Below are positions 1-64,000 of a stretch of DNA of 64,000 nucleotides, in pieces. The DNA is taken from positions 1 to 64,000 of the forward strand of contig JAIBAP010000020.1 in NCBI GenBank assembly GCA_019695115.1. Direction: 5' to 3'. The notes under the pieces were generated by a model. It was not told where the DNA came from and did no database searches. It saw only the letters and a list, made by a program, of their open reading frames with translations. Position 1 is the stretch's first letter. Every line of letters starts with the position of its first letter. The position numbers and the translations under genes are program-made. The DNA is from Caldilineales bacterium (GTDB lineage Bacteria > Chloroflexota > Anaerolineae > J102).

Positions 1-75
1 TATCCTCCCCCCATCCGCCCGTCCCAGTAATCCGCCCCTATCCTCCCCCCAATCCGCCCACCCCCTCCCCCCTCC

Positions 76-1377
76 CTACCTCGGCATCTCCACCAACCTG
101 GTGCGAGGCAGCGCCGCCATCACATCCACCACCGCCACCGGTTGCATCTCCCGACGCCGCTCCAACCAGGCGCGCAAACCGCGCACCGGCAGGCAATAGA
201 GCTTGCCTGTCGCCGCGAACTGATAGAAATACCAATCGGCCTGAGTGCTCAGCAGTGAATTGGGGCGCCCTGGACGAACCTCGAACCGAAACTGACTGTC
301 ATCACCGCTGTCATCCACCTGCACCGCGATGGCCACCCTCTCCTCTCGGCCACCCGCCTGCCTGTAGCGCCAGACCAGATCCACGCCCCCCTCGCTCCCC
401 TCCGCCACCCCCACCGTCTCCCCGCGCCCCCGCAAGAACTCAGCGATCCCACTCACCCGCCTCCCTCCCTCCCACCCACCCTCCCTCCCTGCGTCCCTGT
501 GTCCCTGCGTCTCCCCCTCCCCTTCCCCCCCTCCCACCATCACCCAAACCGGCTCACCGAAACGACTCCAGCACAGCAAATTGGCGGGGGCGCCCACCTC
601 CAATCGGCCCTGCGCCAGCCGCAGAAAGCGGGCCGGGGTGGCGCTGGCGGCCGTCAAAAGAGCGGCGAAATCAGCCACTCCCTGTCTGCTCAGGGCATAC
701 AGCTCCCGCCCGTGCAAAGGCCGGCCGGGGCTGCCGGTGAGCAACAGGCCCTCGCCACCGAGATCAGAAAGCTGGGCGGGCGTAGCGACCCGGTAAGGGG
801 CGTGCGCGGGGGCATTGGCCGCAGCCAGGCCGCAGAAAAGCAGCTCGCTGGCCAACGGATCGGGGGACGGCTGCCCGGCGGCCTGCCGGTCGAAGATACA
901 GGGGATGCGTTCAGCCACCAATCGGCGCAGGAGGCCGGGCGCAGCCTCTGGCGAGAGCGTGACCAGGGCGATGGCGGCATCGGCGGCGGCCCAGAGGTCG
1001 TCCCAGGCGGGCGGGTCAGCGCCCAGGATCACGTGCAGGCCCAGTGGCCGGGCGACGAACGGCGCCCGAGACAGGCCGGTGGCCGCCTCGGCCAGGGCCG
1101 GCAAGTCGCGTTCCGACTGCACCTCGACGACCCGAGCGAAGCTGGTGATCCCGCCATCATCGGGCGAGACGCCGTTCTCCTCACGCCAGGCCAGATCGAT
1201 CAGCCCCGCTGTGATCCAACCACCGCCGGCGTCGATCACCTGGGCATCGGCGGGGAGGATGACCTCCTGGCTGCGCCCCAGCGCCCGGACCGTCCCGCCT
1301 TCGACCAGCACCAGCCCGTGCGCAATCCGGCGGGCCGGCGTGAAGAGATCGCAATCGACGATGGCAAGCGCTGGCAT
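76..1377 (-). CDS. Degenerate NagA-like amidohydrolase with extra C-terminal domain
   Basis: The first ~300 residues follow the outline of N-acetylglucosamine-6-phosphate deacetylase-type amidohydrolases: an N-terminal beta-sandwich start, then WITAGLIDL where the family has PGxIDxHxH. The HxH metal ligands are missing (IDLAWREENG), so catalysis by the usual mechanism is unlikely. Residues ~285-305 are a Gly/Glu/Arg low-complexity linker encoded by a repeat. The last ~120 residues (VDLVWRY, AIAVQV, ADWYFYQF, LYCLPVRGLRAWL) resemble the fold pattern of PD-(D/E)XK nuclease-like domains, which is a weak match by eye. It is the last gene of the minus-strand envelope operon, 34 nt after the flippase. 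The function is unknown. Two genes fused through a repeat insertion is an alternative reading. Confidence 0.75.
   Translation of the reverse strand: MPALAIVDCDLFTPARRIAHGLVLVEGGTVRALGRSQEVILPADAQVIDAGGGWITAGLIDLAWREENGVSPDDGGITSFARVVEVQSERDLPALAEAATGLSRAPFVARPLGLHVILGADPPAWDDLWAAADAAIALVTLSPEAAPGLLRRLVAERIPCIFDRQAAGQPSPDPLASELLFCGLAAANAPAHAPYRVATPAQLSDLGGEGLLLTGSPGRPLHGRELYALSRQGVADFAALLTAASATPARFLRLAQGRLEVGAPANLLCWSRFGEPVWVMVGGGEGEGETQGHRDAGREGGWEGGRRVSGIAEFLRGRGETVGVAEGSEGGVDLVWRYRQAGGREERVAIAVQVDDSGDDSQFRFEVRPGRPNSLLSTQADWYFYQFAATGKLYCLPVRGLRAWLERRREMQPVAVVDVMAALPRTRLVEMPR
466..540. repeat. Low-complexity C-rich repeat inside the NagA-like ORF
   Basis: Runs of CTCC/CCCT units and an 8-nt unit (approximately CCCTGCGT, three copies at ~490-515) encode the Gly/Glu/Arg-rich linker of the NagA-like protein on the minus strand. 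A similar C-rich tract occupies positions 1-75 outside the gene. Confidence 0.7.
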
Positions 1378-1411
1378 GGCAGGCGGGGGAGCGATGATCG
1401 GCGCTGATGAC

Positions 1412-2839
1412 TCAGGGTTTCGAGAGCAAGGAGCGAAAGAGTTGGAGATCGTCGCGTTTCAGGGCGCCGCTTACCATCCCCAGGGCCAGATAAACGGCCG
1501 CGCCGGCCGGGATGGCGAGCCAGAGAGGGAGCGAGGGCAGGAAGTAGAGGAGGGCGCCCATCACCACCGCCGCCAGCGCCGGCCGGGCCAGACCATTGGC
1601 AGCAAAGGCGATCTGAAAGTCACGGCTGGCATACCAGGCGAAAACCGCCCCCAGCGCATACATCAGCCCCATCCCGCTCGCTGCCCCGGCCGGCCCCCAG
1701 ATGGCGCTGAAACCGGCGATCAGGGCTGCCCCGGCAACCACCATCAGACCTGTGGTCAGCAACGAGGCGCGGGCGCGGTCGCCGGCCATCAAGGAGCGGG
1801 TGAGCACCGTCTGCGCGAAATAGGCCAGCATCGCACATCCGGCCACGGCCAACACCCGGGCCGCTGGCCCGTATTCTGGCCGGTGGTAGAGCAGGGCGAT
1901 GATCGCCGGCGCCAGCACGGCCGTCCCCACAGCCACGGGCAACAGCGCTATCAGCCCATAGTACAGCGATTTGCCCGTGGCCAGGCCAAACCGCAGCCGT
2001 GATTGCACCCACAAGCGCGAGAGCACAGGATAGAGGGCGTCGGTGAATGACATCACCAGGGTCATGATCACTTTGATCAGCTGTAAAGCGGCATCGTAGA
2101 GGCCGGCCGCCGTCTCGCCGCCGATGAGGGAAAGGATGAGCACATCCATCCGCTGCAAGATCGAGTCGAAGGCGGCCATGCCGAAGAAATCGGCCGACTG
2201 GCGCAGCAGCCGGGCCGAGAAGCGCAGGTCGATCTGCGGGCGCCCGATCATGTGCATCCGCCAGGCCGCTGCTGCCACCATCACCGCTGCCAATGACAGC
2301 CCGCCGATGCGGATGACAGCCAGGGCCATGACGTTTTCGGCGCGGGCCAGGACGGTGACGGCCAACACGACCTGCGCAAGCGAGCTGAGCGCCTCGGCAT
2401 AGACAAGGTACTGCATACGTTCGTGGGCGCGCAAGAGCGCCGCTGCCACTGAGTAGACTGTGAATAGAGGCAGGGTCACGATGGCCAGTTGCAGCATGGC
2501 CTTCGTGTCGGCAGGGTAGGGCGATAGGCCGACGACCACGAACATGAGGAGGGCAAAGACGACCGTCGTCGCTCCCTGGCCGACGATCCCGCCCCAGAAG
2601 TAACGGTTGCCAACGGCAGGATCGCGCGCCACCTCGCGGGTGATCAGCCGCGGCAGGCCGAAGGAGGCCATCACCTGGAAGATATTGAGAAAGGCCAGCA
2701 GGATGCTGAATTTGCCCTGCCACAGCACTCCATAGCGATTGGCGATGTAGAGGATAAGCACGAAGCCCAGGATGATGCGAATGCCCTGGGCCAGGCTGAG
2801 AAAGAGGGTGTTGCGGGCGACCGAACGGGCGGCGGTCAT
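1412..2839 (-). CDS. Oligosaccharide flippase (Wzx/MATE-like membrane protein)
   Basis: A 475-residue, very hydrophobic protein with about 12-14 predicted membrane segments. It starts TAARSVARNTLFLSLAQGI, the usual N-terminus of polysaccharide flippases of the MOP superfamily (RfbX/Wzx type), which move undecaprenyl-linked glycans across the membrane. The ATG at 2839 overlaps the methyltransferase stop in a TCATG arrangement, so translational coupling is expected. The frame stays open further upstream, but only as a shadow of the methyltransferase gene. Neighbouring GT2 and methyltransferase genes support a role in surface glycan or lipid-linked sugar export. Confidence 0.9.
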   Translation of the reverse strand: MTAARSVARNTLFLSLAQGIRIILGFVLILYIANRYGVLWQGKFSILLAFLNIFQVMASFGLPRLITREVARDPAVGNRYFWGGIVGQGATTVVFALLMFVVVGLSPYPADTKAMLQLAIVTLPLFTVYSVAAALLRAHERMQYLVYAEALSSLAQVVLAVTVLARAENVMALAVIRIGGLSLAAVMVAAAAWRMHMIGRPQIDLRFSARLLRQSADFFGMAAFDSILQRMDVLILSLIGGETAAGLYDAALQLIKVIMTLVMSFTDALYPVLSRLWVQSRLRFGLATGKSLYYGLIALLPVAVGTAVLAPAIIALLYHRPEYGPAARVLAVAGCAMLAYFAQTVLTRSLMAGDRARASLLTTGLMVVAGAALIAGFSAIWGPAGAASGMGLMYALGAVFAWYASRDFQIAFAANGLARPALAAVVMGALLYFLPSLPLWLAIPAGAAVYLALGMVSGALKRDDLQLFRSLLSKP

Positions 2840-3561
2840 GGTTCTGTTCCCTGAGGCGAGGCGGTGAAGACGCTGATCAGGCTGGCCTGGCGGCCGTGCG
2901 TCACCTGGCACTCGTCCAGCAGCGTATACTCGGCCTTGATCTGGGCGAGGATGGCAACGGCGCGTCGAGAGAGCAGGTAGGTGGAGACGATGAAAATGCC
3001 ATCTGCTCTCAGGTTGCTGGCGTAACGGCGCACCACCGCCAATGGCGCCTGCAAGTAATACAGCGATTCGTTGAAAACGGCAACATCGAAGCACCCAGAC
3101 TCGAAGGCATAGCTGTCGGCGTCGGCCTGGACGAAGTGCGTGCGTTCGTCTTCGAGGCCGCGCAGCCCGGCGAGCGCCGTCGCCGACAGATCGATGCCAT
3201 CGTAGCGGGCGTAGCCCAGGGGCCGATAGCGGTGGAAGAGGATGCCTTCACCGCAGCCTACGTCGAGGATGGCCGGATTTGTTTTCAGGAAGGCGATGTA
3301 ACCGGCGACGACGCTGTAACGGGCGACCTCCGGCAGACCGCCCAGAAAGCCCCACTTGCCGCCGGCGTATTGCTCCTCCCAGGCGCCCTGCCCGGTCGGG
3401 ACATCGCCCTTGCGCCAGGCCTGCTCCCAGGCGGCCACGCTTGCCGCCCAGCGCCTGGATAGGGCGTCTTCTCTGCCGAAGGCGAAGCGATAGTAAAGTC
3501 GGCGTTGCCATTCGCGCCATCGACGCAGCAGCCGCACCCTGGCTCCCCGCAGCTCAATCAT
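2836..3561 (-). CDS. Class I SAM-dependent methyltransferase
   Basis: A ~241-residue protein with Rossmann motif I at ILDVGCGEGILFHRY, an acidic ribose-binding position in YDGIDLSATAL, and a later DVAVFNESLYYL segment (motif IV region). These identify a class I SAM-dependent methyltransferase. The ATG at 3561 was chosen because GGGAGGGG lies just upstream; a start at 3582 is also open. The gene overlaps the GT2 stop (3554) and the flippase start. The substrate is not visible, but the setting suggests methylation of a glycan or lipid-linked sugar. Confidence 0.88.
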   Translation of the reverse strand: MIELRGARVRLLRRWREWQRRLYYRFAFGREDALSRRWAASVAAWEQAWRKGDVPTGQGAWEEQYAGGKWGFLGGLPEVARYSVVAGYIAFLKTNPAILDVGCGEGILFHRYRPLGYARYDGIDLSATALAGLRGLEDERTHFVQADADSYAFESGCFDVAVFNESLYYLQAPLAVVRRYASNLRADGIFIVSTYLLSRRAVAILAQIKAEYTLLDECQVTHGRQASLISVFTASPQGTEP

Positions 3562-4588
3562 TGCCCCTCCCTCGCGGTGCATTGGCCGGGATGATAATGC
3601 GTTGCCAGCTGGTCTTCAGGCAGGCCGCCCAAGCGTCGCGCAGGTCGACAAAGGCCGGGTTGCGCCAGCGCAGCCAATCGAACTCGTAGATGACATAACG
3701 CAGCAGGAAGCCAAAGGCATTGGTCAGGTGCATCAGCGCCACCTGCCAGGCCGGGTAGCGGCGGCGCAGATCGCGGTCGAGTGAATCGACATTGTGGGCA
3801 TAGAAATCGGCCCCGCGCTGCCGGGCGCTGCCGCCGATATGGTGGACGACGCTCACATCCGGCCGGCAGACGATCTGAAAACCGGCCCGGCGCATCCTCC
3901 GGCACCACTCCACATCTTCGGAATACATGAAATAGCCCTCGTCCAAGGGGCCGGCCGCCTGAACGGCCTGGCGGCGCACCAACATACAGGCGCCCGACAC
4001 CCAGTCCACGAGGATCGGCTGCGATTGCAGGTAGGCCGCGCGGGGCAGCCACAGCCCCCGCAGCCGGTGCGGAAACAGCCGGTAAAGAAAAGTGGCATAG
4101 TTGAAGATGGTCGCCGGCGAAGGATCGAAGCCGGCGGCCCCGCCCTGTGTCTTCCCTCGCGCTCCCACCAACCGTGGCCCAACCGCCCCCACTTGCGGAT
4201 GCTGCTCCAGATGGTCGATCAGGGCGGCCAGCGCCGCGGGGGGGAGTTCGGTGTCGGGGTTGAGCAGGAGGAGGAAACGGCCCGAACTCTTGTCGATGCC
4301 CTGGTTGTTGGCGGCGGCGTAGCCCCGGTTCTCACGGTTGGCAATGACGCCCACCTGCGGATGATGTTGGCGCACCCAGGCCAGCGAATCATCGCTCGAG
4401 GCGTTGTCGACCAGCCAGACCTCCATGCTCACCCTGTCGCCTATCTTCTCCTGAGCCTGGAAGAGCGAAGCCAGGGCGGCCGGCAGATAGGCGCCCGCGT
4501 TCCAGTTGACGATGATGACCGAGAGATCCACCGCCGGCCGGGTCTGCATCGTGGCCGGCAGCGCTGACGCCGCAAGCAAGGTGTTCAT
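3554..4588 (-). CDS. Family 2 glycosyltransferase (rhamnosyltransferase-like)
   Basis: A 344-residue GT-A enzyme. It shows LSVIIVNWNAG at the start of the nucleotide-sugar fold, WLVDNASSDDS, ANRENRGYAAANNQG, LLLNPDTELP for the DxD-like metal site, and the acceptor-side EGYFMYSEDVEWCRRM motif typical of WbbL/rhamnosyltransferase-like GT2 proteins. The ATG at 4588 is 38 nt after the AlkP-family stop; the longer open frame upstream is a shadow of that gene. It probably acts at the cytoplasmic face on a lipid-linked acceptor, next to a flippase. Confidence 0.92.
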   Translation of the reverse strand: MNTLLAASALPATMQTRPAVDLSVIIVNWNAGAYLPAALASLFQAQEKIGDRVSMEVWLVDNASSDDSLAWVRQHHPQVGVIANRENRGYAAANNQGIDKSSGRFLLLLNPDTELPPAALAALIDHLEQHPQVGAVGPRLVGARGKTQGGAAGFDPSPATIFNYATFLYRLFPHRLRGLWLPRAAYLQSQPILVDWVSGACMLVRRQAVQAAGPLDEGYFMYSEDVEWCRRMRRAGFQIVCRPDVSVVHHIGGSARQRGADFYAHNVDSLDRDLRRRYPAWQVALMHLTNAFGFLLRYVIYEFDWLRWRNPAFVDLRDAWAACLKTSWQRIIIPANAPRGRGND

Positions 4589-4626
4589 GACAACACAGAC
4601 GTTGGGGGTCGTCCAGATGATGCTGG

Positions 4627-6327
4627 TCAGGCCACATAGCCCAGGCCCTGCAAGCGCGCCCGGATGGCTTCCTCGTCGTCCGCGGTCAACTCCGCCCCTG
4701 CCTCCACTGCCGGGTCGTCCACCGTTTCGGTCTCGTAGCGAAGTGGGCGCTCGGCCCAGGCAGGGGCGAGGATCTCGGTCAGCACCCGGCCATCCATCGC
4801 CTGCGGGATCGGCGTTTCGAGCAGGTGGAGGATGGTGGGGGCCAGGTCGATGAGCCTGGCCTCCTGCAAGCGCGCGCCCGGACGGATGCCATAGCCGTAG
4901 GCGATGCACATCCCGGCCATGATGTGCGTCCCGGTCTGGTCGAGGGCATAGGCGGCGCCGTGCCGGCCAAACTTCTGTTTGCTGCCGAAGATGGGGCCGT
5001 CAGGCTTGCCATCGTAGTCCTTGGTGGCCAGATACTTGTCATCGCGCCAGCGGATGAGCAGGTCGGGGGCGCGGTCGACGAGCGAGCCGGTATAGACTTC
5101 TTCGCGGCGCAAGACCTCCACCACCATCGCCTCGCCGGTATCGGGGTCGCGCAGACCGTGCAGGGCGGTGGTGATCTCGGCGATCACCCTCTCGACCTGC
5201 GCCGGTTCGATTACGCCCTGCGGGTCCCGGCCCTTGATGTTGAGATTGATGTTGCCCAGGTTGCCGACCGAATAGGCCGCCGTGCGCGCCCAATCGACAT
5301 CGGCCTTGTCGATGAATGTCTCCACCGCTGCGTGCGCGCCCGTGAAGCGCTTGAGGAAGCCCTTGACGGCCACCGGCAACAAGCGTTGGGCCAGATAGAG
5401 CGTCTGGCGGACGCCCACGCGGGCCAGATGGCGGGCGCTCTGGCGCAGACGCTCGGCCGAGTCTTTTTCGCTCTCCTGACGATAGTGCAGCCACCCCTTC
5501 TGGGCCAGCCAGCGGTCGAGATAGACCGTCTTGGCGATGGGGCCGGCGCCGTGATCGGACATCACGAACAGGGTCACATCCGGCGGCAGCTCGTCCACCA
5601 ATGGCGCCAGGTGGCGGTCGATGCGCTTGTAGACCTGGAGGATGGCGTCGTGGCTGGGCTGCGACGGATCGGCCAGCAGATGCCACGAGCAGTGCTGGAT
5701 GGCGTCGGTCTCCATCTCCACCCACATGTAGAAATCCAGCGGCTGGCGGTCGATGGTGCGCCGGAGCAACTCGAAGCGGCGGTCGATCCCGGTCAGCGTT
5801 TCGGCCAGGTAGTCGGCATGGCTTTTGCCGATGGTGCTGACGGCGATGAAATGAATGTCGTTGACCTGGGCTTTGAGGTCGGGGGGGTAGGTGTAGGCCG
5901 AATCGAGGCCGGGGGTGTCGAGGCCGGAGATGAGGAAGCCGTTCACCGGCTCGGGCGGGAAGGTCATGGGCACGTTGACCACGCCCACGCTCCGGCCGGC
6001 ATCGGAGAGCACCCGCCACAGGCTGCGGCCCGACCGGCGGGCGGCGTTGGTCAGCTCCTGGTCATAGGTGCCGGGGATGCGGCGGGCGAAATCGAAGACG
6101 CCATGCTTGCCGGGGTTCAGGCCGGTGATGAAGCTCGACCAGGCCACGGCGGTCAGAAATTGTAGGGTCGAGCGCAACTCGCCCCAGGCGCCGCCGGCCT
6201 GTAGCCGCGCCAGTGTGGGCAGATGGCCCTGGTCGATCCACGGTTGGAGGAGCGTCCAGGGGACGCCGTCGAGACCGAGGACCCAGACGCGCGGGCGAGG
6301 GGTGGAAGATGGGAGGGGAGAAGGCAT
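4627..6327 (-). CDS. Alkaline phosphatase superfamily phosphohydrolase/nucleotide pyrophosphatase-like
   Basis: A 566-residue protein of the type I phosphodiesterase/AlkP superfamily. WVLGLDGVPW supplies the first metal Asp, WSSFITGLNPGKHG the nucleophile Thr region, FVMSDHGAGP the Asp-His metal site, and GRHG near residue ~450 the distal His. Families of this type occur beside glycan genes in many bacteria and archaea, but the substrate is unknown. No clear signal peptide is seen. It is the first gene of the five-gene minus-strand operon that ends at 76, with its own promoter at 6400-6429. Confidence 0.9.
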   Translation of the reverse strand: MPSPLPSSTPRPRVWVLGLDGVPWTLLQPWIDQGHLPTLARLQAGGAWGELRSTLQFLTAVAWSSFITGLNPGKHGVFDFARRIPGTYDQELTNAARRSGRSLWRVLSDAGRSVGVVNVPMTFPPEPVNGFLISGLDTPGLDSAYTYPPDLKAQVNDIHFIAVSTIGKSHADYLAETLTGIDRRFELLRRTIDRQPLDFYMWVEMETDAIQHCSWHLLADPSQPSHDAILQVYKRIDRHLAPLVDELPPDVTLFVMSDHGAGPIAKTVYLDRWLAQKGWLHYRQESEKDSAERLRQSARHLARVGVRQTLYLAQRLLPVAVKGFLKRFTGAHAAVETFIDKADVDWARTAAYSVGNLGNINLNIKGRDPQGVIEPAQVERVIAEITTALHGLRDPDTGEAMVVEVLRREEVYTGSLVDRAPDLLIRWRDDKYLATKDYDGKPDGPIFGSKQKFGRHGAAYALDQTGTHIMAGMCIAYGYGIRPGARLQEARLIDLAPTILHLLETPIPQAMDGRVLTEILAPAWAERPLRYETETVDDPAVEAGAELTADDEEAIRARLQGLGYVA

Positions 6328-6399
6328 CGAACTTGGTTACACAGAGTCTTGGGGAGTGAACGCGGCGAGGCGGGTCGCCAAACCCGCCTTCGACCGCCG

Positions 6400-6429
6400 A
6401 TGGTAGCACGGGGCGAAGACGAAGCCCAA
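6400..6429 (-). promoter_or_regulatory. Promoter of the envelope operon
   Basis: Reading the minus strand: TTGGGC (6424-6429), an 18-nt spacer, then TGC-TACCAT with the -10 at 6400-6405, about 72 nt upstream of the AlkP-family start. The TGC before the -10 recurs at other promoters in this window. Confidence 0.55.
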
Positions 6430-6472
6430 ATAAGCGGCCCGGTGCGGTCTCGCATTGGCGCCGCGTTTGTGG

Positions 6473-6478
6473 CATACT
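6473..6478 (+). promoter_or_regulatory. -10 element of a likely leaderless gene
   Basis: CATACT preceded by TGTGG lies six nucleotides before the GTG at 6485. That spacing would put the transcription start at the start codon. No ribosome-binding site is visible before the GTG. No convincing -35 was found. Confidence 0.4.
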
Positions 6479-6484
6479 CGACCT

Positions 6485-7636
6485 GTGAGCCTTCTCTTTC
6501 CTACCGCCGAATCACCCGCTGCGGCGGGGATGTCTGCCGGCGGCTTGCAGGCGGTCGCCGCCCTGTTCGATGCCCACCTGGCCGCAGGGTTGCATCCGGG
6601 TGCGCACCTGTTGGTCATTCGGCGCCGGCAGATCGTCTGCGAGCGCTACGCCGGCCTGGCCGACCCTCGTCGCCGGCGGCCGGTACGGCCCGACACCATC
6701 TGGCTGCTCTTCAGCGCCACCAAACCCTACACCGCCGTGGCTGTGCTGAAACTGGCGGTCGAGGGCAGGATCGATCTCGATGCGCCTGTGGCTCGCTACT
6801 GGCCGGCCTTTGCCCAAAACGGCAAGGCGGAGATCACCGTCCGGCAGGTGCTCAGCCATCGCGCCGGACTGCCCCACGGCAAGATCAGCCGCCAGCCGTG
6901 GTACTGGCCGAGCTGGCGGCTGTGCACCCGCGCCATCGAGCAGATGCGGCCCGACACTCCCCCCGGCCAGGAGGTGGCCTATCACGCCTTGACCTTTGGC
7001 TGGATCTTGGGCGAGTTGGTGCGGCGGGTCGATGGCCGCTCCTTGCGTCGCTATCTGACCGACGAGTTGTTCGGGCCGGCGGGTTGGCGCCACACCTATC
7101 TTGGCCTGCCCGCTGAGGCCGGGGTCTGGGAGCGGCGCAACAGCGTGGCTGCGATCGACCCGGACCCGGACCTGCTTCAGAGCGCCTTCGTCGCCAACCA
7201 TCGTCTCTTCCGTCGTGCGCCCATCCCTGCCGGCAGCGGTCACAGCACCCTCTACGAGCACGCCGCCTTCTATCAGATGTTGATCGACGGCGGGGTGTGG
7301 GACGGTCGCCGGCTACTATCGCCGGCCGTTGTCGATCTGCTGACGACGCCCACCAATCCCGACCCCGGCCAGATGGACCTCGTTCTGGGCAAGCCAACGC
7401 GCTGGGCGCATGGCGTCAGCCTGGGCGGGCCGCCGCGCCGAGGTTTTGCCTCGTTCATGGGCCGATCCAGCAGCCCGCGCACCTTTGGTCATGGCGGGCT
7501 GCGTTCGTTGGCCGCCTGGGCCGACCCCGACCGGCAACTCATCTGCCTCTATTTCACCAATGGGCTGTTGAGCGCACAGGGGTCGGACGAGCGTAACATC
7601 GAGATGAGCGACGCGGTGTGGGCGAGTGTGGTTTGA
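6485..7636 (+). CDS. Beta-lactamase-fold serine hydrolase
   Basis: A penicillin-binding-protein/class C beta-lactamase-like hydrolase of ~383 residues. FSATKPYTAVAV gives the SxxK nucleophile motif, and the following VRQVLSHRAGLPHG is the usual landmark. A YHALTFGWILGELV segment stands where the Tyr general base is found, and FGHGGLRS gives the C-terminal HxG. No signal peptide is evident, so a cytoplasmic esterase/peptidase of the EstB type is as likely as a secreted enzyme. The start is uncertain: GTG 6485 (chosen, with a -10 six nt upstream), TTG 6455 or ATG 6530. It is divergent from the envelope operon and convergent with the SGNH gene. Confidence 0.9.
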   Translation: MSLLFPTAESPAAAGMSAGGLQAVAALFDAHLAAGLHPGAHLLVIRRRQIVCERYAGLADPRRRRPVRPDTIWLLFSATKPYTAVAVLKLAVEGRIDLDAPVARYWPAFAQNGKAEITVRQVLSHRAGLPHGKISRQPWYWPSWRLCTRAIEQMRPDTPPGQEVAYHALTFGWILGELVRRVDGRSLRRYLTDELFGPAGWRHTYLGLPAEAGVWERRNSVAAIDPDPDLLQSAFVANHRLFRRAPIPAGSGHSTLYEHAAFYQMLIDGGVWDGRRLLSPAVVDLLTTPTNPDPGQMDLVLGKPTRWAHGVSLGGPPRRGFASFMGRSSSPRTFGHGGLRSLAAWADPDRQLICLYFTNGLLSAQGSDERNIEMSDAVWASVV

Positions 7637-7646
7637 GGGGGGCTGG

Positions 7647-7692
7647 GTTCCGTGTTGCGTGTTCCGTGTACCGTGATGCGTATGCTGGCGTG
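7647..7692. repeat. GTGnnnC heptanucleotide repeats
   Basis: Successive 7-nt words of the type GTGTTGC, GTGTTCC, GTGTACC and GTGATGC follow the serine-hydrolase stop. This is one locus of a family found at about ten places in the window. Confidence 0.75.
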
Positions 7693-7724
7693 GGGTGGCT
7701 TGCTGTAGCCCGATCTTGACCAGC

Positions 7725-7864
7725 GATGGCGGAGTCCGCACCCCCCGGTGCGGCGCGTTCGATGGCGGAGTCCGCACCCCCCGGTGCGGCGCGTTCGATG
7801 GCGGAGTCCGCACCCCCCGGTGCGGCGCGTTCGATGGCGGAGTCCGCACCCCCCGGTGCGGCGC
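7725..7864. repeat. Four tandem 36-bp hairpin units
   Basis: Units start at 7725, 7761, 7797 and 7833, each 36 bp and identical apart from the truncated last one (~32 bp). Each contains CCGCACC-CCCC-GGTGCGG, a perfect 7-bp stem. The array lies between two convergent genes, so transcripts from both sides would fold into serial hairpins. There are no spacers between units, so it is not a CRISPR array. Confidence 0.9.
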
Positions 7865-7897
7865 CCGCACAACCCGCGTTCGTATCCCGTCTGCGCC

Positions 7898-9205
7898 CTA
7901 TGGCGCAACCAACTCACGCACGAAAGCGGCCATCGTCTCGCCCACCAGCCGTTCACCCTCCACCGTCCAGTGCCCATCGCGCGGCAGATAAAGCCGCCGG
8001 CCCTCCCCCGCACGCGCCTGGAAGACGGGCAGCAGATCGAGGAAGGGGATGCCGGCCCGGTTCAGCATCTCGGCCAGGTCGCGGTTGGGCCGTTCGAGAT
8101 CCCAGGCCCGTGGCTGCATGGCCGGGAAGCGCTGCAGCACCGTTTGCCAGGCGGCGGGCGCCACCTGCTCCTGGCTGCTGACGATGACGACGGCCATCTC
8201 CGCCCCCATCTCCCTGCTTTCGGCGTCGATCTGGCCCAGGAGGGCGGCGGTGAGAGCCACAGCATCGTCCCAGGCGGCGTCGCGCGGGTTGGCAAAGACG
8301 CCATAGGCGACGGGGATGTAGCTGGGGCCGAGGGCGGCCTGTTGTTGCGGCCGGCCGGGCTCGATCAACCCCAGTTCGATCAAGCGGTTGGCCAGACCGG
8401 GCGGGCCTTCTTGCAGTCGGGGCGCCAGAAAGCGGTAGAGGGCGGATAGGCGATGCAGCGGGCCGCGCCATCCGGCCAGCGGGGCGGCGATGGGGGCGGG
8501 CGCTTCGCTCTGTTCGGTTTGGGGCTGCCTGGCCTTGATCTCCGGCGCTTCTGGGTCGAAAGGATGGTACTTCAACACCAGTTCGCCGTCGTGCAGGCTG
8601 AAGAACGGTTTGTAGATGCCGCCGACATTGCTGACTTCCAGGGCCTCGCTGTTGTTCATGAAATCGTTGGCGGTGAAGAACAGCACCAGCACCAGATCGG
8701 GGTCGTATCGGACCCCTTCCTGGCGCAACCAAAGCAGCTCCTGGTCGCTTCCCCAGGCGCCCACCCCGGCGCTGATGACCTGAAAGCGGGGCGCGCCGGC
8801 CATCTCGTTCAGTTGGGCCTCCAACACCTTGCCCGCCGTCTGCGCCAGCTCCGTCCGCATCCCCTCGGCAAAAGAATCGCCCAGCAGGAGGATACGGTAG
8901 ACGCCCTCCGGCTTCTCGTAGGGGATTTCGGCCTCGCGCAGACCGTGACTGTTGATCGTCACCCAGACGTTGTACTCGCCGAAGCGATCGTAGGACGGGC
9001 CGGCGGCGTTGGCGATGTGATACCAGCCATAGTCAGGGTTCGGCGCCTGCCAGAAGTTCCCCACCGCTGCGGCCGGCGGCGCCAGACCCAGCAACCGCAG
9101 GGCGATCTCCAGCGTGAAGATGGCCAGGAAGATGCCAAAAAGGATGGCGATGAACGCCCGCAGAAGTCTCGCCCCGGTCGAGGGCGGCGCTTTGATCTCA
9201 TCCAT
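7898..9205 (-). CDS. Membrane-anchored SGNH/GDSL hydrolase
   Basis: A 435-residue protein. Residues ~13-38 (LLRAFIAILFGIFLAIFTLE) form an N-terminal membrane anchor. RILLLGDSFAEGM is SGNH block I with the Ser nucleophile, GAGVGAWGSDQ is block II-like, FFTANDFMNN block III, and LPRDGHWTVEGERLV supplies the C-terminal Asp/His. This layout matches exported acyl-transfer or deacylation proteins of the AlgX/DltD-like SGNH group. The ATG at 9205 is 14 nt after the selB stop. The longer open frame upstream is a shadow of selB. Confidence 0.88.
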   Translation of the reverse strand: MDEIKAPPSTGARLLRAFIAILFGIFLAIFTLEIALRLLGLAPPAAAVGNFWQAPNPDYGWYHIANAAGPSYDRFGEYNVWVTINSHGLREAEIPYEKPEGVYRILLLGDSFAEGMRTELAQTAGKVLEAQLNEMAGAPRFQVISAGVGAWGSDQELLWLRQEGVRYDPDLVLVLFFTANDFMNNSEALEVSNVGGIYKPFFSLHDGELVLKYHPFDPEAPEIKARQPQTEQSEAPAPIAAPLAGWRGPLHRLSALYRFLAPRLQEGPPGLANRLIELGLIEPGRPQQQAALGPSYIPVAYGVFANPRDAAWDDAVALTAALLGQIDAESREMGAEMAVVIVSSQEQVAPAAWQTVLQRFPAMQPRAWDLERPNRDLAEMLNRAGIPFLDLLPVFQARAGEGRRLYLPRDGHWTVEGERLVGETMAAFVRELVAP

Positions 9206-9219
9206 ACTGGGTCTCGGCT

Positions 9220-11130
9220 TCAACGCAGGGTGCGCACATCGCCCTCGCGCCGGGTGATGCGGATGGCGTCGAGGTGTTCGAGCAAGGCCAGGGCATATTT
9301 GCGGCTGGTTTCGAAACGGTCGCGCAGGTCGCCGACGGTGATCTGGCCGCGGGCCTGGATCGTCTCGCGCACGCCCGCCAGCAAGACGTCGTAGGCGGCC
9401 CGGTCGAAGACGACGTCGGGCGCGACCCGCACCAGGATTCCTTGCTCCAGCAAGGCGTCGAAGACCTCGTCGCTCACGACTTCCAGACACTGTTTGCTGC
9501 TGGGGCTGTTGTAGGGCGCGGCCCGGAAACTCGCCAGCAGTTTGTCCACCGCGGTTTGCTGGGCGGGTGAGAAGCGGGGGCTGAAAGCGGGCGACGACAG
9601 CAGGGCGCTCCGCTCGACCACAACGGCTTCGGCCACGGCGCGGGCGATGACGCCGTTGAACACCTTTGCCGACCACCCCGATTTGGGCTGCACCCGCGCC
9701 CTCATCTCCTCGCGCGGCATACCCAGCCGGAGGGGATTGGCCTGGTGGAAGGCCCGCAGCAGGTCCTGGATCCGGCCGCGCAGGCTCGCCCAGCCGGTGG
9801 GCGTGATCAAGGGCGAATTCGGGTCGCCCGGCTCAAGCTGCTGCACCCGGCCTGCGGCCAACAGCCCGGCCAGGAGGACGGGAGCCTGGTCGGCGGGGAC
9901 TTTGGCCGCGGCCAGGGCCAGGTCGGCGGGCAGGGGGCCTTGCTGCCCGATGGCGGCCTCGAGCAGGTCGGCGGGACTGCCGCGCAGCAGGGTCTCTAGC
10001 TGGGCGAAGACCTCTGGCCGGCGGCGGCGATGCTGGCGGCGTGGGGTTGGGTCGGCGACCAGCCCGCCGCCCAGGGTGTTGCTGGGCGAAGGCCGGCGGA
10101 GGATGAAGTGGTCGTTGCGGGCCAGAACGAGCGGGTGCTCAAGCTCGATCTGCGCCCAGGCCGAATGGCCGGGCGCGAGGGCGTCGTTTTCGAGCAGGCG
10201 CAGGCGGCCCGGCGACTCGGCGGCGCCGCTGTGGAAGGCGATCGCCAGGCCGTGTTCGAGCGGCGCCGGCGCTCCGACCAGGGCGCGCAGCCGTACATCC
10301 ACCCGCAAGGTCGGCCGCAACAGGCCGGGAAAGGTGAGCACCTGGCCGCGGTGGAGTTGGTCGGGGTGGAGGCCGCTGAGGTTGACGGCCACGCGCGAGC
10401 CGGGCCGGGCGACATCCAACCTGGTCTTGTGGGTTTGCAGGCCGCGGATGCGGGCGCGCAGGTCGCCGGGGAGCACGACCACCTCGTCGCCGACCCGCAG
10501 GCTGCCATCCAGCAGCGTGCCGGTGACGATGGTGCCAAAGCCGGCGATGGTGAAGACGCGGTCGATGGGCAGCCGCGGGCGACCCAGGTCGGGGCGGTCG
10601 GGCGCGGTGGCCAGCACCGCCGCCAGGGCGCGGGTCAAATCAGGCAGACCCTGCCGCGTGTGCGCCGAAACGGGGAGGATGGGCGCCGCGGCGAGGCTGG
10701 TGGGTTTCAGCACCGCGGCGACCTCCTCCCTCACCAATTCCAGCCAGTCGGGGTCATCGACGAGGTCGCTTTTGGTGAGGGCAATGACGCCGCGGGGGAT
10801 GTCGAGCAGGTCGAGGATGTCGAGATGCTCGCGCGTCTGCGGCATCACGCCTTCGTCCGCCGCCACGACGAAAAGGGCGGCATCGACGCCGCCCACCCCG
10901 GCCAGCATGTTCTTGATGAAGTCGATATGTCCCGGCACATCGACGATCCCCACCGTCTCGCTCCCCCCGCCCGCCGTCGCGTCTGGCAGCGTCATCCAGG
11001 CAAAGCCCAGGTCGATGGTCATCCCGCGCTCCTGTTCTTCGCGCAGGCGGTCGGGATGGACGCCGGTCAGGGCCTGGACGAGGGCCGATTTGCCGTGATC
11101 GACGTGGCCGGCGGTGGCGATGACTTTCAT
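9220..11130 (-). CDS. selB: Selenocysteine-specific elongation factor SelB
   Basis: A 636-residue GTPase that delivers Sec-tRNA(Sec) to the ribosome at SECIS-marked UGA codons. G1 is GHVDHGKS, switch I is RGMTIDLGFAW, G3 is DVPGH and G4 is TKSD. EF-Tu-like domains 2 and 3 follow (VFTIAGFGTIVTGTLLDG), then C-terminal winged-helix repeats (DEVFDALLEQGILVR, TVGDLRDRFETSRKYALALLEHLD). The start ATG overlaps the coiled-coil gene's stop by 4 nt. selA, selC and selD are not in this window. Its presence implies selenoproteins elsewhere in the genome. Confidence 0.96.
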   Translation of the reverse strand: MKVIATAGHVDHGKSALVQALTGVHPDRLREEQERGMTIDLGFAWMTLPDATAGGGSETVGIVDVPGHIDFIKNMLAGVGGVDAALFVVAADEGVMPQTREHLDILDLLDIPRGVIALTKSDLVDDPDWLELVREEVAAVLKPTSLAAAPILPVSAHTRQGLPDLTRALAAVLATAPDRPDLGRPRLPIDRVFTIAGFGTIVTGTLLDGSLRVGDEVVVLPGDLRARIRGLQTHKTRLDVARPGSRVAVNLSGLHPDQLHRGQVLTFPGLLRPTLRVDVRLRALVGAPAPLEHGLAIAFHSGAAESPGRLRLLENDALAPGHSAWAQIELEHPLVLARNDHFILRRPSPSNTLGGGLVADPTPRRQHRRRRPEVFAQLETLLRGSPADLLEAAIGQQGPLPADLALAAAKVPADQAPVLLAGLLAAGRVQQLEPGDPNSPLITPTGWASLRGRIQDLLRAFHQANPLRLGMPREEMRARVQPKSGWSAKVFNGVIARAVAEAVVVERSALLSSPAFSPRFSPAQQTAVDKLLASFRAAPYNSPSSKQCLEVVSDEVFDALLEQGILVRVAPDVVFDRAAYDVLLAGVRETIQARGQITVGDLRDRFETSRKYALALLEHLDAIRITRREGDVRTLR

Positions 11131-12347
11131 GACCCGCTGAGTCTGGCCTCTTCGTGTTGTTTGATGATGGTCTGGCGCTGGCCGGTCAGCTTCTGCACCT
11201 CATCCAGCCATTTCTGCGCCGCTGTGAGCTGGGTCTGACCCTGGGCATCGACATAGCGCCAGAAGAATTGCAGCAGCTTGTCGTGGAACCCAAGCTGCTG
11301 CACGATGGCGGGGAAGCGGTCGCGCAGGTCGGTGTTGACTTTTTCCTGCTGATCCCGCTGGTATTCCCATTCCAGCGCCTGTTTCTGCATCCGTTTTTCG
11401 TGGTCGGCCACAAAGACATCCAGCTGTTTGCGATGCCGTTCCTCGGCCAGCCGCTGCAGCTCGGCCACCTGCGCCTGCTCGCGCTGGATTTGCTCCTGGA
11501 AGCGGGTGAGGGTGGCGGCGCCGCGCTTCACCTCATCGTTGGTGACGGCGTAGTCCTGCAAGCGCAGCCGCTGCTCCTCCACCACGGCTTTATTGGCCTC
11601 GAAGGCCGCCGCCCATTCCTTCATCTGGCGCTGGCGGTCGACATCGGCCAGCTTGAGCGATTCGATGAACTGTTCCTGGGTGTGTTTGAGGTTTTCGACC
11701 ACCGGCGGCAGGGCCTGGGTCTGGCTTTCGATCTTCTGCTGCTTCTGTTCCAACAGTTGCAGCTTACTACTGGCTTCTTCCAGCCGCTTGAATAGTTCGA
11801 CGTTCTCTTGCTGTAACTGGACGATGCGCTTGTTGTCGTGGCTGCGTTGCTCGGTCAGGTAGGGGATGCTGCGGGTGCGCTCCTCGATGTCTTTGCTCAC
11901 CGAGCCTATGTCTTGCCGCAGGGTGACGGCCGTCTCACTCAGGCGTTTGTCCTCGGCCTTGCGCACCACCAGCTCTTCCTCGATCGGGCGCAGACGCCCC
12001 AGTTCTTTGCGCATTTCTCCTAGCCCACGGGTATAGGTCTCGCGGTCGGCCATGCGCAGGCGCTCGGTCTCGCGCTGGGCCTTGCCCATCTCCTCGGCCT
12101 GGTTGTTGACCATCAAGGTCACTTCGTTCTTGAGGTTTTGCAGCGCCTGCTCGATCTGGTTGAAACGACCCAACTGAGTTTGGGTGCTGGCAAGACGAGC
12201 TTCCAGTTCTTTGATGCGCCGGGCCTGATCTTGCAGGTCATTGGTCTGGCTTTCCAGCCGCTGCTGCAACTTGGCGATTTCGGAGCGGTCACGGCGATGC
12301 TGTTCGTCGAGCCAGGTGACCATTTGGGCGAGTTGGGTGGTGTCCAT
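11127..12347 (-). CDS. Long coiled-coil protein of unknown function
   Basis: A 406-residue, highly charged protein that is almost entirely heptad-patterned coiled coil (for example IAKLQQRLESQTNDLQDQAR and VQLQQENVELFKRLEEAS). It has no signal peptide, membrane segment or recognisable enzyme motif. It begins MDTTQLAQMVTWLDEQHRRD. The stop overlaps the selB start in a TCATG arrangement, so the two are probably co-translated, though no functional link is known to me. A structural or scaffold role is a guess. Confidence 0.8.
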   Translation of the reverse strand: MDTTQLAQMVTWLDEQHRRDRSEIAKLQQRLESQTNDLQDQARRIKELEARLASTQTQLGRFNQIEQALQNLKNEVTLMVNNQAEEMGKAQRETERLRMADRETYTRGLGEMRKELGRLRPIEEELVVRKAEDKRLSETAVTLRQDIGSVSKDIEERTRSIPYLTEQRSHDNKRIVQLQQENVELFKRLEEASSKLQLLEQKQQKIESQTQALPPVVENLKHTQEQFIESLKLADVDRQRQMKEWAAAFEANKAVVEEQRLRLQDYAVTNDEVKRGAATLTRFQEQIQREQAQVAELQRLAEERHRKQLDVFVADHEKRMQKQALEWEYQRDQQEKVNTDLRDRFPAIVQQLGFHDKLLQFFWRYVDAQGQTQLTAAQKWLDEVQKLTGQRQTIIKQHEEARLSGS

Positions 12348-12359
12348 GGGCGGGGGGGG

Positions 12360-12531
12360 GTGTTGCGTGGTGCGTGATGAGTGACGAGTGAGGCGTGAAA
12401 CGTGAGGCGTGTTGCGTGTTGCGTGATGAGTGACGAGTGAGGCGTGAAACGTGAGGCGTGTTGCGTGTTGCGTGATGAGTGACGAGTGAGGCGTGAAACG
12501 TGAGGCGTGGTGCGTGAGGCGTGAGGCGGAG
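12360..12531. repeat. GTGnnnC heptanucleotide array
   Basis: About 24 consecutive 7-nt words with constant GTG: GTGTTGC, GTGGTGC, GTGATGA, GTGACGA, GTGAGGC, GTGAAAC. A seven-word block is repeated nearly three times. No coding signal is present. It fills the stretch upstream of the coiled-coil gene. Confidence 0.9.
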
Positions 12532-12540
12532 GATTTGTTT

Positions 12541-12572
12541 GATCCGCGTGAATCCGCGTGAATCCGCGTACC
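12541..12572. repeat. AATCCGCGTG direct repeats
   Basis: Three tandem 10-nt units AATCCGCGTG, the last ending in TACC. Related ATCCGCGT pairs occur near 61970 and ATCCGTGT forms near 25970-26175. Confidence 0.75.
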
Positions 12573-12596
12573 TTTTACAAGAGCGGCAGGGAAGGC

Positions 12597-12602
12597 ATTA
12601 TA
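12597..12602 (-). promoter_or_regulatory. Extended -10 for the coiled-coil/selB operon
   Basis: The minus strand reads TGTGC-TATAAT, a consensus -10 with the TG extension, just after the GT2 stop and ~250 nt upstream of the coiled-coil gene. The -35 is weak. The long leader would contain the heptanucleotide array. Confidence 0.45.
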
Positions 12603-12620
12603 GCACAGGCGGCGGGGTTT

Positions 12621-13544
12621 TCAGCGCAGGCGCGAGGCCAGAACCTGGCGGTAGGCGGCCATGCGCCGCCGGCGCAGGTCGCGCTTGTGCCCCAGCAGCC
12701 ATTTGGCCGCCTCGCGCAGCCACTGCCAGACGAACGTCGCCAGCAGCCAGGCCCGCAGACAGCCCGCCGCCAGCCGTCCGTGATAGTTGCGCGTATAGCG
12801 CACGCGGCTGCTGAAGAAATGGATGTGCCGGGCCGCCACCACCTGCTCGCTGGAGCGGCCTTCGTAGTGCATCACCTCGGCTGCCGGATGGTAGATGACC
12901 TGCCAGCCTGCCGCCGCCGCCCGCCGGCACCAGTCCAGCTCCTCACTATACATAAAAAAGCCTTCGTCCAGTCCCCCCACCTGCTCGTAGACCTGCCGCC
13001 GCACGAACATGGCTGCGCCGACAACCCAATCGACCGCCTGCGTCTCCTCGGGCGAGCGGTCGGCCAGGTAGAAGCGCCCGAACCACGGCAGCCCCGGCCA
13101 GGCTTCCTGGACGATGGTGCTCTCGGTGAACAGGGTGAGCAGGGTGGGGAAGCGCCGGCGGCTGGGCTGGATGCTGCCATCGGCATAGCGCAGCCGCGGG
13201 CCAAGGATCCCCACCTGCGGGTGCGTTTCCAGGTAGCGCCGGAGTTCGAGCAGGGCGCCGGGGCGCACCTCGGTGTCGGGGTTGAGCAGGAAGAAGTATT
13301 CGCCGCGCGCCACTGCCAGCCCCTGGTTGTTCCCTCCCGTGAAGCCGCGGTTCTCCTGGTTGGCGATGACCTGCACCTCTGGGAAGCCAGCCCGCACTGC
13401 CGCCACCGTCCCGTCCTGGCTGGCATTGTCGACGACGATGATCTCGACCTCCGTTCCCTCGGCTTCCTGCCGCAGGTTGGCCAGGCAGCGCAGCAGCAGG
13501 TCGCGCACATTCCAGGAGACGATGATGACGGAGGTCAGGGGCAT
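12621..13544 (-). CDS. Family 2 glycosyltransferase
   Basis: A 307-residue GT-A enzyme of the same subfamily as the one ending at 3554. It shows SVIIVSWNVRDLLLRCL, IIVVDNASQDG, FFLLNPDTEVRPGA with the metal-binding acidic motif, and DEGFFMYSEELDWCRR. The final ~45 residues contain a hydrophobic/amphipathic helix (AWLLATFVWQWL) and a basic tail that may attach the enzyme to the membrane. The ATG at 13544 is preceded by purine-rich GGAGGAGGG. The open frame continuing to 13850 is translated repeat DNA and was excluded. Confidence 0.92.
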   Translation of the reverse strand: MPLTSVIIVSWNVRDLLLRCLANLRQEAEGTEVEIIVVDNASQDGTVAAVRAGFPEVQVIANQENRGFTGGNNQGLAVARGEYFFLLNPDTEVRPGALLELRRYLETHPQVGILGPRLRYADGSIQPSRRRFPTLLTLFTESTIVQEAWPGLPWFGRFYLADRSPEETQAVDWVVGAAMFVRRQVYEQVGGLDEGFFMYSEELDWCRRAAAAGWQVIYHPAAEVMHYEGRSSEQVVAARHIHFFSSRVRYTRNYHGRLAAGCLRAWLLATFVWQWLREAAKWLLGHKRDLRRRRMAAYRQVLASRLR

Positions 13545-13562
13545 GGGGGAGGAGGGAGGAGT

Positions 13563-13713
13563 GGTGTGTGTTCCGTGTTGCGTGAAACGTGAGGCGTGAG
13601 GCGTGAAACGTGAGGCGTGAAACGTGAGGCGTGAAACGTGAGGCGTGAGGCGTGAAACGTGAGGCGTGAAACGTGAGGCGTGAGGCGTGAAACGTGAGGC
13701 GTGAGGCGTGAGG
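13563..13713. repeat. GTGAGGC/GTGAAAC heptanucleotide array
   Basis: About 21 words of 7 nt, mostly alternating GTGAGGC and GTGAAAC, with GTGTTCC/GTGTTGC at the left end. It occupies the gap between the GT2 start and the polyprenyl synthase stop. Confidence 0.9.
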
Positions 13714-13740
13714 CGGGCGGGGGGCGGGGCGCCGTTCGGT

Positions 13741-13849
13741 TTGCATTCCCTTCGCATCCCCTTCGCATCCCCTTCGCATCCCCTTCGCGTCCCTTCGCGT
13801 TCTTCGCGGATCACAAAGTGGATCACAAAGTGGATCACAAAGCGGATCA
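13741..13849. repeat. 11-nt and 12-nt tandem repeats
   Basis: About five copies of CCCCTTCGCAT (11 nt) are followed by degenerate CTTCGCGT units and then four copies of GGATCACAAAG(T/C) (~12 nt). Nothing else is seen between 13545 and 13850. Confidence 0.8.
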
Positions 13850-14821
13850 CTAGTTACGCCGTGCGATGACGTAGTGGGCCACATCGGCCAGGGCTGCGCG
13901 GTAGGGCGAGGGCGGGAAGGCGGAGAGGTCGGCAACGGCCAGGTCGATGAAGCGCTCGGCCTCGGCTCGGGCCTGGGCGATGGCCTCGGACTGGCGGATG
14001 AGTTGCACCGCTTCGGTCACCACTTCGTCGCCGCTGCGCTGACCATCCACCAGCGCCACCAGCTGGTCGCGTTGCTCAGGCTGCTGGATGAAGTAGTAGA
14101 CCGGCAGGGTGATGATGCCGGCGCGGAGGTCGGAGCCGGCCGGCTTGCCCAGCACATCGGCCTCGGCGACGAAATCGAGGATGTCGTCCACGATCTGGAA
14201 GGCCATGCCCAGGTTGTAGCCGTAGGAACGCAGGTTTTCTTCGTCGTCGGCGCCGGCATCGCCCAGCACCGCCGCGGCGCGGGCGGCCACCTCGAACAGG
14301 GCCGCCGTCTTGCCGTAGATGCGGTCGTAGTAGCCTTGTTTGGGCTGGCCCCAGTCGCGGGCGGTGAAAGCCTGGCGCAGTTCGCCATCGACGATCACAC
14401 CCAGGGTCTCGGCAAAAAGCCGGATCACGCGCGGGTGCTCGGTCTCGGCGGCCAGGGCGGCGGCGCGGGCGAAGAAGAAGTTCCCGGCCAACACGGTGCC
14501 GCCCGGCGTCCAGACGGCGTTCAAGGTCGATTGGCCGCGGCGCAGCAGGGCGCCATCGATCACATCGTCGTGGACGAGGGTGGCGGAGTGCAGGGCCTCC
14601 ACCGCCGCCGCCAGGCTGAGCAGTTGCCGCTGCCGCGTGGCCGGGAACAGATGGGCCGCCAGCAGCGCCACCGTGGGCCGCACCCGCTTGCCGCCGCTCC
14701 GCACCAGCCCGCCCAGGGCCTCGGCCAGGGGCGCGTAGCTGCTGCCGACTTTGGCCAGGATGAGTTTTTCGACCTCGGCCAGTTCGTTGGCAATCAGGGC
14801 TTGGGCGGTGGAGATGGACAT
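13850..14821 (-). CDS. Polyprenyl diphosphate synthase
   Basis: A 323-residue trans-isoprenyl diphosphate synthase. GGKRVRP binds diphosphate, [15 protein letters not shown] is the first Asp-rich motif, and [13 protein letters not shown] the second. These enzymes condense IPP units onto an allylic primer to make the quinone side chain or a long-chain carrier. Small residues before the first Asp motif ([11 protein letters not shown]) fit a long-chain enzyme, but product length cannot be set by eye. It lies among glycan-precursor genes and has repeat arrays on both sides. Confidence 0.94.
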
Positions 14822-14923
14822 TGGAGATTGGGGATTGGGGATTGGTTATTGGAGATTGGTTATTGGAGATTGGTTATTGGAGATTGGGGATTGGAGATTG
14901 GAGATTGGAGATTGGTTATTATT
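14821..14923. repeat. ATTGGnn heptanucleotide array
   Basis: About 14 words of 7 nt, ATTGGAG, ATTGGGG and ATTGGTT, begin at the ATG of the polyprenyl synthase. The composition is much more AT-rich than the flanks. Confidence 0.9.
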
Positions 14924-14967
14924 TAGTACGTATCGATTGTGCGTAAAGGTAACGATATGCGACGACT

Positions 14968-15028
14968 TCACGCATCACGCTTCACGCAACACGCAACACG
15001 GAACACGCAACACGGAACCCGGAACCCG
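14968..15028. repeat. CAC-word heptanucleotide repeats
   Basis: The complementary orientation of the GTGnnnC family: words such as GCATCAC, GCAACAC and GGAACAC in tandem, just after the TatD stop. Confidence 0.8.
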
Positions 15029-15030
15029 TT

Positions 15031-15825
15031 TCACAGACCAAAGAACGAGCGGGCGGCGGCGGTGGTGAGGGCGGCGGCTTGGTCGAGGGGCGTCTGCCAC
15101 AGCTCGGCCAGCCTGGCGGCAGTCAGGCGCACGTAGGCCGGCTCGTTGCGTTGGCCGCGGTGTGGGTGCGGCGTCAGGTAGGGGGCGTCGGTTTCCAGCA
15201 GGAGGCGGTCGGGGCGCAGGTGGCGGGCCAGGTCATGCAGGTCGCGGGCATTCTTGAACGTCAGCGGCCCGGCCAGGCCGAGCACGAAGCCCCACCCATA
15301 GGCTTCCTCGGCCATCGCCAGGTCGCCAGAGAAGCTGTGCAGCACGCCAGGGAAAGGCCGGCCGGCCAGGGGAGAGCCAGGCAGCCGCCGGTGCACCCAG
15401 GCCGCCAACTCGGCCCGCACATCGTCATGGGCCTCGCGGTCGTGGATGATCACCGGCAATCCCAGTTCGGCGGCCAGGTCGAGCTGCTGGCGGAAGACCG
15501 TCTTCTGCAGTTCGACCGGCGTCTGCTGCCAATAATAATCCAGCCCGATCTCGCCGATGCCCACCGTTTTGGGATGCCCGGCCAGCCGCCGCAACTCGGT
15601 CAGCGTCTCTGGCCCCAGGCTGCCGGCGTCATTCGGGTGGATGCCAACGGTGGCATAGACCTGCGGGTATCGCTCGGCCAGCGCCACCGCCGCCCGGCTG
15701 TGCGCCAGATCGATGCCGATGGTGACGATGGCCTCGACGCCCGCCCCTCGCGCTCGCTCTAGCACCAGGTCGAGATCAGGCTCGAAGTGGGGGAGGGTGA
15801 GATGGCAGTGGCTGTCGATGAGCAT
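15031..15825 (-). CDS. tatD: TatD-family metal-dependent DNase/hydrolase
   Basis: A 264-residue TIM-barrel hydrolase. [14 protein letters not shown] gives the HxH metal motif, [11 protein letters not shown] the Glu ligand, [11 protein letters not shown] and GVLHSFSGD the His ligands, and [22 protein letters not shown] the Asp and the family C-terminal signature. Family members are Mg-dependent 3'-5' exonucleases acting in DNA quality control. The ATG at 15825 was chosen because the family begins at M-h-D-S/T-H-C-H; the upstream extension is repeat-derived. Confidence 0.95.
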
Positions 15826-15835
15826 GTTTATGGCA

Positions 15836-15882
15836 TGTTCCGAGTTCCGGGTTCCGAGTTCCAAAGTCTCCCGGTCTCCCGT
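15836..15882. repeat. GTTCCGn heptanucleotide and GTCTCCCG repeats
   Basis: Four 7-nt words GTTCCGA/GTTCCGG/GTTCCAA followed by GTCTCCCG units fill the gap between tatD and the phosphohexomutase stop. Confidence 0.7.
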
Positions 15883-15883
15883 C

Positions 15884-17320
15884 TCACACAATCCCAGCCA
15901 GCTTCTTGCCATCGGCCAGGATGTCGGCCACGCGGTCGCCGTGAACCGTCTCGCAATAGACGCGGATCAGCGGTTCGGTGCCGCTGAAGCGCACGAGCAG
16001 CCAGCCGCCATCCTCCAGGTCGAACTTGTAGCCGTCGGTGGTCAGTTTGCCGGTGCAGCGCAGCCCGCCGATAGTGGCCGGTTGGGCGGCGTCGAGCAGG
16101 GCGCGGGCGCGGGCGGTGAATTCGAGCGATTCCAGCCGGGTGTCGATGCGGTCGTAATAGTGCGGGCCGCCCACCAGATCGAACAGCCGGTCGAGCAATT
16201 GGGTGGGTTTCAGACCGGTGCGCACCATCAAATCGAGCAGATAGAGATTGGCCAGGATGCCATCGCGTTCGGGCACATGGCCGTGGAAGGCGTAGCCGCC
16301 GCTCTCCTCACCGCCGATCAGGGCATCCACCTCCATCATCTTCGGGGCCACGTACTTGAAGCCGACGCCGGTCTGATACACCGGCACGCCAAAGCGCTGG
16401 CCGAGCTTGTCCAGCATCGAGGTGGTGCTCAGCGTTTTGACGATTGGCCCGCGCTGCCCGCGCACATCCAGCAGATACATTGCCAGCAGCCCAAACACGC
16501 GCAATTGATCGACGAATTGGCCGTTCTCATCGCCGAAACCGCAGCGGTCGGCGTCGCCGTCGGTGATGCAGACGCAATCGGCGCCGTGCTGCACCCCCGC
16601 CGCCAGCCCTGCATCCACGTTGGGCGGGATGGGTTCGGGCCGCTTCATCTCCGGGAAGATGGGGTTGCGGCCGGCGTGAACCTCGATCACCTGCGTCGAG
16701 CCGCCTGCCAGCAGCCCGCTCAGCCAGCCGGCGCCGTTGCCCCACATGCTGTCCACCACCACCTTCAGCCCGGCCTGGCGGATCGGCTCCAGGTCGAGCA
16801 GGCGGTGGAGTTGGGCCGTGTAGGCCGGGTTGGGGTCGAAGGGCCGGATCAGCCCCGCGGCCACGCCCTCGCGGAAGCGAAGCCGTTTGACGCCGTCGAT
16901 GTCGGGGATGGCAGCCTCGATCTGCTTCAGTCCGTCCGGGTCGATGGCCCCGCCGTTGGGGTCGCGCACCTTGAAGCCGTTGTCGCCGGGCGGGTTGTGG
17001 CTGGCGGTGATGTTGATGGCGCCGATGGCCTGCCGTTCGACCACACTAAAGGCGATCACCGGCGTGGGGGTGCTGGCGCCGGTGAAGTGGACGGGGATGC
17101 CGTTGGCGGCCAGCACCTCGGCCACCGCCTCGCAGAAATCCTCGGCCCCGAAGCGCCGGTCGCCGCCCACCACCACCCCGCGCCCAACTTGCGCAGGCGC
17201 ATAGCGATTCTGCAAAAAGGCGGCAAAGCCCTGCGTGCAGCGCCGAACATTGTCGAATGTGTAATCTTCGGCGATCTTGCCTCGCCAACCATCGGTTCCA
17301 AAAGTGATCTTGAATGGCAT
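15884..17320 (-). CDS. Phosphoglucomutase/phosphomannomutase family enzyme
   Basis: A 478-residue alpha-D-phosphohexomutase. FGTDGWRG is at the N-terminus, NITASHNPP carries the phospho-Ser, [10 protein letters not shown] is the metal loop, [10 protein letters not shown] the sugar loop, and [12 protein letters not shown] the phosphate loop. It interconverts hexose 1- and 6-phosphates. With Gmd and Rmd immediately upstream in the same direction, mannose-1-phosphate supply for GDP-sugars is the likely role, although the sequence alone does not separate glucose from mannose specificity. Confidence 0.93.
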
Positions 17321-17340
17321 AGTTTTGTGTGGAGAGAGGG

Positions 17341-18596
<1,256 letters not shown>

Positions 18597-19553
18597 CTAC
18601 CCGCGAATGCGTTGGCGCCAGTCGTCGAGGATGTCGGCCAGGGTTTGTTCGAGGGGGATGATGGGCGTCCAGCCGGTGGCCTGGTGCAAGCGGGTGAGGT
18701 CGCAGACGATGCAGGGGATGTCGGTGGGGCGTTCGAGGTTGGGGTCGGGCGCAGCGGCGATGGGCGTCCGGGCCTGGCCGAGCAGGGTCTGGAGGATGGA
18801 GGCGATCTTGACCGAGCGGCCGCTGCCGACGTTGTAGACGGCGCCCGGCTCGCCCCGGTCGAGGAGCAGCCAGTAGGCGCGGACGACATCGCGCACGTCG
18901 GTGAAGTCGCGTTCGGCGTCCAGCGCGCCGTGATGGAGCGGCCCCGCCCGGCGGCCGGCCTCGATCTCGGCGATCTGCTTGGCGAAGCTGGAGGTGACGA
19001 ACATCTCGTTCTGGCCGGGGCCGATGTGGTTGAATGGCCGCACGCGGATGGTGTGCAGGCCGTGGCTGCGGTGGTATTGCCAGCCCAGCAGGTCCTGCGT
19101 CACCTTGCTGACGGCGTAGGGCGACAGGGGTCGCAGGGGTGTGTCTTCGTCGATGGGCAGGTCTTCCGGCTCGATGATGCCGTAGGCCTGGCCCGAACCG
19201 ACCACCAGCAAGCGGGCGTCTTCCAGATGGGCGGCGAGGACGCCGCGGAAGATGTTGATCTGGGTGAGGACGTTTTGCTCGAAGGTTGACCAGGGGTGCT
19301 GCCAGGAGATGGGGACGAAGGACTGGGCGGCCAAATGGACGATGTAATCGGGTTGCCAACGGGCCAGGATCTCGGCCACGGCCGCTTCTTCGCGCAGGTC
19401 GAGCCGTTCCAGGTGGACGCGGCCGGCCGGGTAGGGCGGTTCGGGCTGGCGGCGGTAGATGGTGCCGATGATCTCCAGGTCGGTTTCGGCCAGCAGATAG
19501 CGGATGAGGTAGCTGCCGGCGAATCCGGCAGCGCCAGTGATGAGGGCGCGCAT
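18597..19553 (-). CDS. rmd: GDP-4-dehydro-6-deoxy-D-mannose reductase-like SDR
   Basis: A 318-residue extended SDR. GAAGFAGSYL is the cofactor loop, [13 protein letters not shown] a Gmd/Rmd-type motif, VVGSGQAYG the catalytic Ser region, SPYAVSKVTQD the YxxxK, and RPFNHIGPGQ the substrate-loop signature of Rmd. With Gmd it would give GDP-D-rhamnose (or a related 6-deoxyhexose) for surface glycans. The ATG is only 8 nt downstream of a TATAAT, so the mRNA is nearly leaderless. The pathway is well supported; the exact stereochemistry of the product is inference. Confidence 0.9.
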   Translation of the reverse strand: MRALITGAAGFAGSYLIRYLLAETDLEIIGTIYRRQPEPPYPAGRVHLERLDLREEAAVAEILARWQPDYIVHLAAQSFVPISWQHPWSTFEQNVLTQINIFRGVLAAHLEDARLLVVGSGQAYGIIEPEDLPIDEDTPLRPLSPYAVSKVTQDLLGWQYHRSHGLHTIRVRPFNHIGPGQNEMFVTSSFAKQIAEIEAGRRAGPLHHGALDAERDFTDVRDVVRAYWLLLDRGEPGAVYNVGSGRSVKIASILQTLLGQARTPIAAAPDPNLERPTDIPCIVCDLTRLHQATGWTPIIPLEQTLADILDDWRQRIRG

Positions 19554-19561
19554 GGGCGGAG

Positions 19562-19567
19562 ATTATA
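19562..19567 (-). promoter_or_regulatory. -10 element directly before rmd
   Basis: The minus strand reads TTTGC-TATAAT-CTCCGCCC-ATG. The consensus -10 lies 8 nt from the start codon, implying a leader of 0-2 nt. Confidence 0.55.
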
Positions 19568-19664
19568 GCAAAGTGGCGCGGCGTGGCGCTAACGGTGCAA
19601 CTATCAGAGTCCCCACTCCCCAATCATGCACATTGACCCATGGGCCTTGGGGATCCTTCCGCTA

Positions 19665-20054
19665 TCAGACTAAGCCCAACAGCTTGCCGCGCACAAAAGC
19701 GAGAAATTCACGGATCGCCACATCGGGCCGGTCGCTGAGATCGCTGTCTCTGACCTTTCTTTCGTTTCCATCATGGAAATGCTTTGGAAAAGTCGATATT
19801 CCCTTCCAGCTATTGTGCGGGGCATTGTCATGGCGATAAAGATCGCCAAAGGGTGTCAGCCGACGCTCCCAATGATAAGAGTAGCGGCCGGTAGGAGAAA
19901 CAAAAACATCCAGGAAGGAGCCATCGACGACATCGAGGCGCAGCTTGAGCGGGTCGCCGGTTGGCAAAGTCATGATCTGGCTGCTGACGATTACATCTGC
20001 AAACTCTGCCAGTGCGATCGCTTCAAGCTCTTCGTAGATCTGCAAGATGGACAT
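19665..20054 (-). CDS. TumE-like toxin (DUF6516 family)
   Basis: A ~129-residue protein. The segment RYSYHWERRLTPFGDLYRHD followed by NAPHNSW and FPKHFHDG is the hallmark of the DUF6516/TumE family, toxins of type II-like toxin-antitoxin pairs in cyanobacteria and other bacteria. The ATG at 20054 (MSILQIYEELE) was preferred over 20093. Either choice overlaps the upstream small gene, by 32 nt with the chosen start, which fits a co-translated pair. The family's biochemical activity is not inferable from the sequence. Confidence 0.75.
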   Translation of the reverse strand: MSILQIYEELEAIALAEFADVIVSSQIMTLPTGDPLKLRLDVVDGSFLDVFVSPTGRYSYHWERRLTPFGDLYRHDNAPHNSWKGISTFPKHFHDGNERKVRDSDLSDRPDVAIREFLAFVRGKLLGLV

Positions 20055-20313
20055 CGATTTCTTCCAGGCGTAGACCGAGATTTTCAGCGACAATCAGGTC
20101 TTCCCATGTTGGATGCTCACCGACTTCCCCCAATTCAATGGCCGTTTCCAGTTCTTCGATTGAACCGACCCCATAGCGGCTCAGAATTTCAAGGCGCAGT
20201 TGCAGGATCTGGCGCTTCTTCTCGCGCAGAAGGCTGGCCAGAGCCTCCCGCCACAAGTCACTTTCGCTCAATTGAAGCATCGCGGCAACGTTTGGAGCAG
20301 TTGCTATGGTCAT
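20023..20313 (-). CDS. Putative antitoxin paired with TumE-like toxin
   Basis: A 96-residue, largely helical acidic protein (MTIATAPNVAAMLQLSESDL, then REKKRQILQLRLEILSRYG, then GEVGEHPTWEDLIVAENL). The same order of elements is common in small genes preceding DUF6516 toxins. There is no obvious HTH. The ATG at 20313 was chosen over an upstream open extension because the family-like portion begins there and the extension is repeat- and Cys/Gly-rich without pattern. The antitoxin role is inferred from overlap and gene order. Confidence 0.65.
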   Translation of the reverse strand: MTIATAPNVAAMLQLSESDLWREALASLLREKKRQILQLRLEILSRYGVGSIEELETAIELGEVGEHPTWEDLIVAENLGLRLEEIDVHLADLRRA

Positions 20314-20459
20314 GGCTTTCCTCACGCTGATGTGCTGCTGGGCAGCCTGGCGAACAGTGCGCCCAGTTTCCCCGCTGGTCAGGCCATTGCCAGAGCAAAC
20401 GGGCAAACTCGGCCGTCGGGCAAAACAGTTTGCATCCTCTGATTCCTCTTACAGGGCAA

Positions 20460-20489
20460 AGTATAGCACGATTTTGATGCATCCCCCAA
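20460..20489 (-). promoter_or_regulatory. Promoter of the TumE-like operon
   Basis: On the minus strand TTGGGG (20484-20489), 18 nt, TGC-TATACT (-10 at 20460-20465). The leader to the antitoxin ATG is ~140 nt. Apart from this promoter and the palindrome at 20633, nothing is seen between 20314 and 20682. Confidence 0.5.
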
Positions 20490-20632
20490 CGCTTGCGCCG
20501 CCATCCTGCCGGGGATCTGTAGTTCTGGCTATTTGCCCTTGATCGAACCTTACTGTCGGTTCGTTTGGGGCAATTGAGCACACCTCTGATGGAGCAAGTG
20601 GATGTGCGACTCAAGACGGCTTTGGCATTGAC

Positions 20633-20671
20633 CTGATGTGCGACGCACTTCGCAAGTGCGTCGCACATCAG
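20633..20671. repeat. Perfect 18-bp palindrome, GTGCGACGCAC family
   Basis: Arms CTGATGTGCGACGCACTT and its complement with a 3-nt CGC loop. It begins 12 nt after the metK stop, where a terminator would be expected, but no T-tract follows on the minus strand. Related copies are at 26821-26853 and 57661-57739. Confidence 0.85.
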
Positions 20672-20682
20672 ATCGGTTTGAC

Positions 20683-21894
20683 TCAGCCCAACCCGGCCAG
20701 CCGCCGCAACTCCTCCGCCCGGTCGGTGCGCTCCCAGGGCAGGTCGAGGTCGTTGCGGCCAAAGTGCCCGTAGGCAGCAGTCTGGCGGTAGATGGGGCGG
20801 CGCAGGTCGAGGTCGCGGATGATGGCGCCGGGGCGCAGGTCGAAGCACTCGCGCACCAGCCGCTCGATCACCACATCCTCCACCTTGCCGGTGCCAAAGG
20901 TCTCGATGCTGATGCTCAGTGGCTCGGCCACGCCGATGGCGTAGGAAATCTGGATTTCGCAGCGGTCGGCCAGGCCGGCGGCGACGATGTTCTTGGCCAC
21001 CCAGCGCGCGGCATAGGCCCCGCTGCGGTCCACCTTCGTCGGGTCCTTGCCCGAAAAAGCGCCGCCGCCGTGCCGGCCAACGCCGCCGTAGGTGTCGACG
21101 ATGATCTTGCGGCCGGTCAGCCCGGCATCGCCCATCGGCCCGCCAGTGACGAATCGCCCGGTGGGGTTGACGAAAATCTGGGTCGTGCCGTTGACCCAGT
21201 CGCCCAGCACCGGCTCGATCACGTGCTCGATCACCCTGGCCCGGATTTCGCGGTTGCTCACTTCGGGCGCGTGTTGGGTGGAGACGAGGACGGTGGCCAC
21301 GCGCTGCGGTTTGCCGAAGGCATATTCCACCGTCACCTGGGCCTTGCCGTCGGGCCGCAGCCAGGGCAGGACGCCCTCTTTGCGCACCTCCGACAGCCGC
21401 CGGGTGAGGCGATGGGCCAGGCTGATGCTGAGCGGCATCATTTCGGGGGTCTCGTCGCAGGCGAAGCCAACCATCATGCCCTGGTCGCCGGCGCCAATAG
21501 CCGCCACCTGATCCTCAGTCATGCGGCCTTCCTTGGCCTCCAGGGCCTTGTCCACGCCCAGGGCGATGTCGGGCGATTGGGCGGCGATGGCGACCTGCAC
21601 GGCGCAGGTGGCGGCGTCGAAGCCGAAATCGGAGGAGGTGTAACCGATCTCGCGGACGATCTGGCGCACCAAATCATCGAAGTTGACGAAACCATTGGTG
21701 GTGATCTCGCCCAGCAGGATGACGAAACCGGTCTTGGTGGCCGTCTCGCAGGCCACGCGCGACATGGGGTCCTGGGCCAGCAGCGCGTCCAGCACGGCGT
21801 CGCTGATCTGGTCGCACATCTTATCGGGGTGCCCTTCTGTCACCGATTCGCTGGTGAAGAAGAGCTTGGGTGAGCGCATAAAGCTGGTGCTCAT
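20683..21894 (-). CDS. metK: S-adenosylmethionine synthetase
   Basis: A 403-residue methionine adenosyltransferase that makes SAM from methionine and ATP. It shows [20 protein letters not shown], the signature hexapeptide region GAGDQGMM, the P-loop-like [16 protein letters not shown], and the N-terminal and C-terminal DLRRP and PWERTD segments. Length is normal. AAGGAG precedes the ATG. It heads a methyl-cycle neighbourhood with ahcY, a PfkB kinase and mtnA, all on the same strand. No SAM riboswitch is visible in its own short leader. Confidence 0.97.
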
Positions 21895-21936
21895 AGGGTT
21901 TGCTCCTTAGAAAGACGGGGAAGGGGGAAGGGTCGC

Positions 21937-22021
21937 AAGTCGCAAGTGGCAGGTGGCAGGTCGCAGGCACGCCTCACGCAACACGCAACACGCAACACGC
22001 CTCACGCATCACGCCTCACTC
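21937..22021. repeat. CGCAAGT/GGCAGGT and CAC-word heptanucleotide repeats
   Basis: Five 7-nt words CGCAAGT, CGCAAGT, GGCAGGT, GGCAGGT, CGCAGGC are followed by tandem words CAACACG, CCTCACG and CATCACG up to the ahcY stop. Two heptamer families are joined at one locus. Confidence 0.85.
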
Positions 22022-22023
22022 CC

Positions 22024-23356
<1,333 letters not shown>

Positions 23357-23379
23357 GGAAACTCCGGGTCTGGAAACCC

Positions 23380-24366
23380 TTAGGGTCTGGGGATCAGGTC
23401 TTGGGATCGCCGCTGCAAATCGTCGGTCACGGCGTCGTCGCCGTAGTTTTGGCGATAGCGGGCGATGAAATCAGTGATGGTATAGGAATGGTTCTGGGTG
23501 CCGACTTGTTCGATGACATAGACGGCGGCCACATTGGCCAGCCTCAAGACGCCGGGCCAGCCGTAGTCGCGCTCCAGCCCGGTGAGCAGCCCGGCGCGGA
23601 AGGCATCGCCGACGCCGGTCGGCTCGACCAGGGCGCGGGCGTGGGCGGCGGGGATGTGGTGGATGTCGTCGCGGGCGTAGACGCTGGCGCCATCTGGCCC
23701 GCGCGTCACCACCAGCGCCCCCACATGTTGCAGAAGCTCGGCTTCGTCCAGCCCCGATAGCCGTTTGGCCATCTCGAGCTCGTAGTCGTTGACCGTCAGC
23801 ACAGCCGCGCCCTCCATGCTCTCCATCAGTTCGGCCCGGTCGATGCGGGCCAGCTGCTGGCTGGGGTCATAGACGAAGCGGATGCCCAACTGTCGGCATT
23901 CGCGGGCGTATTTCACCATCGCCTGCGGGTCGTTGGGCGAGATGATCACCCAGCCGACGCCCTCGCGCGGGAGATCGTGAAAACTCAACTCGCGTGCCCG
24001 CGCCATGGCGCCGGTGTGAAACGAGGCGATCTGGTTGTGGTCGAGGTCGGTCATCACCGTGAAGGTGGCGGTGAATTCGTCTGCAAAGGCGACGGTGAGC
24101 GAGGTATCGACGCCAACCTGCTCAAGCCATTGGCGATAGTCGTCGAAATCGACGCCGGCGGTGCCCATCAGCCGCGGGCGGTTGCCCAACAACGCCAGGT
24201 TGTAGGCGATGTTGGGGGCGCAGCCGCCGCGGTGTCGCTCTTTGGAATCGACCAGGAAGCTGACCGAGAGCTTGTCGCTGCGGTCGGCCAGGATGTGCTC
24301 GCGGAAATGGCCGGGGAAGTGCATCAGAAAATCCCAGGCGATGGAGCCGGTGACGATGATGGACAT
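23380..24366 (-). CDS. PfkB-family kinase, probable adenosine kinase
   Basis: A 328-residue ribokinase-fold enzyme. GGCAPNIAYNLALLG is PfkB signature 1, and VEPTGVGDAFRAGLL is signature 2 with the catalytic Asp (GVGD in place of GAGD). Bacterial adenosine kinases of this fold exist, and placement directly upstream of ahcY would let it phosphorylate the adenosine released there, pulling the reversible hydrolase forward. That assignment rests on context. Ribokinase or another nucleoside kinase is possible. Confidence 0.85.
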   Translation of the reverse strand: MSIIVTGSIAWDFLMHFPGHFREHILADRSDKLSVSFLVDSKERHRGGCAPNIAYNLALLGNRPRLMGTAGVDFDDYRQWLEQVGVDTSLTVAFADEFTATFTVMTDLDHNQIASFHTGAMARARELSFHDLPREGVGWVIISPNDPQAMVKYARECRQLGIRFVYDPSQQLARIDRAELMESMEGAAVLTVNDYELEMAKRLSGLDEAELLQHVGALVVTRGPDGASVYARDDIHHIPAAHARALVEPTGVGDAFRAGLLTGLERDYGWPGVLRLANVAAVYVIEQVGTQNHSYTITDFIARYRQNYGDDAVTDDLQRRSQDLIPRP

Positions 24367-24373
24367 GGGGGGA

Positions 24374-24500
24374 ATTGCGTGTTGCGTGTTGCGTGTTGCG
24401 TGTTCCGTACGGTTTCTCGCTACTTCTACCTACTTACTGATTACTGATTACTGATTACTGATTACTGACTACTGATTACTGATCACTGATCACTGATTAC
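24374..24500. repeat. GTGTTGC and GATTACT heptanucleotide arrays
   Basis: Four words GTGTTGC/GTGTTCC (24375-24405) precede about ten words GATTACT with variants GACTACT and GATCACT (24424-24500). Nothing else is seen in the gap between the kinase start and the mtnA stop. Confidence 0.85.
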
Positions 24501-24549
24501 TACTTACTCCCTACCATATCGAGGATGACGAGTTGGATGGGCACGACGG

Positions 24550-25635
24550 TCAGGCTTGTCGCGCCTGTGCGGCGCGGATGCGGGCCTCGGCGCGGGCTTT
24601 GGCCGCGGCCAGGCTCTCGGTGAAGGGTGGGTAGCAGACGCCCTCTTCGGTGATGATGCCGGTGAGATAGCGGTGGGGGGTCACATCGAAGGCCGGGTTG
24701 TAGACGGGCGCATCGTCGGGCGCGATCTGCGTCTCGCCGACCAGGGCCACTTCCTCCCAGCCGCGCTCCTCGATGGGGATGTGGTCGCCGTCGGGCAGGT
24801 CGAGGTCGATGGTAGAGGTGGGGACGACCGAGTAGCAGGGGATGCCGTTCTCTTTGGCCACCACCGCCAGTTTGTAGCTGCCGATCTTGTTGGCCACATC
24901 GCCGTTGGCCGCCACCCGGTCGGCGCCATACAGCACCACATCCACCTTGCCCTGGCGCATCAGCAGCCCGGCGGCGTTGTCGGCGATCAGGTGCATGGGG
25001 ATGCCGTCGCGCATCAATTCCCAGGCCGTCAGCCGGGCGCCCTGCAGACGCGGTCGCGTCTCGTCCACCCACACATGGATGTTCTTGCCGGCCTCGTGCG
25101 CGGCCCGCACCACCCCCAGCGCCGTGCCGTAATCCACCGCCGCCAGCGAGCCGGTGTTGCAGTGGTGGAGGATGTGGGCGTTTTGGGGGATGACGGCGGC
25201 GCCGTAGCGCCCCATCCGCCGGTTGATTTCGACATCCTGATCGGCCAGCCGCTGCGCTTCGGCCAGCAACGCCGCCCGCATCTCGTCTGGCTTCGCCCCA
25301 CCTTCGGCCAGTTCCTCGGCCAGGGCCAGCAAGCGGGCGGTGGCCCAGGCCAGGTTGACGGCGGTGGGCCGGGCGGCGTCGAGCGTGGCTTTGGCCCGGC
25401 GCAGGTCTGCCAGCAATTGGCTGGCATAGTGCGCCTCGCTCTGTTGGGCGGCCAGGGCCATGCCAAAGCCGGCGGTGGCGCCGATGGCCGGGGCGCCGCG
25501 CACCACCATGTCGGTGATGGCGCTCGCCACAGCGGCTACGGCCTCGAAGTCGGCTATCACATATTCCAGTGGGAGCAGGCGCTGGTCGATCATGCGGACT
25601 TTGCCTGCTTCCCACCATACGGTGCGGTCGCTCAT
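24550..25635 (-). CDS. mtnA: Methylthioribose-1-phosphate isomerase
   Basis: A 361-residue enzyme of the methionine salvage pathway that converts 5-methylthioribose-1-phosphate to the ribulose form. It shows [18 protein letters not shown], the catalytic Cys in HHCNTGSLA, the catalytic Asp in [19 protein letters not shown], and the [11 protein letters not shown] segment. Length fits the family. It is preceded by a SAM-I riboswitch and a rho-independent terminator, so it is expected to be off when SAM is plentiful. It completes the local methyl-cycle cluster. Confidence 0.96.
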
Positions 25636-25657
25636 AGGGAAAGGATCGAAGGAGTTA

Positions 25658-25689
25658 GAGAAAAGAAAAGCGCGCCTGGGAGGGCGCGC
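25658..25689 (-). terminator. Riboswitch-controlled rho-independent terminator
   Basis: Minus strand: GCGCGCC-CTCCCA-GGCGCGC stem-loop followed by TTTTCTTTTCTC, 23 nt before the mtnA ATG. It is the expression platform of the upstream SAM aptamer. Confidence 0.88.
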
Positions 25690-25734
25690 ACGCTAGGGCT
25701 GGAGCCTTCGCTTGCGAATGGTTGGCCATTCGCC

Positions 25735-25846
25735 CTCATCTTCCAGGTGGTTGCCACCTGCCGGAGTTGGCACCGCTCCGAGCGGCTGAGCCGCTGGTCG
25801 GTTGCCGGGGGTTCGTCGGGCCGGTCCCTCGCCCCCTCTGGATGAG
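25735..25846 (-). promoter_or_regulatory. SAM-I (S-box) riboswitch aptamer
   Basis: On the minus strand, P1 pairs CTCATC (25841-25846) with GATGAG (25735-25740). Inside are CAGAGG..GCGAGGGACCGGCCC, the GACGAA and CCCGGCAACC of P2/P3, and GGTGCCAACTCCGGCAG of P4/J4, all matching the conserved S-box core. A further hairpin (GCGAATGG-CCAA-CCATTCGC, 25714-25733) and the terminator at 25658 follow. It should bind SAM and end transcription before mtnA. Confidence 0.93.
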
Positions 25847-25965
25847 AATCCAGTTGATGTATGTGATTCGAGATGACGGAGATGCAGGTGTGACTGCAAG
25901 CGGGCAGTCTAGCACAGGCGGGCCAGGGTGTCAAAGCTGCCGCGACCGGCAAGTTGCGGCTTTGT

Positions 25966-26175
25966 TTGGGACACGGATTGGACAGATGAACACGGATGCA
26001 AGCGCGTTCGCTTCAAACTTTTCCGCGTCTGAATTCGACCGCCTGGCTGGCAGGTTGTCGAAGAAGTCGCTTGCAGGCTAGTTGGGACACGGATCGAGGC
26101 CGATTCACACGGATTCTCGACACAAACTCATCGCTCCAATCCGTATTCTTCCGTGTTCATCCGTGTCCAGACGAC
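25966..26175. repeat. ACACGGAT / ATCCGTGT dispersed repeats
   Basis: GGGACACGGATTGGACAG with GATGAACACGGATG (25969-26000) and GGGACACGGATCGAGGC with TTCACACGGATTC (26083-26115) face TTCCGTGTTCATCCGTGTCC (26150-26170) in inverse orientation. It is partly an inverted pair. The rest of 25847-26190 shows no gene. Confidence 0.7.
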
Positions 26176-26190
26176 TTTTCCGACAGGCTG

Positions 26191-26523
26191 CTAGGCTGGC
26201 GCCAGGGTGGGGACGGCCTCCAGGCGGTTGCTGATGGCCGCCTCGGCGGTCTTCAAGTCGTAGGCAGCCTGGAGGTTGAGCCAGTAGTGCGGCGTCTGGC
26301 CCAGGGCGCGACCGAACAACAAGGCCAGTTCGGCCGTGACCGGGCGAGCGCCTCTGACCACATGGGAAATGCGCATGGGCGAAACGCCGAGGGCGCGTGC
26401 GAATTGCGCCTGGGAGATGCCCAGTTCGTGCAACGTTTCGGCCAGGAATTCGCCGGGATGGATGGCCGGCAGACCGCTAGCATAGAACTGCTTGGTTTCA
26501 TCGTTGGCAAACGAGCGAATCAT
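26191..26523 (-). CDS. higA: HigA-family antitoxin with N-terminal HigB-like stub
   Basis: Residues ~18-110 are a HigA/XRE antitoxin: HPGEFLAETLHELGISQAQF, then ARALGVSPMRISHVVRGARP (HTH) and WLNLQAAYDLKTAE. The first 17 residues, MIRSFANDETKQFYASG, look like the start of a HigB toxin (MI-S-F-x-D-K-E-T). This suggests that a deletion removed most of higB and joined its start to higA in frame. No full HigB is adjacent. The ATG at 26523 lies 6 nt from a consensus -10, so a leaderless mRNA is expected. Confidence 0.85.
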   Translation of the reverse strand: MIRSFANDETKQFYASGLPAIHPGEFLAETLHELGISQAQFARALGVSPMRISHVVRGARPVTAELALLFGRALGQTPHYWLNLQAAYDLKTAEAAISNRLEAVPTLAPA

Positions 26524-26529
26524 GACTCG

Positions 26530-26558
26530 ATCATAAACAACTTGTTTATCATTGTCAA
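26530..26558 (-). promoter_or_regulatory. Consensus promoter with palindromic operator for higA
   Basis: Minus strand: TTGACA (26553-26558), exactly 17 nt, TATGAT (26530-26535), then CGAGTC and the ATG. A 17-bp palindrome, ATAAACAA-G-TTGTTTAT (26533-26549), fills the spacer and enters the -10. That is the expected place for an autoregulating antitoxin to block RNA polymerase. Confidence 0.8.
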
Positions 26559-26820
26559 ATCGCTCAAGTGATACATGATTGCAGCCGGCTCGGCCTGCTG
26601 GTGCGAAACCCAAAGCCATGAAATGGGATGGCCTTGAATTTGACTATCCGCCCCGTGTGTGATAGATTCCCTTCCATCAGCATGCGTCGGCCTCCTTCTC
26701 CCGCCGAGCGTGCGCCCCCTCGCCTGTCTTCCCTCTCGCCAATTGGGAAACGGGCGAGCACAAGCCCATCTGCCAGCTCTCGCCCGCGCCATCCGTCGAT
26801 GCGCGGGCTTTTCGCTTCCG

Positions 26821-26853
26821 AGGTGCGACGCACGTCCGACGTGCGTCGCACCT
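26821..26853. repeat. GTGCGACGCAC-family palindrome
   Basis: AGGTGCGACGCACGT, loop CCG, then the exact complement. It lies between higA and the large exported protein gene, 52 nt before the best ATG of the latter. The stretch 26560-26904 has no other feature. Confidence 0.85.
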
Positions 26854-26904
26854 ACACCACCAACACCTCCCCAATCCCAGTTCTCACCCATAAGCGAGGA
26901 AAAC

Positions 26905-29900
26905 ATGTTTACCCCCCCCCCCCATCTAACTATACGAAGTCAAAATTGACGAAAGTTGCTGTTTTGGGGTTGATTGTGGTGTTTTTGTTGGTGGGGGTGG
27001 TGATGGAGAGAGGGGAAGCGGTGCGGGCGGAGAGTGGTAAGACACAGAGGGGAAAAACACAGAGTATAGCTGTTGATTTTGCCGACATGATACGGGATCC
27101 ATCAATGCAAGATGGCATGATGATTGCTTTGCAGGACAAACCATCGGATATACTCACGGGGACACAGTTTGCTGTCCTCTCACTTCAGTCGGGTTCCGGT
27201 TGGTTTCTTGCTTTCGTTGCATCTTTGGATGGGCCTTACACCGACGTAGAACATGTTGGGGCTGGAAAGGCCGGAGCATTATTCGTAGGAGTACAGGATG
27301 CTACCGGAGATTGGCGAGTTGCTGTTGCTGGAACCTCTTACTTCTCTGATCTGCTGGCACTGATTTCAACAGCCGAGCTACCTGCAGATGCCAAAATGTA
27401 TTTGGATCCGCTGGCGCCGTTCAGCGTGCAAGAGACTGAATACAAATTCCCCTGGCCCGCTGGCGATTGGGAGTATCGTGGAGGCTGGCACTCCTCGGCG
27501 CTAGATATTGGAACACGGGGATCGGATAAGCGCGTTCTTGCCGCAGCAGGTGGAGTGGTCACTGGGATTTGCGACACCGGGACAGTGAGCACAAATGTGA
27601 CGATACGGCATGACGACGGAAAAACGTTACAATACTTTCATATTGATAAATCAACGCGTCCATCCAATGTCTCATTGCACGCTAGGGTCGAACGCGGCTA
27701 CGTGCTTGGCAGTCTTCTTCCAGGTACCTGGGGGCCAGATGGCTGTGGTGTCACTCAAGGCCAGGCCGCCACGAGCGCTCATATCCATTGGGTACTTCCC
27801 ACAAGTGAATCGTTTACCGCAGACGGCTGGACGATTCAGTATCCAGATAGTACCTGGCGCAATGGTGGTCAATCTCGTATCCCCGGTCAGTCGCCATATC
27901 AGACCCTCCCGTCAACAAATAATCCATCAGGCGGCGGCCCCCAAGCCGAACTCTGGTCGCAGGCTGGTTACCAAGGAAACAGGGTCTGGAGCGGCGGCAC
28001 GGGCTTTGACAACGCCCCAAGCGCCAATTCCTTCTCGCTGAAACTGCCTTCGGGCTGGTCGGCCAGGGCATGGCGAGGCGATGATCGTGGTGGTGGAGAC
28101 TCGCGTTGCTGGAGTGAATCTGTGCGCGACCTCACGGACTTCGGCTGGCAGAATGCCATCCAGTCTATCGATGTGTGGGATCATAATGAGTGCGATGGAA
28201 CACCCGGTGATCAAGCCGAACTCTGGTCGCAGGCTGGTTACCAAGGAAACAGGGTCTGGAGCGGCGGCACGGGCTTTGACAACGCCCCAAGCGCCAATTC
28301 CTTCTCGCTGAAACTGCCTTCGGGCTGGTCGGCCAGGGCATGGCGAGGCGATGATCGTGGTGGTGGAGACTCGCGTTGCTGGAGTGAATCTGTGCGCGAC
28401 CTCACGGACTTCGGCTGGCAGAATGCCATCCAGTCTATCGATGTGTGGGATCACAATGAGTGCCCAACCGAGTGCAATCCCAATGCCGATCAGATTGCCC
28501 TCTTTATCGATGGCGGATTCCGCGGGCAGTGTGTGGTCAAAGGCATCGGCGAGTACCCCAATCCCGGCGCTATCGGGCTGCCCAACGACGCCATTTCTTC
28601 CATCAAAGTCGGCGGCAATGTCAAGGCCAGGCTCTGTCGTGATGACAATTTCTCCGGTACATGTGAGGAGTTCACCGGCGATGATACTGACCTGGGCAAC
28701 AACAGCGTCGGCAACGACCAGGTCTCTTCGGCCAAGGTGGAACGTCGCACGTCGCCGCCGGACATTCCTACCCTGCGCAGCCCTGCCAATGGCGCCACCC
28801 TGCGCCCCACCGATACGGTGATCCTCGAGTGGAATGCCTCGGCGCGGGCGACGGAGTATGCAGCCGAGTATTGGCTGCTGTCCTCCGGAGATCGGCAAAA
28901 CTCAGGCCACCAACCGGGTACGAGTTGGAATATCGGCCAGCTCGCAGAGGGTGAATACGCATGGTATGTCGAAGCCTACAATAGCGCGGGGTGGAGTGGT
29001 TGGAGCGAGATCTGGAGATTTACCGTCCAAAGCGCGAACCACCTACCCAATGCTCCGACTTCCCCAAGCCCGCCCATCGGCGCCACTTTGGACGCCATGC
29101 CCCAACTTTGCTGGCAGAACAATGGCGACCCCGACGGCGACCCGGTAGAATTCCGGGTGGATATGTGGACCGCGGGTTATGTTCGCAGTGAGCAAAGCGA
29201 GTGGATAGGCGCCAACTGCTGGCGCCCAACGACGTTGTCAGGAAACGACACCTATAACTGGGTCGTGCGCGTTCGTGATAACAGAGGCGGCGCCGAATCT
29301 TCGCCTGATTGGTCATTCACCGTACGCGATTTGGTTGGGCCTTCACTGACCTTCACCTCGCCAGTCGGCGACGAGCAAACCTACCAGGCTCAGCCCGACG
29401 CCGGAATCGTTGGCTTCCGCATTCAGGCCTCGGATAACGTGGCGGTGTCATCGATTCGCTTCTTCGGGGTTGGCGCGGATGGCAGCATTCAGTTCTTTCC
29501 CACCGAAATCGACTCCACGGATCCCTATACGGCTTACATCAGTACCGGAAGTCTTGGTGTGGGATTGCATCGAATCGGCGCCGAAGCCAGCGACGCGGCC
29601 CAAAACACGGCCGTGAAATACATGAATGTGAATTGGCCTGGCCGCCAGACTTCCACGCCGACGCCAACCGCTATCTTTGGGGCTACCAATACCCCAACAC
29701 CAACGCTTACCCGCACTTTCACCCCAACGGCCACCGGCACAAGACCGGAAGCCTCTCCTACGCCCACCCCCACCCGCACCCCCACCCGTTCCGGCCCCAC
29801 CAACACCCCCACGCCCACTCGCACCCCTGCGCCGGCCTGGGTCTGGGCCTCCGAAGCTGAAAACGCATCGCTCGTCTCACCCATGCTCGCGGCCACGGAC

Positions 29901-31784
29901 GCCGCCGCCTCGTCCTGCGGCTACGTGTACGCCTCGCAAGGAGAGCCAAACGACGGTGCGATCGCATTCTCGTTCAGCGTCAGCGCCCCTGGCAACTACT
30001 ACATCTGGGGCCGCGCCATGGGGCCGACCTACGGCTCCGACTCGTTCTACATGGCGATGGACGGCAACGCCTATGCGACCTTCACCATCCCGATGGGTCC
30101 GAACTGGAACTGGGTGAAAGGACAGAACTATGGCTTGAACGCCGGCGCGCACACCCTCCGCTTCAAAGCACGCGAGCAAGGCGCCCGGTTGGACAAAGTC
30201 ATCATCACCAACCAGGCGGCGTTCACGCCTGGCGCTGGCGATGTGACGTCGTGTGGAACCAACACCCCCACCCCAACGCCTTCCAAGACTCCTTCACCGA
30301 CATCGACGCGCACGCCCATCCTCGGCGCCACCCAAACTCCCACACGCACGCCAACTTCGACCTTCACCGCCACTCCAACGGTAACGAGCACAATAGCGCA
30401 CCGGCCTCCTAATGCGCCATCGCTCATCAGTCCCGTCAATGGCTCTGTTCATTCGACAATGCCTCAGTTGTGTTGGCAAAACAACGGTGATCCTGATGGC
30501 GACACAGTTCAGTTCTGGGTGGATGTATGGACACCTGGCTACTGGCGTGGTGAGCAGAGCGGGTGGATCAGTCAGACATGTTGGCGTCCGACGACTCTAT
30601 CTGGGTCAGATACGTACAACTGGCACGTCGGCGTCAGAGACGCGTATCAACCTGGTCCTCGCTCTCCTGATTGGGATTTCGTGGTTGTCGAACCGGCGAC
30701 ACCGACACCAACTCCTACTCGCACCGTAACCCGTACCTTCACACCCACCGCCACCCCAACGGCAACGAGCACCCCCAGTCAGCCCAGGCCAGAACTTCGG
30801 GCGACGGCAAGCGGGTCGCACTCCATCTCCCTAACCTGGACGCCAATCGCAGGAGCGCAGGGCTATCGCATCTGGCGCACGTTCTCAGGTCTCCCTTGGA
30901 CGCAAGTTGCCATCCTGGGCAGTCAGGTCGCCGCCTACGAGGACGCGAATGGCTTGGGGTGCGGCGTCGAAGCCTTCTACATCGCCGAACCGTTCGGCGG
31001 AGGCGGCTCTTTCCCGGCGAGCAATTATGCTTTCGCTACCACGTGGGGCTGTTGGCCGGGCGCTGATCCGCGGGCTATTGCTCCTGCTGGCGTCACGGCC
31101 CAATTCCAGTCGCCGCACGCCATCCGTCTGAATTGGAGCGACCGCACCAACGACGAATCGAGCTTCAAAATCATGCGCACCACCTGGGGCAACATGTGGT
31201 ATCAAGTAGGCGTCGCCGGCGCCAATGCCACTTCTTTCCTCGATACCGAGGTCGGCTGCGGCTATGAGTTCTACTACAAAGTGCGCGCCGAACGCCCCAG
31301 CGATGGCTCTGTCAGCGAATGGGCCTTCACCTCAGCTTCGGCGCCTGCTTGCACAGGCGGCCCCCGCCTGGACAACCCCAGTCCGCTCAGCGTGGGGCAG
31401 GCGACGCGCAACAGCCTGCGCCTACAGTGGCGCAACACCAATCAGGGCCAGACCGCCTACCAGGTTCAGCGCGCCATCTACGGCAGCGGCTGGTATCAGT
31501 TCGACGTGCCGGGCGGGGCGACCACTTCCTACACCGATACAGGCCTGTCGTGTGATACGCGCTACTACTATCGCGTGCGTTCGGTGCGCAACACCGACGG
31601 CGCCTTCTCGGAATGGAGCAACTTCGCCCAACAGAGCACAGCCGCCTGCACCGGCGCCGCGGGTTCTGACGAAGACCACAGCGAATCACCGATGGCGCCT
31701 CAGCCCCCCGCCGACCTGCCCCCGCCCGAAAGCCTGGCTGCGCCCGACATCCTGCCTTTCACTCCGTCACCGACAAAGCGGTAG
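26905..31784 (+). CDS. Large exported M23-like/beta-gamma-crystallin/FN3/CBM protein with start-site frameshift
   Basis: About 1,625 residues. ATG 26905 has a good ribosome site (CGAGGA) but is out of frame with the body across a C12 tract (26912-26923); 13 or 10 C's would restore MFTPPPPSNYTKSKLTKVA and the hydrophobic VLGLIVVFLLVGVV signal segment. Order after that: a LytM/M23-like region (27420-27900; WHSSALDIG and SAHIHW), two nearly identical crystallin-like repeats (27942-28463), a third (28485-28745; LPNDAISS and GNDQVSS calcium-type motifs), FN3/Ig-like modules to 29640, Thr-Pro linkers, a CBM6-like module (29848-30235), and further FN3 modules to 31650. Probably a cell-wall-associated binding protein. 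The open frame upstream of 26905 is read through a palindrome and was rejected. Confidence 0.85.
26912..26923 (+). repeat. C12 homopolymer at codons 3-6 of the large exported protein
   Basis: Twelve consecutive C residues start 5 nt after the ATG. At this length the ATG frame ends at TGA ~40 nt on. One added C, or two removed, opens the 1.6-kb-residue frame. Long homopolymers near start codons are typical slipped-strand phase-variation sites and also typical sequencing errors. Confidence 0.85.
27942..28463 (+). repeat. Near-perfect 270-bp tandem duplication
   Basis: 27942-28193 and 28212-28463 are 252-nt copies, offset by exactly 270 nt, differing by one visible base near the end (CAT/CAC). 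They encode two identical ~84-residue modules beginning QAELWSQAGYQGNRVWSGG and ending SIDVWDHNEC. The silent identity means recent duplication or gene conversion. Confidence 0.95.
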
Positions 31785-32154
31785 CGCCTTCACTCGCAAC
31801 CCCCTCTCCCCTCTACCATCCACCCTCGCCCGGCCCCCTCTCCTGCCGGGCGAGGGCATTCTTAGAACCCGTGCAGCCTGGTCGGTTATGACTCAGATCG
31901 ATTCGACTGGCTTTTATCGTTGACAGCCGTTCTGAACGCAGTGCAGGAAGCCATCCCCCCACAGCCAATGCGATTTGGAGATCGCTTACTTCGCTTCGCT
32001 GAGTGCCTTGTGGCCTGGCAATGACGCACAAGGTGAGCGCCTAACATGATGGGTGTGTACAGCGTCAGAGACAGACGGTCGCCGTGGTGGGAAAAACATG
32101 GTCGGATGGGGGAAAGGGGTCTGGAAGCGAACGCGCGCGCCCGTGGACTGACAC
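31785..32154. other. Intergenic stretch with terminator-like hairpin
   Basis: After the large gene, CCCTCGCCCGGC and GCCGGGCGAGGG (31823-31856) form a 12-bp stem with a C/T-rich loop, followed by CATTCTT. It is a plausible transcription stop. The remainder to the ffh promoter shows no gene or further motif. Confidence 0.6.
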
Positions 32155-32184
32155 TTGCCAAGTACAACGCTCCTGCCGTAAAAT
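32155..32184 (+). promoter_or_regulatory. Promoter of ffh-rpsP-khpA-rimM
   Basis: TTGCCA (32155-32160), 18-nt spacer, TAAAAT (32179-32184). The leader to the ffh GTG is about 47 nt. Confidence 0.55.
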
Positions 32185-32237
32185 AAACGTTTGCCGCGCT
32201 TGGCGCCGCCGATCTCACACCCTCTTTTTCTGCTCCC

Positions 32238-33563
32238 GTGTTCGACACCCTCACCGACAAACTGCAAGGCGTCTTCGACCGCCTGGGCCGCCGTGGCCGC
32301 CTGACCGAGGCGGACGTCGACGCCGCCCTGCGCGAAGTGCGTCTGGCCCTGCTCGAAGCCGACGTGAACTACAAGGTCGTCAAAGACTTTGTGGCCCGCG
32401 TGCGCGAGCGCGCCATCGGCGCCGATGTTCTGCGCAGCCTGACGCCGGCGCAACAGGTGATCAAGATCGTCCACGAGGAACTGATCGCCACCCTGGGCGA
32501 ATCGGCCCGGCTCGACCTTTCGGGCCAGCCGCCGCACGTCGTCATGTTGGTGGGTCTTCAGGGTTCGGGCAAGACGACCATGGCCGCCAAACTGGCCAAC
32601 CGGCTGCGCTCGTCCGGCCAACGCCCCTTCCTCATCGCTGCCGACACCTACCGCCCCGCCGCCGTCACCCAGCTCGAAGTCCTGGGCAGGCAGATCGACA
32701 TCCCCGTTCACAGCGAAGGCATCACCCCGCCCCCGCCCGAAATCGTTCGCCGCGGCCTGAAACGGGCCAAAGACGAAGCCCGCACGGTCGTGATCATCGA
32801 CACCGCCGGCCGTCTGAACATCGACGAACAGATGATGCAGGAGCTGGTGCAGATCAAAGAGATCGCCAAACCGGCCGAAATCCTGCTCGTGGCCGACGCC
32901 ATGACCGGCCAGGAAGCCGTGCGCGTGGCCGGGGACTTCCACGGGCGGGTGGGCGTCACCGGGCTGGTGCTGACCAAGATCGACGGCGACGCCCGCGGCG
33001 GCGCGGCCATCTCGATGCGAGCCGTCACCGGCGTCCCGATCAAATTCCTGGGCACCAGCGAAAAGGTCGATGGCATCGAAGTCTACCATCCCGACCGGCT
33101 GGCCTCGCGCATCCTGGGCATGGGCGACATGCTGACGATGATCGAGAAGGCCGAGGCGACGATGGACAAAGAGGAAGCCATGCGCATGGAGAAGAAACTG
33201 CGCACGGCCTCTTTCGACCTGGATGATTTCCTCAAGCAGATGCGCCAGATCAAGAAGATGGGGCCGCTCACCGGCCTGCTGGAAATGATCCCCGGCGTGG
33301 GCAAGCTGGCCAAGGAGATCGACCCCCAGGCCACCGAACAGCAGCTCAAACGCGTCGAGGCCATCATCTGCTCGATGACGCCCGCCGAGCGCCACGACCC
33401 CGGCCTGCTCAACGGCAGCCGCAAACGCCGCGTGGCTTCTGGCGCCGGTTCGTCGGTGCAGGAAGTCAACCAACTGCTGCACCAATTCCGCGACATGCAA
33501 CGGCTGATGAAGCAGATGCAGTCGGGGCGACGCGGGGGATTGGCCGGACTTTTCGGCCTGTAG
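32238..33563 (+). CDS. ffh: Signal recognition particle protein Ffh
   Basis: A 441-residue SRP54-type GTPase. There is an N-terminal helical bundle (MFDTLTDKLQGVFDRLGRRG), G1 GLQGSGKTT, DTYRPAAVTQL, G3 DTAGR, G4 TKIDGDARGG, and a Met-rich M domain with LLEMIPGVGKL, MRMEKKLRTASF and MQRLMKQMQ that binds 4.5S RNA and signal sequences. It targets nascent membrane proteins to the translocon with FtsY. The start is GTG at 32238, matching the family N-terminus. It heads an operon with ribosomal maturation genes. Confidence 0.97.
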   Translation: MFDTLTDKLQGVFDRLGRRGRLTEADVDAALREVRLALLEADVNYKVVKDFVARVRERAIGADVLRSLTPAQQVIKIVHEELIATLGESARLDLSGQPPHVVMLVGLQGSGKTTMAAKLANRLRSSGQRPFLIAADTYRPAAVTQLEVLGRQIDIPVHSEGITPPPPEIVRRGLKRAKDEARTVVIIDTAGRLNIDEQMMQELVQIKEIAKPAEILLVADAMTGQEAVRVAGDFHGRVGVTGLVLTKIDGDARGGAAISMRAVTGVPIKFLGTSEKVDGIEVYHPDRLASRILGMGDMLTMIEKAEATMDKEEAMRMEKKLRTASFDLDDFLKQMRQIKKMGPLTGLLEMIPGVGKLAKEIDPQATEQQLKRVEAIICSMTPAERHDPGLLNGSRKRRVASGAGSSVQEVNQLLHQFRDMQRLMKQMQSGRRGGLAGLFGL

Positions 33564-33619
33564 CCTTCTGCATTCATCATTATCGACGAGTATTGCTGAT
33601 TTCATCGCTCTTTTCAACT

Positions 33620-33690
33620 TCTTCTAACACAAAGACACAAAGCCCACCAAGATGACACAAAGTTTCTGAGTGTCCTTCGAGTTTTTGTGT
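33620..33690. repeat. ACACAAAG dispersed repeat
   Basis: ACACAAAGACACAAAG with GACACAAAG and the inverse TTTTTGTGTTT. The same words appear at 13810, 27040 and 59046-59140. It is AT-richer than the flanks and lies in the ffh-rpsP spacer. Confidence 0.65.
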
Positions 33691-33726
33691 TTGACACCAC
33701 TTTCACATCAGGAGTCCCTTTCACAC

Positions 33727-34002
33727 ATGGTACGCATTCGTCTCCGACGCACCGGATCCAAAAAACAAGCATCCTACCGCGTCATCGCCGCCGATCAGAA
33801 ATCCCCGCGCGACGGTCATTTCATCGAAAACCTGGGTTTCTACAACCCCCGCACAAATCCCCCCACCCTTGAGATCAACCGTGGGCGCATGGCCTACTGG
33901 CTCGAAAACGGCGCCCAACCCAGCGACTCGGTGGCGCAACTGCTGCGCGCCGTCGATCTATCGGACGAACGGGCGCAACTGCGCGCCGGCGCCGAAGCCT
34001 GA
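33727..34002 (+). CDS. rpsP: 30S ribosomal protein S16
   Basis: A 91-residue protein, VRIRLRRTGSKKQASYRVIA followed by ADQKSPRDGHFIENLGFYNP, the canonical bS16 N-terminus. It is a small-subunit assembly protein. The ATG at 33727 was chosen to match the family start (MVRIRL), with AGGAG ~14 nt upstream; the open frame before it is spacer. It is followed by two hairpins and khpA. Confidence 0.97.
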   Translation: MVRIRLRRTGSKKQASYRVIAADQKSPRDGHFIENLGFYNPRTNPPTLEINRGRMAYWLENGAQPSDSVAQLLRAVDLSDERAQLRAGAEA

Positions 34003-34010
34003 TCTCAACC

Positions 34011-34058
34011 TCGCCACCCTGGTGGCGACCGACGACCGCTCCCACCGGGGCGGTCGTC
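34011..34058 (+). terminator. Paired hairpins between rpsP and khpA
   Basis: CGCCACC-CTG-GTGGCG (34012-34027) and GACGACCGC...GCGGTCGTC (34031-34058), the latter followed by TTTC. The U-tract is short, so it may attenuate rather than end transcription into khpA-rimM. Confidence 0.55.
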
Positions 34059-34077
34059 TTTCATCCCCTCCTGTCCC

Positions 34078-34305
34078 ATGAAAGAACTGGTCGAATACTT
34101 GACCCAAACCCTGGTCGATCACCCCGAACAGGTGCTCGTGACCACGCGGCGCTCAGGCCCCAGCCTGTTCGTGGAAGTCACCGCCGCCTCGTCGGATGTG
34201 GGCCGTCTCATCGGCCGCCACGGTCGCACCGCCGAAGCCATCCGCACCGTGGCGAAGGTGGCAGGCGCGCGCAAAGGTTTGCGCGTCACCGTCGACATCG
34301 CTTGA
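34078..34305 (+). CDS. khpA: KH-domain RNA-binding protein KhpA
   Basis: 75 residues consisting of one KH domain with the GxxG loop in LIGRHGRTAEAIRTV, the usual size for KhpA/YlqC. It is found between rpsP and rimM in many bacteria, where it binds RNA (with KhpB) and affects cell division and elongation. The gene order here is conserved, which makes the call safe. Confidence 0.93.
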   Translation: MKELVEYLTQTLVDHPEQVLVTTRRSGPSLFVEVTAASSDVGRLIGRHGRTAEAIRTVAKVAGARKGLRVTVDIA

Positions 34306-34333
34306 GCGAGTCTGCGCATGGTTGGGGACGCCT

Positions 34334-34882
34334 ATGGCTGAATCCTTCCTGGTAGTGGGTCGCATCATCGCCCCGCACGGCGTCCGTGGCGAGGTGAAGG
34401 TCGAGGTGCAGACCGATTTCCCGCAGCGGTTTCAGCCAGGATCGCCGGTATGGCTGGAAGATGAGGCGGAGCCGATGCGCGTGCTGGCTGCGCGCCGGCA
34501 GAACGACTTTCTGTTGCTTCAGTTCGACGCCATCCCCTCGCGCACCGAGGCCGAACCCTTGCGCGACCGGCTGCTGATGGTGCCGCGCGCCCTGGCCATG
34601 CCCCTGCCCGAGGGCGAGTATTATAGCGACGACTTACAGGGCCTGATGGTGACGACCACAGACGGCGATGAATTGGGCGTCCTGGTCGATGTGTGGTGGA
34701 CGAACGCCAACGAGGTCTATGTGGTCGAGGGGCCGTGGGGTGAAATCCTCTTGCCGGCGATTGCCGAGGTGGTGCAAGAGGTGGATTTGCAGAATCGCCG
34801 GATGTTGGTAAAGTTATTGCCGGGTTTGGCGCCGCAGATCGATGCCCTGCACGGGATGGCGGAAGACACCGAAGGGCGATAA
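34334..34882 (+). CDS. rimM: 16S rRNA processing protein RimM
   Basis: 182 residues. FLVVGRIIAPHGVRGEVKV is the RimM N-terminal signature; the C-terminal PRC-barrel part includes EVYVVEGPWGEILLPAI and VDLQNRRMLVKLLPGL. It assists 30S head assembly around S19. The ATG at 34334 begins exactly at the family N-terminus. trmD, the usual next gene, is absent here and replaced by a cell-wall gene. Confidence 0.95.
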   Translation: MAESFLVVGRIIAPHGVRGEVKVEVQTDFPQRFQPGSPVWLEDEAEPMRVLAARRQNDFLLLQFDAIPSRTEAEPLRDRLLMVPRALAMPLPEGEYYSDDLQGLMVTTTDGDELGVLVDVWWTNANEVYVVEGPWGEILLPAIAEVVQEVDLQNRRMLVKLLPGLAPQIDALHGMAEDTEGR

Positions 34883-34945
34883 TCTGTCCGGGCGCCCAAG
34901 CCCATCTATCCACTCCCCCCACCACACCCTCAAGGAGACCAAGCA

Positions 34946-35614
34946 ATGAAGCTCAAGCGGTGGTCGTTGGTTTTTCTGATCGGCCTGGTCGCACTGGCGA
35001 CCTGGTCACCGCGCCCGGCCCTGGCCAGTGCGCCGGCCGGGGCGACCCTGGCTGCGCCCGTGCCGCAGGGCGGCGGCGTGCACATTGTGCGTCGCGGTGA
35101 GACGCTGTCGGGGATCGCCCGTCGCTTCGGCGTCTCGGTGCAGGCGTTGGCAGCGGCCAACGGCATCGGCAACATCAACCGTATTCGCCTCGGCCAGCGA
35201 TTGGTCATCCCCGGTCGCGGCGCCGCCCCGGCCCCTGCGCCGGCCCCTTCCGGCGGTCGCGCCGGCAAATGGATCGAAATCGATCTATCGGCTCAACGGC
35301 TGCTGGCCCATCAGGGCAACGCCATCGTCCTCAGCACGCGCGTCAGCACCGGCCTCCCGCGCACACCCACCCCCGTGGGCACCTATCGCATCCGCACCAA
35401 GATCCGCAGCCAGACGATGTCCGGCCCCGGCTACCGCTTGCCGAACGTGCAATGGGTGCAGTATTTTGTCGGCTCCTATGCCCTTCACGGCACCTACTGG
35501 CACCACAACTTCGGACACCCCATGAGCCACGGCTGCGTGAACCTGACCAACAAAGACGCCCGCTTCCTCTACGAATGGGCGGCGTATGGCACGCCGGTGG
35601 TGGTTCATCGCTGA
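34946..35614 (+). CDS. Secreted LysM L,D-transpeptidase (YkuD)
   Basis: 222 residues: signal peptide ([20 protein letters not shown], cut near ALASA), LysM domain ([21 protein letters not shown]), Pro/Ala linker, then a YkuD domain. The catalytic motif is [20 protein letters not shown], with Cys as nucleophile. It would form 3-3 peptidoglycan cross-links or attach proteins to the wall, or use a different wall polymer if the organism lacks classical murein. AGGAG sits before the ATG. It is followed by an inverted heptamer array in the terminator position. Confidence 0.94.
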
Positions 35615-35623
35615 GTGGAGATT

Positions 35624-35676
35624 GGTTATTGGAGATTGGTTATTGGCGAATCTCCAATAACCAATCTCCAATAACC
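35624..35676. terminator. 23-bp perfect inverted ATTGGnn repeat between convergent genes
   Basis: Arms 35624-35646 and 35654-35676 are exact complements made of ATTGGAG/ATTGGTT heptamers, with loop CGAATCT. It lies between the LysM gene (+) and an epimerase gene (-), so it would form the same hairpin in both transcripts. Confidence 0.8.
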
Positions 35677-35677
35677 A

Positions 35678-36631
35678 TCAACCCTGACTGGGTTGAGATG
35701 ACAACAGCCGGCTGAACCGGGGATCGAGGGTGATGGTGTGGCGCAGGCCCTCGACGATGGTGATGCGGGGTGCATAGTCCAGCAATTGGCTGGCCTTGTC
35801 CAGGTCGGCCATCAGGCGCCCGACCCCGCCGCTCTGCTGGGGATTGTAGAGCAAGTGGGCGCTGCGACTGCTCACGGCCTCGATGTGGTGGACGAGTTGC
35901 TCGACGCTGGTTTCGGCCCCACTGCCCACGTTGATCACCTGCCGGTCTATGTTGGGTTGTTCGCCGGCGCTGATCAACGCATCGACGACATCATCGATAT
36001 AGACATAATCCCTGGTCTGGCGGCCGCTGCCAAAAAGCACCACCGTGCCGCCACTCAGAATCTGATGGATGATCTGCGGCACCACCGGCGGGTAGGCCGG
36101 GGGCAGCGCCTGGCCGGGGCCATAGGCGTTGAAGATGCGCAGGGCCACCGTCTCGATGCCATAGTGGGCGCCCAACGTGAAGACATAATGCTCGGCGGCG
36201 AATTTGCTGACGGCGTAGGGCGTGAGCAACTGCGGGACCACGGTTTCGTCCACCGGCTGGCGTTTCTGATCGCCGTAGATGGTGGCCGACGAGGCCAGCA
36301 CGATCCGGCGCACGCTGACCGCCCGCATCGCTTCCATCAGGGTGACGGCGCCGCCGACATTGACATCGTTGTAGTCGCGCGGGTAAAGGATCGATTGCGG
36401 CAGCGAGACCTTTGCCGCCAGGTGGTAGACGCAATCGACGCCGTGGAGCAACGTCCACAACTTGGGCGCATCCCGCACATCCCCGCGCGTGAACAACACC
36501 CGTTCGTCCAGCGCCGCCGGGTCGCCGGCGCTGAGATCATCGATCACGCGCACATGGCGCCCCGCCGCCGCCAGGCGATTGGCCAGATGGTGGCCGATGA
36601 ATCCGGCGCCTCCTGTAATCAGATAGTTCAT
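35678..36631 (-). CDS. NAD-dependent epimerase/dehydratase (UDP-glucose 4-epimerase-like)
   Basis: A 317-residue extended SDR. GGAGFIGHHLANRL binds NAD, VYHLAAKVSLPQS and LASSATIYG carry the Ser/Thr, TPYAVSKFAAE the YxxxK, and RIFNAYGPGQ the sugar-nucleotide loop. GRQTRDYVYIDDVVDA and INVGSG complete the epimerase pattern. It probably epimerises or reduces an NDP-sugar for surface glycan. The stop is 2 nt from the inverted repeat. A minus-strand TGC-TATACT (-10 at ~36901-36906) lies far upstream, beyond the heptamer array. Confidence 0.9.
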   Translation of the reverse strand: MNYLITGGAGFIGHHLANRLAAAGRHVRVIDDLSAGDPAALDERVLFTRGDVRDAPKLWTLLHGVDCVYHLAAKVSLPQSILYPRDYNDVNVGGAVTLMEAMRAVSVRRIVLASSATIYGDQKRQPVDETVVPQLLTPYAVSKFAAEHYVFTLGAHYGIETVALRIFNAYGPGQALPPAYPPVVPQIIHQILSGGTVVLFGSGRQTRDYVYIDDVVDALISAGEQPNIDRQVINVGSGAETSVEQLVHHIEAVSSRSAHLLYNPQQSGGVGRLMADLDKASQLLDYAPRITIVEGLRHTITLDPRFSRLLSSQPSQG

Positions 36632-36679
36632 AGTCGATAGCAGCCAACCGAACCGCGAGCGTCAGCGAGCGGGGGTCGG

Positions 36680-36835
36680 GCGTGAGGCGTGGGGCGTGAG
36701 GCGTGAAACGTGAGGCGTGAAACGTGAGGCGTGAAACGTGAAACGTGGGACGTGGGGCGTGAGGCGTGAAACGTGGGACGTGAGGCGTGAGGCGTGAGGC
36801 GTGAAACGTGAGGCGTGAAACGTGAGCGCGAAGCA
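36680..36835. repeat. GTGAGGC/GTGAAAC/GTGGGAC heptanucleotide array
   Basis: About 22 consecutive 7-nt words with constant GTG upstream of the epimerase. The array is comparable in length to those at 12360 and 13563. The rest of 36632-36950 has no gene. Confidence 0.9.
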
Positions 36836-36950
36836 TGAAGTTCGGTGGAGTGCGCAAGCCCACGTGCGCACGAGTCGCAACGCCGGGCGGGAACAAGTTC
36901 AGTATAGCACAAATAGGTCGAGGCGCCGCGCCTGCGGTCAGGCGCCATTG

Positions 36951-37070
36951 TCAGGCTGACCTGACTTTCTCAGGCTGACCTGACTTTCTCAGGCTGACCT
37001 GACTTTCTCAGGCTGACCTGACTTTCTCAGGCTGACCTGACTTTCTCAGGCTGACCTGACTTTCTCAGGC
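36951..37070. repeat. Six 19-bp tandem repeats upstream of the zinc-ribbon gene
   Basis: Six exact copies of TCAGGCTGACCTGACTTTC (36951-37064) plus a partial copy TCAGGC. Each has TCAGG-CTGA-CCTGA, a small inverted repeat. The array ends about 15 nt before a TGC-TACCAT -10 and 28 nt before the likely start codon, so it could be an operator array. Confidence 0.92.
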
Positions 37071-37084
37071 GGCATCCCTCATGC

Positions 37085-37090
37085 TACCAT
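37085..37090 (+). promoter_or_regulatory. -10 element of the zinc-ribbon gene
   Basis: TGC-TACCAT followed after 7 nt by ATG 37098. The spacing predicts a transcription start at or next to the start codon. Confidence 0.45.
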
Positions 37091-37097
37091 GCTGGTT

Positions 37098-39314
37098 ATG
37101 TCAGCCAGCCAGGCAGAGAACCTGCCGCCTGATTCGGCCCTACGCCTCTCCTTGCCGCCGATGGACCCGGCCGGCATGGTCGCGCTCGTCATCGCTCCCT
37201 TCGCCCCGCCCCTGATCGCCCGTTCGCTCGCGGCTTTGCCGGCCGGTCGGCTGGTGATGGCGATGGGGGCGGACGATCTGGCCGGCCTGAGCCTGGCCCC
37301 TGTCATCCTCGACCCCGACCCCCTGGCCCTCCTGTCTCTGGCCGTGCGCCACACCCCTCTCGACTCAGGGGTCGTGGCCCGCGCCTTCACCCAGTTGCTG
37401 GATGCGCCGCATCGAGGCCGGCCATGGGGCCAACAACTACGCCGGGCCTACGATACCTCCTGCCCGGCCTGTGGGCGCATCACCGAGGCGCTGGCCTACC
37501 GCTGGCAGGGCAGCCCGCCCGCCCTGGTCAGCCGCGACCTGGACTGTGAGCACTGCGGGTTCAGCGGCGAATCGGCCGCCGAGGCGGACGACCGCTTGCA
37601 GGCGGCCGGCGTCGAAGCGGGCAAATCACTCTACTGGGAAATGATGGGCCGGGTGGCCGAAGCGTCCGATCCGCTGCGCCCGCGCCTGGAGCAAGCAATG
37701 TCGTTCTACACCCCGCGGGCGCTGTGGGGGATATGGCAAAGCCTGCGCATCTTGCAGGAACTGCGGCTGAGCCAGGAAGACCGCCGGGCGCTGCAACTCA
37801 TCCTGGCCGAGGCCATGTGGCGCGGCAGCAGCCTCGAAGGCCAGCCCGACCTGCTCTGGCAAACCAACCTGCGCCGCCCGCGCCGCTTCGTCGAGCGCAA
37901 TCTCTGGCGGGTGCTGGATGCAGCCGCGCGGCTCGTGGCAGGGCTTGCCGGCATGGCGCCATCCCCCACCCCGCCCCAACTCAGCCAACGTTGGCCCGAC
38001 GACGCCCGCCAGCGCCTCGAGCCGGGCAGCGCGGCCCTCGCCCTGGCGCCGGTTCCGCCCTCGCTGCCGTTGTACTGGCTCCTGCGCTTTGTCTGGAGCG
38101 GGTGGCTGTTCGGGCGGCAGGCGCTGGCGCCGATGAACGACCTGCTCTCGTTGCGGCCGGGTGAGTGGGAATTGCTGGCAATGCGGCTGGCCTCTGCACA
38201 CCGGGCCTTGTGGGGCTGGCTGACCGAGGGTGGCGAGCTGGCCGTGCAGTGGCGATGGCGCGGGGATGAAGACCCCTCGCTCGCTATCCTTGCCTCGTTG
38301 CCTGCGGCTCCGGCGACGTTTGCGGTGGCCGAGGCCGGGCCGAACGACATCATCGCCCTGGCCGTGGTTCGCAAGACCGCCGCCCCCCCGCCCGCCGTTA
38401 TCGCCACCGATCCTTTGGCAAGCGGGGCCGCGGCCATGCTGGAAGCCGTGACCCAACGCGGTGAGCCGCTGACTGGGCCGCGGCTGCGCCCGTTGGTGGC
38501 CGCTGCCTGGCGACGGCAGGGCGACCTGCCCGATACGGCCGAGGCCGATCTCGAGATCTTGCTCGACCCCCTGGCCCCGCCCGCCGGGCTGCATGTCATC
38601 GGCAAGGATGGTGAAACCTGGGAGCCGGGCGATGTGGCCTGGTGGTGGCTCCACCGCCCGCCCGCCGCCTGGCAGCCGGCCAGCGACCGGGCCGAACGGT
38701 CGGCCCTGGCCATGCTCGATGCGGGTGCGGTTGCCGCGACCGATGACCTGGCCTGGGGGATCAGCGGGCGTCTGCCGGCGGACGGCGCCCCCGACCGCCC
38801 CTGGATCGAGGCCCTGGCTCTCTCCTATGCCGAAAGGAGCGCCGAGGGCCTGCTTCTGCTGCCTCAAGATCGGCCCCAAAAGCGCCAGGCGGAGTTGGCG
38901 GCGCTGGCGCAGGATCTGCTGGCGGCCGGCCGGCGGATGGGCTTCGAGGCTGCCATCTGGCCGGAGGACGGGCTGTGGCAAGTGGAATGGCAGCGGGCGG
39001 GCAGGCGTCGCGCCAGCTTCGTCCTCACCGCCACCACCGCCCTCACCCCGCGCGTCTGGCAGAGCCGGGCGCCGCTGCCGGGTCTCTCGCGCTTTCTGGT
39101 GCTGCCGGGCAGCCGCGCCGGACTGGTGCAGTGGCGCATCGACCATCAGCCGCTGTGGGCGGCGGCGGCGCTGGCCGGCGGCTGGACGTTCACCAAGTTC
39201 CGCCATCTGCGCGAGATGCTGGCCGATGCCGACGAGGAGCCGGAGCGCTGGCTGGCCCATCTTCGCCTCGACCCCATCACCTCGGGTCAGGCGGAACAGA
39301 TGAGTTTGTTCTGA
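37098..39314 (+). CDS. Zinc-ribbon protein resembling a catalytically degenerate DNA methylase
   Basis: About 738 residues, unrecognised as a whole. CPACG and CEHCG, 36 residues apart (TSCPACGRITEAL and LDCEHCGFSG), make a four-Cys zinc ribbon. Before it, an LDPDPLALLSLAVRHTP segment resembles the NPLA-type stretch after the SAM pocket in large DUF1156-like DNA methylases. After it comes FYTPRALWGIWQSLRIL, like the FTPR motif of the same proteins. No DPPY/NPPY motif and no GxGxG SAM loop are visible, so methylation is doubtful. ATG 37098 was chosen over 37089 because of the -10 spacing. It sits alone behind a 19-bp repeat array. Confidence 0.7.
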   Translation: MSASQAENLPPDSALRLSLPPMDPAGMVALVIAPFAPPLIARSLAALPAGRLVMAMGADDLAGLSLAPVILDPDPLALLSLAVRHTPLDSGVVARAFTQLLDAPHRGRPWGQQLRRAYDTSCPACGRITEALAYRWQGSPPALVSRDLDCEHCGFSGESAAEADDRLQAAGVEAGKSLYWEMMGRVAEASDPLRPRLEQAMSFYTPRALWGIWQSLRILQELRLSQEDRRALQLILAEAMWRGSSLEGQPDLLWQTNLRRPRRFVERNLWRVLDAAARLVAGLAGMAPSPTPPQLSQRWPDDARQRLEPGSAALALAPVPPSLPLYWLLRFVWSGWLFGRQALAPMNDLLSLRPGEWELLAMRLASAHRALWGWLTEGGELAVQWRWRGDEDPSLAILASLPAAPATFAVAEAGPNDIIALAVVRKTAAPPPAVIATDPLASGAAAMLEAVTQRGEPLTGPRLRPLVAAAWRRQGDLPDTAEADLEILLDPLAPPAGLHVIGKDGETWEPGDVAWWWLHRPPAAWQPASDRAERSALAMLDAGAVAATDDLAWGISGRLPADGAPDRPWIEALALSYAERSAEGLLLLPQDRPQKRQAELAALAQDLLAAGRRMGFEAAIWPEDGLWQVEWQRAGRRRASFVLTATTALTPRVWQSRAPLPGLSRFLVLPGSRAGLVQWRIDHQPLWAAAALAGGWTFTKFRHLREMLADADEEPERWLAHLRLDPITSGQAEQMSLF

Positions 39315-39329
39315 TGAGGGGGGGCGTTC

Positions 39330-39372
39330 TGTGTTCCGTGTTGCGTGTTCCGTGTTCCGTGGTGCGTCATGT
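39330..39372. repeat. GTGTTCC/GTGTTGC heptanucleotide repeats
   Basis: Five or six 7-nt GTG words after the zinc-ribbon gene's stop. No other feature is seen before 39448. Confidence 0.75.
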
Positions 39373-39447
39373 TGCGGCCGCACTTATCTTTCCGAACTGT
39401 CTTTCCAAATGCCAGGCGGCCTCGCCCCGCTAAGGTGACTTACAACC

Positions 39448-40422
39448 ATGCCGATCGATCTTCCCTCCTACCCCCTTTTGCTCGGCCCCACGCCGCTGCA
39501 CCCGCTCCCCCGCTTTTCGGCCTGGCTGGGCGGCGTCGAAATCTGGATCAAGCGCGATGACCTGACGCCACTGGCCCTGGGCGGCAACAAACTGCGCAAA
39601 CTGGCCTTTCTGCTGGCCGAGGCCCTGGCCCAGGATGCCACCGACCTGGTGACGACCGGGGCGGCGCAATCCAACCATTGCCGGCAGACGGCGGCGGCAG
39701 CGGCGCGGGCCGGGCTGGGCTGCCATCTGGTGTTGCGCGGGCGGCCAGATGCCCGGCCCGGCGGCAACATCTTGCTCGACCGCCTCCTGGGGGCCGAGTT
39801 GCACTGGGCGGGCGGCCCCGACACCGGCCCGGCCCTGGCGCGGGTGGTGGAGGATTTGCGGGCCGCCGGGCGACGGCCCTATGCCATCCCGCTCGGCGGC
39901 TCGACGCCGGTGGGCGCGGCCGGCTATGCCGACGCCTGGCTGGAGATGAGCGAACAGGCGCGGGCGCTGGGGATCGAGTTCGACGCCGTCGTTTTCGCCA
40001 CCAGCTCGGGCGGGACGCAGGCCGGGCTGGCGGTGGGGGCGGGGGCCGCCGCTTGGCCGGGCGCCATCCACGGCATCTCGGTCGACCACAAGATCCCCGA
40101 CCTGGCCGCCGTGACCGAGCGGCTGACGCAGGCCACCGCCGACCTGCTGGAGATTCCCACGCCCCACCCGGTTATCGTCCATGATGATTACATCGGCGCC
40201 GGCTACGGCATCGTCGATGACGCCGATCGCAAGGCGATCATCGCCCTGGCCCGCAGCGAAGGCATTCTGGTCGATCCGGTTTATACGGGCCGGGCGCTGG
40301 CGGGGCTGATCGACCTGGTTCGCGGCGGGGTGCTGGCTGGGCGAGTGCTGTTCTGGCACACGGGCGGCGCGCCGGCGCTGTTCGCGTATGAGACGGATCT
40401 TCTTGCTGATGACGGAAGCTGA
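39448..40422 (+). CDS. dcyD: D-cysteine desulfhydrase / ACC deaminase-like PLP enzyme
   Basis: A 324-residue fold-type II PLP enzyme. IKRDDLTPLALGGNKLRKL contains the PLP Lys, TTGAAQSNHCRQTAAAAARA the substrate-contact Ser/Asn, and FATSSGGTQAGLAVG the phosphate-binding loop. DcyD breaks D-cysteine to pyruvate, H2S and ammonia; ACC deaminase is the near neighbour. The missing Tyr/Glu specifics cannot be resolved by eye. It is convergent with the kinase gene, 3 nt apart. Confidence 0.88.
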   Translation: MPIDLPSYPLLLGPTPLHPLPRFSAWLGGVEIWIKRDDLTPLALGGNKLRKLAFLLAEALAQDATDLVTTGAAQSNHCRQTAAAAARAGLGCHLVLRGRPDARPGGNILLDRLLGAELHWAGGPDTGPALARVVEDLRAAGRRPYAIPLGGSTPVGAAGYADAWLEMSEQARALGIEFDAVVFATSSGGTQAGLAVGAGAAAWPGAIHGISVDHKIPDLAAVTERLTQATADLLEIPTPHPVIVHDDYIGAGYGIVDDADRKAIIALARSEGILVDPVYTGRALAGLIDLVRGGVLAGRVLFWHTGGAPALFAYETDLLADDGS

Positions 40423-40425
40423 TCG

Positions 40426-42837
40426 TCAGTTGCCGATTTTGACGCTGCCTGACTGAAGCAATCCGTTTTCGATGAACAAGTCGACTCGATACTCACCGTT
40501 CGGAAAGGCCCTTCCGTTGTCAACCCAGGTAAACTGGTAACCAGAAGGACTGATCCAGTGGCTGTCCCAGACGTCGTTTCGGCGAAACCGTTCGAGTTCC
40601 TTGTCGTCGTGGTACCAATATCGCTGGAATGATGCCCCCAAAGGAACATCGCGGTACTGCCAGCTGATGTAGAATAGCCGCGTGCCGGACGGCAATGTCT
40701 CCATAGGTTTGGTGCAGCGATTGTCGGCGTCGAGTTTGAGGCAGAAGCTGATAGGGCCGAACCACGGCTGCCCATTCGTGGCCGATTCGCCGGCTGGGCT
40801 GGTAGGTGTGGCGGTAGGCGCGGGCGTGTCTGAGGGCGGCGCCAGGGCCGTCGGCAGGGCGGCATCCGGCGAAAGCTTCTGGGGCGCCTGGCCGGGGGAC
40901 TGCGTCGGCCCTTGCACCGGGTTGAGTTCGGGCGTGGGCAGCAGGTCGGGCGTGGTCGGGGCTGACTCATCCGGCGGAAGTGAAGTCGGGAAGTCTGGTG
41001 GCAACGACCACAAGTCGATGTTGCAGTCTACCGTGCTCTGGTAAGTATTGACATAACCTGTTTCGCCGGCCGGGGTCACCACCTTCAACCACCAATTGGG
41101 TGGAACGGCGGGGACGCTGGCGAGGGGGCGAAGAATATCACCACGGCGCAGGACGCCGACCATGCTGCCGCCGTCGGCCTTGGGGGCGGGCCACAAGGGC
41201 AACCCATCCTGCATCACCGTGCATGCGGCTTCGGGCAGGGGGGTGGGGCTTGGGGTTGGGGTAGGGTTGGCGGTGGGTGTACTGGCAGGGAGGGCGGCCA
41301 GGATGGTCTGCACCTGTTCACGGCGATCCGAGTAGCTCTCCTTGCCATCCGTCAATTCCAGGAACCGTTGAAAGTTGGGAATGGCCTGGTCGATCTGCCC
41401 CAGGTTTTGGTGAGCGATCCCACGCAGGTCGTAGTAGTCGGGTGTTGTGGGGTCATAGGCAATGGCCTTTTGGATGTCAGCCAGAACTTCTTGCCACTGG
41501 CGGCGGTCCTCATAATAGCTCGCCCGCTCGAAATAGGCTTCGGCCGAAGTGGGCGCCAACTCGATGGCCTTGTTCAGGTCGGCCAGGGCCAGGTCGAACT
41601 TACCACTGTCGCGATAAAGACTGGCGCGGAACAAATAGGGCTGCTCGTAGCCTGGGTCCAGGTCGATGGCGGCGTTGATGTCCTGGAAAGCCAGATCCAA
41701 CCGCCCCTGACCGGCATAGCACACACTGCGCGGTTTGTAGATGTCGGCAAGTTGGCAACCGCGCTCGATAACGTCGGTGGCAAGGCGAATGACCTCCTTA
41801 CATTCCTCCCAGTCAACCAGGTTGTCCAGCCGCTCGGCAGCCGCTCCGCAGCTCAGAACCGAGCTATCCCGCTGGCCCCGCGTCCACAGCCAATAGCCCG
41901 CCACAGCTACCACCGCCACCAGGACGAGCGGGACAACCGGCCACCAGCGCGGCAGGGGGCGCTGCCTGGGCGCAGGTTTGGCGGCAGCGTCAGGATGACC
42001 GCCCTCTGCCGTGCGCAGGGCCTGGACGAAGGCGGCGGCGCTGGCGAAACGGTCGGCGGGGCGCTTGGCCAGGGCCTTGAGCAGGACCTGGGACGGGCCA
42101 TCGGGCAGGTCGGCGCGCAGGCTGCGGGGCGAGGGCGGCTGGCGGGTGAGGTGCGAGACCAGCACCTGGGCGCTGCTGCCCGTGAACGGCACCTGCCCCG
42201 TCAGCATGTGGTAAGCGACGATGCCCAGGGCGTAGAGGTCGGTGGCGGGGCCGATCTCGTTGGCCCGCTCGCTGTCGGCTTGCTCCGGGGCCATGTACTC
42301 CACCGTGCCCAGCACCGCGCCCGACTGTGTGATCTCAGTCGATTGGGCCAGAGATTTGACCAGCCCGAAATCACTCAGCACGGGCCGCGTTTGGCCGTGA
42401 TGGGTGGTCTCCAGCAGGATGTTGGCGGGTTTGACATCGCGGTGCACCACGCCCTGGCTGTGGGCATAGTCCAGGGCGTCGGCGATGGGCGCCAGCAAGG
42501 CGATGGTTTCCTCGACGCTCAGGCTGCCCTGGCGCTTGAGGTAGTCGCGCAACGACTCGCCCTCGATCAACTCCATGGCGATGAAGATCTGCCCATCCAC
42601 CTCCCCGATCTCGTGGATGGCGACGATGTTGGGGTGCTTCAGCCGGGCGGCGATGCGGGCTTCTTGCTTGAAACGGGCAACGGTGTCCGGCTCCCAGGCC
42701 AGGTGCGGGGCCAGGATTTTGAGGGCGATGTCGCGGTCGAGGCTGGCATCATGGGCGCGGTAGACGGTGGCGAAGCCGCCGCGTCCCAACGGCGCTTTGA
42801 TCTGGTATTTGCCAAAGGTAGGGGGAAGGTCGGGCAT
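40426..42837 (-). CDS. Membrane Ser/Thr protein kinase with TPR and SH3-like ectodomain
   Basis: ~803 residues. The cytosolic kinase domain (~10-270) has GRGGFATVYRA, VAIK-equivalent IALKIL, HRDVKPANILL, SDFGLVKSL and a TVEYMAPEQ activation segment. There is one membrane helix (~297-318, PVVPLVLVAVVAVAGYWLW), then 4-5 TPR units (~330-485), a Thr-Pro linker, an SH3-like module (~540-600), another Pro-rich linker, and a C-terminal beta domain ending SGSVKIGN. The start ATG 42837 was preferred over TTG 42849. It is 15 nt after the upstream kinase stop and probably in the same operon. The ligand is unknown. Confidence 0.93.
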   Translation of the reverse strand: MPDLPPTFGKYQIKAPLGRGGFATVYRAHDASLDRDIALKILAPHLAWEPDTVARFKQEARIAARLKHPNIVAIHEIGEVDGQIFIAMELIEGESLRDYLKRQGSLSVEETIALLAPIADALDYAHSQGVVHRDVKPANILLETTHHGQTRPVLSDFGLVKSLAQSTEITQSGAVLGTVEYMAPEQADSERANEIGPATDLYALGIVAYHMLTGQVPFTGSSAQVLVSHLTRQPPSPRSLRADLPDGPSQVLLKALAKRPADRFASAAAFVQALRTAEGGHPDAAAKPAPRQRPLPRWWPVVPLVLVAVVAVAGYWLWTRGQRDSSVLSCGAAAERLDNLVDWEECKEVIRLATDVIERGCQLADIYKPRSVCYAGQGRLDLAFQDINAAIDLDPGYEQPYLFRASLYRDSGKFDLALADLNKAIELAPTSAEAYFERASYYEDRRQWQEVLADIQKAIAYDPTTPDYYDLRGIAHQNLGQIDQAIPNFQRFLELTDGKESYSDRREQVQTILAALPASTPTANPTPTPSPTPLPEAACTVMQDGLPLWPAPKADGGSMVGVLRRGDILRPLASVPAVPPNWWLKVVTPAGETGYVNTYQSTVDCNIDLWSLPPDFPTSLPPDESAPTTPDLLPTPELNPVQGPTQSPGQAPQKLSPDAALPTALAPPSDTPAPTATPTSPAGESATNGQPWFGPISFCLKLDADNRCTKPMETLPSGTRLFYISWQYRDVPLGASFQRYWYHDDKELERFRRNDVWDSHWISPSGYQFTWVDNGRAFPNGEYRVDLFIENGLLQSGSVKIGN

Positions 42838-42852
42838 AGCCGGCTCCAACCT

Positions 42853-46167
<3,315 letters not shown>

Positions 46168-46243
46168 AGCGCGCCTCGGTGCCACAAGCTTAGCAGCGTT
46201 GACTATCTTACGTCAAACAGCCCCTCGCTGCCCTGCTGCCGTT

Positions 46244-48355
46244 CTATTGGCCGGCGGCAGTCATCTCGTCCAGTTCGCTCTCGGTCGTGTGGATGTCCTG
46301 CTCCAATTGCCGGATTTCGTTGACCAGCCAGAGCGGGGCGGCCAGACCATAGCTGCTGCGCACGCCCTCGCGTTCGGCTAGATTGAGTTTGAGTCTTTCG
46401 AGTGTTTCCTCTTTGATCTGGCGGCGCGTGCGGCGGAAGGCGTCGCGGTCGATGACGGCGAAAGATTGATTGAGTTGTTGGGCCAGGTCGGCTGAAGATT
46501 GCCGCTGAGCTTCGGTGGAGGCGACATCGACGAAGATCCTGCGGCTGACCACCTTTTCGGGCGTCTCCCGGTCTTCTTCCCGCGGCCCCAAGAGGAAGCG
46601 AACTTCGAGCGTGAGCGGGACTTTGCCGGCGCTGGCAGGTTGCAGGCCCAGGGGCAGGTCGCGGCTGCGGCCCGGGGCCAGGTTGCCGATGGCCGTTGTG
46701 CGCATGTCATCACCCACGAACGGGCCGCTGGATTTGGCGCTCAAGGCCGTGGCCACGCCATCACCCTCGTTTCGCACCAGCAGATGGAGGATGTTGTATT
46801 GGTCCTTGACGAACCCGGTTTCGGGCGTGACTTCGACCAGCACGAAGGGATATTTGCGCAGCCGGCAGACCTCGCGCCAGGCGGCGGCGCTTTCGCTCTC
46901 CATCCCGGCTTCTTTGTAGGCAAGCTGCGCCTGTTGCCAGGCCTCGGCCGCGTCACTCAACTCGGCCAGCCGGTGCAGGGCCAATGCCTTCGCCACCAGG
47001 TCGCCTTCGGCGTCGTAGAGCTCGGCGGCCGACTGGAGGGCGGCGTTGGTGTTGATCTTCTCGAACAGACCGGCAGCTTGCCGTCGTTGGCCGGCGGCCG
47101 CCCACAGCTGGGCGGCGGCGAAGGCGTCGTTGTGCTGCTCCAGCAGCCGGGCGGCGTCGGCGAGTTTGCCGCCATCGGCCAGCAACGAGGCCGCCATCCG
47201 CCAGGCGCCGGCATCCAGAGCCTGCTGGAGGGTGGGCTGGGCGCGCGGCGGGCGCAGCAGGCGCAAGGCGTCGTCGGCGTCGAATACAGCCAGGCCGGCG
47301 GGGGTGGGCAGCGGCTCGATTTCGATCCGGTGCTCGCCCTGCCAGCGCCAGTGCTCGGCCCCGGTGGTGGGGTCTAGCCCGCGCACGGTGTGGTCGTGCC
47401 CGGCGACGATGAGCGCAGCCTGGGCAAGGAGTGGCCGGGCCGTGACTTTGCGTTCGCTGGGCATGGTCCAGACCGGCGTCCCGCTGGCGATGGCGACTGC
47501 CTGCACCCCTCCCGGCCCGCCGATGAACAGCCGTTCGCCATCGCTGGCCAGAGCCGGGGCGCCGCGGCCTGCCGGCGGCCGGGTCCAGAGGACGGCGCCG
47601 TTGGCGGCATCCAGCGCGGCGATGGCGCCGTCGGTGAAGGAGGCAAAGGCCATGTGGCCGCAGACGAACGGCGTGGCGGCCCAGGCGTCGGCGCTGTGTT
47701 CGTGGCGCCAGACGATGCGCCCATCGCCGCTATCGACGGCCAGGAGCAGCGGCCCGCGCGTCGGCGTCAGCAGTGTGGGGCCGTGGATTTCGGGCGGCAG
47801 GATGTGGCGGGCGCCTTCCAGCGGCCAGCCGCGACGGGCTGTGCCCGTGGCGGCTGCCACCGCCCAGAGGCTATTGCCATCGCCCACCACCCAGAGGCTG
47901 CCGTCATCGGCCAGGACGGGCGCACCCACAGCCCGCATCCCCGGTTGCCAGCGCCATCGCTCGCGCCCACTGCTCAGTTCCACGGCGCAAAGGCTGGCGT
48001 TGCTTTGCAGGGGGTCGGTGGTCTGGGTGGCGAAGATGACCAGGTCGTGGTGGAGCACGAGGGGCGGGTTGACGAGGCCATCCGGGAGGGCCAGCCGCCA
48101 GACTGCGCGCATGGTCGTGGCATCGACGGCCACGATGGCGCCGCCATAGGCCCCGTCCACCTTCTCGCGCACGATCAGCGAGGCCACGATCAGGTTGCCG
48201 GCCACGACCGCACCCGGCTGCGCTTCGCCATCCAGCCGCAAGCTGGCCACCAGTTCGACGCCTTCGCCGGCGCTTTGGGCGCGATGAGCGCCACAGGTGG
48301 GGCAGACGCTGGCGTTGGCCAGGTAGGTGGAGCAAACAGGGCAGAAATCGTCCAT
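46244..48355 (-). CDS. Zinc-ribbon, PQQ-type beta-propeller protein with effector-associated-domain-like tail
   Basis: 703 residues, with no signal peptide or membrane helix. CPVCSTYLANASVCPTCG (~5-22) is a zinc ribbon. About 30-370 is a PQQ/quinoprotein-like propeller with blades of the type AVDATTMRAVWRLALPDG and GLDPTTGAEHWRWQG. About 375-500 is a helical tandem-repeat region of TPR/clathrin-like character, and ~505-600 a beta domain with CARDB-like spacing. The last ~50 residues (LAEREGVRSSYGLAAPLWLV then NEIRQLEQDI) match the pattern L..LE....YG...P..L..EI..L...I seen in helical effector-associated domains of NACHT/CHAT/kinase conflict proteins. It lies 76 nt before two sensor kinases, so an adaptor or substrate role is inferred. 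Confidence 0.82.
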   Translation of the reverse strand: MDDFCPVCSTYLANASVCPTCGAHRAQSAGEGVELVASLRLDGEAQPGAVVAGNLIVASLIVREKVDGAYGGAIVAVDATTMRAVWRLALPDGLVNPPLVLHHDLVIFATQTTDPLQSNASLCAVELSSGRERWRWQPGMRAVGAPVLADDGSLWVVGDGNSLWAVAAATGTARRGWPLEGARHILPPEIHGPTLLTPTRGPLLLAVDSGDGRIVWRHEHSADAWAATPFVCGHMAFASFTDGAIAALDAANGAVLWTRPPAGRGAPALASDGERLFIGGPGGVQAVAIASGTPVWTMPSERKVTARPLLAQAALIVAGHDHTVRGLDPTTGAEHWRWQGEHRIEIEPLPTPAGLAVFDADDALRLLRPPRAQPTLQQALDAGAWRMAASLLADGGKLADAARLLEQHNDAFAAAQLWAAAGQRRQAAGLFEKINTNAALQSAAELYDAEGDLVAKALALHRLAELSDAAEAWQQAQLAYKEAGMESESAAAWREVCRLRKYPFVLVEVTPETGFVKDQYNILHLLVRNEGDGVATALSAKSSGPFVGDDMRTTAIGNLAPGRSRDLPLGLQPASAGKVPLTLEVRFLLGPREEDRETPEKVVSRRIFVDVASTEAQRQSSADLAQQLNQSFAVIDRDAFRRTRRQIKEETLERLKLNLAEREGVRSSYGLAAPLWLVNEIRQLEQDIHTTESELDEMTAAGQ

Positions 48356-48466
48356 ACCGGCGCTCTCGGATCAGGACCTTGCTTCGACCGGCCGCAAGGT
48401 CGCTGCATTGTAAGGTCAAGACCGGAACAGCACAAACGCATCCGGTCTTGGCCTTGTCTCTGGCGG

Positions 48467-49090
48467 CTACGGCCCGGTCGGAGATGACAGCAGATTGATC
48501 AGCAGGGCTTTCAGTTCGTCGTACTCATAGGCTACCGGAAACTGGGGGAATTCGGCCATCATGTTGGGCGGTGGGCGGAAGAGGATGCCGTGGTCGGCGG
48601 CGGCGAGCATGGTGGCGTCGTTGTACGAGTCGCCGGCGGCGATGACGCGGTAGTTGATCTGTTTGAATGCCTGCACAGCCGCGCGCTTGCCGTCGCGGAG
48701 GCGCAGGTGATAATCGACGATCAGGCCGCGGCTGTCGATTTCCAGGCTGTTGCAGAAGAGGGTGGGCCGGCCGAGTTTGGCCATGAGCGGGGCGGCGAAC
48801 TCGGCGAAGGTGTCGGAGAGGAGGATGACGGGGGTCTGCGCCCGCATCCAGCCCAGGAAGTCGCAGGCGCCGGGCAGCGGCTCCAGCTCGGCGATGACTT
48901 CCTGGATGTGGCGCAGGCTGAGGCCGTGCTGTGCGAGGATGGCCAGCCGCGCCCGCATCAACTTGTCATAATCGGGTTCGTCGCGGGTGGTGCGGCGCAG
49001 GGCGGGGATGCCGGTGGTCTCGGCTACGGCAATCCAGATTTCGGGCGTGAACACGCCCTCGAGGTCGAAGACGGTGAGGGGGGGCAGCAT
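48467..49090 (-). CDS. thrH: HAD hydrolase, ThrH-type phosphoserine phosphatase/homoserine phosphotransferase
   Basis: 207 residues. The nucleophile motif is VFDLEGV (DLE instead of DxD, which is characteristic of ThrH), followed by LLSDTFAEF (motif II Ser), [11 protein letters not shown] (Lys), and [12 protein letters not shown] (metal-binding). ThrH of Pseudomonas removes phosphate from phosphoserine and can transfer it to homoserine. The ATG at 49090 was chosen because the family begins at the strand leading to DLE; the longer frame upstream is translated heptamer repeat. Confidence 0.88.
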
Positions 49091-49250
49091 GGGGCAGGTG
49101 GTGGGGGGGCAGGTGGCAGGGGGCAGAGCTTGTCCTGAGTGAAACGAAGGATCGCAAGTCGCAAGTGGCAAGTGGTAAGTCGCAAGTGGCGGATGGCAGG
49201 TGGCAGGTGGCGGATGGCGGGTGGTGGGTGGTGGGTGGCGGATGGGCAAG
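49091..49250. repeat. GGCAGGT/CGCAAGT/GGCGGAT heptanucleotide array
   Basis: 7-nt words GGCAGGT, GGCAAGT, CGCAAGT, GGCGGAT, GGCGGGT and GGTGGGT run upstream of thrH, interrupted once by non-repeat sequence (~49126-49145). Together with 49373-49432 it fills the divergent 378-nt gap. Confidence 0.85.
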
Positions 49251-49372
49251 AGGGCGCGTCTTGCAGATGCATGGTAAGACGGCGTGAAGGGATTGTATCA
49301 GAGGAAGGTGATTGTGAGTGATATGGATGGGCTTGCGCGGAGGCAAGCTCCTCGGCCCTTGCCCCTTCCTGC

Positions 49373-49378
49373 TACAAT
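49373..49378 (+). promoter_or_regulatory. Extended -10 for the flavin reductase gene
   Basis: CCTGC-TACAAT, with the recurrent TGC extension. The leader of ~85 nt contains AACAATC repeats. The -35 is weak. Confidence 0.4.
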
Positions 49379-49396
49379 TGCCTTGTTTGCCAGAAA

Positions 49397-49465
49397 GCAA
49401 CAATCAACAATCAACAATCAACAATCAACGGCTTAATCTGCGACCTGCCACTTGCGACCTGCCCC
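49397..49465. repeat. AACAATC and TGCCACT/TGCGACC heptanucleotide repeats
   Basis: Four tandem AACAATC units (49400-49430) are followed by CTGCGAC, CTGCCAC, TTGCGAC and CTGCCC words just before the flavin reductase ATG. This is again two unrelated 7-nt families in one leader. Confidence 0.8.
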
Positions 49466-49468
49466 CCC

Positions 49469-50002
49469 ATGCCCCCCATCGATACCAAAGCCTATCGCCA
49501 GGCCATCGGCCTGTTTGCCACCGGCGTGACCGTGTTGCTGGCCGAGCGCGAGGGCGCTGTGCACGGCATGACCGCCAACGCTGTCACTTCGCTCTCGCTC
49601 GACCCCACCCTGGTCATCGTCTGCCCCTCCAAGCGCGCCAACCTGGCCGATTTCCTGACCCCTGGCAGCCATTTCACCATCAACATCCTCAGCGAGCAGC
49701 AAGAATCGCTCTCGAACTTCTTCGCCAACTGGCGGCACGAAGGCCCGCCGCCCGCTTACGAGTTCATCCCCTGGCCGGCAGCCGAGAAGGCGCCGCGGCT
49801 GGATGGCTGTCTGGCGGCGCTGGCCTGCCAGGTGCAGCAGGTGCACGACGGCGGCGATCACTGGATCGTGGTCGGGCAGGTGCTTGATCTATATCGCGGC
49901 GAGGGGCCGCATCGCCCGCTGCTGTTCTTCGGCGGTGACTATCACCAGCTGCGGCGGCAGGAGCCGGATCATCTGCAGCCGTCGGCGGATGCGTATCGGT
50001 GA
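49469..50002 (+). CDS. Flavin reductase-like FMN-binding protein
   Basis: 177 residues. FATGVTVLLAEREGAVHGMT, then ANAVTSLSLDPTLVIVCPSK, SHFTINILSEQQESLSNFFA and WIVVGQVLDL are the ordered motifs of the flavin reductase domain family (HpaC/RutF type), which reduces FMN/FAD with NAD(P)H for partner monooxygenases. No monooxygenase partner is nearby, so a stand-alone role is uncertain. It ends before a 20-bp palindrome. Confidence 0.9.
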   Translation: MPPIDTKAYRQAIGLFATGVTVLLAEREGAVHGMTANAVTSLSLDPTLVIVCPSKRANLADFLTPGSHFTINILSEQQESLSNFFANWRHEGPPPAYEFIPWPAAEKAPRLDGCLAALACQVQQVHDGGDHWIVVGQVLDLYRGEGPHRPLLFFGGDYHQLRRQEPDHLQPSADAYR

Positions 50003-50017
50003 GTCGAGCAAGGCCAG

Positions 50018-50060
50018 CTACCATGAAAATCCTACATGAGATGTAGGATTTTCATGGTAG
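50018..50060. terminator. Perfect 20-bp palindrome between convergent genes
   Basis: Arms 50018-50037 and 50041-50060 are exact complements (CTACCATGAAAATCCTACAT and reverse), loop GAG. Each arm has an A4 or T4 block. It lies 16 nt after the flavin reductase stop and 7 nt from the acyl-CoA dehydrogenase stop, so it can act as a bidirectional terminator. Confidence 0.75.
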
Positions 50061-50066
50061 AACAAG

Positions 50067-51212
50067 CTATCTCAGCCCCAACACCTTCCGCGCAATCACC
50101 AGCCGGTTGATCTCGCTCGTGCCTTCGCCGATCAGCATCAGCCGGTTGTCGCGGTAGATGCGCTCGACCGGGAACTCGGCGCTGTAGCCATAGCCGCCGT
50201 GGATCTGGATGGCCTCGAAACAGACTTTCTCGGCCATCTCGGTGGCAAAGAGCTTGGCCTGCGCTGCCGCCAGGGTGATCGGCTGGCCCTGGGCGCGCAA
50301 CCAGGCGGCGTGGTAGACCATGAGCCGGGCGGCCTGGATCTGCGTGGCCATGTCGGCGATCTTGAACTGGATGGCCTGGTGCTCGGCGATGGGGACGCCG
50401 AAGGTCTGGCGCTGGCCGGCATACTTGATTGCTTCCTCGTAGGCGGCCTGCGCCAGCCCGACACTGAGGGCGCCGATGCCGATGCGCCCGCCATCGAGCA
50501 CGGCCAGCGTTTGTTGCAGACCCCGGCCTTCCTCTCCCACCAGATGGTCGAGGGGGACGCGCACGGCGTCGAAGCTGACCGCGTGCGTTTTGCAGCCGTG
50601 CAGCCCCATCTTGCGCTCGGCCGGGGCAATGGTGATGCCGGGCGCGCCGGCGGGGACGAGGATGTGGCTGAGGGCGTGGGAGCCGGCCGGGCCGGTGCGC
50701 ACCAGCAGGATCATGACCCCCGCCACCGAGGCGTTGGTCATCCACATCTTGCCGCCGTCGATGACCCACTCGCCGCCCTCCTTCCGGGCGCTCGTGCGCA
50801 CCCCGCCCCTCAGGTCGGATCCCGCGCCCGGTTCGGTCAGGCCGAGCGCACCCAGGATTTCGCCACGGGCCAGCGGCTTCAAATAGTTCTCTTTGAGGGC
50901 GTCGCTGCCGAAGAGGGCAAGCGGCGCGCAGGCCAGGCCCAAATGCGCGGCCACGGTCAGGGCGGTGGAGCCACAGCCCCGGCCCAACTCCTCGATCAAG
51001 ATGGCGGCGGAGAGATGGTCGGCGCCGGCCCCGCCCCACTGTTCGGGGATGTTCAGCCCCAGCAGCCCCAATGGCCCCATTTTTTTGATGCTCGGCCAGG
51101 GGAATTCGTGGGTGTGGTCGGTGTGGGCGGCGAGTGGTTTGACTTCGCTTTCGACGAAATCGCGGATCATTTGCTGCAAAAGCAGTTGTTCTCTGCCCAA
51201 TTGGAAGTCCAT
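50067..51212 (-). CDS. Acyl-CoA dehydrogenase
   Basis: ~381 residues with an N-terminal helical domain, GALGLTEPGAGSDLRGGVRT (flavin-contact motif), WVIDGGKMWMTNASVA in the beta domain, and a C-terminal helical bundle ending IQIHGGYGYSAEFPVERIYR, the second family signature. It oxidises acyl-CoA to enoyl-CoA with FAD, handing electrons to ETF. ATG 51212 was preferred over GTG 51227. Acyl-CoA synthetase and arginase genes lie upstream, but a Uma2 gene separates them, so an operon is not evident. Confidence 0.94.
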   Translation of the reverse strand: MDFQLGREQLLLQQMIRDFVESEVKPLAAHTDHTHEFPWPSIKKMGPLGLLGLNIPEQWGGAGADHLSAAILIEELGRGCGSTALTVAAHLGLACAPLALFGSDALKENYLKPLARGEILGALGLTEPGAGSDLRGGVRTSARKEGGEWVIDGGKMWMTNASVAGVMILLVRTGPAGSHALSHILVPAGAPGITIAPAERKMGLHGCKTHAVSFDAVRVPLDHLVGEEGRGLQQTLAVLDGGRIGIGALSVGLAQAAYEEAIKYAGQRQTFGVPIAEHQAIQFKIADMATQIQAARLMVYHAAWLRAQGQPITLAAAQAKLFATEMAEKVCFEAIQIHGGYGYSAEFPVERIYRDNRLMLIGEGTSEINRLVIARKVLGLR

Positions 51213-51338
51213 ATGCGGTTTTCTCACTTGTGAAAGTGCTCGCCCCGCCGTCGAACGATGTTCGTTCAGGAGCGGAGGGATTTGTGGGTGGGGTGGTTGG
51301 CCGGAGACATCAAAAATGTCCGGGGCCAGGGGTTGTGT

Positions 51339-52154
51339 TCAACGTTGGTCGATCAGCGCCCGCAACCGCGCGACTTCGGCTTCGGCGGCGGCGGCGCGAG
51401 CGGCTTCCTGTCCGGCGCGAGTAGCTTCCTGCTGGGCCCGTGCCGCTTCCTGCTCGGCCCGTGCCGCTTCTTGCTCGGCCCGAGCCGCTTCCTGCTCAGC
51501 TCGTTCCGCTTCGCTCCGCGCCCTACTCACGGCCTCATCGAGCATGGGAATACGCTCGCCGGTGGCCGGGTCGCCCACGCGCAGCATATAGCGTTCGGGC
51601 CAGAAGGCCAGGCCGAGTTCCCGACTGTGCAGGGTGCCATCGGCTTCGGGCATGATCGGCTCGTGCGCGGCCTCCCCCAGTCGATAGCCAATGAGCTGCT
51701 CGTCAAGATAGTCGCCTTCGGGATCGAACAAGAAATACTCGGTCACACCCAGGCGCGCGTAAATACCCGTCTTTGCTATTGTATCTTCGCGCATCGTCGA
51801 ACGCGAAGTCACCTCGAAGATCGTGCATGGCGCAACCTTTTCCTCCCAAAGCTTGTAGATGCGCCGCTCCTGATTGGGCACCCCTTTGATGACCATGACA
51901 TCTGGAGCCGTGTTGGCGCTTGGTTTGCCTTCCTGATAGTACAGGAACATATCGGCGGCGACATAGACATCGCTGCGGTTGGCAAAATAGAACTTGAGCG
52001 CGCCAAAAAGCCCAAGCGTGGCCAGGACATGAAGACCGGTTTCGCCCATTGGCTCACCATCCGATTCGGGGTATTCGACCTTGGGTCGTCGGGGAATGGA
52101 GAACTCGATTGGTTTGAACTGCGTCGGGGGCGCAGGAAGCGTTGCTACTGGCAT
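51339..52154 (-). CDS. Uma2 (DUF820) family endonuclease-like protein with coiled-coil tail
   Basis: 271 residues. The PD-(D/E)XK-like core shows TAPDVMVIKG (Asp), TIFEVTSRSTMREDTIAK (Glu and Lys further on), and GIYARLGVTEYFLFDPEGDY, the Uma2 pattern. The tail consists of about five EQEAARA heptads, encoded by a 21-nt tandem repeat (~51430-51515), forming a coiled coil. ATG 52154 was chosen by family length. Uma2 genes are expanded in cyanobacteria and Chloroflexota, and their function is unsettled. Confidence 0.88.
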   Translation of the reverse strand: MPVATLPAPPTQFKPIEFSIPRRPKVEYPESDGEPMGETGLHVLATLGLFGALKFYFANRSDVYVAADMFLYYQEGKPSANTAPDVMVIKGVPNQERRIYKLWEEKVAPCTIFEVTSRSTMREDTIAKTGIYARLGVTEYFLFDPEGDYLDEQLIGYRLGEAAHEPIMPEADGTLHSRELGLAFWPERYMLRVGDPATGERIPMLDEAVSRARSEAERAEQEAARAEQEAARAEQEAARAQQEATRAGQEAARAAAAEAEVARLRALIDQR

Positions 52155-52239
52155 GAGGTCTCCTTTGGGAGTCTCCAGGTGCACCTGCCGGGTGAAGTCA
52201 TTGGCGCTCAGTTTAGCATGAATCGAGGGCGAAAGGCAA

Positions 52240-54339
<2,100 letters not shown>

Positions 54340-54345
54340 GATTCG

Positions 54346-55263
54346 CTATAGGATGCGCGCGCCGAGCAGCGACGACGCCAGCTCCACCGCCAGCTCGGCC
54401 GTCTGGTTGCCGTCGTCGAGGATGGGGTTGATTTCGACGATATCGAGCGAAGTGACTTTGCGCGATTCGGCCAGCATCTCCATCAGCAGGTGCGCTTCGC
54501 GATAGGTCAGGCCGCCGGGGACGGGCGTGCCCACGCCGGGGGCAAAGCGGGGGTCGAGGCTGTCCATATCCAGGCTGACATGGACGCGCGGCAGCCCGGC
54601 CAGGTGGATGATCGCCTCGCGGGCGATGGCGGCCAGCCCGCGCTCGTCGATGTCGCGCATGGTGTAGGCTCTCATGCCGATGCCGCGCAGATAGGCGCGC
54701 TCGCCGGCATCGACATTGCGCAGCCCGATCAGCACGACATGGTGGGGGTCGATCTTGGGGCCGGGGCGACCCAGGTTGACCAGTTCGGGCAGCCCCATCC
54801 CCACCAAATGCGCCAGCGGCATCCCGTGCAGGTTGCCGGAGGGCGAGGTATCGGGGGTGTTGAAGTCGGCGTGGGCGTCGATCCAGATCACGCCGGTTTC
54901 GGCGAAGGCGCTGACCCCGGCCACCGTGCCCATCGCCATCGAATGGTCGCCGCCCAGGAAGATGGGGAATTCGTTTTCCTGAACACAGCAAAGCGCCGTC
55001 TGGTAGATGCTCTGGCAGGCTTGCAGCACGGCTTGCAGGTGGCGGACATTGCCGCCGGCGGCCTCGTGCAGCAGGTCGGCGGCGGTCGTCTCTTCGGGCG
55101 CGGCCACGTCGATGTTGCCGCCATCGTGGACGGTGTAGCCCAGTCGCTCCAGGCGGCCATTCAGCCCGGCGTATCGCACGGCGCTCGGCCCCATGTCCAC
55201 CCCGCGGCGCTGCTGGCCCAGATCCATGGGGGCGCCGAAGATGCGGATGGTGGTAGCGGGCAT
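54346..55263 (-). CDS. rocF: Arginase (ureohydrolase family)
   Basis: 305 residues. [31 protein letters not shown] and [20 protein letters not shown] hold the His/Asp ligands for the binuclear Mn centre. [15 protein letters not shown] is the N-terminal arginase signature. It hydrolyses arginine to ornithine and urea; no urease is in the window. The ATG overlaps the stop of the upstream unknown gene by one base (CATCA), so the two are coupled. Confidence 0.94.
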
Positions 55264-55877
55264 CAGACCAACCCCAGGATTTGTGGCTCACCCCACACGG
55301 CCCAGTTCCAGCGCGAGTTGCCCAGGGGGTCGGTGATGAGTTGGAGGATGGCTTCTTGCCCGGCCAGCGAGGGCAGGTCGAGGACGAAGCTCTCCCACCC
55401 GACCTCGGCCTTGAGCTGGCTCCAGAACGGGCGGCCGTTCAGCCGCAGCCGAAAGGCCACCTGGTTGTCTTCCGCGAGCAGGGCGCCATCGCGCACGCCC
55501 ACAGCAAAGCGGAGTTTGAGCAGATCGACATCGGCGGGCGCCCGGAACTGGTATTCCAGCACCGACAGCCCGACCGCAGGCGGGTGCTGCCAGATGGCCT
55601 GGCGGATGACGCCGCCGCACGAGGCCGGCCCCAGCTTGATCTCCATCCCGGCCGGGTCGATGGTGGCCGCCTGCCGGGCCTCGTGGAAATGCTCGATCAG
55701 GTCGAAGACCCAACTGACCTGTAGGCTGTCATCGTCCTCCCAGGCATGGGGCGAGCGCCACTGTTCTTCTTGCCACTTCAAGAAGCTGACATACTGCGAG
55801 AGCAACATCAGGCTTTCTTCCGAAAGGTCGGCGATGCGGCGGCTGATGGCGTCGATTTCGTCTTGGCGGCGGGGCAT
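55263..55877 (-). CDS. Unknown protein, N-terminal helix and beta-sandwich-like C-terminus
   Basis: 204 residues from ATG 55877 ([20 protein letters not shown]). The first ~60 residues are amphipathic helix ([18 protein letters not shown]). The rest is beta-rich with regular Trp/Leu pattern ([52 protein letters not shown]), reminiscent of jelly-roll carbohydrate-binding modules. I do not recognise the family. A minus-strand TAGAAT at 55918-55923 lies 40 nt upstream. It is coupled to arginase by a one-base overlap. Confidence 0.75.
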
Positions 55878-55967
55878 GGTGGGGAGGGTGGGGTTCAGGG
55901 AAAGGCCGGTCGGGTGCATTCTAGCGGATGGGACAGGTGGAGGCAAGGGCCAGCGAGCCAGGCGGCG

Positions 55968-56591
55968 TCATCCCTGCAACAGGAGCGATTCGCCCAGGCT
56001 TCCGGCCTGATGCCGGGCGAGGGCCTCGTCCCAGGTGAGGGCGGCGGGGCCAACGCCGAGGGCGTCGAGCAGGGCAAAGTGAAAGTCGAGCGGGTGCTGC
56101 GTCTCTGGTCGGGGGAGGATGGCGCTGACATCGGCCAGCGGACTGAAAAGCCCGGCCGTGCTCGGCTCGAAGGCCAGCATCTCCTCCGAGAGCGCCAGTT
56201 GGTCGAGGTGGTTGGCGCTGTGGAAATAGTGGACGTCCATGCCCTCGCCGGCGTAGATGCGGTAGCCGATGACCCAGTCGTCGATTTCGTGGGCGATCTC
56301 GCTCGCCAGCCGGTTGAAGCCAACCCGTTTCGCCAACTCAGGCTCGATGAAGGCCGTGATCCAGGCCCCGGCAGGGGCAAGAACGATGCTCGGACGCCCC
56401 TTTTCGGCTGAAACCAGATAGGTGCGGCGCAGGATGGGCGCCAGTCGCTCGGCGTCGACGCCGTGCAGATGGAGATTGAAGTAGTTCTGGTAGGGGGTCT
56501 GCGGTTGGCCCCAGGCCGGGCCGCGGGGATGGGCCGGGCCGGCCGGAACCGGCGAGGGCGTTTTGTCTCGCCCGAACAGCTTTTTGAACAC
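55968..56591 (-). CDS. Unknown protein with N-terminal Pro-rich segment
   Basis: 207 residues from a GTG start. MFKKLFGRDKTPSPVPAGPA is a basic, Pro-rich N-terminus. The conserved-looking body runs YFNLHLHGVDAERLAPILRR, ASEIAHEIDDWVIGYRIYAG, MDVHYFHSANHLDQLALSEE. No enzyme motif was recognised. It stands between the arginase operon and the VOC pair, separated from the former by ~90 nt. The 165-nt gap upstream (56592-56757) shows nothing specific. Confidence 0.7.
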   Translation of the reverse strand: MFKKLFGRDKTPSPVPAGPAHPRGPAWGQPQTPYQNYFNLHLHGVDAERLAPILRRTYLVSAEKGRPSIVLAPAGAWITAFIEPELAKRVGFNRLASEIAHEIDDWVIGYRIYAGEGMDVHYFHSANHLDQLALSEEMLAFEPSTAGLFSPLADVSAILPRPETQHPLDFHFALLDALGVGPAALTWDEALARHQAGSLGESLLLQG

Positions 56592-56757
56592 AGGCGGTCT
56601 CCTCAGGGTGTGTGACGCCGCCCATTATTCACCAGCCCGCCCCGCCCAACCAAATGCGGGGCCACCGACCGCAGCGCCGATGGCCCCAAAGCCTTGATAG
56701 CCGGTTCGGTTCTTCTCCCTTGACCTCACCGGGCTGTGTTCATCCCCCCGGTTCCGC

Positions 56758-57147
56758 TTATGAGCGCAAGGGCGCGTTGATTTCGATCAGGTTGCCGTCG
56801 GGGTCGCGGAAATGGGCGGTGCGGATGATCCAGTCGGGGCGATCCTGCGGCGCCGTGACGGGCTGCGCCCCGCGCCCGATCAGTTCCTGGTAGGCGGCAT
56901 CGACATCCTCGACGGTGAAAGTCAGGGCGACGCGCTCGCCGCCATCCGCCTGGCCAGAGCTGCCCACGGTCATCGCCATGTAGTCGCGGCGGAACAGGGC
57001 CAACGTGACGGCGCCGGTGTCGAACTCGGCGTAGACATCATCGCTGGTGCGCATGTGCACGGGCAGACCCAGCACCGCGCTGTAGAAGTGAAAGCTGGCG
57101 GCGAAATCTTTGACAAGCAAACGGGTGTAATCGTAGGTGAGTTTCAA
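56758..57147 (-). CDS. VOC/glyoxalase-bleomycin resistance superfamily protein
   Basis: 129 residues made of two beta-alpha-beta-beta-beta units: KLTYDYTRLLVKDFAASFHF, YSAVLGLPVHM, then TFTVEDVDAAYQELIGRGAQ, TAHFRDPDGNLIEIN. The C-terminal DPDGNLIE Glu is the usual metal ligand position. Start TTG at 57147 is set by GGAGG ten nt upstream and by a TTGA overlap with the preceding VOC gene. The substrate is unknown. Confidence 0.9.
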   Translation of the reverse strand: MKLTYDYTRLLVKDFAASFHFYSAVLGLPVHMRTSDDVYAEFDTGAVTLALFRRDYMAMTVGSSGQADGGERVALTFTVEDVDAAYQELIGRGAQPVTAPQDRPDWIIRTAHFRDPDGNLIEINAPLRS

Positions 57148-57629
57148 GATGCCTCCTTGCCATCATGTGCGTTTTGCAGCACGGCCAGATCGAGCTTTTT
57201 CATAGCGAGAACTGCCTGGGTAACGCGGGCCAATCTCTCAGGATCGTCATCCTGCATCATGGCCTCCATTGCCGTGGGCACGATCTGCCACGAGAGACCA
57301 TATTTGTCTTTGAGCCAGCCGCACTGTTCGGCCTCTGGCACGGCCGAAAGCTTGTCCCAATAATAGTCGATTTCCTCCTGTGATTCACAATAGACCAGAA
57401 AGGAGATCGACTCATTGAACTTGAACAGGGGCCCGGCGCTGATGGCCATGAACGGCTGACCGGAGAGCGTAAACGAAACGATTTCGCTGTCGCCTGCGGG
57501 CGTATCCCGAAGCGTGGTCGCGTTCGTGATCCTCGAATCTGGGAACACGGAGCAGTAGAACTCCGCCGCTTCTCTGGCTTCCTTGTCGAACCAAAGGTGC
57601 GGAACAATCTTGGGGTTGAGAATCGACAT
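57144..57629 (-). CDS. PhnB-like VOC protein (3-demethylubiquinone methyltransferase-like fold)
   Basis: 161 residues. ILNPKIVPHLWFDKEAREAA, then EFYCSVFPDSRITN, SFTLSGQPFMAISAGP, ISFLVYCESQEEIDYYWDKL, WLKDKYGLSWQIVP are the ordered motifs of the PhnB/glyoxalase-like family. Despite the domain name it is unlikely to be a ubiquinone methyltransferase. It overlaps the next VOC gene by 4 nt and probably forms an operon with it. Confidence 0.9.
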   Translation of the reverse strand: MSILNPKIVPHLWFDKEAREAAEFYCSVFPDSRITNATTLRDTPAGDSEIVSFTLSGQPFMAISAGPLFKFNESISFLVYCESQEEIDYYWDKLSAVPEAEQCGWLKDKYGLSWQIVPTAMEAMMQDDDPERLARVTQAVLAMKKLDLAVLQNAHDGKEAS

Positions 57630-57660
57630 CCTGTTTCTCCTTGGTAAGTGTTCACCTTAG

Positions 57661-57739
57661 AGGTGCGACGCACTTCGCGTAAATGACTCCGGTTTCAGCA
57701 CCATGCAGGTCCTGAAGTCGCTCAAAGTGCGTCGCACCT
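57661..57739. repeat. GTGCGACGCAC-family inverted repeat with 49-nt insert
   Basis: AGGTGCGACGCACTT (57661-57675) and its exact complement (57725-57739) flank 49 nt of non-palindromic sequence. The same 15-nt arms occur in the compact copies at 20633 and 26821. It lies after the recA stop. Confidence 0.88.
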
Positions 57740-57754
57740 GAACTGATACTCTCC

Positions 57755-58837
57755 TTATTCGATGGACGCGGTCGCCAACGACATGTCCTCGATATCGGCG
57801 ACGGCAGCCTTGTTGCCGTGACCATTGGACGAGACCGCGGCCTTGCCCATGCCCGACTGCTGGCGCACAAGCATCTCGATGCGGCCGACCATGTCGGGAT
57901 TGGCCTTGAGGAAATCCTTGGCATTTTCGCGGCCCTGCGCCAGTCGCTGGCCTTCGAAGCTGAAAAAGGCCCCGCGCTTGTCGATGATCCCCATCTCCGT
58001 GGCCAAATCGAGCAGGCTGCCGGTCTTGGAGATGCCCTCGTTGAACATGACATCGAACTCGGCCACCCGAAACGGCGGCGCCACCTTGTTCTTCTTCACC
58101 GTCACCCGCACCCGGTTGCCCACCGCCTCGTTGCCAGACTTCACCGAGTCCACGCGGCGGATGTCCAGCCGCACCGAGGCATAGAACTTGAGCGCCATGC
58201 CGCCGGTGGTGGTTTCGGGGTTGCCAAACATGACCCCGATCTTCTGGCGCAACTGGTTGGTGAAGATCATGACCGTGTTCGTCTGCTTGATGGCGCCAGC
58301 CAGCTTGCGCAGGGCCTGGCTCATCAGCCGCGCCTGCAAACCCATGTGGCTGTCGCCCATCTCGCCTTCGATCTCGGCCCGTGGCACCAGGGCCGCCACC
58401 GAATCGACGACGACGACATCCATGGCCCCAGAGCGGACGAGGGCCTCGGCGATCTCGAGGGCTTGTTCGCCGGTGTCGGGCTGGGAGACGAAGAGGTTGT
58501 TGACATCGACGCCGATCTTGGCGGCGTAGGAGGGGTCGAGGGCGTGTTCGACATCGACGAAGGCGCAGATGCCGCCCAGCTTCTGGGCTTCGGCGATGGT
58601 GTGGAGACAGAGGGTGGTCTTGCCAGAGGCTTCGGGGCCATAGATCTCGATCACGCGTCCGCGCGGCAACCCGCCCACGCCCAGGGCAAGGTCGAGCGCC
58701 AGGGCGCCGGAGGGGATGACGGCCACCTGCATGCTGGTGGCGTCGCCTAGTTTCATAATCGTGCCATCGCCGAAGCGCTTGTTCAGATTGGCGAGCGTGG
58801 TTTCCAAAGCCTGTGATTTGCCATTGCTGGGACTCAT
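57755..58837 (-). CDS. recA: Recombinase RecA
   Basis: 360 residues. Walker A is [12 protein letters not shown]-type L1/L2 regions [20 protein letters not shown] and [20 protein letters not shown], Walker [13 protein letters not shown], and an acidic C-terminal tail ([14 protein letters not shown]). It promotes strand exchange and LexA cleavage. The promoter at 58905-58934 carries a LexA-like box, consistent with SOS control. Confidence 0.98.
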
Positions 58838-58904
58838 GTCGGTTCTCCTGGATGTGGGTAGCGGTTATTGGTTAGTGGTTATTGTTCACGGATGGTAGGA
58901 GGGA

Positions 58905-58934
58905 AGAATAGCACATTTGTTCTAGTTCTGTCAA
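58905..58934 (-). promoter_or_regulatory. recA promoter with LexA-like box
   Basis: Minus strand: TTGACA (58929-58934), 18 nt, TATTCT (58905-58910). Within the spacer and -10 lies TAGAACAAATGTGCTA (58909-58924), a near palindrome that differs by one base from the GAAC-N4-GTTC core of Gram-positive LexA sites. Confidence 0.75.
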
Positions 58935-58963
58935 ATTCGCTGATCGGCGCGTGGGCGCGGCGC

Positions 58964-58993
58964 TTGGGGCAGGTCACACTGCCGTGCTATCAT
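58964..58993 (+). promoter_or_regulatory. Promoter of trmI
   Basis: TTGGGG (58964-58969), 18 nt, TGC-TATCAT (-10 at 58988-58993). It is divergent from the recA promoter. The leader of ~175 nt includes the ACACAAAG repeats. Confidence 0.5.
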
Positions 58994-59039
58994 CCCACGA
59001 CCTAACTTTCCGTATCGACAACTACTCATCCGCACACCT

Positions 59040-59147
59040 CGGTATCCTTTGAACACAAAGGCGCAAAGGCCACAAAGAAGAACACAAAGGTCGGAAAGCC
59101 TTCTCTTTGTGTTTCCTTTGTGTTCTTCGTGTCTTCGTGTTGGATAC
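59040..59147. repeat. Inverted AACACAAAGG / CCTTTGTGTT repeats
   Basis: AACACAAAGGCGCAAAGGCC, GAACACAAAGG on one side, then CTTTGTGTTTCCTTTGTG and TTCTTCGTGTCTTCGTG in reverse. It is an inverted pair able to fold in the trmI leader, of the same family as at 33620. Confidence 0.75.
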
Positions 59148-59175
59148 CTGATCTAGCGAATCCAGGAAGGCGTCC

Positions 59176-60036
59176 GTGGCAATCGTCAACGCCCATGACC
59201 CCATTCTTCTCATCAACGACGAAGGCAAACGCTATCTTCACTACGCCCAACCGGGCGGCTCGTGGTTCACCAATCAGGGGCGCGTCCTCTTCGACGAACT
59301 GATCGGCCAGCCCTTTGGACGCATGGTTGCAACCGACAAAGGGCAGCCGTTCCTGCTCCTGCGGCCCACCACCCCCGACCTGATCCGCTATCTCAAACGC
59401 ACGACGCAGATCGTCTTCCCCAAAGACGCCGCCCAACTGGTGATGGAACTGGATCTGTGGGATGGGCGGCGGCTGATCGAGGCCGGCACCGGCAGCGGCG
59501 GTCTGACCCTGGCCTTCGCCCGGGCGGTGATGCCCCAGGGCCGGGTCTACAGCTACGAGGCCCGGGCCGAGCACCAGGCCGTGGCCCGGCAGAACATGGA
59601 ACGACTGGGGCTGCTGCCTTACGTCGATCTGAAATTGCGCGACATCGGCGAGGGCTTCGACGAGCGCGAGGTCGACGCCGTCTTTTTGGATGTGCGCGAC
59701 GCCGGGCAGTTCGTCCCCCAGGCCCAGGCGGCGCTGATGGAGGGCGGGCTGTTCGGCTCGCTCGTCCCCACCGCCAACCAGGTCAGCGAGCTGCTGGCGG
59801 CGCTGGAAGCCGGGGATTTCGTCGAACTTCGGGTCGAGGAGTTGCTCGTCCGCCCCTGGAAGCCTGTGCCCGACCGCTTGCGCCCCGCCGACCGCATGGT
59901 GGCCCACACCGGCTATCTCGTCTTCGCCCGCAAACTGAACGCCCGCTATCGGCTATGGGGCGCGGACAGCCGCCAAAAACGCCGCGCCGTCGAATTCGGC
60001 CAATGGCCCACCGATGACACCCGCGAAGTGAACTGA
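59176..60036 (+). CDS. trmI: tRNA (adenine-N1)-methyltransferase TrmI
   Basis: 286 residues. An N-terminal beta domain (YLHYAQPGGSWFTNQGRVLF, then RPTTPDLIRYLKRTTQIVFP) is followed by a class I methyltransferase fold: LIEAGTGSGGLTLAFARAV (motif I), VYSYEARAEHQAVARQN, and VDAVFLDVRD (motif IV). This matches bacterial/archaeal TrmI, which makes m1A58 in the T-loop of tRNA. GTG start at 59176 by family length. The PHP gene follows closely. Confidence 0.93.
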   Translation: MAIVNAHDPILLINDEGKRYLHYAQPGGSWFTNQGRVLFDELIGQPFGRMVATDKGQPFLLLRPTTPDLIRYLKRTTQIVFPKDAAQLVMELDLWDGRRLIEAGTGSGGLTLAFARAVMPQGRVYSYEARAEHQAVARQNMERLGLLPYVDLKLRDIGEGFDEREVDAVFLDVRDAGQFVPQAQAALMEGGLFGSLVPTANQVSELLAALEAGDFVELRVEELLVRPWKPVPDRLRPADRMVAHTGYLVFARKLNARYRLWGADSRQKRRAVEFGQWPTDDTREVN

Positions 60037-60067
60037 AATGACGTCCACTCCTCACGCCTCACGCCCC

Positions 60068-61117
60068 ATGTTTCACGACTATCGCGGCAACATCCACATG
60101 CACACCACCTTCAGCGATGGCACGGGCCGGCCAGAAGACCTCATCGCCGCCGCGGGCCGAGCTGGGCTGAAGTTCATCATCGTCACCGACCACAATCTCC
60201 TGCTCGACCAGGGGCGCGAGGGCTGGCATGATGGCGTCCTGACCCTGTTCGATATCGAGGTCAATGACCCCGGCCTGAAACCGGAGCACAACCATTGCCT
60301 GACCCTGGGTGTGCGGGAGGATGTGACGCCCTTTGCGCCCAGTCCGCAGGGTCTGGTGGATGCCGTGCGCGAGCGGGGCGGGCTGACCTTTTTCGCCCAC
60401 CCGATCGAGAAAGCCAGTCCCCTGGTCCCCGATACCTATCCCTGGACGGAGTGGGATCTCGAAGGCTTCACCGGCGTCGAGCTGTGGAATTTCATGTCCG
60501 AGTTCCGCCCGCACGCCAGCAACACCCTCAAGGCCATCCTCGTCGGCTACCTGCCCTGGTGGTTCTCCACTGGCCCCTATCCCGAAATGTTGGCCAAATG
60601 GGATGAACTGCTCCAGCGCCAGCCGACCGTCGCCATCGGCGGTTCCGACGCCCACGCCCTCATTTTCGACATCGGCCCCATTCGCCGCACCTTCCTGCCC
60701 TATGACTACTGTTTCCGGGCGGTGAACACGCACATCCTGGCGGCAGAACCATTCACACATGAGCTGGAACACGACCGTTCCCTCGTTTACGGAGCCTTGC
60801 GCGCAGGCCGCTGCTGGATCGGCTACGACATGGTTCATGCCAGCGAGGGCTTTCGTTTTGGGGGCGTGCAAGGCGGGGCGCGGGCGACGATGGGGGACAG
60901 CCTGCCTGCCGGCCAGCCGGTGCGCTTCGAGATCGAGACGCCGGCCGAGGCCGACATCCGTCTGATCCGGGCTGGGGCGGGCGTGGTGGCAAGGGGGCAT
61001 GGCCGTAGCCTGCGCCACACGGCCTCGGAGCCAGGCGCGTATCGGGTGGAAGCCTGGAGACGCTGGCGGGGGAAGATGAGGGGGTGGGTGTTTTCGAATC
61101 CGATTTATGTGGTCTGA
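60068..61117 (+). CDS. PHP-domain metallohydrolase (CehA/McbA-like)
   Basis: ~349 residues. YRGNIHMHTTFSDGTGRPED supplies the first HxH, VTDHN the second metal motif, GGLTFFAHPIEKAS and AIGGSDAHA the later ligands of a PHP domain. The C-terminal part (GARATMGDSLPAGQPVRFEI, then TASEPGAYRVEAWRRW) is a beta domain as in CehA-type phosphoesterases. The substrate is unknown. The ATG at 60068 was chosen; 60038-60067 is CAC-word heptamer repeat. Confidence 0.88.
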   Translation: MFHDYRGNIHMHTTFSDGTGRPEDLIAAAGRAGLKFIIVTDHNLLLDQGREGWHDGVLTLFDIEVNDPGLKPEHNHCLTLGVREDVTPFAPSPQGLVDAVRERGGLTFFAHPIEKASPLVPDTYPWTEWDLEGFTGVELWNFMSEFRPHASNTLKAILVGYLPWWFSTGPYPEMLAKWDELLQRQPTVAIGGSDAHALIFDIGPIRRTFLPYDYCFRAVNTHILAAEPFTHELEHDRSLVYGALRAGRCWIGYDMVHASEGFRFGGVQGGARATMGDSLPAGQPVRFEIETPAEADIRLIRAGAGVVARGHGRSLRHTASEPGAYRVEAWRRWRGKMRGWVFSNPIYVV

Positions 61118-61129
61118 ACGGGCGTCGGT

Positions 61130-61169
61130 TTGACGAATGTGGTCACATTGGCGATAATGTGGTCACATT
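61130..61169 (+). promoter_or_regulatory. Promoter with two operator copies for the Phd/PIN operon
   Basis: TTGACG (61130-61135), 17 nt, GATAAT (61153-61158). AATGTGGTCACATT occurs at 61136-61149 and 61156-61169, centred 20 bp apart. The first fills the spacer and the second overlaps the -10, a typical autorepression layout. Confidence 0.8.
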
Positions 61170-61190
61170 TCTCAAGTGGAGGTCTTCCCC

Positions 61191-61481
61191 ATGACAACCC
61201 AAGTCGGCGTTCGTGAACTGAAAACCCAGCTGAGCCGCTATCTGGACGAAGTCAAAGCAGGCGGCGTCGTCATCATCACCGAGCACGGCAAGCCCATCGG
61301 CCACATAGCCCCTCCCCCTCCCGCCCCATCCGTCCCCCCCACCCTGGCTGAGCGGATGCAGGCGCTGGAAGAGGCAGGATTTCTGACGCAGGGACGAGGG
61401 AAACTGGAGGCGCGGATGCCAGAAGAACGCCTGGATACATCGATCCTCGTATCGGATTTGCTGCTGGAGGATCGTACATGA
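61191..61481 (+). CDS. Phd/YefM-family antitoxin
   Basis: 96 residues. VGVRELKTQLSRYLDEVKAG, then VVIITEHGKPIGHIAP is the Phd/YefM DNA-binding N-terminal fold. The Pro-rich middle and acidic C-terminus (ERLDTSILVSDLLLEDRT) would wrap the toxin. GGAGG precedes ATG 61191. It overlaps the PIN toxin by 4 nt. It binds its own promoter, where two palindromes are present. Confidence 0.93.
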   Translation: MTTQVGVRELKTQLSRYLDEVKAGGVVIITEHGKPIGHIAPPPPAPSVPPTLAERMQALEEAGFLTQGRGKLEARMPEERLDTSILVSDLLLEDRT

Positions 61482-61933
61482 TCCTGTACCTGGACACCAG
61501 CGCCCATATCAAGCAGTATGTGAGGGAGAATGGTTCCGAACTTGTGGCCCAGTTGATCGGACAGGCTGAACAGGTAGGCTGCGCGCTCATCGGTCAGGCT
61601 GAGATGATGGCAACGGTAGGCAAACTCGTGCGGATGAAGTTGCTCAGCCGGGGGACGGCTTTGATCAAGATCGAGGAAATCCGCAGCGATTGGCTTGATG
61701 TCGTCCATCTTCAGATCACCGACTCACTTGTGGCCCATGCCGGCGACCTGGCCTGGCAGCACGGCTTGCGCGGCTACGATGCCGTCCATTTGGCGGCGGC
61801 GCTGGCCTGGCAGGATGGGCTGCGCCTGCCCGTCACCCTGACGACTTTCGACAAACAGCTTTGGGAAGCAGCCAAAGCAGAGGGCCTGCTGCCGCAGCCC
61901 GATGACCTGGCTCCGTACACACGTGCATCCTGA
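61478..61933 (+). CDS. vapC: PIN-domain ribonuclease toxin (VapC-like)
   Basis: 151 residues. ILYLDTSAHIKQYV has the first catalytic Asp, IGQAEMMATVGKL the Glu, LRGYDAVHLAAAL the second Asp, and LTTFDKQLWEAA the third, completing the PIN active site. VapC enzymes cleave tRNA or rRNA when freed from antitoxin. The ATG overlaps the antitoxin stop (ATGA). Confidence 0.93.
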   Translation: MILYLDTSAHIKQYVRENGSELVAQLIGQAEQVGCALIGQAEMMATVGKLVRMKLLSRGTALIKIEEIRSDWLDVVHLQITDSLVAHAGDLAWQHGLRGYDAVHLAAALAWQDGLRLPVTLTTFDKQLWEAAKAEGLLPQPDDLAPYTRAS

Positions 61934-61965
61934 TTGCTCGCCTGGTCAGGCCCTGCACATTCCAA

Positions 61966-62005
61966 ATACACTATCCGCGTCCATCCGCGTACCCATCCCA
62001 TCCCC
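61966..62005. repeat. ATCCGCGT repeats
   Basis: ATCCGCGTCC, ATCCGCGTACCC and CATCCCATCC, related to the units at 12541. The stretch 61934-62262 otherwise holds only the terminator at 62134. Confidence 0.6.
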
Positions 62006-62133
62006 CCGAACTCTCACCCAACCCCAACCCCGCCTTCATGCTCCTTTCAGATTGATGCTGTAGGATGACAGTTGCAACAGGGTTATGTACCCCAAGCGGT
62101 GGTTCCTCCTCAAGCTCCTTTCCTCCTCCTCAA

Positions 62134-62177
62134 CCAAAACCCCGGCTGACCCGCCCGCCAGCCGGGGTTTTGGTTTT
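62134..62177 (+). terminator. Rho-independent terminator between vapC and sdhB
   Basis: CCAAAACCCCGGCTG (62134-62148), 10-nt loop, exact complement (62159-62173), then TTTTCTGG. It can serve both the toxin operon and the convergent sdh operon, which has A-rich/T-rich stem ends on each side. Confidence 0.85.
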
Positions 62178-62262
62178 CTGGGGCCAAACAAGAACCGCCG
62201 CAGGGGAGAGTGCGGCGGTTCGAGAGAGAACGGCGAGGGTGTGTCGCCGAAATCCGTGCGGG

Positions 62263-62976
62263 TCAGAAATCGGTCGTCCCGAACAACAGTGCTTTCTTCA
62301 CCTCGCCGATGGCCTTGGTGATGTTGATTTCGCGCGGGCAGGCTTCGACGCAGTTGAAAGCCGTCCGGCACGACCACACGCCAAAACGCTCGTTGAGCAC
62401 ATCCAGCCGCTCGGACGCGCCCTGGTCGCGGGTGTCGAAAATCCAGCGGTGGGCCTGGACGATGGCAGCCGGGCCGATGTATTGGCCGTTGGCCCAGAAC
62501 GACGGGCAGGAGGTGGTGCAGGCGGCGCAGAGGATGCACTTGGTGGTGTCGTCGAAACGCTCGCGGTCTTCCTGGCTTTGCAGTCGTTCGCGCTGCGGTG
62601 GGTCGCCAGCGTTGATGAACCAGGGCTGGATCTCGCGGTATTTGGCGAAGAACGGCTCCATGTCCACCACCAGGTCCTTGATCACCGGCAGCCCGCGGAT
62701 CGGCTCGACCGAGATCTTCGGCGCCACATGGCTGACCAGTGTCTTGCAGGCCAGGCGATTGCGGCCGTTGATCAGCATCGCGTCCGAGCCGCAGATGCCG
62801 TGGGCGCAGGAGCGGCGCAGGGTGAGGGTGCCATCCTGATACCACTTGATGTCGTGCAACACATCGAGCACCTGGGCGTTTGGCTCGGCTTCGACCTTGT
62901 ATTCCTTCCAGTAGGGCTTCTTATCGACTTCCGGGTTGAACCGCTGGATGCGAACGGTGAGATTGACTGTTGTCAT
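62263..62976 (-). CDS. sdhB: Succinate dehydrogenase/fumarate reductase iron-sulfur subunit
   Basis: ~237 residues. The [2Fe-2S] site is RRSCAHGICGSDAMLINGRN followed by LACKT. The ferredoxin-like part has CILCAACTTSCPS, FGVWSCRTAFNCVEACPREI and NITKAIGEVKK for the 4Fe and 3Fe clusters. It passes electrons from FAD in SdhA to quinone in the membrane subunit, which is not in the window. ATG 62976 was preferred over 62985 because GGAGG is then 10 nt upstream. Confidence 0.96.
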   Translation of the reverse strand: MTTVNLTVRIQRFNPEVDKKPYWKEYKVEAEPNAQVLDVLHDIKWYQDGTLTLRRSCAHGICGSDAMLINGRNRLACKTLVSHVAPKISVEPIRGLPVIKDLVVDMEPFFAKYREIQPWFINAGDPPQRERLQSQEDRERFDDTTKCILCAACTTSCPSFWANGQYIGPAAIVQAHRWIFDTRDQGASERLDVLNERFGVWSCRTAFNCVEACPREINITKAIGEVKKALLFGTTDF

Positions 62977-62994
62977 GAGTTCCATGCCTCCATA

Positions 62995-63195
62995 TCATTC
63001 GGTGCGGTATTCGTACTCGTCTTTTTCACGAAAAACCTGATCGAAGAATCTTTCCCGATCAAGGCCGGCCTGCCACTGTCGATGCAAAGCAACCGAGTCT
63101 ATTGTTTCAAGACGGACGCACATCTGGTTTTGATCGTTGAATGGACGCTTGAGCGTATACACGTCCAGACGGTCAACTTGTGTAGCAGTTGTCAC
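62995..63195 (-). CDS. Small unknown ORF between sdhA and sdhB
   Basis: 66 residues (MTTATQVDRLDVYTLKRPFN ... EKDEYEYRTE), soluble and charged, with no Cys cluster or membrane helix. Spacing is 9 nt to the sdhA stop and ~18 nt to the sdhB start, so it sits as a normal operon member. Its codon and base composition is less GC-rich than its neighbours. I do not know a homologous subunit. Confidence 0.6.
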   Translation of the reverse strand: MTTATQVDRLDVYTLKRPFNDQNQMCVRLETIDSVALHRQWQAGLDRERFFDQVFREKDEYEYRTE

Positions 63196-63204
63196 GGTTC
63201 AGGT

Positions 63205-64000
63205 TCAATACACGCGTTTGACGGCCGGATATTTGGGCGTGCCATCGGCGTTTTGGACGATGCGCACAGGCTTGTAGTCCAGCGTCACGTTGCCTTCTTC
63301 GTCCAGCCAGGCCAGCGAATGCTTCATCCAGCCGGCGTCGTTGCGGTCGGGATAGTCATCGCGGGCGTGGGCGCCGCGGGATTCCAGCCGGGCCGCCGCC
63401 GCCGTCGCCGTCAGCAGGGCCAGATCGAGCATACAGCCCAGTTCCCAGGCTTCCAGCAGCTCGGTGTTGAAACGAACGCCCTTGTCCATGATCGAGACCC
63501 TGTCATAGCGGCGCCGCAACTCCTGAATCTGGCTGACGGCCGTATCCAGCAGCTCTTGGGTGCGGAAGACGCCGACATTCATCATCATCAGCTTCTGCAT
63601 TTCCTTGCGGATGTCGGCGGCGTTCTCGCCCTGGGGCCGTTTGCGGAGGGCCTCCAGCTCGGATGCCAGCGGCTCCCAGGTCTCGGCCGGGAGCTGGGGC
63701 AGAGGATTCTGCTGGCAATACTCGGCCATGTCCTGGCCCGCCCATTTGCCAAACGTCACCAGGTCCACCAGCGAATTGGTGCCCAGGCGGTTGGCCCCGT
63801 GCACACTCACACAGGCCGCCTCGCCGGCGGCATAGAGGCCGGGCAGCACCGTGTCGTGGGCGTCGATCACAGCCCGGCCGCGGCCATCGGTGGGGATGCC
63901 GCCCATGGCATAGTGGGCGGTGGGCTGGATGGGCATGGGATCCTTGACCGGATCGACATTGAGATAGGTGCGGCAGAAATCGGCGATGTCGGGCAGCTTC
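63205..64000 (-). CDS. sdhA: Succinate dehydrogenase/fumarate reductase flavoprotein subunit, 3' part
   Basis: The C-terminal ~264 residues; the gene continues past the window edge. PMPIQPTAHYAMGGIPTDGR is the substrate-site His/Arg region, LPGLYAAGEAACVSVHGANR and LGTNSLVDLVTFGKWAG the FAD-binding motif, and ARLESRGAHARDDYPDRNDA the C-terminal family signature. It oxidises succinate (or reduces fumarate) with covalent FAD; the FAD-attachment His lies outside the window. It is first in the visible order sdhA-small ORF-sdhB. Confidence 0.96.
   Translation of the reverse strand, partial: KLPDIADFCRTYLNVDPVKDPMPIQPTAHYAMGGIPTDGRGRAVIDAHDTVLPGLYAAGEAACVSVHGANRLGTNSLVDLVTFGKWAGQDMAEYCQQNPLPQLPAETWEPLASELEALRKRPQGENAADIRKEMQKLMMMNVGVFRTQELLDTAVSQIQELRRRYDRVSIMDKGVRFNTELLEAWELGCMLDLALLTATAAAARLESRGAHARDDYPDRNDAGWMKHSLAWLDEEGNVTLDYKPVRIVQNADGTPKYPAVKRVY

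Follow-up and report, generated by a model that had tools for sequence, protein, structure and literature searches.

Arrays of seven-base words between the genes of a Caldilineales bacterium and their outward orientation at gene ends

Introduction

In a contig of a Caldilineales bacterium, one gap between genes holds a long run of words that begin with GTG and recur every seven bases, which raises the question of what such arrays are, how they are placed with respect to genes, and what keeps them there. The window is the whole stretch of DNA analyzed, 64,000 nt long, and corresponds to contig C20 of a 5.99-Mb draft genome of 135 contigs. The nearest named orthologs point to a Caldilineales-related member of the Chloroflexota. 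Reports of heptamer repeats go back to about 1990 and come from several phyla, and we know of no accepted explanation for them. The original prediction, made from the letters of the window, described GTGnnnC arrays at a number of intergenic loci; other word families, the position at gene ends, the outward polarity and the recent insertion had gone unnoticed in it. Most of the genomic measures given below refer to one species.

Results

Abundance, period and word families

Three consecutive GTGNNNC words occurred 63 times in the window, compared with 0.02 expected (100 dinucleotide shuffles). Genome-wide, there were 1,799 GTGnnnC triplets vs. 51 of the reversed pattern. In 1.26 Mb of sampled sequence, 198 non-coding arrays of period 7 covered 14.3 kb of 142 kb (approximately 10%); in the same 1.26 Mb, periods 5, 6, 9 and 10 yielded 0–1 arrays and period 8 yielded 18, all of the periods 3–6 and 8–13 lying between 0 and 18. 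Real gaps contained 219 arrays and shuffled gaps 0.1, and 141 of 142 GTG runs were outside called genes.

The strict 7-nt array at 12360, with its repeated seven-word block, was confirmed (Table 1), and every other locus that had been listed was recovered, those at 14968, 21966 and 60042 on the minus strand and the last with only approximately three words. The word ending held for the most part: C predominated, and words in A (ATGA, ACGA) were present in the 12360 array and rare elsewhere. GTGnnnC arrays were likewise as described, but they are not the sole family. At least six further families of seven-base words have the same period, so that on the outward strand we distinguish A (GTGnnnC), B (ATTGGnn), C (TCAGTnn), D (GTsGCAr), F (GTTGAyT), G (AGGGAGT) and H (ATTGCGr), of which B, C, D and F are also found in the window. 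Each family combines a fixed core with a few dominant variants, its words differing at fixed positions. The dominant words were GTG followed by AGG, AAA, TTC, TTG or GTG and then C, and ATTGG followed by AG, TT or GG; within family C arrays TCAGTGG and TCAGTAA were dominant, and TCAGTTA was counted once.

Assembly artefact, for which the 135-contig state of the draft might speak, is extremely unlikely. Hundreds of differing arrays are flanked by unique genes inside long contigs, arrays show no enrichment at contig starts (1 of 15), and many relatives with assemblies of their own have arrays of a similar kind; absence from the rest of the genome and from relatives, named beforehand as the sign of an artefact, is the opposite of what was found. 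As a separate observation, the contig starts C1/C2 and C6/C11/C12 of G000 are near-identical, and are probably repeated elements that break the assembly.

Table 1. Heptad arrays in the window, with the gene and promoter-like site that belong to the main array.
Feature	Position	Strand	Remark
Family A array GTGnnn[C/A] (main array)	12360..12528	+	24 words; 49-bp seven-word block, 3.4 copies, 96%
Gene downstream of main array	11127..12347	-	followed by selB (9220-11130)
Promoter-like TATAAT (TGTGCTATAAT)	12597..12602	-	distal to main array
Family A array	7647..7683	+	10 bp past stop of gene 6530-7636(+)
Family A array	13563..13715	+	upstream of start of gene 12621-13544(-)
Family B (ATTGGnn) array	14815..14915	+	overlaps start-side end of gene 13850-14821(-)
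Family A array	14968..15028	-	2 bp past stop of gene 15031-15864(-)
Family B convergent pair	17345..17460		gap 131 bp; 14 bp in syntenic same-genus genome
Family B convergent pair	18463..18592		gap 149 bp; 40 bp in same-genus genome
Family D (GTsGCAr) array	21932..21967	+	
Family A array	21968..22022	-	1 bp past stop of gene 22024-23295(-)
Family A array	24375..24408	+	8 bp upstream of gene 23380-24366(-)
Family C (TCAGTnn) array	24434..24514	-	reads TTACTGA on +
Family B convergent pair	35616..35677		between two stop codons
Family A array	36680..36825	+	upstream of gene 35678-36631(-)
Family A array	39326..39367	+	11 bp past stop of gene 37161-39314(+)
Family D array	49152..49245	+	upstream of gene 48467-49090(-)
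Family F (GTTGATT) array	49395..49429	-	upstream of gene 49469-50002(+); reads AATCAAC on +
Short family A array	60046..60065	-	~3 words; in gap before gene 60068-61117(+)

Repeats of other kinds were also present. A perfect 36-bp tandem repeat (3.9 copies, window 7724-7864) adjoins a heptad array in a convergent gap, and in the gap of the 36680 array a 19-bp unit, TCAGGCTGACCTGACTTTC, is repeated perfectly in tandem (6.3 copies, window 36951-37070). Tandem repeats of an 11-mer (GCATCCCCTTC) and a 12-mer (GGATCACAAAGT) stand beside the 13563 array (window 13743-13850), and a 270-bp tandem duplication (99% identical, window 27942-28463) is contained in the long ORF 26628-31784. Period-8 arrays of ACAAGTAG-type words were seen at G000 C1:4560, C1:131362 and C1:135170; in the examples read they run outward from stops, and the one at C1:4560 contains the stop codon. 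Heptad arrays within ORFs (G000 C1:188707-188819, C1:178402 and 182154) encode seven-residue repeats in linkers (for example, QSPITNN and TEHGTRN), and two zinc-ribbon/cyclase paralogs have the same layout of in-ORF heptad array with a different word order.

The main array and its gene

Read on the minus strand, the main array is in the 5′ leader of the adjacent gene, for which no Pfam match was found. Since a TATAAT lies on the same strand on the far side of the array, the array stands between a promoter-like site and the start codon, and would make up most of a leader of approximately 240 nt. Rfam covariance models gave no family match at the array; their sole match in the window was a SAM riboswitch (RF00162, 85.8 bits) at 25733-25848 (-), upstream of gene 24550-25635(-). 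In SKW222 (L030), another Caldilineales genome, the orthologous gap holds a convergent pair made of different words (GGACGAT), with the same TGTGCTATAAT element beyond it; thus, the same type of structure arose there in another dialect.

Position and polarity at gene ends

Arrays crowd gene boundaries, mostly at distances of up to approximately 15 bp, and in some cases the stop codon itself lies in the array. The G/T-rich strand reads outward from the gene both at starts and at stops, whatever the direction of the gene. Among arrays with one boundary within 15 bp and the other more than 40 bp away, 109 were outward and 5 inward (starts, 51:1; stops, 58:4). Combined, families A, B, C, D and G gave 101 outward and 1 inward. 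Family F was the exception, with 4 near-boundary arrays that read inward, two of which adjoin a gene missed by the caller. Of the 4 stop-side exceptions, two immediately precede a zinc-ribbon/cyclase gene missed by the caller, and a third may likewise result from a missed gene. Tandem-gap arrays within 20 bp of both neighbors showed no preference (6:6). The polarity was repeated in a second genus (G003; 29:5, families A–C, within 30 bp), and in IMG/VR contigs, which are of mixed origin, GTG arrays next to stops were 16:1 outward.

Gene calls came from a simple caller based on codon usage, which in a benchmark of 50 kb of E. coli K-12 recovered 43 of the 46 stops and placed 33 starts exactly; no period-7 arrays were found in that stretch. 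Miscalled starts would weaken the polarity rule, not produce it. The idea that arrays serve to provide stop codons was considered and rejected, because 33 of 56 outward stop-side arrays follow the rule with few or no stops on their outward strand. Eight genes had arrays at both ends, 4 of them of the same family (2.1 expected), numbers too small to bear on gene cassettes with matching ends.

These orientation counts largely refute a neutral process in which heptamers expand by slippage wherever coding constraint is absent and orientation is unselected. Copy number is variable, blocks are duplicated and dialects are lineage-specific, all as such a process would have it, and polymerase slippage has been put forward as the source of a heptamer excess (work cited in PMC4692102). 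The polarity, however, is near-perfect when measured against the gene rather than the strand, and many genera have the same few word cores; we consider purely neutral expansion unlikely.

Neighboring arrays in tandem gaps followed the order G-then-C in 47 cases and C-then-G in 2. This convergent order could reflect selection of the two arms as RNA stem-loops serving as terminators, processing signals or mRNA-stabilizing elements, and both arms of a gap were of the same family more often than expected (16 of 32 vs. 9.3; P = 0.009). Shuffling the words within arms, however, left the predicted fold as strong (25 pairs, mean z = +0.18), half of the pairs combine unrelated families, and single arrays obey the rule too, which makes intergenic hairpins improbable. 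The order would also arise if an enzyme or mobile element added seven-base words at 3′ ends in gaps, writing both arms G-strand first irrespective of gene direction. For such polar writing speak the equal bias in same-family and different-family arms, the unmirrored word order of the arms (mean z = 0.18), and the 14-bp operon gaps that became pure convergent array pairs. Still, single arrays with long unique sequence beyond them follow the rule (43:3), which break-and-extend would not predict, and no element, target-site duplication or enzyme was found; we judge this process decidedly unlikely. Its variant with breaks extended at both 3′ ends was rejected as a misfit with the single arrays. 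We attach little credence to one dedicated process that writes words outward from gene ends in a dialect specific to each genome, which in place of slippage with selection would explain the cross-phylum cores together with the polarity.

Recent arrival and dialects among relatives

Eighteen conserved adjacent gene pairs are common to this genome and to the same-genus genome G001; 8 of them bear arrays here and none does in G001. All 8 gaps are array-free in G001, where they measure 4–111 bp, and the median gap is 186 bp here vs. 41 bp there. An operon-like cluster in the window (sugar-nucleotide enzymes, polyprenyl synthase and others) has gaps of 131, 209, 149 and 305 bp, compared with 14, 28, 40 and 41 bp in G001. 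Because the syntenic same-genus gaps are short and array-free, the arrays are recent, even within operons. Repeats that enter operon gaps of 14–40 bp and add roughly 50–260 bp bear on the evolution of operons and leaders.

GTG triplet arrays occur in many relatives, which share word cores and differ in dialect. ATTGGnn is represented by ATTGGAG and ATTGGTT here and by ATTGGAT and ATTGGGT in G003, G004 and G006; G003 also uses TCAGTAT, and TCAGTnn is dominant in G003 and G015. In the sampled contigs of G047 and G036 no period-7 arrays were found, and GTG triplets were present elsewhere in both genomes. No description of such repeats in Chloroflexota was found in the open-access literature.

Predicted structure of the two strands

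Predicted folding energy (MFE per nt) was −0.19 for the outward G/U-rich strand and −0.05 for the A/C-rich complement. The RNA structure anticipated in the original prediction was only half borne out: one of the two strands has almost no structure, and the word order of paired arms is unmatched for pairing. At start-adjacent arrays, the predicted unpaired probability between −20 and +15 was 0.725 in the native orientation and 0.407 when the array was flipped (native higher in 43 of 44), a difference that follows in part from word composition; array-free control starts gave 0.50 and 0.43. SD-like motifs preceded 7 of 59 array-adjacent starts and 499 of 958 other starts. Leaders without arrays were C-skewed too (GC skew −0.16 in this genome and −0.13 in G001), so that G is avoided in the leaders of this lineage in general. 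As the A/C-rich sense strand is nearly unstructured and native starts are predicted to be open, we read the polarity at starts as the outcome of selection that keeps leaders open.

The stop side behaved differently. A G-arm after a stop lowers the predicted accessibility of the next gene's start (0.56 native vs. 0.69 without the G-arm), and 3′ flanks without arrays are slightly C-rich. On these folding predictions, the start of the next gene appears to account for none of the stop-side polarity. A structured G/U-rich tail after the stop would fit protection or definition of the mRNA 3′ end.

Discussion

We favor, at a probability of about one half, the reading that these are non-coding arrays of the STRR or heptameric-SSR type with a lexicon of several families, which slippage and copying would generate and selection acting on untranslated mRNA would filter. 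In a Caldilineales-related lineage of Chloroflexota, word families with a conserved core and few permitted variants would have expanded; the arrays would arise and change by 7-nt slippage and by duplication of larger blocks, and would spread by copying from one intergenic gap to another. Spread by slippage and copying is suggested by the dialects and the recent arrival. An array beside a gene would become an untranslated part of its mRNA, as the promoter-like site suggests for the main array, and selection on that mRNA would decide which orientation survives. Upstream of a start, only arrays with the A/C-rich, nearly unstructured strand as sense would be kept, and the initiation region would stay accessible; after a stop, those kept would have the more structured G/U-rich strand as sense. 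The structural asymmetry between strands offers a simple reason, open to test, for the polarity at starts but not for that at stops.

The type of repeat is known already. New are the broader lexicon, a rule independent of quadruplexes and, for half of that rule, a reason that can be tested. In scale, the genome adds a large case to this bacterial repeat type, with gaps between genes filled by seven-base words.

The STRR heptanucleotides of heterocystous cyanobacteria, reportedly described by Mazel in 1990 and in later work, are degenerate tandem words at many intergenic loci. The likeness to them drawn in the original prediction is apt, since unit length, degenerate words and intergenic position are common to both; the phylum and the dominant words differ, and the likeness is one of form rather than of demonstrated common descent.

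Similar in placement are the GGGNATC repeats of Xanthomonas and Nostoc, for which quadruplexes were proposed and no role in gene regulation was found (Rehm et al. 2015, PMC4692102). Like the arrays described here, those repeats (GGGAATC and GGGGA(T/C)T) have seven bases, are intergenic and lie within 50 bp of ORFs; their G strand is antisense before starts and sense after stops, and they overlap stop codons, form convergent pairs and are rare between divergent genes (PMC4692102). GGGGATT is a rotation of ATTGGGG, a minority word here (20 of approximately 240 ATTGGnn-type words). The shared polarity and this word would favor a function through G-quadruplexes or other non-B DNA. Most words here, in contrast, are unable to form quadruplexes, with runs of at least three G in at least four units lacking: the dominant words are GTGAGGC, GTGAAAC, GTGTTCC, GTGTTGC, ATTGGAG and ATTGGTT, and GTGAAAC, GTGTTCC, GTGTTGC, ATTGGTT and TCAGTnn, which do not supply four runs of three G, obey the rule nevertheless. 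Because several unrelated non-quadruplex words show the same polarity, the rule is broader and the G-quadruplex, the leading idea so far, is no general explanation; as the function of the present arrays it is very unlikely. Several families with internal variable positions coexist here, unlike the GGGNATC repeats, and syntenic same-genus gaps are array-free, whereas 90% of sites are kept between two Xanthomonas genomes (PMC4692102).

TAACTGA direct repeats lie mostly just upstream of starts in marine Beggiatoaceae, Cyanobacteria and Bacteroidetes (MacGregor 2015, PMC4679880). They too are heptamers, and their reverse complement, TCAGTTA, fits family C with identical polarity; TAACTGA itself is nearly absent here. 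The sets in Maribeggiatoa are short (2–6 copies, PMC4679880), whereas the arrays here flank stops as well and comprise many families. Borg tandem repeats (PMC9879509) are similar in that many are recent gap repeats, some start within a gene end, and in-ORF copies encode linkers of the disordered type. Borg units are perfect, A-rich and of varied length (PMC9879509), whereas the present arrays combine a constant 7-nt unit with variable words.
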